40,197 bases of DNA from Flavonifractor plautii ATCC 29863 (GTDB taxonomy: Bacteria > Bacillota > Clostridia > Oscillospirales > Oscillospiraceae), in NCBI RefSeq assembly GCF_000239295.1, contig NZ_JH417797.1, positions 1 through 40,197 of the forward strand. The letters are read 5' to 3'. The notes beneath the pieces are model-generated. The model had not been told where the DNA came from. It did no database searches and saw nothing but the letters and a program-made list of their open reading frames with translations. The position numbers and the translations under genes were made by a program. Positions 1-40,197 of this stretch are shown here, piece by piece. How positions within the stretch are numbered: position 1 is the first letter of the stretch; the number at the start of each line of letters is the position of its first letter.

Positions 1-17
1 TTCACCGTCCAATATGT

Positions 18-46
18 TTGACAAACCTACAGCATTTTGATATGAT
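18..46 (+). promoter_or_regulatory. Sigma-A promoter of trmB
   Basis: A perfect -35 TTGACA (18-23), a 17-base spacer and a -10 TATGAT (41-46) lie 30 bases before the trmB start. A GAGGTGAG ribosome binding site follows at 61-68. Confidence 0.85.
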
Positions 47-75
47 ATGATAGCCCATACGAGGTGAGCTAGGCT

Positions 76-747
76 ATGCGAATGAGAAAAAAACCGAACC
101 TGGGAGTGCGGATGGAACGCTGTACCCGGGTGCTGATTTCCGACCCGGAGGAGCGGAAGGGAAAGTGGCGGGAGCTGATGCCCGAGGCGAAGGAGGTCTT
201 TCTGGAGCTGGGCTGCGGCAAGGGCCGCTTTACGGCGGAGACTGCGGCGCAGAATCCACAGGCGCTCTATATTGCGGTGGAACGGGTGCCGGACGCCATG
301 GTGATCGCCATGGAGCGGGTCTGTGCCCAGGAGCTGCACAACGTCTTTTTTGTGGATGGGGACGTAGCGCAGCTTCCGCTGTTCTTTGCTCCGGGTGAGG
401 TAGACCGCATCTACATCAACTTCTGCGATCCCTGGCCCAGCAACCGCCACGCCAAGCGGCGGCTGACCCACCCGGACTTCCTGCTGCGTTACCGGCAGGT
501 GCTGGCAGAGGCGGGGGAGATCCACTTCAAGACAGACAACCGGGATCTATTCGAGTGGTCCCTGTTCCAGTTCCCCAGGGTGGGCTTTGGGGTGTCTGAG
601 GTCACCCGCGACCTGCACGCCGACGGCATCCACGGTGTAATGACCGACTACGAGGAGAAGTTCCACAACCTGGGGACCCCGATCAACCGCTGTCTGGGTA
701 CCATGGGCCCGCTGCCCGAAGTGCCGGAGCCTCCAGCAGAGGAATGA
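76..747 (+). CDS. trmB: tRNA (guanine-N7-)-methyltransferase TrmB
   Basis: A SAM-dependent enzyme that makes m7G46 in the variable loop of cytosolic tRNAs. The 223-residue length is normal for the family. The SAM-binding glycine-rich motif LELGCGKGRF is seen near residues 44-53. The signature NFCDPWPSNRHAKRR (about 116-130) holds the family PWP/H..RR residues, and the TDN and T.YE motifs follow near 155 and 194. The ATG at 76 is supported by GAGGTGAG eight bases upstream and by a consensus promoter. The gene stands alone and is closed by a terminator shared with the convergent hemolysin III gene. Housekeeping gene with no visible oddities. Confidence 0.95.
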   Translation: MRMRKKPNLGVRMERCTRVLISDPEERKGKWRELMPEAKEVFLELGCGKGRFTAETAAQNPQALYIAVERVPDAMVIAMERVCAQELHNVFFVDGDVAQLPLFFAPGEVDRIYINFCDPWPSNRHAKRRLTHPDFLLRYRQVLAEAGEIHFKTDNRDLFEWSLFQFPRVGFGVSEVTRDLHADGIHGVMTDYEEKFHNLGTPINRCLGTMGPLPEVPEPPAEE

Positions 748-755
748 CCGCGCAA

Positions 756-789
756 AAAGGAGCTTCCGCTGTATGGCGGAAGCTCCTTT
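756..789. terminator. Bidirectional terminator between trmB and hemolysin III gene
   Basis: A 14-bp perfect stem (756-769 with 776-789) with a 6-base loop. It is flanked by an A run on the left and a T run on the right, so it can end both convergent transcripts. The opposing gene stops only 8 bases away. Confidence 0.85.
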
Positions 790-797
790 ACTTGTGC

Positions 798-1553
798 TCA
801 GAGAAACGCGACCACCCGGTACATGAGCATGAAGTGAAACACCGAGCCCATAAGGATGAACAGGTGAAAAATCTCGTGACAGCCAAAGCGGGGATTATCG
901 CGGCCAGGCCACTTGACGGCGTAGAGCACGCCGCCCACGGTGTAGAGAATGCCGCCGCCCAGCACCCAGAAAAAGCCGGCAGGGGGGAGCAGGCGCAGCA
1001 GGGGGACGAGGGCCACCACAGCCAGCCAGCCCATGAAGATATAGATGCCGGCGGTGAGCCAGCGGGGGGCGGTGATCCAGGCCAGGGTGAGCACCAGCCC
1101 GGCCAGGGCCAAGGCCCAGATGACACCGAACAGGGCCCAGCCCCAGGCACCGTCGGTGCGGAGCACCACCAGGCAGATAGGGGTATAGGTACCGGCGATG
1201 AGGAAGTAGATAGAGGCGTGGTCGTACTTGCGCAGGGCGATACGGCCCTTGACGCTGACGTTGCGGCAGTGATAGAGAGTGCTGGCCGTATATAGACCCA
1301 CCATGCTCACACCATAGATAAGGAAGGAAACCACGTGCCAGGGGCTGAGGGAGAGGGCGGCGCAGCGCAGCAGGAGTAGCACGGTGCCCAGCAGGGCCAG
1401 GGCGGCCCCAATGCCGTGGGTAATGGCGGACCAGGGACGCAGCCCGTCATAGGGGTCCCGGTCCTTTTCCCGCAGCCTGACCGGGCGCGGCTTTGCCTGG
1501 GAAGGATAATAGAGCATGGCCTTGCGGCGGGGGAGTGCGTTTTCCTGATTCAT
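798..1553 (-). CDS. Hemolysin III / PAQR family seven-helix membrane protein
   Basis: A member of the YqfA/HlyIII branch of the PAQR superfamily. In bacteria the role is poorly settled (membrane homeostasis or channel-like activity). Seven hydrophobic helices fill the protein from about residue 45 to the end. The conserved pieces are STLYH, YDHASIYFLIAGTYTP and CHEIFHLFILMGSVFHF, which supply the family His and Asp residues of the putative zinc site. I chose ATG 1553 (251 aa) over the in-frame GTG at 1562, because AAGGAAAGG lies 8 bases before the ATG but abuts the GTG. A promoter lies just upstream. Monocistronic. Confidence 0.88.
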   Translation of the reverse strand: MNQENALPRRKAMLYYPSQAKPRPVRLREKDRDPYDGLRPWSAITHGIGAALALLGTVLLLLRCAALSLSPWHVVSFLIYGVSMVGLYTASTLYHCRNVSVKGRIALRKYDHASIYFLIAGTYTPICLVVLRTDGAWGWALFGVIWALALAGLVLTLAWITAPRWLTAGIYIFMGWLAVVALVPLLRLLPPAGFFWVLGGGILYTVGGVLYAVKWPGRDNPRFGCHEIFHLFILMGSVFHFMLMYRVVAFL

Positions 1554-1576
1554 ATGGATCACCTTTCCTTATCTTT

Positions 1577-1606
1577 AGTATAGCACATGCCGCACAATAT
1601 AATCAA
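1577..1606 (-). promoter_or_regulatory. Promoter of the hemolysin III gene
   Basis: Read on the minus strand: TTGATT (1606-1601), an 18-base spacer, then TATACT (1582-1577) preceded by TGC, an extended -10. It lies 24 bases before the ATG. Confidence 0.65.
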
Positions 1607-1711
1607 TAGAAACTTTAAATATAATTTTTGAAATTATATTCGGTCTCCTGTTCAAAGGGAACAACGCTAGGATATGGCGGAACGGGCGGCACTATGCGGA
1701 CAAGGCGGCGG

Positions 1712-1740
1712 TTGCCGGAGGGACCGGAGTGTGTTATGAT
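1712..1740 (+). promoter_or_regulatory. Promoter of the first two-component system
   Basis: TTGCCG (1712-1717), a 17-base spacer and TATGAT (1735-1740), 30 bases before the response regulator ATG. Confidence 0.7.
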
Positions 1741-1769
1741 AAGAGGCGCGAAACAGGGGAGGGCGGAGC

Positions 1770-2429
1770 ATGGAGCGGATTCTGCTGATAGAAGATGATC
1801 AGGCGCTGGGGCGGGGGATCGCCCTGGCGCTGGCCGGAGAGGGCCGGGAAATCAGGGTGGCGGCCACCCTGGCCCAGGGCCGGGCGGCCCTGGGCGAAGA
1901 GGAATACGCGCTGGTGCTGCTGGATCTCAACCTGCCCGACGGAAACGGACTGGATTTTCTCACCGCGCTGCGGCGAACCAGCGGGGTGCCGGTGCTGATT
2001 CTCACCGCCAACGACCTGGAGAGCGACCAGGTGGCGGGTCTGGAGCTGGGGGCGGACGACTACGTGACCAAGCCCTTCTCCCTGGCGGTGCTGCGGGCCC
2101 GGGTGAACCGCCTGCTGCGGCGGGGGAGCGCCCCGGCGGCCGCGCTGGAGCTGGGGCCCTTTTCCTTCGACTTTGAGCGCCTGCGCTTTATGCGGAACGG
2201 GACGGAGGTGGAGCTGTCCAAGACGGAGCAGCGGCTGCTGCGCCTGCTGGTGGAGCACCGGGGGCAGACCCTGACCCGGGAGCAGCTCCTGGACCGGGTG
2301 TGGGACGGGGGCGAGTTCGTGGACGCCAACGCCCTGTCGGTGGCGGTGAAACGGCTGCGGGACAAGCTGACGGACGCCCCCATCAAGACGGTGTACGGCC
2401 TGGGCTACACCTGGGAGGAAAAACGGTGA
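1770..2429 (+). CDS. OmpR-family response regulator (BceR-like)
   Basis: A DNA-binding response regulator of 219 residues. The receiver domain (about 1-115) shows the acidic pair Asp9/Asp10, phospho-acceptor Asp52 in LVLLDLNLPDG, Thr79 in LTAND and Lys101 in YVTKPF. A winged-helix OmpR/PhoB effector domain (about 125-219) ends with the typical VYGLGYTWE hairpin. It overlaps the next gene by 4 bases (GTGA), so regulator and kinase are translationally coupled. The ABC exporter immediately downstream makes it a candidate BceR/VirR-type regulator that activates the exporter in response to a cell-envelope antimicrobial. That target is inferred from position. Confidence 0.92.
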   Translation: MERILLIEDDQALGRGIALALAGEGREIRVAATLAQGRAALGEEEYALVLLDLNLPDGNGLDFLTALRRTSGVPVLILTANDLESDQVAGLELGADDYVTKPFSLAVLRARVNRLLRRGSAPAAALELGPFSFDFERLRFMRNGTEVELSKTEQRLLRLLVEHRGQTLTREQLLDRVWDGGEFVDANALSVAVKRLRDKLTDAPIKTVYGLGYTWEEKR

Positions 2430-3328
2430 CCCCGGCGGTGTGCGGGGCCCTGGCCCTGGCGGCGCTGGGGGTGGGCTTCGGGCTGGCCCAGTGGCTCTAC
2501 ACCCGGCGGCTGCTGGCCCGGCTGGACCGGATGCTCGCCGATGCGGTGGACGGCAGCTTTCGGGAGAGCCGCTTTGACGAGTCCCGCCTCTCCGCCCTGG
2601 AGGGCCGGCTGGCCCGGTTCCTCAACGGCAGCGCCGCCTCGGCCCGGGAGCTGGAGGGGAAGCGGGCCGCCATACAGACCCTGATCTCCGACATCTCCCA
2701 CCAGACCAAGACCCCCATCGCCAACATCCTGCTGTACGCCTCCCTGCTGGCGGAGGGGGAGCTGTCCCCGGAGCAGGCCGCCCAGGCGGCCACCCTGTCC
2801 CGGCAGGCGGAGAAGCTGTCCTTTCTGATCCAGGCCCTGGTGAAAGCCTCCCGGCTGGAGACGGGGATCATTACCACCGCGCCGGAGCCCCAGCCGGTGG
2901 GGCCGCTGCTGGAGGGGGCGCTGGCCCAGGCCCGTCCTCAGGCGGAGGCCAAGGGGCTTACCCTGGCGGCGGAGCCCTGCGGGGCGGCCGCCCGCTTTGA
3001 CCGGAAGTGGACGGCGGAGGCCCTCTTTAATGTGGTGGACAACGCGGTAAAGTACACCCCGGCGGGGGGACGGGTGACCCTCTCCGCCGTCCCCCTGGGG
3101 CAGTTCTGCCGGGTGGACGTGTCCGACACCGGCATCGGCATCCCAGAGGAGGAGCAGGGGCGGATCTTCGGCCGCTTCTACCGGGGCGGCGCTGTGCGGG
3201 CGGAGGAGGGGGTGGGCATCGGTCTCTACCTGGTCCGGGAGATCCTGCGGCGGCAGGGGGGCTATGTCAAGGTGGCCTCCCGCCCCGGCCAGGGAACCAC
3301 CTTTTCCCTCTACCTGCCCCGGGAATAG
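2426..3328 (+). CDS. Sensor histidine kinase, intramembrane-sensing type (BceS-like)
   Basis: A membrane histidine kinase of 300 residues. One clear N-terminal helix (about 3-26) is followed by a short linker and no extracellular sensing domain. The H-box is DISHQTKTPIANI with phospho-accepting His92. The ATPase part shows the N-box NVVDNAVKYT, G1 DTGIGIP and G2 GVGIGLYLVREIL. The start is GTG 2426, placed by GGAGGAAA 7 bases upstream; the longer reading from 2300 runs through the regulator gene and is a shadow. Kinases without a sensor domain beside a MacB/BceAB-like exporter usually sense through the transporter itself, so this one probably does so (inference). Confidence 0.9.
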   Translation: MTPAVCGALALAALGVGFGLAQWLYTRRLLARLDRMLADAVDGSFRESRFDESRLSALEGRLARFLNGSAASARELEGKRAAIQTLISDISHQTKTPIANILLYASLLAEGELSPEQAAQAATLSRQAEKLSFLIQALVKASRLETGIITTAPEPQPVGPLLEGALAQARPQAEAKGLTLAAEPCGAAARFDRKWTAEALFNVVDNAVKYTPAGGRVTLSAVPLGQFCRVDVSDTGIGIPEEEQGRIFGRFYRGGAVRAEEGVGIGLYLVREILRRQGGYVKVASRPGQGTTFSLYLPRE

Positions 3329-3333
3329 GGCGG

Positions 3334-3375
3334 ATCTTTCCAAACTGTAAGATTTGAGAAAGAGTGTGGAAAGAT
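3334..3375. promoter_or_regulatory. Candidate response-regulator site (9-bp inverted repeat)
   Basis: ATCTTTCCA (3334-3342) and its exact reverse complement TGGAAAGAT (3367-3375) flank 24 bases just before the possible -10 TACAAT at 3384-3389. This is where a BceR-type activator would bind to switch on the exporter. Seen as a repeat; the role is inferred. Confidence 0.4.
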
Positions 3376-3386
3376 TGATCCACTAC

Positions 3387-3420
3387 AATGGGTACTGTCA
3401 GAAGGCAGTACCCATTTTTT
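3387..3420 (+). terminator. Terminator between kinase and ABC exporter
   Basis: An 11-bp perfect stem (3387-3397 with 3406-3416) with an 8-base loop and a T run to 3420. It separates the regulator-kinase unit from the exporter genes. The -10-like TACAAT at 3384-3389 overlaps its left arm, so a transcript starting from that promoter would lack part of the stem. Confidence 0.75.
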
Positions 3421-3439
3421 CCACAGGAGGAGATTCCAA

Positions 3440-4108
3440 ATGGCGATTTTGCAGACCAGGGAACTGAAGAAATATTATGGCGCGGGGGACACCCTGGTGA
3501 AAGCCCTGGACGGGGTGGAGCTGAGCGTGGAGAACGGCGAGTTCGTGGCTATCATCGGCACGTCGGGGTCGGGCAAGTCCACCCTGCTACACATGCTGGG
3601 CGGGTTGGACCGGCCCACCTCCGGCACGGTGACGGTGGACGGCCGGGAGCTGTCCACCCTGAAGGACGAGGAGCTGACCATCTTCCGGCGGCGGAAGATC
3701 GGCTTCGTGTTCCAGGCCTATAATCTGGTGCCGGTGCTCAGCGTATATGAGAACATCGTCCTCCCCATTCAGCTGGACGGCGGCGCGGTGGACGAGAGCT
3801 ACGTCAGGGAGGTGATCGCCGTCCTGGGGCTGGAGAAGAAGCTGGACAGCCTGCCCGGGCAGCTCTCCGGCGGCCAGCAGCAGCGGGTGGCCATCGCACG
3901 GGCCCTGGCTGCCAAGCCCGCCATCCTCCTGGCCGACGAGCCCACCGGCAACCTGGACTCCCGCACCAGCCAGGATGTGCTGGGACTGATGAAGGTCACC
4001 GGGCAGAAGTTCGCCCAGACCATGGTGATGATCACCCACAACGAGGAGATCGCCCAGTTGGCCGACCGCATCGTCCGCATCGAGGACGGGCGCATCGTCA
4101 CGCGGTAA
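3440..4108 (+). CDS. ABC transporter ATP-binding protein (MacB/LolD/BceA type)
   Basis: The ATPase of a MacB/BceAB-like exporter, 222 residues. In order: Walker A GTSGSGKST near residue 40, Q-loop FVFQAYNLVPVLSV near 93, signature LSGGQQQRVAIARAL near 141, Walker B ILLADEPTGNLD near 160, and the switch His in MITHNEE near 197. The GNLD motif and overall length are typical of the 3.A.1.122/134 families. AGGAGGAG at 3425-3432 supports the ATG. The permease follows 12 bases later. Probable role is energising export or removal of antimicrobial peptides or envelope lipids, based on the neighbouring two-component system. Confidence 0.92.
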   Translation: MAILQTRELKKYYGAGDTLVKALDGVELSVENGEFVAIIGTSGSGKSTLLHMLGGLDRPTSGTVTVDGRELSTLKDEELTIFRRRKIGFVFQAYNLVPVLSVYENIVLPIQLDGGAVDESYVREVIAVLGLEKKLDSLPGQLSGGQQQRVAIARALAAKPAILLADEPTGNLDSRTSQDVLGLMKVTGQKFAQTMVMITHNEEIAQLADRIVRIEDGRIVTR

Positions 4109-4120
4109 GGGGGCGAGGGT

Positions 4121-6787
4121 ATGAACGTCTCCAACCGCAAGTGTGTGCGCACCCTGGCACGGCGGAGCCTGCGGGCCAGCCGCACCCGCAACCTCATCGC
4201 GGTGCTGGCTATTGCGCTGACCACGGTGCTCTTTACCTCCCTGTTCACCATCGCCCTGTCCATCAACGACGGATTCCAGCAGAACAACTTCCGGCAGGTG
4301 GGCGGCTACTCCCACGGCGGCTTCAAATACCTGACCGAAGCGCAGTATGAGGCGCTGAAGGACGACCCCCTGATCGGGCAGGCCGGCCTGCGGCGGTTCG
4401 TGGGTATGCCGACTCAGGCCCCTTTCAACAAGGCCCACGTGGAGGTGAGCTACGCCGACGCCAACGACGCCCACTGGATGTACTGCGACCCGGCGGAGGG
4501 CCGCCTGCCCCAGGAGGGTACCGACGAGGCGGCCACCGACACCCACGTGCTGGAGCTGCTGGGCGTGGAGCCGGAGCTGGGGGCCCGGTTCACCCTCACC
4601 TTTGATGTGGACGGGCATGAGACCACTCAGACCTTCACCCTCTCCGGCTGGTGGGAGTACGACGAGGCCATCGTAGCCAACCACGTGCTCCTCCCGGAGA
4701 GCCGGGTGGACGCCCTGCTGGACGAGGCGGGGGTGAACCCCAACGCCCCGGAGGACGGCATGACCGGCGCCTGGAACCTGGACGTGATGCTCAAGAGCGG
4801 CTCGGCCCACATCGAGCGGGACATGGAGCAGATTCTGGCCGGCCACGGGTTCCAGAGCGAGGACGCCGCCGGGGAGGACTATATTCGCTCCGGCGTCAAC
4901 TGGGGCTACACCGGCGCCCAGCTCGCCAGCGGACTGGACGTCCAGGTGGTGGCCGCCATTGCCGCCGTGCTGCTGCTCATCCTCTTTACCGGCTATCTGA
5001 TCATCTACAACGTGTTCCAGATCTCCGTCACCAACGACATCCGCTTCTACGGCCTGCTCAAGACCATCGGCACCACCGGCCGCCAGCTCCGGCGCATCAT
5101 CCGCTACCAGGCCCTGGCCCTCTCCCTGGCGGGGATCCCAGTGGGGCTGCTGCTGGGCTGGCTGGTGGGGGCGGGGCTCACCCCGGCGGTGATCGGCCGG
5201 CTGAACGGCGTGACCAATGTTGTGTCCGTCAACCCCGTCCTCTTTGCGGCCTCCGCCCTGTTCGCCCTGGTGACGGTGCTCCTGTCCTGCCGCAAGCCGG
5301 GCCGGATGGCGGCAAAGGTGTCCCCTGTCGAGGCGGTGCGCTACACCGAGAGGAGCAAAACCCGCAGGAAGGCCGGAAAGCGGGTGGGGAAGGGAGTCTC
5401 CCTGCTCTCCATGGCCTGGGCCAACCTGGGCCGGAACCGGGGCAAGACGGTGGTCACCGTGCTCTCCCTGTGTCTGGCGGTGGTGCTGCTCACCATGACG
5501 GTCACCTTTGCCAAGGGCTTCGACATGGATAAGTATATCGCCGCCTTTACGGCCAGCGACTTCATCCTGGCCGATGCCGGACACTTCCAGACCGGCGGGG
5601 AGGGATTCAACCCGGACATGGCCCTGCCGGAAGACGCGGTGGAAGAGGTGGAGGCCCGGGGCGGCATCACGGCCGGCGGCCGCACCTACGGCTGCACCTC
5701 CCCGGTGGAGGAGTTCATCACCGAGGAGTACTACCGCTCGGTGTGGGGCCGGTGGAACGACGCGGAAACCCTGGATCAGATGGTGTCCGGCATGGACCGC
5801 ACGGAGGACGGCCTGCTGGCCGACCGGGCCCAGCTCTACGGTATGGAGCGGTTTGCCCTGGACCGCCTGACCGTGCTGGAGGGGGATATTTCCAAGCTCT
5901 ACGAGCCGGGCGGGCGGTACGTGGCCGCCGTGTACTCCGAGGACGACTACGGCAGCCCGCGGATGGACAGCCACTGGGCCCGCCTTGGGGATAAAATTAC
6001 ACTGCGGCACGTGGAGGAGTACGAGTACTACAACCCCAACACTGGCGAGGTGTACGGCGGAGAGGAGGACATTCCGGAGGGCGCGCCCTTTGCCGCCCGG
6101 GCGGTGAAGTACCGGGACCTCGAGTATGAGGTGGCAGCCCTGGTCAGCGTCCCCACCGCCCTGAGCTACCGCTATTACGGGGCCGACGAGTTTATCCTCA
6201 ACGACCAGACCTTCCTCCAGGACACCGGCACGGCGGATATCATGTACTACGCCTTTGACGTGGACGACGGCGCGACGGCGGATATGGAGGGCTTTCTCCG
6301 GGACTACACGGAGAACGTCAACCCCCAGCTCGATTACGAGAGCAAGGCCACCTACGCCGCAGAGTTTGAGGGCTTCCGGGGGATGTTCCTGATGCTGGGC
6401 GGGGCGCTGAGCTTCATCGTGGGCCTGGTGGGCGTGCTCAACTTCTTCAACGCCGTGCTCACCGGCATCATCACCCGCCGGCGGGAGTTCGCCGTGCTCC
6501 AGTCCATCGGTATGACCGGCGGGCAGCTCAAGAAGATGCTGGTGCTGGAGGGCCTCCTCTACACCCTGGCGGCCGTGCTGGCCTCCCTGCTCCTCACAGT
6601 GGTCATGGGGCCGCTGCTGGGTACCGCCGTGAACAGCCTGTTTTGGTTCTTCACCTACCGTTTCACCCTGGCGCCCATCCTGCTTATTTTCCCCATCTTC
6701 GTGGTCCTGGGGTTGGTGATCCCCCTGCTGACCTACCGCTCCATCGCCCGGCACACCGTGGTGGAGCGCCTGCGGGAGGCGGAATGA
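4121..6787 (+). CDS. ABC transporter permease, two FtsX/MacB units
   Basis: The membrane partner of the preceding ATPase, 888 residues. I see eight hydrophobic helices near 24-48, 270-300, 327-352, 371-391, 440-465, 754-782, 812-834 and 849-870. This is the duplicated FtsX arrangement (one helix, an extracytoplasmic domain, three helices, twice). The two outer domains (about 50-265 and 466-750) are rich in Asp, Glu and Tyr. BceB-type permeases have 10 helices and one large loop, so this is closer to the YtrF/MacB-like 'four plus four' class. A ribosome binding site (GGGGGCGAGGG) lies just before the ATG. Substrate unknown. Confidence 0.9.
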   Translation: MNVSNRKCVRTLARRSLRASRTRNLIAVLAIALTTVLFTSLFTIALSINDGFQQNNFRQVGGYSHGGFKYLTEAQYEALKDDPLIGQAGLRRFVGMPTQAPFNKAHVEVSYADANDAHWMYCDPAEGRLPQEGTDEAATDTHVLELLGVEPELGARFTLTFDVDGHETTQTFTLSGWWEYDEAIVANHVLLPESRVDALLDEAGVNPNAPEDGMTGAWNLDVMLKSGSAHIERDMEQILAGHGFQSEDAAGEDYIRSGVNWGYTGAQLASGLDVQVVAAIAAVLLLILFTGYLIIYNVFQISVTNDIRFYGLLKTIGTTGRQLRRIIRYQALALSLAGIPVGLLLGWLVGAGLTPAVIGRLNGVTNVVSVNPVLFAASALFALVTVLLSCRKPGRMAAKVSPVEAVRYTERSKTRRKAGKRVGKGVSLLSMAWANLGRNRGKTVVTVLSLCLAVVLLTMTVTFAKGFDMDKYIAAFTASDFILADAGHFQTGGEGFNPDMALPEDAVEEVEARGGITAGGRTYGCTSPVEEFITEEYYRSVWGRWNDAETLDQMVSGMDRTEDGLLADRAQLYGMERFALDRLTVLEGDISKLYEPGGRYVAAVYSEDDYGSPRMDSHWARLGDKITLRHVEEYEYYNPNTGEVYGGEEDIPEGAPFAARAVKYRDLEYEVAALVSVPTALSYRYYGADEFILNDQTFLQDTGTADIMYYAFDVDDGATADMEGFLRDYTENVNPQLDYESKATYAAEFEGFRGMFLMLGGALSFIVGLVGVLNFFNAVLTGIITRRREFAVLQSIGMTGGQLKKMLVLEGLLYTLAAVLASLLLTVVMGPLLGTAVNSLFWFFTYRFTLAPILLIFPIFVVLGLVIPLLTYRSIARHTVVERLREAE

Positions 6788-6805
6788 CAAACGGGCGCAG
6801 GATAT

Positions 6806-6846
6806 AAAACGAGAGCCGACTTGTTTGACAAGTCGGCTCTCGTTTT
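6806..6846. terminator. Bidirectional terminator after the exporter operon
   Basis: An 18-bp perfect stem (6806-6823 with 6829-6846) with a 5-base loop, whose ends are AAAA on the left and TTTT on the right. It works for the plus-strand exporter operon and for the minus-strand catalase. Confidence 0.88.
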
Positions 6847-6953
6847 GGCCTATGATAAGAATGCACCCCTTAAGACCCTGCGGAGCAAGGGCTTGAGGGA
6901 AAGGATGGTTTATAAAGCAGAAGAACTCTTGACCACACGGCCCCTGCCGCTTT

Positions 6954-7619
6954 TTATTTTGCAAACTTGGGCGCGGATACTTCATTTCCCGCGAATGCAT
7001 TGGGGCCGGGGTTGGACAGGGAGAAATACATCTTTGCCGCCTTGGTTGTACCGAAGTCCTGATTGGAGCCGCTGTCCTGCACCTCATTAAAGGCATCCCG
7101 GAACATTTGGTTGTGCGCCTCCTCACGGTTGAGCAGGAAGTCGATGGTTTCCCGTACCTTTTTGTCCTCAATCTGGCGGTAGAGGTATTCGTATACTACC
7201 TTGGCCCGCTGCTCGGATGCAATATTGCTCAGCAGATCCGCGCAGAGATCTCCAGTGACAGTGACATAGTCTGCCGTCCAGGAATAGCCGGAGGCGTTGA
7301 TGAGACCGGGATTCAAACCAAGCAGAACATGTGTTTCGATCTCGCCTGCCTGGACCTTGTCTGCCTCCACGTCATGACCGTTGAGCAGATTGATGGTCTG
7401 AGCTACCATTTCCATGTGGCTCAGCTCCTCCGCCGCGATATCCATAAACAGATCCTTGATCTTGGGGTTTCTGATGCGGAAACTCTGGGACATATATTGC
7501 ATGGCAGCTTTTAGCTCGCCGTTGCCGCCGCCGAGCTGCTCCTGCAATAGTGCGGCATACTGAGGATTGGGCTGCTCCACTTCTACTGGATGAAACAGTT
7601 GTTTTTCGTGCTTGAACAA
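6954..7619 (-). CDS. Manganese catalase (small, CotJC-like)
   Basis: A di-manganese catalase family protein of 221 residues, which breaks down hydrogen peroxide. The ferritin-like four-helix core supplies metal ligands in GNGELKAAMQY (Glu), AAEELSHMEMV (Glu and His), IASEQRAKVVYEYL (Glu) and REEAHNQMF (Glu and His). The N-terminus FKHEKQLFHPVEVEQPNP is typical. The start is TTG 7619, since GGAAGGGGTGA lies just upstream. The reading from 7733 adds 38 residues that match nothing in the family. Codon use is less GC-rich than in the preceding operon. Many sporulating anaerobes carry this family as a coat-associated CotJC, so a general peroxide defence and a spore-coat role are both possible. Confidence 0.85.
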   Translation of the reverse strand: MFKHEKQLFHPVEVEQPNPQYAALLQEQLGGGNGELKAAMQYMSQSFRIRNPKIKDLFMDIAAEELSHMEMVAQTINLLNGHDVEADKVQAGEIETHVLLGLNPGLINASGYSWTADYVTVTGDLCADLLSNIASEQRAKVVYEYLYRQIEDKKVRETIDFLLNREEAHNQMFRDAFNEVQDSGSNQDFGTTKAAKMYFSLSNPGPNAFAGNEVSAPKFAK

Positions 7620-7773
7620 GCATATCACCCCTTCCGATTGGTTGTGTTTAGCTTTCCGCAATTTAGAAAAGCTATGCGGGCTCTGCTCGTTTTGCATGAT
7701 ACAGGCGGCAGATTGAAATACCTTTACCACCAAAAGAATACGATATGCATTAGGAAAGAAAGGTCATATATAC

Positions 7774-8646
7774 TTACAAGGGAGCAATCAAGCCGACTTT
7801 ACCAGCGCAAATTTTTATACGATGCCGCACTAGAGAGATGACGGCCTCCCGCGCGGGGCCCCCATATTTCTTGGGATCGTAGAGCGCGGCGTCATGAGCC
7901 AGACAGTCCCGTACCGCCTGGGTATAGGCGGCCCGAAGCTCCGTGGCGAAGTTGACCTTACACACACCCATGGATACCGCACGCTGCACATCTTCGTCCG
8001 GGACACCGGAGGAGCCATGGAGCACCAGGGGGATATCTACCGCTTCCCGGATCTGAGTCAGCCGCTCAAAGGCCAGCCTGGGCTTGCCCTTGTAGAAACC
8101 ATGTGCGGTCCCAATGGCTACGGCTAAAGAGTCGATTCCCGTTTCCCGGACGAAACGGGCCGCCTCGCCTGGATCTGTGTAAAGATCCTCACCTGGCTTG
8201 ACCTCCAGATCATCCTCCTTACCGCCCAGTTTCCCCAGCTCCGCTTCCACACAAGGCCGGGAAGACATCCTGCTTGCCATCTCCACCACTCTGCGGGCCA
8301 GGGCGATATTTTCGTCCAGCGGCAGTTTAGAGCCGTCGATCATCAGGGAGGTATAACCGTCTGACGCGGCCTGCTGACATAGTCCAAACCGGTCTCCGTG
8401 ATCCAGGTGCATAGCCACTGGCACAGACGCCTTGCCGGCCATAGCACGGGCCATGGCCGCGAAGACTGCTGGCTCCGCGTATTTTAATGTGGATGGCGTC
8501 GTCTGAAGTATGACCGGCGCGTGCTCGGCCTCCGCCGCCGCGATGACAGCCTGCATCATCTCCATATTTTCTACATTGAACGCGCCTACCGCATAACCGT
8601 TTGCACGGGCATCCCTCAAAAGTCCTCTGCTGTTTACCAGTGCCAT
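7774..8646 (-). CDS. gatY: Class II tagatose-1,6-bisphosphate aldolase, catalytic subunit (GatY/KbaY-like)
   Basis: A zinc-dependent class II aldolase of 290 residues that splits tagatose-1,6-bisphosphate (or the fructose epimer) into dihydroxyacetone phosphate and glyceraldehyde-3-phosphate. Metal-binding histidines are seen in AMHLDHGDR, in IGTAHGFYKG and in VLHGSSGVPDE; the catalytic Asp is in LDHGD, and the acidic VEAELGKLGGKED loop is present. It is the last gene of the minus-strand operon, 52 bases after gatZ. The gatZ neighbour favours tagatose over fructose bisphosphate. The C-terminal tail (IKICAGKVGLIAPL) is a little longer than usual. No convincing terminator follows. Confidence 0.88.
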   Translation of the reverse strand: MALVNSRGLLRDARANGYAVGAFNVENMEMMQAVIAAAEAEHAPVILQTTPSTLKYAEPAVFAAMARAMAGKASVPVAMHLDHGDRFGLCQQAASDGYTSLMIDGSKLPLDENIALARRVVEMASRMSSRPCVEAELGKLGGKEDDLEVKPGEDLYTDPGEAARFVRETGIDSLAVAIGTAHGFYKGKPRLAFERLTQIREAVDIPLVLHGSSGVPDEDVQRAVSMGVCKVNFATELRAAYTQAVRDCLAHDAALYDPKKYGGPAREAVISLVRHRIKICAGKVGLIAPL

Positions 8647-8698
8647 ATAATATTTCCACCCTTTCCGTATTCAAGGCTTTGCTTTCTCCAGATTTGCT

Positions 8699-10021
8699 TC
8701 AGTCCCTGAGTACCGCATAGAGATAGTCGTCGATGCAGTCCCCCACACGGTCCATCAGGAGGTCTTCAGCCTTGGGAGGCAATATACCCGCATGGACTCT
8801 GGCGTATTGGACTGGCATATACTGGCTGATCAGGGCCATTGGGATGCCTGCTGTGTTCAAATTATCCAGCAGGAGGCGGAGCGCACCCTGTACCTTGCTG
8901 TTGGTCAGGTAATACCGGGCCCGGTCTGAGTAGCTGAAAGCCCGGGCGTACCGCTTCTCCGGCATAGAGCCATGATAATATTTGGTCCACTGGCCCTGGT
9001 CCTCCAGCATGACCTGCTCCAGGATCTCACGAAAATGGGAACACGGGAAATCCATCATCCCATACAATTCCCGTTCGATCTGCTCCAGGGCAAACAGTCC
9101 TTCCCGGAGGGCGAAGGTTAGAGCTGGTCCGACCTTGAGAATGGCGATCCCGTCCTCTACCATCTTTCGAAGGCATTGCCGCGGCTGATAATCCGTGGAA
9201 TGTCCTTCAAAGACCAGGTTGGGGTGCCGCTTTAAATGCTCCGTCAGGCTGTGGGCGGCTGTCCGGTCATATTCGATCACGCTTTCGTCGGCAAATTCCA
9301 CCCCGGGCTGCACCACAATGGCAACCACACGCTCCCATGCCGCCTCCAAATGATTGGAGCAGAACGCCGCCCGGAACGTGGACAGCGTGGCTTCGCAGTC
9401 CTCCGGCGCGGTTACGGTTACGCTGTCCTCATTTTCCTGGGCGCCGCCTGGGATGGGCACCTCACTGCCGATGATATAGACCGGCGCAGGGGCTTCCGGG
9501 TGCCACGCACTGTATTGGGCAAAAGCTTCCTCGGCGATACGGCAGAGTTGGGCGCCGCGGTGGGCGATCACAACATCCGATAACCGCTCATTGGGAGCGT
9601 CGTCCGCCAGGCGCATGCTGGTATCAATATGTATTTTGGAAAAGCCAGCCAGTACATAGGAGCGGATCAGTTCGCCTGCGTTTTTCATTGCCTCAGCCTC
9701 GGGAAAATGGGTCCAGGTCAGCGGACCCAGGTGGTCGCCGCCGCAGAGCAGTTTGTCAATCGGGAAATTTTCCTCTTCAGCTAAACGGTTCAGAAACGCC
9801 CGGAACGCTACCGGGGTCATGCCGGTATAGCCGCCGTTCTGGTTCACTTGATTTGCAGTCGCCTCTACCAGCACCACCGTATCACGGTCCTTGGCCCGGC
9901 GAAGGGCCGCCCGAATTACATACTCGTTGGCACTGCAGCAGGAATAGAGGCCCATTTCACGATTCTGTCCGCGCTTTTGCAAGAGTTCAGAAATCGGATT
10001 TTGAATTTGTAGATTGGTCAT
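8699..10021 (-). CDS. gatZ: Tagatose-bisphosphate aldolase accessory subunit GatZ/KbaZ
   Basis: A GatZ/KbaZ/AgaZ family protein of 440 residues. In enterobacteria it has no aldolase activity of its own but is needed for full activity and stability of GatY/KbaY. Older literature annotated it as a tagatose-6-phosphate kinase. Family motifs seen include GLYSCCSANEYVI, GGYTGMTP, LLCGGDHLGPLTW, DTSMRLADD and VFEGHSTDYQ. ATG 10021 has GGAAAGGGGAAG close upstream; the 21 extra residues from 10084 run through an intercistronic hairpin and are not likely to be translated. The GatY/GatZ pair marks the operon as a galactosamine, galactitol or tagatose-type pathway. Confidence 0.88.
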   Translation of the reverse strand: MTNLQIQNPISELLQKRGQNREMGLYSCCSANEYVIRAALRRAKDRDTVVLVEATANQVNQNGGYTGMTPVAFRAFLNRLAEEENFPIDKLLCGGDHLGPLTWTHFPEAEAMKNAGELIRSYVLAGFSKIHIDTSMRLADDAPNERLSDVVIAHRGAQLCRIAEEAFAQYSAWHPEAPAPVYIIGSEVPIPGGAQENEDSVTVTAPEDCEATLSTFRAAFCSNHLEAAWERVVAIVVQPGVEFADESVIEYDRTAAHSLTEHLKRHPNLVFEGHSTDYQPRQCLRKMVEDGIAILKVGPALTFALREGLFALEQIERELYGMMDFPCSHFREILEQVMLEDQGQWTKYYHGSMPEKRYARAFSYSDRARYYLTNSKVQGALRLLLDNLNTAGIPMALISQYMPVQYARVHAGILPPKAEDLLMDRVGDCIDDYLYAVLRD

Positions 10022-10046
10022 AGCTTCCCCTTTCCTTTTGCACAGA

Positions 10047-10075
10047 GGGCACCCGGCGATAGCCGCCGGGTGCCC
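10047..10075 (-). other. Intercistronic stem-loop between symporter and gatZ
   Basis: A 12-bp perfect GC-rich stem (10047-10058 with 10064-10075) with a 5-base loop in the 98-base gap. There is no T run on the minus-strand 3' side, so it is more likely an RNA processing or stabilising element, or a weak attenuator, than a full terminator. Confidence 0.55.
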
Positions 10076-10119
10076 CATTGGCACGTTCTGTTTTCAGACG
10101 ATAAAATTTAAGAACTTCT

Positions 10120-11511
10120 TCATTGGGTCTTGCTGGCTTTGCGGGCGGCCAACTCCTCCATGATCTCAGCGTGGCGCTTCTCGGTCAGCTTATAGAACAG
10201 CATGGGGACAACTGCAAGGATTATAATTCCAGCACTGACTAGCGTATATACAAAGTGGAAAGAATTTAATACGTTCACCGGCTGTACGGTCTCTTGGGGA
10301 ATGTAGCCAGTCAGACCGATTACAGCGGCAACAGCGATACCTGCGACTGCCATGACACACTTGGTCACGAAGCAACGGGTAGAGGTAATCATAGCTTCAT
10401 TGCGCTGGCCGGTTTTCCATTCGCCATACTCAATTGTATCCATCATCATCGCGTTGACACAGACCATGACAGCTCCAACGCATACAGTTGAGACAGAAGA
10501 TGTGGCAAAAAGTACAATAGCGTTATGATACCCGGCAAAGTAGAGAACGAGGCTGGATATTGTCATGAGCCCGGCAAAGAGAAACATGCAATTCTTTTTC
10601 CCAATATGCTGAGAGAGAAAGGTGAAGATCAATGCGCCTACAACCATACCAACCAGATTAATTAAGTTCAGCACAGTCATATAACCCAGGCTGCCCCAGT
10701 TATATACACAATAATAATAATTGAGATAGCCTTTCAGCATCATACCTAGCAGGCAAAAGATATTTGAGATTTGGATCAGGAGCAAGGGCTTGTTTTGAAA
10801 AATATTTTTTAGTGCCAGTTTGAGCTCAAACTTCTCACTGTCGTCTGGTACCACATGCTCCCGTACCAACTTGAAGGAAATCAGGTACATGGTCACACCC
10901 CAGACGGCAACAGCAAGTGCAAGGAAAAAGTAAACATACCAGTTAAATTCGCCAAAGAAGGCCAGTGCCATTGGCATCACTAATCCAATAATTCCAGTAA
11001 TGGTATTGGACGCGGTGGTAGTGAAGCCAACAATTTCCGAGCGCTCTTTCGTATTGCTGGTCATTGCCGCAGGCAAGCTCCAGAATGGTATATCCACAGA
11101 GGTAAACACAATACTGCCTGTGATGATATACATAATACCTGCAAAAATGCACAGTCCGATGGTGCCGATATCGGGCTTAAAGAAAGAGAGTGCTAAACAG
11201 ATCCCCATAAGAGGACCTGAGCGGAGAAGCCACGGGCGAAACCGGCCCCACTTACTCCTAGTACGGTCTGCAATGATACCCATAGAGATATCGGTAAAGG
11301 CGTCAAAGAATCGAGCCCCACCAAAAAGGAACGCTAGGAAGCCGGCGGGCAGCTTTAGAATATCCGTTAAAAACGGAGTAGTCCAGGTAGACCACAAGGT
11401 ATACATAGAATCATGCCCGAGTACACCAATTGCGTGGCCGAGCTTTTCCTTCTTGGTACATTGCCTTGGTTCTTCCTCTAATTTAGCTTCCTTAACGACT
11501 TCGGTAGACAC
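10120..11511 (-). CDS. GPH-family sugar:cation symporter (MelB-like MFS)
   Basis: A twelve-helix secondary transporter of 463 residues in the glycoside-pentoside-hexuronide family. The signature is FDAFTDISMGIIADRTRSKW followed by GRFRPW, with the paired acidic residues that bind the coupling cation in MelB. The start is GTG 11511, with AAGGAGGG upstream. It lies between the GH4 glycosidase and gatZ in one operon. This carrier does not phosphorylate its substrate, which fits the sugar kinase at the head of the operon. Likely cargo is galactosamine, galactose or a short alpha-galactoside; the sequence does not decide between them. Confidence 0.88.
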   Translation of the reverse strand: MSTEVVKEAKLEEEPRQCTKKEKLGHAIGVLGHDSMYTLWSTWTTPFLTDILKLPAGFLAFLFGGARFFDAFTDISMGIIADRTRSKWGRFRPWLLRSGPLMGICLALSFFKPDIGTIGLCIFAGIMYIITGSIVFTSVDIPFWSLPAAMTSNTKERSEIVGFTTTASNTITGIIGLVMPMALAFFGEFNWYVYFFLALAVAVWGVTMYLISFKLVREHVVPDDSEKFELKLALKNIFQNKPLLLIQISNIFCLLGMMLKGYLNYYYCVYNWGSLGYMTVLNLINLVGMVVGALIFTFLSQHIGKKNCMFLFAGLMTISSLVLYFAGYHNAIVLFATSSVSTVCVGAVMVCVNAMMMDTIEYGEWKTGQRNEAMITSTRCFVTKCVMAVAGIAVAAVIGLTGYIPQETVQPVNVLNSFHFVYTLVSAGIIILAVVPMLFYKLTEKRHAEIMEELAARKASKTQ

Positions 11512-11598
11512 AAAATTTCCCTCCTTGTTTCTTCCTCAACGAGTTGCGGGGCAAGCGCGAATAACCTTGGCATTGGTCCCTGTGGCTCTTGCATTTAT

Positions 11599-12981
11599 TT
11601 AATGATACTCCGGCAACCAGTCGCCGTGGGCCTGTATGAGGTCGTCCACAAGGCTGCGGATCTCATCGATGGTCAGTTCGCTCCCGGCATGGGGGTCCAG
11701 CATGGCGGCCTGATAGATGTACTCCTTCTTCCTGGTGAGAGCGGCATCTACGGTGAGCTGGTGCACCTCGATCTGCCGCCGATTCAGCGCGGCGAGCTGA
11801 TTGGGAAGCGGCCCCATGTGGCAGGGGGAGAGATGACCCTCGTTTACCATACAGGAGACTTCCACACAGGCATCGAAGGGCAGGTTGTCAATAAGCCCAG
11901 TATTGAGAACGTTACCAGCAAATCCAAAGGTTCTGCCGGTCTCCAGTGCCTCGATGATGCCGGCGGCGTACTCGCTGCTCCTCGTGTGGGTCAGGTTCTC
12001 ATTGTGGACCAGATGCTCGGCCTGCTGCTTCCACCGCGCAATCTGATCGCGGCAACGGCGGGGGTACTCATCCAGAGGGATGTGAAAGCGGTCGATAAGC
12101 TCAGGATGGTCCTTTTTGATGAACCAGGGGTAATATTCGCTGCTGTGCTCGCTGGATTCTGTGACGAAGTAGCCGAACTGCTTCATGATTTCGAAGCGAA
12201 CCATATCATGATGATTATCAGGAGTAAACTGCTCGGCCACTGACGGAATTCTGTCCGCATACTCAGGATGTAACTCACGCAATGCAAGCGTGGGGGCGTA
12301 AATTGGTCCCTCCTGGGCACGCTTGCGGATGATGGGATAGAGATCCTCGCCGTTGCGGCTAATCTCTAATAGCCAGGCCATGTGGTTGATGCCCGAAATC
12401 TTGTAAGAAACGCCGTCCCAGGGCATGCCAAGCTCGGCGAGGAGTTCAGGTACACAGGCCTGGTGGGAGTGGCACAGACCAACTGTATTGACAGAACTGG
12501 CTCGGAACATCGCCAAGCATAGCATGGACATGGGGTTTGTATAATTGATGAAGAGTGCATCAGGACAGACCTTCTCCATGTCTTTCGCAAAGTCCAACAT
12601 TACAGGGATGGTGCGCAGTGCCCGGAACATTCCACCGATGCCGTGCGTATCTCCGATCGTCTGGCGCAGTCCATATTTTTTGGGAATTTCAAAGTCTGTA
12701 ATCGTACAGGGGTCATATCCTCCCACTTGAATGCAGTTAATGACGTATTTTGCTCCACGTAAAGCATCCAGCCGGTCTGCATATTTGACGACCTTAGCCT
12801 TTCCGTCGTTAGAGTTCCGGTTAATATTAGAAAGCATCATATAGGACTCTTCCAACCGCTGATGGTCAATGTCATAGAGCGCATACTCAAACTCGCGCAT
12901 AGCATCCGTCGTAATGCAGTCGCCTAAAACATTTTTTGCAAAGACGGTACTGCCTGCGCCAAGAAATGTAATTTTATCCAA
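11599..12981 (-). CDS. GH4 family alpha-galactosidase-like enzyme (MelA type)
   Basis: A cytoplasmic NAD- and manganese-dependent glycosidase of 460 residues. GH4 enzymes work by a redox elimination mechanism. The Rossmann start ITFLGAGSTVFAKNVLGD is followed by NYTNPMSM (about 153-160) and GLCHSHQ with the metal-binding Cys and His; GINHMAWLL carries the second metal His. The start is TTG 12981, with AGGAGG 8 bases upstream. Best match is the alpha-galactosidase subgroup (MelA) rather than the phospho-glycosidases, because the cognate transporter is a symporter. In this operon it might act on imported alpha-galactosides (such as group B fragments) or galactosaminides; which one is not visible. 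Confidence 0.88.
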   Translation of the reverse strand: MDKITFLGAGSTVFAKNVLGDCITTDAMREFEYALYDIDHQRLEESYMMLSNINRNSNDGKAKVVKYADRLDALRGAKYVINCIQVGGYDPCTITDFEIPKKYGLRQTIGDTHGIGGMFRALRTIPVMLDFAKDMEKVCPDALFINYTNPMSMLCLAMFRASSVNTVGLCHSHQACVPELLAELGMPWDGVSYKISGINHMAWLLEISRNGEDLYPIIRKRAQEGPIYAPTLALRELHPEYADRIPSVAEQFTPDNHHDMVRFEIMKQFGYFVTESSEHSSEYYPWFIKKDHPELIDRFHIPLDEYPRRCRDQIARWKQQAEHLVHNENLTHTRSSEYAAGIIEALETGRTFGFAGNVLNTGLIDNLPFDACVEVSCMVNEGHLSPCHMGPLPNQLAALNRRQIEVHQLTVDAALTRKKEYIYQAAMLDPHAGSELTIDEIRSLVDDLIQAHGDWLPEYH

Positions 12982-13015
12982 ATGAGTAACCTCCTATTTT
13001 ATTTGGAATGAAACA

Positions 13016-16000
13016 TTATGCCTTAGTGGTATAAGTCAAATAATCCAAATCAATAACCGGAGTATCGCACACAATGCGGATCGTGTGCGAACCGGCTGGT
13101 AGATCAGTCTTTTGAAACAAAAGCTTTCCCACAGCCGCAGCTCCGTTAACATTTACCTGCTGCACAAACTCATTATCGATATAAACGCTGGCAACACCGA
13201 AGTTGGAATCATTTTGTCCATACCAACGGATTTCGCTTCCAGTAAATTCGAACTCGACCGAGGCGCCGGCACTAATGGCATAACGGGCGGTTCCTTCCTG
13301 AAAGACGTCATGATAGTCATCATTCCATACGCCTGTATACACCAGTTGGGCGTCCATTGCATCAACAGTAACCGTCGTCTCCGGCGGCGTTGGTTGATCT
13401 TGCTCTGGTAGATAAGAAATATAGTCCAAATTGATGTTCCAGGCGTTTTGTACAAGGCGAATGGTATGTTCTCCTTCCTCCAGTCCCGTACGCTCAAACA
13501 TTAGCTGCCCAGTTGCTTCCTGGCCGTATAGGATTATGTTTTCCACTAACTCTCCGTCTAAATAGACATCTGCAGTGCCAAAATTGAAGCTCATCTCTGC
13601 ATACAGGCGTACGGCTGTACCACGGAAAGTCAGTTCAGCATAAGCGCCGGCTTCGTCTGTGCGCATTGCGTTTCCCATGTAGAACTCGCTGTTGTGATAC
13701 TCTTCCCAATTCCCAACATAAGTGATCCGATCCGAGAGCGCATCGACCTTTTCATAGATGGGTTCAAGGGTAGCAGCTTCATATGCAAAGCGGTCAATAT
13801 CAATCACTCCGCTCTTGCACACAATTTTAATGGTATGCTCGGCAGCCGGAAGATCAAGCGCTTCAAAAAGACATACGCCTGCTTCTGCGGCCCCATTCGC
13901 ATCAACTGTTGTTTTCAGTTCATCGTCCAAATAAACTTCAGCCGTGCCAAAATTGGTATCCCTCTGGCCATACCAGCGAATGGAAGTTCCAGTAAAGGAG
14001 AATACAACCGAAGCATCGGTACTGTTAGTATAACGTGCAGTCCCTTCGCTGAAAGATGCGTTGTTGTCATCATGCCATGTCCCTGTGTAAATAAGAGCCT
14101 CGTCTCTGTCATCAACAGAGGTGAAACCATAATCAGGGTCAACAGGTTCTGGATCCGGTTCCGAAATTTCCACCGCTTTAACCAGTAGATAGTCGGAAAA
14201 ACGTGTATTGAATACAGCGTTATCACCCATCAGGTTTGTTGCCACGACACGATCATTGACATAGTCAACAATCCTATACATTTTATTTGGATCTAGCCCC
14301 TTCAACTCAATATCTGGATAGCCAGTGGGGCTATATTTGCTCCCATCTTTGTAGAAGGCATAGTACATAACCCCGTCTTTCTCCACCACATAGGTTTCGT
14401 AAGGGTCAAAACCATAACTGTAAAGATCGCCAATAAACCGGCCTTTCTGCAACTGAACTGTATCCGCAATCCCAAGCCATTTTTCATATTCTTCCTTGGC
14501 AGTACCGCTAAGGTCACGTTTTTCAATGAGAACAGAGCCCGTACCGACGGCACTTGGATACCAGATGTTATTGTGGTCGGCTGTAACAGGGAAATAATCT
14601 CCCATCAGTGCCTTGTAGGCTTTCACGCGTCTCCTTGTTTGATCCACAGAAGTGGGGTCAGCCGTAGCAATCTGTGTCATATATGGTAAACTATAGTAGT
14701 CCTGGGGCGTACCGCAGTTGCACAACAAATTGAACACATTGGGGTCGTTGGCCACCATAGCCTCATAAGAGACGCGGTATATCTCGGATTGCTTTTCAGT
14801 GGATTCTTCTGGCGAGGCGTGGTTATGTGCAGGATTGTAGCATTCAGGCATACTCCACACATAATCTCCCTTGAAGCCATCGAACCCCCAATCATTCATT
14901 GCACGGTTTACAAAGTCAACTTGGCTTGCAATCGCACCATCCGCCATAGGGCAAAGTGCATATCCCAAGCTGGGATTGGTCCCACCACCAGGAGTAGGAA
15001 GCCTTGCAGGTCTTCCATCTGCATCCATAACGAAATATTCAGGGTGTTGCTGATAGAGTATACTATCGATCCCGCCGTCACAAGGTCTCCACCAAAGGAG
15101 TGCAGTCATACCATGCTCATGAATTGCATCTGTCAGCCGCAACGCATCGGAGGCTCCATTTGGAAACTTTTCTGGATTTAAGGCCCAGTCTCCTGCATTG
15201 GTATACCAACCATCATCCAAAGTGATCTGCTTGACTCCGGCTGCCTGAAGTTCATCCAATTTGCCGATTATTAAGTCGATCGTCCAGTTAAACCCCCAGC
15301 CCCAGCTTTCCCATCGGAGATCATAGCTGCTATCAGGAATATCCCCAGGTGCAGGCATAATCACGCCCAAGTGATCCATTGCATTTTTGTAACCTCTCAA
15401 GCCGTTATAATAGTCACCCGGATGGACTACAGCAAAGCTCTCACCAATTTCGATCACGCTTCCGGCGGCAATGACTTTGCCTGGCCACCCGATAGAAACT
15501 TGAGCTGAATCACTGGTTTCCTGAACCGGAGTATGTACCTCCCTTCTGGTTGCAGAAGCATCGCCAACGGTAATCCCTCCATCAGCAATGTAAATATCTG
15601 ACACAGGAATACTTGCAGCCGTGTCATCCTGTTTATTCTCCCTACTGAACTTGCCAGAGTCGGTCAGGTCAATCTTTTGAAGCGTATCATAGTAGTGCAT
15701 CGGCCCCTCACCGCCGCCGTTATAGCTCCAGATACGATCTTCCGCACCATAAAGCTCATACACACTGCCAATGAACCAAGACACTTCCACATCAGAAGCT
15801 CCTGCCTCATAGGATGTTGCAGTATATACCACACCCTCCTCGATATCAGAGGTCTCCAGCACATAGGTACGAATTAGGCCCGTGCTCATGCTCTGAGAGG
15901 TAATGGTCATTCTCTGACCGCTGCCCATCACTCCGCTGGTGCTCTGCTCCACATCACATGAAATATGGCTGAAGTCCTGAACCTCCTGCCCTCCAATCAC

Positions 16001-16252
16001 TGGCCCTCCCAATGGAGAAGGCTTGCTCATCTGGATAAGCCCAGATCCCTCTGTGCGGTACAGAGTGATTGTCTGCCCGTCCGCGTCATAAGTGACGCGG
16101 ACGCCATTGCCGGCAATGGCATAATCACCTTCTGCAATCAGTCCTGCGTTGCCGGTGTCCGTTGCAGGCGCCGCCGCAAAAGAAGCGGTGGGCAAGAGCT
16201 GCAGACACAGCATCGTACTGAGCGTGAGTGATATGAACTTTTTAACACGCAT
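13016..16252 (-). CDS. Exported GH36-like alpha-galactosaminidase with three C-terminal binding modules
   Basis: A secreted clan GH-D glycosidase of 1078 residues. A signal peptide occupies about 1-27, a GH36-type N-terminal sandwich about 40-300, and the (beta/alpha)8 barrel about 305-600. The motifs are LRWESWGWGFNW, GVKQITLDDGWY, WGFDGFKGDYVW and ADPTSVDQTRRR. By family alignment from memory, Asp463 (in KGDY) is the likely nucleophile and Asp532 the acid/base. Three copies of one beta-sandwich module follow at 713-825, 835-948 and 962-1076. It sits 57 bases after the deacetylase gene. Architecture and partner match the published F. plautii galactosaminidase, which removes GalN left after deacetylation of blood group A antigen. 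A plain alpha-galactosidase or alpha-N-acetylgalactosaminidase is the alternative. Confidence 0.85.
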   Translation of the reverse strand: MRVKKFISLTLSTMLCLQLLPTASFAAAPATDTGNAGLIAEGDYAIAGNGVRVTYDADGQTITLYRTEGSGLIQMSKPSPLGGPVIGGQEVQDFSHISCDVEQSTSGVMGSGQRMTITSQSMSTGLIRTYVLETSDIEEGVVYTATSYEAGASDVEVSWFIGSVYELYGAEDRIWSYNGGGEGPMHYYDTLQKIDLTDSGKFSRENKQDDTAASIPVSDIYIADGGITVGDASATRREVHTPVQETSDSAQVSIGWPGKVIAAGSVIEIGESFAVVHPGDYYNGLRGYKNAMDHLGVIMPAPGDIPDSSYDLRWESWGWGFNWTIDLIIGKLDELQAAGVKQITLDDGWYTNAGDWALNPEKFPNGASDALRLTDAIHEHGMTALLWWRPCDGGIDSILYQQHPEYFVMDADGRPARLPTPGGGTNPSLGYALCPMADGAIASQVDFVNRAMNDWGFDGFKGDYVWSMPECYNPAHNHASPEESTEKQSEIYRVSYEAMVANDPNVFNLLCNCGTPQDYYSLPYMTQIATADPTSVDQTRRRVKAYKALMGDYFPVTADHNNIWYPSAVGTGSVLIEKRDLSGTAKEEYEKWLGIADTVQLQKGRFIGDLYSYGFDPYETYVVEKDGVMYYAFYKDGSKYSPTGYPDIELKGLDPNKMYRIVDYVNDRVVATNLMGDNAVFNTRFSDYLLVKAVEISEPDPEPVDPDYGFTSVDDRDEALIYTGTWHDDNNASFSEGTARYTNSTDASVVFSFTGTSIRWYGQRDTNFGTAEVYLDDELKTTVDANGAAEAGVCLFEALDLPAAEHTIKIVCKSGVIDIDRFAYEAATLEPIYEKVDALSDRITYVGNWEEYHNSEFYMGNAMRTDEAGAYAELTFRGTAVRLYAEMSFNFGTADVYLDGELVENIILYGQEATGQLMFERTGLEEGEHTIRLVQNAWNINLDYISYLPEQDQPTPPETTVTVDAMDAQLVYTGVWNDDYHDVFQEGTARYAISAGASVEFEFTGSEIRWYGQNDSNFGVASVYIDNEFVQQVNVNGAAAVGKLLFQKTDLPAGSHTIRIVCDTPVIDLDYLTYTTKA

Positions 16253-16309
16253 TTCCGAGTCCTCCTTCTCTATAATCCTTTGTGTTGAAAGTCGCCTGCT
16301 AGAATCGCT

Positions 16310-18628
16310 TTATTCTCCCACATACGAAAAATAGTCGAAGTCAACCACCGGAGACACACAGACGATGCGGATGGTATGCTTCCCATAGGCCAGACCGTCC
16401 GCCTCAAATAGAAGCTGCTGAGCCGCCGCCGGCCCATACACATTTACCTCCCCTGCCAGAACGCCGTCCACGTATACCTCCGCAGCGCCGAAATTTACAT
16501 CATTTTGACCATACCACCGAATGGCCGTCCCCACAAATGTGAACTCCACGGACGCGCCGATCTCGTTGGTATAACGGGCCGTCCCTTCATAAAAGCTTCC
16601 GTTGCTGTCGTTATTCCATGCACCCGTAAACACCAGGGAAGCATCCCGGTCATCCACCGGGACATATACGGGCGCAGGCTCGATTGGACCATACGCATAC
16701 ACATTGAGTTCGGCGGCAGTACCGAACCCACCTGCGCCGGCAATCGCCTTGAGCTCCAGGCCGACGGCTTCTACCGGTGCAAAGCTCACGGTTTTATCCT
16801 TGGCATCGAGCGCCCAGTCTGAGCCGGAGGCGACTAGGTCCTTGCTGCCGTCCTGGTGGATGGCGTACAGCTCATACTCCGAAATTATGCCATTTGTCCC
16901 GTTTTGACGTGGGGTATAGACGAAGCGGCCGACGGTATAGGGCTGGTCAAAGGAAACGGTGATACTCTGCGGCAGTTCATCTTTGGGAGCATAGTTGGTA
17001 TGCCATATTGTGCGGACGTTTCCATCGAGGACATTGGAGGCGGGGCCCTCCGTCGTCCCGCCGTAGACGCTGGTGGCGGTTGCCGTCATATTGGACTGGG
17101 GAATCAGCGTGTACGGATTCTCCACCACTGCAATTTCAAGGTCGTCGGACAGGCCCTCCCGGGTCTCCGCCATGATGCGCGCTGAACCGACAGAAACGCC
17201 TGTAATGGTTCCAAACTCATCCACCGTCGCCACATCCGGATCACTGGAGGTATATTTCACGACCTGATCAGAGGTGTCCACAGGCGCGAAACTGGTTTCC
17301 AGCTTCATGACATCCCCTGTGGGAAGGGAAGTGGTCTCAGCACTCAGCATAAGGGAATTGCCGGAAACCAGGGCGGGCGTCGTGTAGCCGGGGTCATCCA
17401 GCAGCACGCGCATCATCTCAACAAAACTGTTTTCCGCATAGCCGATCCTCCAGATGCGGTCATCCTCACTTTTGGCCTGAATGGTCAGATTCCCGGAGGA
17501 ATCCGCGACCATCTTGTTATTGGTGTTCTTCTGCAGGGCACTGTACCAGACGCGCATGGTACCATCTCCGGCGGAACTGCCTGGCTCATAGTAAAAACTG
17601 GAGCGATAGATCTGGAAATCATCCCAACTGCCGTCTGGCCCGGGGGACAGCAGGGGCTTGGTGCCCACCTGCGCCCAGTTGACTCCATCCTTTGATGTGG
17701 TCAGGTGCAGGACAGAGCCATCCGGATTTCGGCCGGCAAAGCACTGGGAAATACAAACAAACTCCTTCAAATCTGGAACATACTGGACATCCTGATGCCA
17801 GGGGGCCAACTGCTGCCCATTCTCGTCAAGCCCCAGGAAGCCGTTGACGCGGACTGGCTCACCCCAGGTGATCCCGTCGTCCGAATAACGCATTTCCACG
17901 AAGTTCGCCTGACCATTCTGATACCCCACGTCGCCGGTATTGTTGGCCCACAGGATGAACACATCCCGGAAGTCATCGTAGACAATAGTGGGAGAGAGCA
18001 TATCGTAGCGGTCTGGAGAAGCAATGGCGGTAATGAAGTCATCCTCTCCATCCGCAACCTGACGCTCCGCGTCGGAGGTGGGCTTCGACCATACGCGGGT
18101 CATCTCATCATAAGTCACGGGGACGCCCCAATGTACGCCGTCATAGGAAATCCGCAGCCGGACTTCGGCCCCAACGCCTCCGCCCTGGTCATCCGCCCAG
18201 TTCCAATAGGCCATCATGGCATCGTATTCCGCGTTATAGACCATATCAGCGTCGCAGTTGTGGTAGCGGGTGCTGGGTGGCTGCGGCTCAATGGGATTGG
18301 AAAGCCCCTCCGGTTCTACCCAATGCACTCCGTCGCTGGAGGCAACGATGGACGGGTTTTCGTAGATGGAGATCCGCATCACGTTGGGCGTATAAACGGC
18401 CCAATAGCGATAGCCGTTCCACGGTTCTTCCAGGACAACTACGTCCGGGTGAGTCACCTGGTCATCGGCATGCGCACTGTCGCTGTAATAGGCGGGAAAA
18501 TCCTGATATCCGGGGGCCTTGTTCAATGCGGACTCGCTGGAGTCTGCCGCAAGCGCCGCGGTTGGAAATAACTGGGCCGTCACGAGTAGGCCCGTTAGAA
18601 GCGAAACAGCTTTCCTTCGATTTCTCAT
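16310..18628 (-). CDS. Exported N-acetylgalactosamine deacetylase (five-bladed beta-propeller, Big2, CBM32)
   Basis: A secreted enzyme of 772 residues, predicted to remove the acetyl group from terminal alpha-GalNAc (blood group A antigen). Signal peptide 1-28. The beta-propeller (about 40-420) carries Asp-box motifs SSDGVHW, SYDGVHW, SDDGITW and SKDGVNW at 97, 161, 249 and 312. A bacterial Ig-like group 2 domain follows at about 428-503, an F5/8C (CBM32) domain at 505-645, and the module shared with the GH36 neighbour at 658-770. Glu90, His123, Asp126 and His278 fall where the active-site and metal residues of the F. plautii enzyme (Glu64, His97, Asp100, His252, as I recall) would be with a constant offset of 26. 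Without that knowledge it would be called a GH43/sialidase-like protein. Confidence 0.85.
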   Translation of the reverse strand: MRNRRKAVSLLTGLLVTAQLFPTAALAADSSESALNKAPGYQDFPAYYSDSAHADDQVTHPDVVVLEEPWNGYRYWAVYTPNVMRISIYENPSIVASSDGVHWVEPEGLSNPIEPQPPSTRYHNCDADMVYNAEYDAMMAYWNWADDQGGGVGAEVRLRISYDGVHWGVPVTYDEMTRVWSKPTSDAERQVADGEDDFITAIASPDRYDMLSPTIVYDDFRDVFILWANNTGDVGYQNGQANFVEMRYSDDGITWGEPVRVNGFLGLDENGQQLAPWHQDVQYVPDLKEFVCISQCFAGRNPDGSVLHLTTSKDGVNWAQVGTKPLLSPGPDGSWDDFQIYRSSFYYEPGSSAGDGTMRVWYSALQKNTNNKMVADSSGNLTIQAKSEDDRIWRIGYAENSFVEMMRVLLDDPGYTTPALVSGNSLMLSAETTSLPTGDVMKLETSFAPVDTSDQVVKYTSSDPDVATVDEFGTITGVSVGSARIMAETREGLSDDLEIAVVENPYTLIPQSNMTATATSVYGGTTEGPASNVLDGNVRTIWHTNYAPKDELPQSITVSFDQPYTVGRFVYTPRQNGTNGIISEYELYAIHQDGSKDLVASGSDWALDAKDKTVSFAPVEAVGLELKAIAGAGGFGTAAELNVYAYGPIEPAPVYVPVDDRDASLVFTGAWNNDSNGSFYEGTARYTNEIGASVEFTFVGTAIRWYGQNDVNFGAAEVYVDGVLAGEVNVYGPAAAQQLLFEADGLAYGKHTIRIVCVSPVVDFDYFSYVGE

Positions 18629-18770
18629 ATCCCTTCTATTCCTCCTTTGTAGTCCGTCCTTATCCTGTTAACGACGCCTGATCCGGCAGTTTCATATTTG
18701 GAGCTATCCTCTCCCCTCTGTTTTCAAATCGTTTCTCTCAGACAAGGCAAACGATCCTTGTAAGAAAAAT

Positions 18771-19808
18771 TTACAGGGATATGTAGGCGTCCAGGCCCTT
18801 GGGCTGGTCGGGGTTTCCGCCTAGGGCAATTGCTTTCAGCAGAGCTGTCATTTGCGCGACATAGATGAACAGAATGCCCCATGCGGCGAACTCGCCGACT
18901 TCCGGAATCTGAATATGGGCTGCCGCGTCGTACCTATTTTCTGTGCAGTGGGAAATCGTGACCACAGGGCCGCCGCGCTGAATCACATCTTTCATCATAG
19001 CGCTTTGGAGCTTTTCTTCACCGGGCCGCAGCAACGCGAGAGTCAGAGTCCGTTTTCCACTGACCACGATAGGCCCGTGACGGTAATCCAGCAGATGGAA
19101 ATAGCGGCCTGTCAGCATGGAGATCTCGGTAAAGGCGAGGGCGCCCTCCTCCGCGATGCCGCAAATGGGGCCGTCCGCCAGCACCACCACATTGTCCCAA
19201 TCAAGGTTTGCGATCTCGGCCAGCACCGGCCGGTACTTCAGCTGAAACGAGGTGCTCTCCCGCATGGCTGCCAGGACACTCTCTCGGAGGCGGTCATCCC
19301 TTGCGTATTCCGCCGCCAGAAGCAGTGTGGAGGCATACAGGTTCGTGACAGTTCGGGTCTGGCAGACACTGTCATCATGGCACCAGTTCAGCGTCAGGTT
19401 CAGGTCGCACAAGGGCATCAGATCATTCCCATCCTCCGTTGTGATGGACACCGCTGGACATCCGTGAGCCTCTTTGATGTGCTTCAGGGCCCATACCATT
19501 TCAGAGGTCTTTCCGGACCGTGAAAGCAGGAGCACGATGCTGCCCTTCACCGTCTCATACCAGAATAGAGGGTCCACAATGTAGTCGCCGGCGGCGATCG
19601 CATTTGCGCTGGTTCCCGGGAGCGACGCAAACAGAGATGCTGTGCTCTTCGCCAGCATATAGCTGGAGCCGCAGCCCAAAATGGTAAACTTCTTTTGCTG
19701 GTTTTCCTGGAAGAACTGCTCCAGATTTTTTTTGTTCTTCTCAAAGTATTGGCAGGTGTAGTTCAGGGACAGCGGGGTATCCAGAATCTCAGCTTCGGTC
19801 AAAAACAT
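18771..19808 (-). CDS. SIS-domain amino-sugar isomerase/deaminase (AgaS-like)
   Basis: A cytosolic double-SIS protein of 345 residues, related to AgaS, FrlB and the GlmS isomerase half. Seen: TILGCGSSYMLAKS (first SIS phosphate loop, about 42-55), LLLSRSGKTSEMVWAL (Ser-rich sugar-phosphate loop, about 94-109) and DYRHGPIVVSGKRT (second SIS, about 240). Most likely it converts galactosamine-6-phosphate to tagatose-6-phosphate plus ammonia, which joins the kinase to the GatYZ aldolase. I chose ATG 19808, which has GGAGAATG upstream and lies 22 bases after the kinase stop. The longer reading from 19904 overlaps the kinase gene. Confidence 0.85.
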   Translation of the reverse strand: MFLTEAEILDTPLSLNYTCQYFEKNKKNLEQFFQENQQKKFTILGCGSSYMLAKSTASLFASLPGTSANAIAAGDYIVDPLFWYETVKGSIVLLLSRSGKTSEMVWALKHIKEAHGCPAVSITTEDGNDLMPLCDLNLTLNWCHDDSVCQTRTVTNLYASTLLLAAEYARDDRLRESVLAAMRESTSFQLKYRPVLAEIANLDWDNVVVLADGPICGIAEEGALAFTEISMLTGRYFHLLDYRHGPIVVSGKRTLTLALLRPGEEKLQSAMMKDVIQRGGPVVTISHCTENRYDAAAHIQIPEVGEFAAWGILFIYVAQMTALLKAIALGGNPDQPKGLDAYISL

Positions 19809-19830
19809 AACATCATTCTCCTTCGGACAT

Positions 19831-20766
19831 TTAACTGGGTGATAAAGGGAACCGTTCCATGGCCAACATGAGCGCGCCCTCGGTCGCGGAGTATTTGGGT
19901 TCACAAAGTATGCAGTTCAGCTCTTCGGCCTTTTTACGGAGAGGGGCCAGGATGAATTCTCCGGCATGGAAGATACCGCCGGAGTAGGAAACGCTGATGG
20001 GCTCGGCGGAGAAACGAAGTTTTGCCTTGAGCGTGCGAATCATGAGCGCCAACTCAAGCGCAGCCGTTTCATACAGCGCGGCAGCGGCTGTATCGCCAGC
20101 CCGGGCGGCCTGTAGGACGTACCGCTGGAACCCCGCGACTTTTTCCCGATAGGGGGCAAATTCCCGGACAATCCGATCAATAAACTGGTAGTCCTCCGTC
20201 AGGCCAAACTCCCCGTGGACTAGATCATAGAGCGGACCCCTCGGCAACCGGCCATCGGCCTCTTTGGAAAACAGACTCATTCCCTGCCGACCAATCCAGT
20301 AGCAGGAGCCCTCATCCCCAAAAAACTCCACCCACCCCCCACAGCGGGCAAATTCTTTGTCACACCCGCGTCCAAATGCGATAGAACCTGTGCCGGAAAC
20401 AATATGGATTCCCTCCCCACAGGCGAGGGATCCAGCCCAGCCAACTTCACCGTCATTCACAACATACACTGGGACTGGAGTCAGAGCATCCGTCAGCAGG
20501 CGAACGATCTCCCGGTCATTTGCTGGGTTTTCGCCATAACAGGGCATACCCACGCAACACCCGGCACAATCCTGTGGGCTTACCCCGCCCCCGGAGAGGG
20601 CCTCCCGTACCACCTTCGTGATCAGGGCAACGGATTCCGGAATACCGATGGACTGATAGGAACAGGTCGGGTAGGTCATGGTTTGGATCGGAACACTGTC
20701 AGCGGTGGAGATCGCGACGGCGGTTTTTGTGCCTCCGCCGTCTACCCCGACATACCATTGCTTCAT
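19831..20766 (-). CDS. BadF/NagK-type sugar kinase, probable galactosamine kinase
   Basis: A cytosolic ASKHA-fold kinase of 311 residues, in the BadF/BadG/BcrA/BcrD and GlcNAc kinase family. The N-terminal phosphate loop is VGVDGGGTKTAVAI (7-20); VVNDGEVGWAG carries the catalytic Asp region; VSGTGSIAFG is the second phosphate motif, and a late adenosine motif YSGGIFHAG is present. It is the first gene of the operon, with TGGAGGAG just before the ATG. The transporter does not phosphorylate, so this kinase is the obvious step that traps galactosamine (or GalNAc) as the 6-phosphate. Substrate preference is inferred from the operon only. Confidence 0.82.
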   Translation of the reverse strand: MKQWYVGVDGGGTKTAVAISTADSVPIQTMTYPTCSYQSIGIPESVALITKVVREALSGGGVSPQDCAGCCVGMPCYGENPANDREIVRLLTDALTPVPVYVVNDGEVGWAGSLACGEGIHIVSGTGSIAFGRGCDKEFARCGGWVEFFGDEGSCYWIGRQGMSLFSKEADGRLPRGPLYDLVHGEFGLTEDYQFIDRIVREFAPYREKVAGFQRYVLQAARAGDTAAAALYETAALELALMIRTLKAKLRFSAEPISVSYSGGIFHAGEFILAPLRKKAEELNCILCEPKYSATEGALMLAMERFPLSPS

Positions 20767-20832
20767 ATTGGCTCCTCCATGTGGTACTTTTAACTGTAAT
20801 AACGCGTGCGGATCGGCTGCTTATGTACATAC

Positions 20833-20859
20833 TGTATAGTTTTTTGCTAATTTTGTCTA
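20833..20859 (-). promoter_or_regulatory. Possible promoter of the galactosamine operon
   Basis: Read on the minus strand, TAGACA (20859-20854) and TATACA (20838-20833) are separated by 15 bases, which is short. The leader to the kinase ATG would be about 60 bases. Weak call; no better pair was found in the 323-base gap. Confidence 0.35.
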
Positions 20860-20890
20860 TGGTTTTGGGTAAAATAGGCCAACTACCCTC

Positions 20891-20933
20891 AGTTGTATGC
20901 ATTTTGAATCGATACAACTGACCTGAGTTGTAT
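20891..20933. promoter_or_regulatory. Candidate GntR operator: 22-bp palindrome plus a third half-site
   Basis: ATACAACT (20912-20919) and AGTTGTAT (20926-20933) form a palindrome with a 6-base centre that is itself almost symmetric. A third half-site AGTTGTAT lies at 20891-20898. The cluster is midway in the divergent gap between the operon and the GntR gene, the expected place for an operator controlling both. Confidence 0.6.
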
Positions 20934-20959
20934 CTCTTTTTTAACAGGGAAATATTTCC

Positions 20960-20988
20960 TTGTAAATTCACTCCCCATATGATAAAAT
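20960..20988 (+). promoter_or_regulatory. Promoter of the GntR regulator gene
   Basis: TTGTAA (20960-20965), a 17-base spacer and TAAAAT (20983-20988). The -35 box starts 27 bases after the palindromic operator. The leader to the ATG is about 95 bases. Confidence 0.6.
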
Positions 20989-21089
20989 AATTGGCAAAAT
21001 AGTAATAGTCTCTAAAAATACTTGTAAGGATCTATGGGGCGATTGGCTATCTGAAGTGACGTGAAGTAGCGGCAAGCGGGGGGTGCGGT

Positions 21090-21836
21090 ATGGCTCAAAG
21101 GCCGGTCTATATAGACGTTTACACGGAGATGCTTCGTGATATACAGACGGGGCTCTATCCGGAAAATTCACTGTTCCCCCCCGAAGAAAAGTTGTGCCGG
21201 AAGTATAACGCAAGCCGTAGCACTCTCCGGCGTGCACTCAACATGCTGAAAGAAACCGGTGTACTTTACTCGGTCCAGGGTAATGGAACCTATATTAAGC
21301 CGTTCGTATTTACCCAGCCCCTATCTGATTTCTACTCGTTTACTGATACGCTTAAAAGCAGCAATATTCTAATTCAGAATTCTGTCATTCACTATGATCT
21401 GGTCAAAGCCGATAAGTCTTTGGCGATTGAAACCGGGTATCAGGAGGGAACAGTGTTCCATAAACTGCTCCGGCTCCGCTCGGCCAGGACGTATCCTCTG
21501 ATGCTGGAAACCACCTTTCTTCCCCAAAGCCGTTTTTTGACGCTGGACACGGAGGCGCTCTCCTGCGGCTCTCTATATGAGTTTTTGCGAGAACAGTATA
21601 ACTTCCATGCAGATCGGGCCACGGAAAAATTCCGGCCTGTTATGCCGCGCTCAGAAGAAAGAACGCTGTTGCATATCTCATCCAATGTTCCGTGTACTCT
21701 TTTGGAGCGATACAGCTATGAGGGCAATGTCCTGATTGAATATACAAAATCCATTGTCCGCGGCGATAAATATGCGTTTCGGATTGAGTTGGCAAACAAC
21801 TCGGTGATTCCTCTCCCGGAACAAAGGGAGCGCTGA
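21090..21836 (+). CDS. GntR/HutC-family transcription regulator with UTRA domain
   Basis: A sugar-responsive regulator of 248 residues. An N-terminal winged helix-turn-helix (about 5-72) carries the family phrases LFPPEEKLCRKYNASRSTLR and GNGTYI. A UTRA ligand-binding domain (about 95-240) has the typical ...LLRLRSARTYPLMLETTFLP and CTLLERYSYEGNVLIEYTKS stretches. Related regulators such as NagR/YvoA and AgaR-like proteins sense amino-sugar phosphates. It is transcribed away from the galactosamine operon, with palindromic half-sites between them, so it most likely represses the operon and itself until galactosamine-6-phosphate or a similar ligand appears. Effector not shown by sequence. Confidence 0.88.
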   Translation: MAQRPVYIDVYTEMLRDIQTGLYPENSLFPPEEKLCRKYNASRSTLRRALNMLKETGVLYSVQGNGTYIKPFVFTQPLSDFYSFTDTLKSSNILIQNSVIHYDLVKADKSLAIETGYQEGTVFHKLLRLRSARTYPLMLETTFLPQSRFLTLDTEALSCGSLYEFLREQYNFHADRATEKFRPVMPRSEERTLLHISSNVPCTLLERYSYEGNVLIEYTKSIVRGDKYAFRIELANNSVIPLPEQRER

Positions 21837-22018
21837 GTACATATTGCATTCCAGTTATCTTTATCCTCACAGTTTTTTGATATCTGTGGTTAGATGGAAA
21901 ACCAGCCATATGAGTCTGTAGAGGGGAGGACGTGCTGTCCTCCGCATCCAGCCACCGGCGGCAAGGGCCGGGGCCGACCATAGTTCCGCCCATGCTCGGC
22001 CGGTATAAAATAAAGCTG
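21837..22018. other. Gene-free stretch after the GntR gene with several hairpins
   Basis: No coding frame is convincing. Short stems are visible, such as GGAGGAC/GTCCTCC near 21923-21941 and GC-rich complementary segments near 21950-22002. They precede a strong terminator at 22019. This could be a structured 3' UTR or a small RNA; I do not recognise a known riboswitch. Confidence 0.3.
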
Positions 22019-22064
22019 CGCCCCATGCCATTCCATTTTCGGACGGCATGGGGCGTGTTTTTTT
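22019..22064 (+). terminator. Terminator downstream of the GntR gene
   Basis: An 11-bp stem CGCCCCATGCC (22019-22029) with its complement at 22045-22055, followed by a run of seven or more T residues ending at 22064. Confidence 0.8.
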
Positions 22065-22215
22065 GTGCGGGAATCACTTTTTGTCGGATAACTTTTAAAT
22101 TAGATCCAGGAGGTTGGTTTTTCTGCTGGCTTATGGGGCGCAGTCAGAGCACGGTGCGTAGATACTTTTCAAAGAGACGGTCAACGGCCACGAAAGCTGA
22201 AAGATACAGGAGACT

Positions 22216-23424
22216 TTGGACATGGCCGGTGAGCTCCGCTGCAAGGCCATCCGTTATAAGACTGCCCTGCCTTTGATCCGGGGGGGCTCAGCCACAGCCG
22301 GGCCGATGTGCGCCGAACGGTGTCCGAGGGACTACGTGTGTGAACCAGTCGTCCCTAATTTCAAGGCACATCCCGTAGTGGGCCACAAAGAGAACGGTGA
22401 GTCCATCTTCCGCTATATCTATACTGATATCCAGAAGGAACTGACAGTTAAGCTCCGGCAGAGTATTGAGGTGTATCAGAGTGTCGAGCTGACTGAGGAG
22501 AGTCGGATGGCACTGGGCCAGTGGCTGGAGCAATGGTTGAAAAACATAGCTCCTAACATTCGTCCCTCTACCGTGAGACGATGTGAAGGTACCGTGCGGA
22601 ACCACATTGTCCCCTTTATGGGAGACAAGCCAATCACTCAGATAACCGGAAAAGACATTAAAAAGTTATATGATACGCTGGCTCGTCAGGGAAACCGAAC
22701 CACAGGAGAGTGCTTGCCAGCAGTACTGTCCGTGGGATTCACTCCATGCTCCATGAAGCACTGGGGGAGGCAAAACAAATTTTAACGGATGAGCAGTTGG
22801 AACGATTTGTGGAGATTATACGGGAGGATGCCGTCTGGTATGACTTCTTCTATACAGAACTGACAACCGGACTGCGGCGAGGTGAGATCTGCGGCCTCCA
22901 GTGGAGGGACTTTGATGCAGATGATGGAAGGCTCAAGATTTGCCGCGCTGTACATGAGGAGCGTGGCGGAAAACTGACTACTTGGGATACCAAGACATCA
23001 GCTGGTGCCAGAACGATCACCCTGCCGCCCAGTACTGTAGAATTGCTCCGGGAGAGGAAAAAGTCCGCTCTGACGGAATGGATCTTCCCCCATCCGTGGA
23101 AACCAGAACAGCCTACCCACCCGAGTACTGCCTATGATCGGCTGAAAGCCCTGTTAAAACGGGCGGAGCTGCCTGATATCCGGTTTCATGGTCTGCACCA
23201 CACTTTTGCCACCCATGCGTTGGCATCTGGTGTAGATGTAAAGACTCTGTCTGGAATCCTGGGACATACCAGGTCGGCGTTCGCCCAAGACACCTACCCA
23301 CACCACTACGGATATACAAAAGCGGGCGGCTGAGATCGTAGAGGAATTTCTTAAAAATATCTTTGAAGAGGAGTTGAAGCCATGGGAAGAAAGCCAAAAA
23401 ACGGCGAAGGCACCGCCCAGCTGA
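22216..23424 (+). pseudogene. Decayed tyrosine recombinase (integrase), copy 1
   Basis: Remnant of a phage/ICE-type tyrosine integrase. N-terminal arm and core-binding sequence are readable in one frame (VGHKENGESIFRYIYTDIQK near 22380, IRPSTVRRCEGTVRNHIVPF near 22558). The frame shifts near 22700, a segment of about 25 residues is missing near 22770, and the catalytic domain continues in a second frame (TGLRRGEICGLQW near 22865). A second shift near 23297 breaks the C-terminus, which then reads HTTTDIQKRAAEIVEEFL to the TGA at 23422-23424. The HxxR motif reads HGLHHTFATHA, so the catalytic Arg is His and the Tyr lies in the frameshifted part. The start is approximate. The end overlaps copy 2 by 43 bases. 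Confidence 0.85.
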
Positions 23425-24551
23425 GAAAGGACGGCCTTCCCAAGACGAAAAATGTGCTGGCCAAGACCAAAGGTGAGTGCGTGGATAAATTGAAAACACT
23501 GAAAGACACCATTGCACCTGCAAATCCGTCCAAGGTTCGGGCAGATATGCCATTTGGGGAGTGTCTGAACTATTGGTACGAAACCTACAGCAAACCATAA
23601 ATCCGGCCCAGAACCCATCGAACCTACGAAGGGTATCTCCGGCTATACATCAAACCAAGGCTAGGCGATATTCCACTGAACAAACTAACAGAAAATGATA
23701 AGCAGCAAATTTGTGTGTGGATGAAGCCAGATGAGTATGCCAATGGAAAAGGTATTGCTGACAGCCAGATTCGATGTTGCCGCAGTCTATGCCGGCAGGC
23801 ACTGGAGAAAGCAGCTGAGGAGCATTTGATCCTCTGCAACCCGGCCATTGGATGCAAGTGTCCGCCTGCAAAACGAGAAGAGATGAAAATTCCCTCAGGG
23901 GAAACTATGCAGAGAGTACTCATCCAGGCCAAAGAGGAAAATTACTATGAACTCTTCCCTCTGGAGTTTGCCACTGGCCTGCGACTGAGGGAACTGGCCG
24001 CCCTTCAGTGGGACGATTTGAACTTAACGACTGGAGAGCTGCGGATCGACAAGCAAGCTAGCATTGTCGGATCAGAGGTAGTCATCTGTGAACCCAAAAC
24101 AAAAGCGGCGGTTCGTACCATGATCCTGCCGCCATCCGTCAGGCGAGTGCTGGCAGAGTATAAGACCAAGGTGGATTCACGATGGATGTTTCCATCCCCA
24201 AAGAAAGAAGACTTGCCCATGCGTCCATCCTCGCCCCATAAGCGCCTGCACAGAATTTTGGATTATGCGGGATGTGAACGGGTGAGATTTCATGGTCCGT
24301 GCCATACTTTTGCAACCAACGCCTAGGCCTACGGAATGGACATCAAGACCCTGCCGACAATTTTGTGTTATGTATCCAGCGCTACTACCCTGAACACATA
24401 TTCCCACATAACCGACGAGATGCAGCAATTGGCGGCGGAAAAGATTGACCGTGATACCGCGAAAGCAGAGGTCAAACAACCAGAAGAGCGGAGAGAACAT
24501 TCCATGACAAACTTCCAAGCAAGGAAACGATGGAGTCGCAAAGCAAGCTGA
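23382..24551 (+). pseudogene. Decayed tyrosine recombinase (integrase), copy 2
   Basis: A second integrase of the same broad family in a single reading frame, broken by TAA at 23598-23600 and TAG at 24324-24326. The first part (MGRKPKNGEGTAQLRKDG) is the typical arm-binding start. After the TAA come RTHRTYEGYLRLYIKPRLGD (core-binding) and FATGLRLRELAALQWDD (first catalytic Arg kept). HxxR has become HGPCHTFATNA, so Arg is replaced by Cys. The Tyr motif survives as TLNTYSHITDEMQ. The expected GH motif reads LCYVSS, another loss. Two stops plus two altered catalytic positions argue for a dead gene. A terminator follows. Confidence 0.85.
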
Positions 24552-24567
24552 AATGTTGCAAAACCGG

Positions 24568-24608
24568 CCCGCCGATGGAAGGTGCCCATCCGGCGGGCTG
24601 ATTTTTTC
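24568..24608 (+). terminator. Terminator after the recombinase remnants
   Basis: A GC-rich stem (GCCCGCCG-ATGG with CCAT-CCGGCGGGC, one bulged base) followed by a run of six T. Confidence 0.8.
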
Positions 24609-24754
24609 TGTCTATGGGCAAATTTGTGGTCAAGAAATATTCTCAGAAAATATAAGAGAAGATTTATGCTGAAAATGCGACTGTTTGAGAGATAGCGGCA
24701 ACTTCCAACGAGATTAGTTGGGAGGCGCTAAACAGTATTGGCACAAACAAAAAA

Positions 24755-24784
24755 GACGGGCACTCCTGAAAGGGGGTACCCGTC
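24755..24784 (-). terminator. Second terminator downstream of tRNA-Ala
   Basis: A stem of about 12 bp (24755-24766 with 24772-24784) with an A run at 24749-24754, i.e. a T run when read on the minus strand. Confidence 0.65.
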
Positions 24785-24831
24785 AAGTAGTTAAAGCAGA
24801 AATCCGTCTGTGGTATTTCTGTGGTCAAACG

Positions 24832-24865
24832 AGAAAACGCCGCAGTTTTCACTGCGGCGTTTTCT
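24832..24865 (-). terminator. Terminator of tRNA-Ala
   Basis: A 14-bp perfect stem (24832-24845 with 24852-24865), 6-base loop, with AGAAAA/TTTTCT ends. It begins five bases after the tRNA 3' end. Confidence 0.8.
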
Positions 24866-24870
24866 ATGAA

Positions 24871-24946
24871 TGGTGGACCTAATCGGGATCGAACCGACGA
24901 CCTTACGGATGCGAACCGTACGCTCTCCCAGCTGAGCTATAGGCCC
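24871..24946 (-). tRNA. tRNA-Ala (anticodon CGC)
   Basis: 76 bases with encoded CCA. The acceptor pairs GGGCCTA with TAGGTCC and contains the G3:U70 wobble that identifies alanine tRNA. The D arm is GCTCAGCTGGGAGAGC. The anticodon stem TACGG/CCGTA encloses the loop TTCGCAT, so the anticodon is CGC, reading GCG. The T arm is TCGGTTCGATCCCGA and the discriminator base is A. Its 3' end faces the recombinase remnants, the side on which integrated elements usually sit. Confidence 0.93.
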
Positions 24947-25055
24947 ATACAGAGTGCTCTCAGCAAAATGAAAGATTCTTGTCGTGGACACTCAGATATT
25001 ATAGCATAATTTATCCGGTTGTAAAGACCTTTTTTGAAAAAAGTGAAAAGTGATA

Positions 25056-25084
25056 TTGATAAATGGCGGGAAATGATGTATGAT
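25056..25084 (+). promoter_or_regulatory. Promoter of the SRP RNA gene
   Basis: TTGATA (25056-25061), a 17-base spacer and TATGAT (25079-25084). The transcript would begin near 25091, leaving a short 5' extension to be removed. Confidence 0.75.
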
Positions 25085-25130
25085 ATCAAACACAGCCTTC
25101 CGACGGACGGCGCAGAGGCGTCCGGCCCGC

Positions 25131-25409
25131 GGCAAGGCCGCACTAGTCGGGGAGTTAGCGGTGCCCTGTACCTGCAACCCGCTACAGCAGGGATGAATCC
25201 CGGCCCCCGGAACTGCGTTGTGCTGTCTGCCCCAGGTAAGCAGCGATGATGGATCGGTCCCGCGCAAGGCCGCACCGTGAACCGTGTCAGGCGGGGAACC
25301 GAGCAGCACTAAGCGGACCGCGACCTGTGCCGCGGGGGTCCCGCTCCTGAGCCGGCTGCCTGGGTAACGGGTATAGCGCAGTCTCCAAAGGCCGGTGTGC
25401 GGTCTTGCC
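25131..25409 (+). ncRNA. ffs: Signal recognition particle RNA, large bacterial type
   Basis: The Gram-positive large form with Alu and S domains. Seen: the Alu segment CTAGTCGGGGAGTTAGCGGT followed by GCCCTGTACCTGCAA, the Ffh-binding helix 8 (GTGTCAGG, then CGAGCAGCACTAAGCGG near 25285-25316), and the terminal helix GGCAAGGCCGCAC paired with GTGCGGTCTTGCC. Pairing continues outward to about 25118 and 25422, making a helix of about 26 bp that an RNase III-type enzyme could process. It binds Ffh and targets membrane and secreted proteins. The boundaries given are the inner helix ends. Confidence 0.93.
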
Positions 25410-25426
25410 ACGCGCCGGACGCGGCG

Positions 25427-25478
25427 GGAGAGGGGCGAAGCGACGCGGCTTTCCGCATCCTCCGCCCCTCTCCTTTTT
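25427..25478 (+). terminator. Terminator of the SRP RNA
   Basis: Stem GGAGAGGGGCG (25427-25437) with CGCCCCTCTCC (25463-25473), then TTTTT. It separates the RNA from dnaX. Confidence 0.8.
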
Positions 25479-25501
25479 GATTTGATTTGAGGTGACCGCC
25501 C

Positions 25502-27247
25502 TTGTATCAGGCCCTGTACCGCAAATGGCGGCCCCGCACCTTTGACGATGTGGTGGGCCAGTCCCATATCACCGACACGCTCAAGCGCCAGGTGGCCACC
25601 GGCCGGCTGAGCCACGCCTACCTGTTTACCGGCACCCGGGGAACGGGCAAGACCACCTGCGCCAAGATCCTGGCCCGGGCGGTGAACTGTGAACACCCGG
25701 TGGACGGCAATCCCTGCAACCAGTGTCCGTCCTGCCTGGGCATTGAGAGCGGCTCCATCCTGGATGTGCTGGAGCTGGACGCCGCCTCCAATAACGGCGT
25801 GGACCAGGTGCGCGCCCTGCGGGACGAGGCGGTATACACCCCGGCGGCAGTGCGCAAGCGGGTGTATATTGTGGATGAGGTGCACATGCTCTCCACTGCG
25901 GCCTTCAACGCGCTGCTGAAGATTTTGGAGGAGCCGCCGGAGCACCTCATGTTCATTTTGGCCACCACGGAGCTGCACAAGGTGCCGGCCACCATCAAGT
26001 CCCGGTGCCAGCAGTTCTCCTTCAAGCGGATTCTCCCCGGCGACATCGCTGCCCGGCTGGCCTATGTGGCCCGGGAAGAGGGCATTGAGCTGCGGGGGGA
26101 GGGGGCCAGCCTGCTGGCCAGGCTGGCCGACGGCGGCCTGCGGGACGCCCTGTCCCTGCTGGACCAGTGCGCCGGTCCATCCGGCCCCATCGGGGAGCAG
26201 GAGGTGCTGGACGCCCTGGGGCTGGCGGGCAACCTGGAGACGGCGCGGCTCATGGAGCAGCTCGGCGGGGGAGACACCGCCGGGGCCCTGGAGACCCTGG
26301 CCCGGCTGTACGGCGCGGGGAAGGACGTGGGCTCTCTGCTGGGCGAGCTGTCCGCCCTGACCCGGGATCTGCTCATCCGAAAGACGGCCCCCCAGGGGGG
26401 CGCGGCCCTGCTCACCGGCGGCTATGACGAAAATACGATGCGCCGCCTGTCCAACCAGTTCCAGACGGCCCGGCTGGTACAGATGCTGGGCCTGCTTCAG
26501 ACCACCATCGCAGATCTGTCCCGCAGCGGCAACCGCCGGACGGACACGGAGCTGTGCCTCATCCGCCTTTGCGACCCGGGCCTGGACGAGAGCACCGCGG
26601 CGCTGACTGCCCGGCTGGCCCGGGTGGAGGAGCTGCTGGCGGGGGGGATTCCGGCGGCCTGCGCGGTACCGGGGCAGCCCATGAAGCAGTCCGCACCGGC
26701 GAAGCGGGAGCCGTCCGCCCCAAGGGTGGAGCCAGTCCCGGCAGAGCGCCCCCCGTGGGAGGAGGAGCGGCCCCCACTGCCTGATGAGCCGGGGGAGCGG
26801 GTAGACGTAGACGAGACGCCGGAGCCGTCTGCAGCTCCTGAGGACCGCCTGGTGGCCGGAGAGGCGCCCACCGGCGGAGAAGCCGGCCGGAGCGCCGCGG
26901 CCGACCTCTGGCCCGGCCTGGTGGCGGCGGTGCGGGGAAAATTTCCTGCGGTCTACCCCTTCCTGAGCAACCCGGCCATGGTGCAGGGGCGGCTGGAGGA
27001 CGGGGTGCTCACGCTGTGGGTGAAGGACGAGTTTACCAAGAGCATGGTGGGCGGAGCCTCCATTCTGGAGGAGCTGGGGCGGCTGGCCTCGGCTCAGACC
27101 GGCGTCCCGGCGCGCTGCGCGGTCAAGGTGGGGAAGGCGCCCGCTGCCCCGGCCGCAGCGGCACCCGCCCAGGCGGCGGAGCACGACAAACTGGACGATC
27201 TGCTGGCGTTCAGCCGGCAGTTTGACAACATCATCATTCAGGAATAA
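25502..27247 (+). CDS. dnaX: DNA polymerase III subunit gamma/tau
   Basis: Clamp-loader ATPase of the replicative polymerase, 581 residues. The N-terminal AAA+ domain shows Walker A GTRGTGKTT (43-51), the zinc module beginning at CEHP and continuing CNQCPSC (about 64-80), Walker B VYIVDEVHML and sensor 1 LATTELHKV. A Pro/Glu-rich linker (about 390-460) leads to a tau-like C-terminal domain. The start is TTG 25502, with GAGGTGA 6 bases upstream, and the normal MYQALYRKWRP N-terminus confirms it. The SRP RNA-dnaX-ebfC order is common in Firmicutes. I did not see a clear programmed frameshift site. Confidence 0.95.
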   Translation: MYQALYRKWRPRTFDDVVGQSHITDTLKRQVATGRLSHAYLFTGTRGTGKTTCAKILARAVNCEHPVDGNPCNQCPSCLGIESGSILDVLELDAASNNGVDQVRALRDEAVYTPAAVRKRVYIVDEVHMLSTAAFNALLKILEEPPEHLMFILATTELHKVPATIKSRCQQFSFKRILPGDIAARLAYVAREEGIELRGEGASLLARLADGGLRDALSLLDQCAGPSGPIGEQEVLDALGLAGNLETARLMEQLGGGDTAGALETLARLYGAGKDVGSLLGELSALTRDLLIRKTAPQGGAALLTGGYDENTMRRLSNQFQTARLVQMLGLLQTTIADLSRSGNRRTDTELCLIRLCDPGLDESTAALTARLARVEELLAGGIPAACAVPGQPMKQSAPAKREPSAPRVEPVPAERPPWEEERPPLPDEPGERVDVDETPEPSAAPEDRLVAGEAPTGGEAGRSAAADLWPGLVAAVRGKFPAVYPFLSNPAMVQGRLEDGVLTLWVKDEFTKSMVGGASILEELGRLASAQTGVPARCAVKVGKAPAAPAAAAPAQAAEHDKLDDLLAFSRQFDNIIIQE

Positions 27248-27262
27248 AAGGAGTTGCGACCG

Positions 27263-27610
27263 ATGGCAAAGGGATTCAACAGCCGCGGAATGGGCGGCTT
27301 TGGCGGCGGCATGAATATGAACATGATGAAGCAGGTTCAGAAGATGCAGCAGGACATGATGAAAATGCAGCAGGAGCTGGAGACCAAGACCTACACGGCC
27401 GCCGCGGGCGGCGGCGTGGTCTCCGCCACAGTGACCGGCAAGCGGGAGCTGAAGGAGGTCGTCATTGACCCCGAGGCGGTGGATCCGGAGGATGTGGAGA
27501 TGCTTCAGGACATGATCGTGGCTGCGGTGAACGAGGCTTTGCGGGCAGCGGAGAGCGACTCCGCCTCCACCATGCAGCAGCTCACCGGAGGGCTCGGCCT
27601 GCCGTTCTGA
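27263..27610 (+). CDS. ebfC: YbaB/EbfC nucleoid-associated protein
   Basis: A small dimeric DNA-binding protein of 115 residues. Seen: a Gly/Met-rich N-terminus, a helical MMKQVQKMQQDMMKMQQEL segment, then the YbaB beta-sheet (VVSATVTGKRELKEVVIDPE) and the C-terminal helix. ATG 27263 is preferred to TTG 27254, because AAAAGGAG (27245-27252) is spaced properly only for the ATG. It follows dnaX by 15 bases in one transcript. The recR gene that often comes next is absent here. Confidence 0.92.
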   Translation: MAKGFNSRGMGGFGGGMNMNMMKQVQKMQQDMMKMQQELETKTYTAAAGGGVVSATVTGKRELKEVVIDPEAVDPEDVEMLQDMIVAAVNEALRAAESDSASTMQQLTGGLGLPF

Positions 27611-27624
27611 GCCGGACACAGGGG

Positions 27625-27647
27625 GGGGCGGGCCAAAGGCCCGCCCC
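27625..27647 (+). terminator. Probable stem-loop ending dnaX-ebfC
   Basis: A 10-bp GC stem (27625-27634 with 27638-27647) with an AAA loop, but no T run follows. It may stabilise the 3' end or act with the further hairpin GAAAGGGAACC/GGTTCCCTTTC near 27702-27728. Confidence 0.45.
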
Positions 27648-27777
27648 TAAGACTGCCGATAAACTCTCCTGCCGAAGGATTTGGAGGGGAAAGATAGTGT
27701 GAAAGGGAACCGTCAGGGTTCCCTTTCGCGTTGGATCAAACGACTTTTTATTATTTTGTGTTAATTTTAGAAAGCCC

Positions 27778-27812
27778 GCCAGCTTGTCGAAACACCTTTT
27801 CGACAAGCTGGC
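27778..27812. repeat. Long perfect inverted repeat upstream of the DUF1275 gene
   Basis: A 15-bp perfect stem (27778-27792 with 27798-27812) with a 5-base loop and no following T run. It lies 33 bases before the next start codon, so it would be in that mRNA leader or at the end of the previous one. Function unknown. Confidence 0.6.
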
Positions 27813-27845
27813 AGCGAACCTTTGGTCCTGAGAGGGGGACAGCGC

Positions 27846-28535
27846 GTGGAACAGACGACACACAGACAGATGTCGGAGAGCTTTCGGCTGGGGGCGGTGC
27901 TGGCCCTGACCGGAGGCTTTCTGGATGCGTATACCTACCTTATCCGGGGTGGAGTGTTCGCCAACGCCCAGACCGGAAATATCGTGCTGCTGGGGGTACG
28001 GCTGATGGAGGGGGACTGGGGCGGCGCAGGCCACTATCTGGTACCCATTCTGGCCTTTGCCGCGGGGGTACTGGCGGCAGAGCTGATCCGCGGACGGTTC
28101 CGGGGGGCCCAGGCCCTCCACTGGCGGCAGATCACCGTGGCGGCGGAGTTGCTCCTGCTGGCGGCGGTGGCCTTCCTGCCCGCGGCGCTGGACAACGCGG
28201 CCAATGTGCTGGTGGCCTTTGTCTGCGCGGTCCAGGTGGAGAGCTTCCGCAAGGTCAACGGCAACGCCTTTGCCACCACTATGTGCACCGGAAACCTGCG
28301 CAGCGGCACGGAGCGGCTGTACCTATGGGGGAAGACCGGCGAGCGGGACCACGGACACCGGGCGGCCCAGTACTACGGCATTATCGTGTTTTTCATCGTC
28401 GGAGCGGCACTGGGGGCCTGGTGCAGCGGCCGGTGGGGGCAGAGGGCGGTGTTGGGGGCCTGCGTGCTCCTTTTGGCGGCCTTTTTGCTTATGTTTCAGC
28501 GCAAACCCCTTGCGAGAACGGGCAAAGGGGTATAA
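27846..28535 (+). CDS. DUF1275 (YoaK) family membrane protein
   Basis: A membrane protein of 229 residues with about six hydrophobic segments. Seen: GGFLDAYTYL and FANAQTGNIVLLG near the start, and FRKVNGNAFATTMCTGNLRS in the middle, all typical of the YoaK/DUF1275 family. GTG 27846 has GAGAGGGGG just upstream; the reading from 27822 has no good ribosome binding site. No biochemical role is established for the family. It stands alone, with a hairpin before it and 49 bases to the next gene. Confidence 0.82.
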   Translation: MEQTTHRQMSESFRLGAVLALTGGFLDAYTYLIRGGVFANAQTGNIVLLGVRLMEGDWGGAGHYLVPILAFAAGVLAAELIRGRFRGAQALHWRQITVAAELLLLAAVAFLPAALDNAANVLVAFVCAVQVESFRKVNGNAFATTMCTGNLRSGTERLYLWGKTGERDHGHRAAQYYGIIVFFIVGAALGAWCSGRWGQRAVLGACVLLLAAFLLMFQRKPLARTGKGV

Positions 28536-28584
28536 AATAAGAACCACTTAACAATTTGAACCAAAATGGGAGGCACACAGAAAT

Positions 28585-29715
28585 ATGGGAGAGCGGTCCA
28601 AGGTTTACATGACGGACCTCCGGTGCAGGCCGGGGGTCAGCCTGCTGAACAAGCTGGAGAAGCTGATGCGCACGGCGGGCATCGGGGAGATCAACTTTGA
28701 GCGTAAGCTGGTGGCCATCAAGATGCACTTCGGCGAGCCGGGAAACCTGGCATTCCTGCGGCCCAATTACGCCAAGGTGGTGGCCGATGTGGTGAAGAGC
28801 CTGGGGGGCGTCCCCTTCCTCACCGACTGCAACACCCTCTATCCCGGCCGCCGGAAAAACGCCCTGGAGCACCTGGACGCAGCCTATGAGAACGGCTTCT
28901 CCCCGCTGTCCACCGGCTGCCAGGTGATCATCGGCGACGGCCTGCGGGGCAACGACGACGTGGAGGTGCCCGTGGAGGGGGCGGAGTACATCCAGACGGC
29001 CAAGATCGGAAAGGCCATCATGGAGGCCGATGTGATCATCTCCCTGTCCCACTTCAAGGGGCATGAGCAGACCGGCTTTGGCGGCGCCATCAAGAACTTG
29101 GGTATGGGCTGCGGCTCCCGCCGGGGCAAGATGGAGCAGCACGCCCAGGGCAAGCCGATGGTGGCGCCCCGCCGCTGTGTGGGCTGCCGCCGGTGCGCCA
29201 CCCAGTGCGCCCACGGCGCCATCACCTTTGGGGAGGATCGCAAGGCGTCCATCGACTGGGACAAGTGCGTGGGCTGCGGCCGCTGTATTGCGGTGTGCAA
29301 CACCGACGCCATCCGCCCTGGCAACGACGCGGCCATGGAGGAGCTGGGCTGCCGCATGGCGGAGTACGCCAAGGCGGTAGTGGACGGCCGTCCCCAGTTC
29401 CATATCAGCCTTGTCATCGACGTGTCCCCCTACTGCGACTGCCACGGGGAGAACGACCTGCCCATCGTGCCCGACGTGGGCATGTTCGCCTCCTTTGACC
29501 CGGTGGCGCTGGATCAGGCCTGCGCCGACGCCTGCGGGAAACAGCCCCCCATCCCCGGCTCCCACCTGGACGAGCAGATGCACAGGGAGGGCTTCTGCGA
29601 CAAGCACGACCACTTCATCAACAGTATGCCGGACACCGACTGGCGGGTGTGCCTGGCCCACTGTGAGAAAATCGGCATCGGCACCCGCTCCTACGAGCTG
29701 GTGGAGGTAAAATAA
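28585..29715 (+). CDS. DUF362 protein with two 4Fe-4S clusters
   Basis: A cytosolic iron-sulfur protein of 376 residues. The DUF362 part (1-190) has VAIKMHFGEPGN, SLSHFKGHEQTGFGGAIKNL and the GMGCGSRRGKMEQH segment. Two ferredoxin-type motifs follow: CVGCRRCATQCAHGAI (about 199-214) and CVGCGRCIAVCNTDAI (about 231-246). A C-terminal part with ISLVIDVSPYCDCHGEND closes it. The family is widespread in strict anaerobes, and its electron-transfer partner or substrate is not established. deoC follows 30 bases later, probably in the same transcript. Confidence 0.85.
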   Translation: MGERSKVYMTDLRCRPGVSLLNKLEKLMRTAGIGEINFERKLVAIKMHFGEPGNLAFLRPNYAKVVADVVKSLGGVPFLTDCNTLYPGRRKNALEHLDAAYENGFSPLSTGCQVIIGDGLRGNDDVEVPVEGAEYIQTAKIGKAIMEADVIISLSHFKGHEQTGFGGAIKNLGMGCGSRRGKMEQHAQGKPMVAPRRCVGCRRCATQCAHGAITFGEDRKASIDWDKCVGCGRCIAVCNTDAIRPGNDAAMEELGCRMAEYAKAVVDGRPQFHISLVIDVSPYCDCHGENDLPIVPDVGMFASFDPVALDQACADACGKQPPIPGSHLDEQMHREGFCDKHDHFINSMPDTDWRVCLAHCEKIGIGTRSYELVEVK

Positions 29716-29745
29716 CTGCACAACGCGTAGAAAGGGAGTAATCTA

Positions 29746-30411
29746 ATGGACGTGAAGAACATCCTGGCCCACTGCGACCACACTCTGCTCAAACAGGAGT
29801 CTACCTGGGCCCAGATCAAGGAGGTCTGCGACGACGGGCTGAAGTACGGCTGCGCCTCCGTGTGCATTCCCGCCTCCTTTGTGAAGCAGGCAGCGGACTA
29901 CGTGGGCAACGAGCTGAAGATCTGCACCGTCATCGGTTTCCCCAACGGCTACTCTACCACCGCCGTCAAGGTCTTTGAGACCGAGGACGCCATCCGCAAC
30001 GGCGCCGACGAGATCGACATGGTGATCAACATCGGCTGGGTGAAGGATCAGCGGTGGGATGAGGTGCTGGCCGAGATCAAGGCTATCAAAGCCTCCTGCC
30101 AGGGCCGCATCCTCAAGGTGATCGTGGAAACCTGCCTGCTCACCGAGGCGGAGAAGATCAAGCTGTGCGAGCTGGTGACCGAGTCCGGCGCGGACTACAT
30201 CAAGACCTCCACCGGCTTCTCCACCGGCGGCGCCACCCGGGAGGATGTGGCCCTGTTCAAGGCCCACATCGGCCCCGGCGTGAAGATCAAGGCCGCGGGC
30301 GGCATCTCCAGCCTCCAGGACGCCGAGGACTTCATGGCCCTGGGCGCGGACCGCCTGGGCACGTCCCGGATCGTCAAGCTGGTGAAGGGCGAGCACGCCG
30401 AGGGATACTGA
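29746..30411 (+). CDS. deoC: Deoxyribose-phosphate aldolase
   Basis: A class I aldolase of 221 residues that splits 2-deoxyribose-5-phosphate into acetaldehyde and glyceraldehyde-3-phosphate in nucleoside salvage. The N-terminal DHTLLK motif, [11 protein letters not shown] (catalytic Asp), [10 protein letters not shown] (Lys), and the Schiff-base motif [10 protein letters not shown] are all present, and VKAAGG-like KIKAAGGI provides the second Lys. AAAGGGAG precedes the ATG. No other deo gene is nearby. A terminator closes the unit. Confidence 0.95.
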
Positions 30412-30420
30412 GTGGAACAG

Positions 30421-30459
30421 AACGGGGGACCGGCCCGCAGGGGCTGGCCTCCCGTTTTT
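30421..30459 (+). terminator. Terminator of deoC
   Basis: An imperfect stem of about 15 bp (AACGGGGGACCGGCC against GGCTGGCCTCCCGTT) followed by TTTTT. Confidence 0.75.
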
Positions 30460-30780
30460 GTTTTTCAAATTTTATAACAGGCGGCCGGTTTTCAACATGA
30501 AGTTCCGGCGTATCATCCATCCGGGGGAACGATGTCTCCACGCTACCCCAATATCCATCCGTAAGGTCGGTCAGGAGCCTGTGACGCAGTTAGGCCAGTT
30601 CCTGGACGAAGCATCCCAATATTCCGGTGATCAAACAGAGCCTGCCCCCTTTTCAAACAGGGGGCAGGCTCTTTACATAGAGGGGCCAGGGACGATAAAA
30701 TTTTAGAGAAAATTTCCTGTGGGGCCGACTAAGGGCTGGCTTTCCGCGTCTTATTAGGCAGAAAGGAGTGAGCAAAACAC
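30460..30780. other. Gene-free stretch with a terminator-like hairpin
   Basis: No frame here resembles a gene. A 14-bp perfect stem (30637-30650 with 30659-30672, 8-base loop) is followed by TTTACAT and could end a small unseen transcript starting after 30460. AAGGAG at 30762-30768 is the ribosome binding site of the next gene. Confidence 0.5.
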
Positions 30781-31287
30781 GTGCAGCTGCAATTCTCGCA
30801 TCCTTCCATCTCCGACTCGGAATTTGTGGAACGGATTGAGCAGAAAAAGGCATCCTTTTACCGGGTGGCCTTTGGGTATACACGAAATGAGGACGACGCC
30901 CTGGAGGTGGTTCAGGAGGCCGTCTGCAAGGCGTACACCGCCAAGTGGAGGCTTCGGGACCCCGAACGCTTTTACCCCTGGTTTTACCGAATACTGACCA
31001 ATACGGCGCTGTCCTTCCTCTGCCGGCGGCCGCCGCAGGGGGCTGTGCAGGAGGCGTGGGACGCGCTCCCGGCTGAGGACGGTGAGGAGCGGTGGGCAGA
31101 CTCCCTCTGGCTGAGGGAGGAGCTGGGGCGGCTGGATGACCGAAGCCGAACCGTCATTCTCCTGAAATTTTACGAGGATATGACCTTCCGGGAGATCGCC
31201 CAGGTGCTCCGCAAGCCGGAGAGTACCGTGAAATCCGATTACTACCGGGGGATGAATCAATTGAAGGAAAGGACGACACAGATATGA
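30781..31287 (+). CDS. ECF-type RNA polymerase sigma factor
   Basis: A sigma-70 family factor of 168 residues. Region 2 (about 12-80) has the typical ASFYRVAFGYTRNEDDALEV and FYPWFYRILTN pieces. Region 4 (about 110-160) has LDDRSRTVILLKFYEDMTFR and EIAQVLRKPESTVKSDYYRG, the helix-turn-helix that reads the -35 box. The start is GTG 30781 after AAAGGAGTGA. The stop overlaps the ATG of the next gene by 4 bases, the usual sigma/anti-sigma coupling. It resembles SigV/SigW-like factors of Firmicutes; the signal is unknown. Confidence 0.9.
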   Translation: MQLQFSHPSISDSEFVERIEQKKASFYRVAFGYTRNEDDALEVVQEAVCKAYTAKWRLRDPERFYPWFYRILTNTALSFLCRRPPQGAVQEAWDALPAEDGEERWADSLWLREELGRLDDRSRTVILLKFYEDMTFREIAQVLRKPESTVKSDYYRGMNQLKERTTQI

Positions 31288-32384
31288 TACAGACATCCGA
31301 AGGAAACCTGCCGCAGGGGCTGGATGCCGCCATTCGCACCGGCCTGGAGCGTGGGCGGCGCACGGTGGCCCGGCGGGCGCGGGTGCGGCGGGGGGCCGTC
31401 CGGTCGGCCCTGTGCCTGGCACTGGTGCTGGGCCTGTTTGCCGGAGGGGTGAACGCCTCGCCGGCCTTCGCGGCCGCCATGGAGGAGCTGCCGATTCTGG
31501 GCAGACTGGTGCAGGTGTTCCGGGTCAATGCGCCCAGCGTGGACGGCGGACAGACTGCCGCAGGCGGCCGGGCGGCCCTGACCATGGAGCGGGAGGGTGA
31601 TACGGAGTGGCTGACCCTCCGCTACGAGCAGTCCAGCGCCGGGCGCTACCACGCCGAATTCGCCTCTTTTCCCAAGACGGTCACGCTAACCCTGCCCGGG
31701 ACGGAGCGGGTGGAGATCCTGTCGGAGCTCTCCCGCGCCCAGGACACCAGCCAGTACATCAAGTCTGTTTACACCGCCGAGGGGTGGGTGGACCGCGCCG
31801 CCGTGGTCCAACTGGAGCTGGAGAGCGACGCAGATGTGCAGCTCCAGGAGTACCAGGAGCCGGGCAGTATTGTGATCCGCCTGACTCCCGCAGAGAACCG
31901 GCTGGACACCATCTACTCGCTGCGCACCCTGTCGGCGGACAGCCCGGAGGCCCTCAGGGCCATGGCCGCGCCGGAGGAGGGGGCGCGCCTGCTGCGGGAC
32001 GACGCAGGTCGGCTTTTTGTGGAGCTGGGCCAGTATGACACCCGGGAGAAGGCCGAGCGGGCCGCCGGTGACCGGGGGGCGGCGGGCCTGATCGTGGAGC
32101 GGCGCACCGGCAACAACGTGCCGGTCTGCTATGAGACGGAGGAGGCTTACCAGAGTGCGGTTCTGCTGGACGGGTACAATGAGCTTCTTCAAACTACTGT
32201 GGAGGTGGAGCCTATCCTTGCTTTCCTGGAGGAACACCTGGCCGGCGCGTCCGCCGAGGTACAGGACACCATGCTCCGGGGCCTGACGGGCTTCCTGGAC
32301 GGGAATGAAACGGGGCTGGACTGGGAGCGGATCGCGGCCTGCTATGCTATGGCGGGACAGACGCTGCCCGAAAAATTCCAATGA
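31284..32384 (+). CDS. Membrane-anchored protein, probable anti-sigma factor (DUF4179-like)
   Basis: A 366-residue protein translated with the ECF sigma factor. A short Arg-rich cytosolic tail (1-38) precedes one transmembrane helix (about 39-62), then a long extracytoplasmic part. The order fits an anti-sigma factor with a small sigma-binding N-terminus, but no zinc HxxxCxxC motif is present. In the outer domain, LFVELGQYDTREKAERAA (about 252-269) looks like a SPOR-type peptidoglycan-binding segment; this is a weak resemblance. The membership in DUF4179 is from general appearance only. Confidence 0.65.
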   Translation: MIQTSEGNLPQGLDAAIRTGLERGRRTVARRARVRRGAVRSALCLALVLGLFAGGVNASPAFAAAMEELPILGRLVQVFRVNAPSVDGGQTAAGGRAALTMEREGDTEWLTLRYEQSSAGRYHAEFASFPKTVTLTLPGTERVEILSELSRAQDTSQYIKSVYTAEGWVDRAAVVQLELESDADVQLQEYQEPGSIVIRLTPAENRLDTIYSLRTLSADSPEALRAMAAPEEGARLLRDDAGRLFVELGQYDTREKAERAAGDRGAAGLIVERRTGNNVPVCYETEEAYQSAVLLDGYNELLQTTVEVEPILAFLEEHLAGASAEVQDTMLRGLTGFLDGNETGLDWERIAACYAMAGQTLPEKFQ

Positions 32385-32399
32385 GAAAGGCGGAGGAAC

Positions 32400-32690
32400 A
32401 TGAGACAGAGATACCTGAGACTGATATCGGTGCTGCTCCTGCTGGCCATACTGACGGCCTGCGGCACGGACAGGGAGGGCGCTGCGGGCGGCACGGTGGA
32501 GGGAGTTGTGAACCGGAACGGCGACTTTTTGGTGCTCCTGACGGACGAGGGGGAGTACCAGACCTTTGAATTCGGAGCGGGAGTAGACACAGGCGCACTG
32601 GAGGAGGGAGACTGCATATCCGTCACCTATACCGGAGAGCTGGGCAAGGAGGACTCCACGCCAACGGCCGTAAGTATTTCCAAACAATAG
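32400..32690 (+). CDS. Small lipoprotein of unknown function
   Basis: 96 residues. A lipoprotein signal peptide ends in the lipobox LTAC (Cys21), so the mature protein is anchored outside the membrane. The remaining 75 residues look like a small beta-barrel (VVNRNGDFLVLLTDEGEYQT and DCISVTYTGELG). It follows the anti-sigma gene by 15 bases, with AAAGGCGGAGG before the ATG, so it belongs to the sigma operon. I do not recognise the family. Confidence 0.7.
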   Translation: MRQRYLRLISVLLLLAILTACGTDREGAAGGTVEGVVNRNGDFLVLLTDEGEYQTFEFGAGVDTGALEEGDCISVTYTGELGKEDSTPTAVSISKQ

Positions 32691-32698
32691 GGGAGAGG

Positions 32699-32730
32699 GC
32701 CCCGCCGGCAGCCTGGACTGCCGGCGGGGC
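32699..32730 (+). terminator. Stem-loop after the sigma-factor operon
   Basis: A 13-bp perfect GC-rich stem (32699-32711 with 32718-32730) with a 6-base loop; no T run follows. Confidence 0.6.
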
Positions 32731-32858
32731 ATCTGCTTACGTGCGGAACCAGGGTCTTTCTGTGCTATGCTTGAAAAGCAGGAAGGGGGCCGTATCATTC
32801 CCCTGAAAAGAAAAGGGGGACAGCGGTATTTTCTGGCAGCTGCACGGGAGACCTTCTC

Positions 32859-32888
32859 CACATAAAATTCACAATTATGTGCTATCAT
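32859..32888 (+). promoter_or_regulatory. Candidate operator and promoter of the second two-component system
   Basis: CACATAA (32859-32865) and TTATGTG (32875-32881) form a 7-bp inverted repeat with a 9-base centre. It runs directly into an extended -10 (TGC then TATCAT, 32883-32888), 22 bases before the GTG start. A clear -35 is missing, as expected for an activated promoter. Possible autoregulation by the response regulator. Confidence 0.45.
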
Positions 32889-32909
32889 CCGTTTCAGGAG
32901 TGATTCACA

Positions 32910-33581
32910 GTGAAACGCATTTTGATTGTGGAGGACGAGCAGGACATCCAGGAGCTGCTGGAGGCGTACCTGGGCGACGCGGGCTATGAGACGGCAACGG
33001 CGTGGGACGGCATTGAGGCGGTGAGCCTCTTTCAGCAGGAGGCGTTCGACCTGGTCCTGCTGGACGTGATGCTGCCCAAGCTGGACGGCTTTGGGGTGTG
33101 CGAGCTCATCCGCCGCCAGTCCCGGGTGCCCATTGTCCTGCTCACCGCCCTGGACGGAGAGGCCGAGCAGCTCCGGGGCTTTGATCTGGAGATCGACGAC
33201 TACATCACCAAGCCCTTCTCCATGCCCATCCTGCTGCGGAAGCTGGCGGCGGTGCTGCGGCGGGCGGGGGGCGACGCGCCCGGACGCTGCCTGCGCTACC
33301 GGGGGCTGACCCTGGACCCCGACGCGGTGGAGGTACGCCTGGACGGCCGGGTGCTGGAGCAGCTCACCGCCCGGGAGTTCGAGCTGCTGCGGGAGCTCCT
33401 GTCCAGCCCCGGGCGGGTGTTTACCCGGGAAATTCTGCTGGCCAAGCTGTGGGGCTACGACTTTTTCGGGGACGAGCGGGTGGTGGACAGCCACATCAAG
33501 AACCTCCGCAAAAAGCTGGGGGTGGACTACATTGAGACTGTGAGGGGGGTGGGCTACCGTGTGCCGAAGGAACATCTGTGA
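32910..33581 (+). CDS. OmpR-family response regulator
   Basis: A regulator of 223 residues. The receiver domain has acidic Glu8/Asp9, phospho-acceptor Asp52 in LVLLDVMLPKLDG, Thr79 in LTALD and Lys101 in DYITKPF. The C-terminal winged helix includes LTAREFELLRELLSSPGRVF and VRGVGYRVPKE. The start is GTG 32910, with CAGGAGTGA upstream. The kinase gene starts inside its last codons (23-base overlap), so they are translated together. Together with the ABC genes 1.5 kb downstream it makes a five-gene unit. Confidence 0.92.
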   Translation: MKRILIVEDEQDIQELLEAYLGDAGYETATAWDGIEAVSLFQQEAFDLVLLDVMLPKLDGFGVCELIRRQSRVPIVLLTALDGEAEQLRGFDLEIDDYITKPFSMPILLRKLAAVLRRAGGDAPGRCLRYRGLTLDPDAVEVRLDGRVLEQLTAREFELLRELLSSPGRVFTREILLAKLWGYDFFGDERVVDSHIKNLRKKLGVDYIETVRGVGYRVPKEHL

Positions 33582-35046
33582 GAGCCTGACGGCCCGTATC
33601 TTCCTGCTCACCCTGCTGCTGCTGCTGGGGGCGGGGGGACTCACCTTCGGACTGATCGCCTGGGCCACCCCCATCACCTATGTGTCCGTGGTCGGCGACC
33701 GGCTCCAGGTGCAGGTGAGCGAGCTCACCGACCGGCTGGCCCTAACCAAGCTGGCCGACGCCGGGCCCATCCTGGATGTATTTGTCCGGGAGAGCGGAGC
33801 GGCGGTATCCCTGGCGAGCCCCGACGGGGAGAGTGTGGACACGGGTTCCCTCTATGTGTCCGTCACCACGGCCGTGCAGGAGTCTGATTCGGTGTCCACC
33901 TATACCTATGGCGCCGATGGCGGCCCGGCACAGAGGGAACGGGCCGGGCACTATGTGACCACGGCCCTCAGCGACGCCCTGATCGCGGAGGTGACCTTTG
34001 CCGACCGGGCGGAAACCTATCAACTGCTGGTTGTCCCTCCCATGCGCCTGGCCAACCAGGCGGTGGAGGCCCTCAACCGGGCGGCGCCCTGCCTGGCCTT
34101 GGCCCTGTTGGCCTTTTCCCTGCTGTGCGCGGTAGGGTACTCCCGCTATCTGGCCAGGCCCATCGTCCGCATCAGCTCCATCGCGGGGCGGATGGCGGAG
34201 CTGGACTTCCAGTGGAAGTGCGGCGAGACCCGGCGGGACGAGATCGGCGCTCTAGGCCGCAGCCTGGACGAGATGGCGGAGCGCCTCTCCGCCGCCCTGG
34301 CCGAGCTGGAGGAGGCCAACGCGGCCCTGCGGGGCGACATGGAGCGGGCCAGGGAGCTGGAGCGCCAGCGGCTGGCCTTCTTCTCCGCCGCCTCCCACGA
34401 GCTCAAGACCCCCGTCACCATCCTGAAGGGGCAACTGAGCGGTATGCTGGACGGCGTGGGGGTGTACCGGGACCGGGAGAAGTATCTGGCCCGCTCCCTC
34501 CAGGTGGCGGGGCGGATGGAGGCGCTGGTGGGGGAGCTGCTGGCCGTGTCCCGCATGGAGTCGGACGGCGCCTCCCGCCGGGAGGCGGTGGAGCTGTCCG
34601 CCCTGACGGCGGAGAAGCTGGCCCAGGACGCCGAGCTGCTGGAGCAGCGGGGGATGACCGCGGTGGAGGCGCTGGAGCCGGGACTTCTGGTGGAGGGGGA
34701 GCGCGCCCTGCTGGGCCGTGCGGTGGAAAACCTGCTCTCCAACGCCGCCCTCTACTCGCCGGAGGGGGCGGAGATCCGGGTGACTGCGGCGGGCCGGGGG
34801 GCTCAGGTGGTGCTGACAGTGGAAAACACCGGGGCCCGCATCCCGGCCGAGGCCCTGCCCCACCTGTTTGAGGCCTTTTACCGGGCCGAGCCCTCCCGCA
34901 GCCGGGCCACCGGCGGCAGCGGCCTGGGGCTCTATCTGGTGCGCATGATCGTGGAGCGCCACGGCGGGACGTGCCGCATCGAGAACAGCGCCGACGGGGT
35001 GCGCTTCACCGCCCTCCTTCCGCGCCTCTCCACAGAAAACACATAA
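33559..35046 (+). CDS. Sensor histidine kinase with periplasmic-type sensor and HAMP
   Basis: 495 residues. The first membrane helix is about 12-37, an extracytoplasmic domain about 38-170, the second helix about 174-196, then a HAMP domain (RPIVRISSIAGRMAELDF onward). The H-box is FFSAASHELKTPVTIL with His280. The ATPase part shows ENLLSNAALYS, NTGARIP (G1) and GGSGLGLYLVRMIVE (G2). GTG 33559 is the only start that fits; GAGGGGGGTGGG precedes it. Unlike the first kinase of this window it has a real outer sensor domain, which I do not recognise. Confidence 0.9.
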   Translation: MCRRNICESLTARIFLLTLLLLLGAGGLTFGLIAWATPITYVSVVGDRLQVQVSELTDRLALTKLADAGPILDVFVRESGAAVSLASPDGESVDTGSLYVSVTTAVQESDSVSTYTYGADGGPAQRERAGHYVTTALSDALIAEVTFADRAETYQLLVVPPMRLANQAVEALNRAAPCLALALLAFSLLCAVGYSRYLARPIVRISSIAGRMAELDFQWKCGETRRDEIGALGRSLDEMAERLSAALAELEEANAALRGDMERARELERQRLAFFSAASHELKTPVTILKGQLSGMLDGVGVYRDREKYLARSLQVAGRMEALVGELLAVSRMESDGASRREAVELSALTAEKLAQDAELLEQRGMTAVEALEPGLLVEGERALLGRAVENLLSNAALYSPEGAEIRVTAAGRGAQVVLTVENTGARIPAEALPHLFEAFYRAEPSRSRATGGSGLGLYLVRMIVERHGGTCRIENSADGVRFTALLPRLSTENT

Positions 35047-35116
35047 ATTCTCCCTCTCTCCTCCACGGGGGGCCGGTATCCTTGGGACGAACCCAAACAA
35101 GAAAGGATGCCGAGCC

Positions 35117-35977
35117 ATGCAAATTACCCTGCAAGAACTGAACATGACCTATCCCAACGGCAAGAAGGCCCTCCAGGGGGTGAGCGCCTCCCTGGACAGC
35201 CCCAGCCTGATCGGCCTGCTGGGCCCCAACGGAGCGGGCAAATCCACCCTGATGAAGCTGCTGGTGGCGGGCCTGCTGCCCACCGGCGGCGCCATACGGG
35301 CGGACGGCGAGCCTCTGACCAAATGCGAGCGGGCCTACAAGGCCCGCCTGGGCTATCTGCCTCAGGACTTCGGTCTGTTTGACGAGCTGACGGTGGAGCA
35401 GTTTCTGGACTACATGGGGGCGCTGAAGGGGCTGCGGAGCGGCCGGGAGAGCATTCGGGCGGTGATCGAGGCCGTCCATCTGGGGGAGAAGCGGCGGGCC
35501 AGAATCCGCACCCTCTCCGGCGGCCAGCGCCAGCGGGTGGGCATTGCCCAGGCCCTGCTGGGCGATCCGGCGTTTTTGATCTTTGACGAGCCCACGGTGG
35601 GCCTGGACCCGGAGGAGCGCATTCACTTCCGCAACCTGTTTTCCCGGCTGGCCCAGGACCAGCTGGTGCTCCTGTCCACCCACATCATCGAGGATGTGCA
35701 GTCGGTGTGCTCCCGCCTGCTGGTGCTCCACCAGGGGCGGCTGCGCTTTGACGGCACGCCGGAGGAGCTTATCCGGGCGGCAGAGGGCCACGTGGGCACC
35801 TTTGAGGCGCGGGCGGGGGGCCGGGAGGACGGCCTGCACATCACCGCCCGGGTGAACACCGCCCGGGGCGTGGCCTGCCGGGCGGTGGCGGAGACGCTGC
35901 CCCCCTATGTCCGGCCCGCCGAGCCCACCCTGGAGGACGCCTACCTCTATCTCATCTCCGGGGAGGGCGAGGCATGA
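35117..35977 (+). CDS. ABC-2 type transporter ATP-binding protein
   Basis: 286 residues. Walker A GPNGAGKST (about 35-43), Q-loop LGYLPQDFGLFDELTV, signature LSGGQRQRVGIAQALL, Walker B FLIFDEPTVGLDPEER and the switch His in LLSTHIIEDV are all in place. A C-terminal extension (about 215-286) is typical of the drug- and lantibiotic-type ABC-2 ATPases. GAAAGGATG precedes the ATG. It overlaps the permease gene by 4 bases (ATGA). Confidence 0.92.
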   Translation: MQITLQELNMTYPNGKKALQGVSASLDSPSLIGLLGPNGAGKSTLMKLLVAGLLPTGGAIRADGEPLTKCERAYKARLGYLPQDFGLFDELTVEQFLDYMGALKGLRSGRESIRAVIEAVHLGEKRRARIRTLSGGQRQRVGIAQALLGDPAFLIFDEPTVGLDPEERIHFRNLFSRLAQDQLVLLSTHIIEDVQSVCSRLLVLHQGRLRFDGTPEELIRAAEGHVGTFEARAGGREDGLHITARVNTARGVACRAVAETLPPYVRPAEPTLEDAYLYLISGEGEA

Positions 35978-38157
35978 ACGTCTGGATTCTCTCGGTGCGG
36001 GAGCTGGCGCGGCTGCTGCGGGGCCGGCTCACCTGGCTGGCCGCCGCCCTCACCGTCCTGTCCCCCCTGGCGGGGCTGACGGTGTACCGGTCCGCCTCGG
36101 CCGACACGATGCAGTCCCTCTATGTGGCCAATCCCGCCCTGGCCGGGGGCGTGCTGGGCGGGCTGTTCTTTGCCCTGCTCACCCTCTGCGACTGCGCCCG
36201 TACCTCCCGCTGCCGGGTGGAGGTGCTCTGCGACGCGGCGGTGTCTCCCCTGACCGCTGCCCTGGCAAGGCTGATGGCCCTGCTAGGGACGGCGGCGCTG
36301 ACCCTGGCCCTCACCCTTCTGACCTGGCTGCCATGGACGGCCCATACCGTGGGCGCCGTCTTTGACGGCGGGGATTATCTGCTGGCCTACCTCATTCTCA
36401 TGGGCCTGGCCCTCCCCCTGTGTATCCTGCTGGCCGGGGCGGCGTGGCAGTTCACCCGCCGCTTTGACCTGTCCCTGGTGCTGGTGGCCGCTCTGGCGGC
36501 CCTGAGCCTCACCATCTGGCGGGACAACTGGCAGCTCTGCTGGCTCAACCCCTGCGTCTGGGCCCTGTCCGACGATTTCTCCAACTTCCGCATCCTCCGC
36601 TCCGCCGCCTACATGCGCCTGACCTGGCTGCTGGGCCTGGCGGGGCTGTGGGCTCTGTCCTACCTGTGCATCCGGCGGTACGGCCGGGGCCCCCTGGGCT
36701 CTTTGGCCCGCACGGCCCGGCGGGTATACCGCCCCCTGCTGGCCGCGGCCCTGCTGCTCTGCTGCGGCTGGAGCTGTGCCGCTCAGCCCTTCATCGACCA
36801 CAGCAACCCGGATCTCAGCGCCATGACCTTCCTGACGATGGAACCGCTGGAGGGGGTGGCCTGCCTGCGCCGCTCCGCCTGGGTCACGCCGGACACAAGG
36901 CGGGGCACGGTGGCGGGTACGGCCTCCTACCAGCTCCAGAATACCACGGGGCAGGAGCAGACGGTGGCCCTCGGCGTCACCCCCGGCTACACCATCTCCA
37001 ACGTCCGGGCCAACGGGGTGGAGATCCCCTTCTCGGTGAGCGATTACCAGGAGTACAACGAGGCCAAGCTGGAGGTCGCCATCCCGGCCGAGGAGCAGGT
37101 GGAGCTGACCCTGGAGTACGGCGGCTTCCCCCAGGAGGATCTGCCCACCATGCAGGGCGGCAAGGAGCTCAGCGGCGAATACCTCTGTCTGGAGAACGCG
37201 GCCCTCTCTCCCCGCCTGATGAACGTGATGCCAGGCGAAGACGGCTATCCCGCCACAATTGAGATCACCCTGCCCGCCGCCATGACGGTCATCCCCTTCT
37301 GCGCCAGCGAGGCGGAGGTGGTGGCCGAACACGGGGACGGCACCAAAACCTGGCGCTATGAGACCAACCGTGCCGGCGGCATCCTCTATGCCGGCGACTA
37401 CGTTCGTGAGGAGATCCAGGCCGGGGGGCTTACCATCGACTTCTACTACGGCCGCAAGCATCAGGCCGTCATGGAGGCCGCCGGCGCGGCGGAGGCCGTC
37501 CGGGCGGTGATGGACTACTGCGCCGGGCACTACGGTTCTCTTGCCTTCGGGGATGGGGAGCGCCTCAAGCTGATCCAGAGCCGGGTGGCCGGCGGCGGCT
37601 ACGCCGGGGACGGGGCCAGCCTGCTGGACGAGGCCGACTTCACCGCCCACAACCTGGGCGACGCGGGCAAGGGCGGCGGGGCCGCCGAGGTGATGATCCA
37701 CGAGCTGGTCCACCAGTGGTGGGGCCTGGGCAACATGTTCGACACCTCCGGCCCCGACAGCCCCTGGTCGGCGGAGGGCCTGACGTGCTACACCACTTAC
37801 CGCATTGTGAAGGAGCTCTACGGCGGGGACTACGCCAGGGAGCACTATGTGGACCAGTGGCGCGGGGAGGTGGAGGACTACTACCTCAACTTCTACGTCC
37901 GCCGCCCGGAGTACCTGGAGGCCCTGCCCGAGGCGGAGCGGCTGGCCATCTCCAACTCCCTGTCCGGCATGCGGCAGTACAGCGAGATGCCGCTGAAGAT
38001 TTTGAAAGCGGAGGAGCTGGTGGGGGGCGAGGCGGCCATGGATGAGATCCTGTACGGCCTCTTCAACCGGGAGCTGGACCCCATGTACCCCTATCTGACC
38101 TACCAGGAATTTTTGGACGCCTGCGGGCTGACGGAGGAGGACTTGACCCTTGATTAA
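35974..38157 (+). CDS. ABC-2 permease fused to an M1-type zinc metallopeptidase domain
   Basis: 727 residues in two parts. The N-terminal half (about 1-270) has seven hydrophobic helices (near 14-36, 46-72, 91-114, 130-157, 164-182, 211-231 and 246-268). The C-terminal half (about 275-727) is an M1 gluzincin-like outer domain with the zinc motif HELVHQWWG (His576, Glu577, His580) and a downstream SAEGL with Glu601 as the likely third ligand. The gap between His580 and Glu601 is 20 residues, against the family's usual 18. A GAMEN-type substrate motif was not found. Such permease-M1 proteins are known in ABC operons of Firmicutes and Bacteroidetes; the substrate is unknown. Confidence 0.82.
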   Translation: MNVWILSVRELARLLRGRLTWLAAALTVLSPLAGLTVYRSASADTMQSLYVANPALAGGVLGGLFFALLTLCDCARTSRCRVEVLCDAAVSPLTAALARLMALLGTAALTLALTLLTWLPWTAHTVGAVFDGGDYLLAYLILMGLALPLCILLAGAAWQFTRRFDLSLVLVAALAALSLTIWRDNWQLCWLNPCVWALSDDFSNFRILRSAAYMRLTWLLGLAGLWALSYLCIRRYGRGPLGSLARTARRVYRPLLAAALLLCCGWSCAAQPFIDHSNPDLSAMTFLTMEPLEGVACLRRSAWVTPDTRRGTVAGTASYQLQNTTGQEQTVALGVTPGYTISNVRANGVEIPFSVSDYQEYNEAKLEVAIPAEEQVELTLEYGGFPQEDLPTMQGGKELSGEYLCLENAALSPRLMNVMPGEDGYPATIEITLPAAMTVIPFCASEAEVVAEHGDGTKTWRYETNRAGGILYAGDYVREEIQAGGLTIDFYYGRKHQAVMEAAGAAEAVRAVMDYCAGHYGSLAFGDGERLKLIQSRVAGGGYAGDGASLLDEADFTAHNLGDAGKGGGAAEVMIHELVHQWWGLGNMFDTSGPDSPWSAEGLTCYTTYRIVKELYGGDYAREHYVDQWRGEVEDYYLNFYVRRPEYLEALPEAERLAISNSLSGMRQYSEMPLKILKAEELVGGEAAMDEILYGLFNRELDPMYPYLTYQEFLDACGLTEEDLTLD

Positions 38158-38869
38158 GATTTTTCGCTGCGAATGCCGGCGGCTGCTGTGCAACAAGTTT
38201 TTCATCGGCCTGCTGGCGGTGCTGCTGTTCTACGCCGGGCAGGTGTTCTACGCCGTGGCCCTCCCCGGCGTGGCCCATACGGCCCCCTTTTCGCCCTGGA
38301 GCTTCGGGGCCTACCTGGGGCGGCTGCTGCCCCTTGTGTGGGTGGGGGCCCTGTTCTTCCTCACCTTTTTCACGTCGGCCCGGGAGCGGCGGGCGGCGGT
38401 GCTCACCGCCGCTACCCCCGCCGACCCCCGGCGGTACGCCCTGGCCCGCTGCGCTGCCGCCCTGGTGGGGGTGGCCCTGCTCTGCCTGGCGGCGCTGGCC
38501 CTGGCCGCCCTGCTCTATGACCGCCTGTTCGGCTGGACGGACTGGGGCTCCCTGGCCCTGCCCGCCCTGGTGATCCTGGCGCCCCCTCTGGTGTTCGCCC
38601 TGGGCAGCGGCTGGCTGCTGGGCCGCCTGCGGCCCTGGCTGCTCTATGTGTGGATGCTCCTCCCCTTTGCCCTGGCGGCCCTGCCTCTGCCGGAGGCCCT
38701 GGGGCTGTGGAACGGCGGCCTGTGCACGTCCTATCCCCTGACTCTGGGGATGCTGGACCCGGCTTTCTCCCTCCCGGCGGCGGCCTGGGCCGTCCAAGGG
38801 CTGCTTCTGGCTGCCGGGGTGCTCCTTTTGCTGGTGGCGGGAAAGGGGAAAAAGGTGTATAATCAGTGA
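38150..38869 (+). CDS. Second ABC-2 type permease, small
   Basis: A membrane protein of 239 residues with about six helices (near 16-36, 56-78, 100-124, 135-158, 163-182 and 212-234) and little else. The start ATTAAG-type reading (TTG 38150) overlaps the previous gene by 8 bases, with GGAGGAGG upstream, so it is translationally coupled. No motif is recognised; position and topology make it the partner permease subunit of the ABC unit. The stop is followed 47 bases later by the hydrolase gene. Confidence 0.7.
   Translation: MIKIFRCECRRLLCNKFFIGLLAVLLFYAGQVFYAVALPGVAHTAPFSPWSFGAYLGRLLPLVWVGALFFLTFFTSARERRAAVLTAATPADPRRYALARCAAALVGVALLCLAALALAALLYDRLFGWTDWGSLALPALVILAPPLVFALGSGWLLGRLRPWLLYVWMLLPFALAALPLPEALGLWNGGLCTSYPLTLGMLDPAFSLPAAAWAVQGLLLAAGVLLLLVAGKGKKVYNQ
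38858..38863 (+). promoter_or_regulatory. Possible -10 box for the hydrolase gene
   Basis: A perfect TATAAT inside the last codons of the permease gene, 53 bases before the next ATG. The region 17 bases upstream (TGGCGG) is a poor -35, so an independent promoter is only possible. Confidence 0.3.
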
Positions 38870-38916
38870 CAGACCGTATACCATAAGCACATAGGTTCCA
38901 GAAGGAGGCGTAACAG

Positions 38917-40026
38917 ATGGATTCTAACGAGAGCCGGGCGCGGGCGCTGCTGGGCGACCTGTCCGCCGGGTGCAGCGCGGTGGCGTGGGAGACGGCGGAC
39001 GGCGGACACCTGTGGGGGCGCAACTTCGATTTCAACCGCATTGCGGCGGACAGCAAGGTGACCTTTGTACCACGGGGACAGGTGTTCTACGCCTGCGGTA
39101 CCGAGCTGGAGGGCAATCTGGAGCCGTCCACCCGCTGTACGGCGGCCTACGCTGCGGTGGGCATCGGCTCCCTGGTGCTGCGTTCCACCCCGGCCCTGTA
39201 TGAGGGCCTCAACGAGAAGGGCCTGATGGGCGGCCAGCTCTACTACCGCACGTTTGCCCACTTTGCCCCGGAGGCGCGGCCCGGCACCCTGCCCCTCCAG
39301 CCGCCCTTCCTGGTGACCTGGTGCCTGGCCACCTGTGCCTCGGTGGAGGAGGTGGCCCGCGCACTGGAGGAGCGGGTGTCGCTGGTGGCCATCCCCATGC
39401 TGGGGACCGTGCCGCCCATCCACTGGATGTTTTCCGACCGCACCGGGGAGAGCATCGTGGTGGAGTCCGACCGGGACGGGCTGCACATCTACCGGAACAC
39501 GGTTGGAGTGATGACCAACAGCCCCGGCTACCCGTGGCACCGTACCAATCTGTTGAACCATCCCCAACTCCGGCCCCTGGATTACGGAGAGCTGGCCTGG
39601 GGCGGGGAGCGGCTGGAGCCCTGCTTTTCCGGCAGCGGGGCGGCCGGCCTGCCCGGGGACTGGTCGTCCCCCTCCCGCTTCGTGCGGCTGGCCTTCCTCC
39701 GGGAGCACGCGGTCAAGGGCGGGGACGAAGCGGAGGGGGTGTCCCTTCTGTTCCGCCTGCTCCACAGCGCCGCCTTTCCTCTGGGTGCGGTGGAGCTCAC
39801 CGGGCCGGGGGAGATCACCCCCCACGACCGGGGCGTGGTGCCCTATGACTACACGGTGTATTCCTCCGTCCTCTGCGCCGAGTCCATGCGCTTCTACTGG
39901 CTCACCTACCGGAACAGCCGGGTGCGCTATGTGGAGCTCTCACGCCTGCTGAAGGGAGACCGCCCCCTCCAGTTCGCGCTGGGGGAGGAGCCGGAGTTCT
40001 GCGACGTGACCGGTGAAGGCGTATAA
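38917..40026 (+). CDS. Choloylglycine hydrolase / penicillin acylase family amidase (Ntn hydrolase)
   Basis: 369 residues with no signal peptide. Ntn hydrolases of this family use an N-terminal Cys made by autocleavage. Here the Cys is at 19 (AGCSAVAWE), so an 18-residue propeptide would have to be removed. The spacing to Arg35 and Asp38 in WGRNFDF (16 and 19 residues) is the same as in classic bile-salt hydrolases with Cys2, Arg18 and Asp21. VMTNSPGYPWH gives the oxyanion Asn and SSPSRFVR the second conserved Arg. AGAAGGAGG precedes the ATG. It could deconjugate bile salts or cleave other amides such as penicillin V or N-acyl lactones. Confidence 0.85.
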   Translation: MDSNESRARALLGDLSAGCSAVAWETADGGHLWGRNFDFNRIAADSKVTFVPRGQVFYACGTELEGNLEPSTRCTAAYAAVGIGSLVLRSTPALYEGLNEKGLMGGQLYYRTFAHFAPEARPGTLPLQPPFLVTWCLATCASVEEVARALEERVSLVAIPMLGTVPPIHWMFSDRTGESIVVESDRDGLHIYRNTVGVMTNSPGYPWHRTNLLNHPQLRPLDYGELAWGGERLEPCFSGSGAAGLPGDWSSPSRFVRLAFLREHAVKGGDEAEGVSLLFRLLHSAAFPLGAVELTGPGEITPHDRGVVPYDYTVYSSVLCAESMRFYWLTYRNSRVRYVELSRLLKGDRPLQFALGEEPEFCDVTGEGV

Positions 40027-40169
40027 CACTCCAACAGGGCGCACCACGAAAAAATGCAAAAGCTCAGGTGCATGAAGTGTTTGCGCATGCGGGCCGTCCC
40101 GTAATCGCATGGCTGTGCCGCGGTAAGCGGCGCATGGCCAACTTTGCCATGCTTATGAATAGCAAAAAG

Positions 40170-40197
40170 TACCCCCTGCCGCATGCGGCAGGGGGTA
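40170..40197 (-). terminator. Perfect palindrome at the window edge, terminator for a leftward gene
   Basis: 28-base perfect palindrome (14-bp arms). AAAAAG lies on its left side (40164-40169), a T run on the minus strand, so it most likely ends a minus-strand gene beyond the window. It may also stop the hydrolase transcript. Confidence 0.6.

Follow-up and report, generated by a model that had tools for sequence, protein, structure and literature searches.

A two-enzyme conversion of blood group A to O from Flavonifractor plautii was reportedly described by Rahfeld et al. in 2019. According to experiments in the accessible text of PMC11762096, the deacetylase converts the terminal GalNAc of the A antigen to galactosamine (GalN), and the GH36 enzyme then frees GalN, leaving the H antigen. 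The pair is being developed to make donor blood and organs universal (PMC11762096 and PMC10981661, accessible parts). Other systems share features with the present locus, as far as the accessible parts of their sources describe them. In E. coli aga/gam, as proposed here, a SIS-type GalN-6-phosphate deaminase/isomerase was followed by a tagatose-bisphosphate aldolase with a second subunit (PMC3668189). In the AgaP/AgaK non-PTS route of Shewanella, likewise, a permease and a kinase replaced the PTS (PMC12118421). The R. gnavus GH98 operon was, like this one, strain-variable, located in a gut Firmicute and directed at the A antigen from mucin (PMC8730463).

The window, a 40,197-nt stretch of F. 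plautii ATCC 29863 DNA, contained eight minus-strand ORFs at 7774-20766. With a probability of roughly 75%, they form an operon on an acquired island through which the cell obtains galactosamine from glycans of the blood-group-A type; the inner steps and control by a GntR/UTRA protein are what we infer. New here are the low-GC island setting and the GH98-fused relatives of the deacetylase. The enzyme pair and the A-to-O chemistry were already known, because the published F. plautii enzymes and the two exported here are the same.

Exported enzymes and operon layout

The exported GalNAc deacetylase FpGalNAcDeAc (16310-18628, minus strand) carried CBM32 and Big_2 domains. Pfam detected F5/8 and Big_2 only, and the identity of the protein came from PDB 6n1a, with 480 of 482 residues identical. 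The exported GH36 galactosaminidase FpGalNase (13016-16252, minus strand; PF02065, Melibiase) shared 670 of 672 residues with PDB 9awt. The initial annotation had matched these two proteins to the published A-to-O pair and had asked for a protein comparison; the outcome was near-identity, not low identity, and the match was borne out. All nine FpGalNase residues named in the accessible text of PMC11762096 (W317, D346, D347, W387, K461, D463, Y464, C513, and D532) were present. Three deacetylase positions initially taken as active-site residues did not carry the expected letters and were dropped. Export signals of both hydrolytic proteins were judged by eye from the sequence, and the sortase motif LPXTG was absent from both.

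The eight ORFs were all found at the positions and in the order first reported, and ORF positions and Pfam domains upheld the gene order and the short gaps. From the kinase to GatY, the Pfam assignments were PF01869, PF01380, F5/8 with Big_2, PF02065, PF02056/PF11975, PF13347, PF08013, and PF01116. Of the NCBIfam cut-offs, the operon proteins passed only those for GH4 and GPH and that of a broad aldolase model. The start of the SIS gene is likely ATG 19808 and not GTG 19904, which lies inside the kinase gene, and that of the GatZ gene is likely ATG 10021. With these starts, the intergenic gaps from the kinase to GatY were 22, 142, 57, 34, 87, 98, and 52 nt. By inspection, a Shine-Dalgarno-like purine-rich stretch preceded all eight starts.

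A scan of 6.7-21.3 kb gave 16 terminator-like patterns vs a shuffled mean of 13.5 (sd 4.1), which is chance level; none of the five minus-strand patterns lay in a gap between operon genes. Downstream of GatY was a Mn-catalase-like gene (6954-7619, minus strand; PF05067) with a likely TTG start at 7619, a possible further member of the unit, followed by a perfect hairpin with T runs on either side (6813-6839), likely a terminator for both strands. When the GatY-catalase junction, two of the seven intergenic gaps and positions 6840-6960, which leave out this hairpin, were folded, z ranged from -0.88 to 0.42. The layout suggests that the operon is a single transcription unit.

The operon lay in a low-GC island (6788-24870) with the FtsX gene at one edge and tRNA-Ala at the other. 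The GC content of the island was 51.9% vs 65.1 and 65.9% outside, and sequence similarity to relatives ended at both island edges. A tRNA-side edge, an integrase and a composition shift were all found, the integrase as broken pieces. Judged by these sequence features, the operon probably sits on an acquired island. No direct repeat of at least 12 bases, including one of the tRNA-Ala end at the other edge, was found in the window. The tRNA-Ala end had an inverted 14-base match only, near 30556. No empty site was found, and the two flanks were not adjacent in the relatives compared; in one relative (G085) about 130 kb of a single contig separated the dnaX-like gene from the FtsX gene, whose match was partial. 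The deacetylase was found in one of 20 genomes of the genus.

GC varied from 46.5 to 58.8% by operon gene, and because of this inequality the operon genes may not have arrived together. The genes could also be adjacent through island history and not as one transcription unit, an explanation that we consider very improbable. The broken integrase pieces, the unequal GC and the 142-nt gap ahead of the deacetylase point toward it; the same-strand order is unbroken, however, the gaps lack a minus-strand terminator-like site, the biochemistry fits together, and GH4 and kinase genes also lie beside the deacetylase in a second organism (Lachnoclostridium L025).

Inner genes and the proposed galactosamine pathway

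The first gene (19831-20766, minus strand; PF01869) encoded a BadF/NagK-type sugar kinase, proposed as a galactosamine kinase. It scored below the cut-off of its nearest NCBIfam model, NagK NF046058 (72.4/370 bits), and its closest solved chain was the MurNAc/GlcNAc kinase 8zo3. The second (18771-19808, minus strand) encoded a SIS-domain protein, proposed as a galactosamine-6-phosphate deaminase/isomerase. Its best model was the glucosamine-6-phosphate deaminase GlmD (83.9/580 bits), followed by AgaS (TIGR02815, 72.1/529.2 bits), both far under cut-off, and its closest solved chains were 2dec, 2cb0 and 1j5x. Of the earlier name "AgaS-like isomerase", the SIS domain (PF01380) was confirmed, while the AgaS label was ruled out by the TIGR02815 score.

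The top NCBIfam names, GlmD and NagK, both weak, and the closest solved chains, which include glucosamine-6-phosphate deaminases and GlcNAc kinases, would also suit an inner pathway for glucosamine or mixed amino sugars, with the SIS protein as a glucosamine-6-phosphate deaminase and the kinase as a GlcN/GlcNAc kinase. This is improbable in our judgment: the same operon holds a GatZ-type subunit with a GatY-like aldolase, and the exported pair frees galactosamine.

A cytosolic GH4 protein of the alpha-galactosidase subfamily (11599-12981, minus strand; PF02056/PF11975), proposed as an alpha-galactosidase or alpha-galactosaminidase, was the sole GH4 found in the genome and passed PRK15076 (613.3 bits vs a cut-off of 486). 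The GPH cation symporter (10120-11511, minus strand; PF13347) passed TIGR00792 (317.4 bits vs 231.35). A broader operon for terminal galactose and galactosamine is possible but rather unlikely, with GH4 as an ordinary alpha-galactosidase, the symporter serving melibiose-like sugars, and the B antigen or dietary alpha-galactosides used too. The GH4 score above the subfamily cut-off is consistent with it, as is the symporter model, which spans many sugars; no Leloir-type galactose gene was found among the eight, however, and GH4 again adjoins a deacetylase-GH98 protein in L025.

The last two genes encoded a GatZ/KbaZ-type aldolase subunit (8699-10021, minus strand), which passed PF08013 and not TIGR02810 (516.7/568.8 bits), and a GatY-type class II ketose-bisphosphate aldolase (7774-8646, minus strand; PF01116), which passed TIGR00167 (306 bits, cut-off 215.6). 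The GatY-specific cut-offs were missed, narrowly for NF009374 (364.9/383) and also for TIGR01858 (331/443.55). Because kinase, SIS protein, GatY and GatZ miss the specific NCBIfam cut-offs, their substrates are not fixed by sequence.

For the preferred galactosamine reading, the GPH symporter would import GalN itself or a short sugar bearing GalN or Gal, which the cytosolic GH4 would then open. The BadF-type kinase would form GalN-6-phosphate, which the SIS enzyme would deaminate and isomerise to tagatose-6-phosphate. A housekeeping phosphofructokinase may add the second phosphate, and the GatYZ-type aldolase would split the bisphosphate into trioses. The kinase, SIS, GatY and GatZ types match the steps of E. 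coli aga/gam in the accessible text of PMC3668189, which suggests such an operon, and the inner genes would fit a non-PTS galactosamine pathway.

No tagatose-6-phosphate kinase gene was found among the eight by Pfam or NCBIfam, and no protein of that name among the five of six PfkB and three of four PFK matches scanned elsewhere in the genome. The scanned PfkB proteins (matches to E 1e-20) included no LacC-type kinase; two weakly matched a tagatose kinase model (129.1/420 and 117.1/420 bits). PfkA was present in the genome (L016) and passed TIGR02482. The inner genes had been said to give a logical use for the released sugar, and a sensible galactosamine route stood; "complete pathway" was overstated, because that kinase gene was missing, the SIS protein was far under the AgaS model and the sugar kinase was under its nearest one.

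A GntR/UTRA regulator gene (21090-21836, plus strand; PF00392, PF07702) was divergent from the operon and is its probable controller; it passed no specific NCBIfam cut-off. A putative palindromic operator, ATACAACT-N6-AGTTGTAT, was present in two copies at 20877-20933, perfect at 20912-20933 and with three mismatches at 20877-20898. Two copies compare with 0.04 expected in the window, and the half-site pattern with at most one mismatch had no other match in the 3.82-Mb assembly. The regulator may govern the operon through this two-copy operator, which lies upstream of a weak predicted -35 box. The promoter-like site concerned (20831-20859, minus strand), upstream of the kinase gene, was TAGACA, 17, TACAGT (consensus 9/12), and is weak because the region had 20 such matches vs 13.7 expected. 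Regulator and operator lie outside the range 7774-20766 first given for the operon.

If the operon works as proposed, the bacterium's gain from the A-antigen chemistry would be explained, the inducer to test would be named, and de-N-acetylation would precede uptake, unlike in known aga routes.

Deacetylase-GH98 relatives and comparison with known systems

GH98 is a family of blood-group endo-galactosidases. The two closest deacetylase relatives found, in Lachnoclostridium L024 and L025, were both fused to GH98 in proteins of 1774 and 1722 aa, and their deacetylase domains aligned with that of F. plautii at 57 and 47%, respectively. The L025 fusion shared its strand with a GH4 that aligned at 34% over 469 columns and a BadF kinase that aligned at 31.5% over 311, and their place beside deacetylase-GH98 independently supports a role for both in A-antigen use. 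No SIS, GatY, GatZ or GPH homologue was found in the 21 kb of L025, and L024 had no other operon gene. A relative at 33% was also found on a plasmid record, and one at 26% on a viral contig.

We tentatively propose, as an idea that could well prove wrong, that the deacetylase is a portable A-antigen unlocking module with two uses in gut Firmicutes, beside an exo-galactosaminidase in F. plautii or GH98-fused in Lachnoclostridium. GH4 would be an alpha-galactosaminidase and the BadF kinase a dedicated, non-PTS galactosamine kinase in both F. plautii and the L025 organism, and deacetylation on the glycan would yield a semi-private sugar, poorly used by bacteria that lack the pathway. The fusions would offer another natural route into the A antigen, from which more enzymes could be drawn.

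A search of passages from PMC12118421, PMC10154618, PMC10981661, PMC8730463, PMC3668189, PMC5583593, PMC11170127, and PMC11762096, which does not imply absence from print, found no account of the operon's inner genes and no description of a deacetylase-GH98 fusion. The words deacetylase, GH36 and GH4 were absent from the text of PMC8730463.

The FpGalNAcDeAc/FpGalNase pair (PDB 6n1a, 9awt, 8x1b) consists of the same proteins here, and the pair itself showed no difference. Lachnoclostridium L024 and L025 share the deacetylase domain; there, however, it is one domain of a GH98 protein, and FpGalNase-like GH36 had only partial matches (29-35%) in these genomes. Within the accessible parts of the sources, the R. 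gnavus GH98 operon differs by endo-cleavage that frees a trisaccharide (PMC8730463). The Shewanella AgaP/AgaK route imports GalNAc and deacetylates it as the 6-phosphate, whereas in F. plautii GalN would be freed outside (PMC12118421). Compared with E. coli aga/gam, the F. plautii locus has a symporter and a kinase instead of the PTS, and the acetyl group would be removed extracellularly on the glycan (PMC3668189).

Exported enzymes and operon layout

Alignment of the exported deacetylase with PDB chain 6n1a showed that 480 of 482 residues (28–509) were identical, the differences lying at positions 319 and 368. The GH36 protein was identical to 9awt at 670 of 672 residues (27–698), with differences at positions 624 and 625. 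Each of the nine residues that the accessible part of PMC11762096 names for the GalNase active site was present, and V284 and P566 were the letters given there for reference sequences. These alignments confirmed the initial annotation, which had matched the two proteins to the published F. plautii enzymes. The A-to-H reaction of the pair has been described (PMC11762096, PMC10154618, and PMC10981661, accessible parts). Because the pair was nearly identical to solved F. plautii proteins, the window probably comes from F. plautii or an organism extremely near to it, and these enzymes and the central biochemistry are already known; the parts worth following are the island around the operon and the deacetylase-GH98 fusions.

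The eight minus-strand genes at 7774–20766 were present in the order first described, from the kinase to GatY. The starts of the SIS and GatZ genes were probably further in (ATG 19808 and ATG 10021), and with these starts the intergenic gaps were 22, 142, 57, 34, 87, 98, and 52 nt. The five terminator-like sites on the minus strand all lay outside these gaps; the total of 16 terminator-like sites was at shuffle level (mean 13.5, sd 4.1). Directly downstream on the minus strand was a Mn-catalase-like gene (7619–6954), followed by a perfect hairpin (6813–6839) flanked by a T run on either side. The GC content of this gene was low, as in the island.

A GntR/UTRA gene (21090–21836) was divergent from the operon. 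Between it and the kinase gene were a perfect palindrome (20912–20933) and a copy with three mismatches (20877–20898), two copies versus 0.04 expected, both upstream of a weak promoter-like site (20859–20831). The half-site pattern, with at most one mismatch, matched only here in the 3.82-Mb assembly.

Island edges and distribution

The GC content of 6788–24870 was 51.9%, versus 65.1% on the left and 65.9% on the right. At the left edge, similarity ended at 6774–6779, the FtsX gene end, in all five fetched relatives, one of which (L071) encoded a 38% relative of GatY. The right edge was compared with 13 same-genus stretches upstream of a dnaX-like gene (1 to 20 kb, four below 3 kb). In seven stretches, similarity had its exact start at 24871, where tRNA-Ala(CGC) has its 3' end; it started 14 and 30 bp further in for two others and past the tRNA for another two, and the remaining two stretches were cut short. 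The tRNA-Ala was present at the right edge in 8 of the 11 stretches scanned. None of the 13 stretches matched 24330–24870, and at E 1e-10 none encoded a match to any one of the eight proteins of the operon. Three ORFs with phage-integrase domain pieces in differing positions (22216–22785, 22710–23333, and 23715–24326), beside the tRNA-Ala (24871–24946), were apparently broken remnants. A bacterial large SRP RNA (25138–25402) was flanked by the tRNA-Ala and the dnaX gene.

The deacetylase had a single hit among 20 genus genomes, in the genome of the window itself (nine of the 20 had a completeness of 90% or more and a contamination of 5% or less). It was found in 5 of 295 order genomes and 5 of 398 phylum genomes, each time its own genome and four remote relatives (25–29%), while GalNase at E 1e-40 was found in 1 of the 295 order genomes. 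Since neither a direct repeat of the tRNA end nor an empty site was found, we infer from the edges, composition, and distribution that the island was acquired.

Deacetylase relatives and GH98 fusions

The genome-contig scan revealed six deacetylase relatives, four of them remote (28–30%). The closest were in L024 (Lachnoclostridium sp. An76, 57%) and L025 (an uncultured Lachnoclostridium MAG, 46%). In both, the deacetylase domain was inside a continuous frame with GH98 catalytic and C-terminal domains, of 1774 aa in L024 (9308–14632) and 1722 aa in L025 (8525–13693). Enzymes of the GH98 family act on blood-group glycans as endo-beta-1,4-galactosidases (PMC8730463 and PMC10154618, accessible parts), so each of the two loci links the deacetylase to a family of blood-group enzymes. 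A 33% relative of the deacetylase was also seen on an unannotated plasmid record of 13.5 kb from Subdoligranulum variabile (OY725853.1, 2181–3044), and a 26% relative on an IMG/VR viral contig (L030:10001–10783).

The GH98 part of L024 scored highest with 4d6d (426.5 bits), 2wmi (425.2), and 4d71 (424.2), and lower with 2wmf (391.8), 2wmg (387.6), and the R. gnavus enzyme (316.0). According to the accessible part of PMC8730463, 2WMI and 4D71 are Sp3GH98, active on A and B, and 2WMG is Sp4GH98, active on Lewis Y; the lead of the Sp3GH98 chains over Sp4GH98 was modest. The GH98 part of L025 was a remote relative, with its best score of 122.9 bits against 2wmf in an alignment that began at residue 62.

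On the strand of the L025 fusion were a GH4 (34.3% over 469 columns; 488.3 versus a cut-off of 486), a BadF kinase (31.5% over 311), a solute-binding protein, a sensor kinase, a GH65, a family-less ORF, the fusion itself, two more GH98 genes, and a second solute-binding protein; its 21 kb showed no homologue of SIS, GatY, GatZ, or GPH. In 21 kb of L024, the deacetylase was the only operon homologue, and none of seven neighbours scanned was a sugar gene. Thus, GH4 and the kinase recurred beside the deacetylase in one of the two loci. FpGalNase-like GH36 was absent from both genomes except for three partial matches (29–35%).

Inner genes and the proposed galactosamine route

The kinase was of the BadF/NagK type (NagK model, 72.4 versus a cut-off of 370 bits), and its nearest solved chain was a MurNAc/GlcNAc kinase. 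The SIS protein scored far below the cut-offs of both GlmD (83.9 versus 580 bits) and AgaS (72.1 versus 529.2 bits); therefore, of the AgaS-like isomerase initially proposed, membership of the SIS superfamily stood and canonical AgaS was ruled out. AgaS served in PMC5583593 as the signature gene for the GalNAc/GalN pathway in gut genomes, and a word count of the accessible text of that source gave no mention of Flavonifractor. The aldolase and the GatZ-type subunit passed broad cut-offs and narrowly missed specific ones. GPH and GH4 were each above the model cut-off, and no second GH4 was found in the genome.

No gene for the phosphorylation of tagatose-6-phosphate was present in the operon. 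Among five of the six PfkB matches and three of the four PFK matches in the genome, none was named tagatose-6-phosphate kinase at E 1e-20; one was PfkA. AgaZ has been proposed as this kinase (PMC12118421, accessible part), and PfkA seems the more likely candidate for the step.

In E. coli aga/gam, AgaS is the GalN-6-phosphate deaminase, KbaY the aldolase, and KbaZ its helper subunit (PMC3668189, accessible part). By analogy, this route is a precedent for the putative roles of the inner genes. The complete pathway first suggested went too far, since the operon lacked a tagatose-6-phosphate kinase gene, but the enzyme types together matched the steps of aga/gam. Compared with aga/gam, the operon pathway would be a variant of galactosamine catabolism, unproven but well supported, with de-N-acetylation moved outside the cell.
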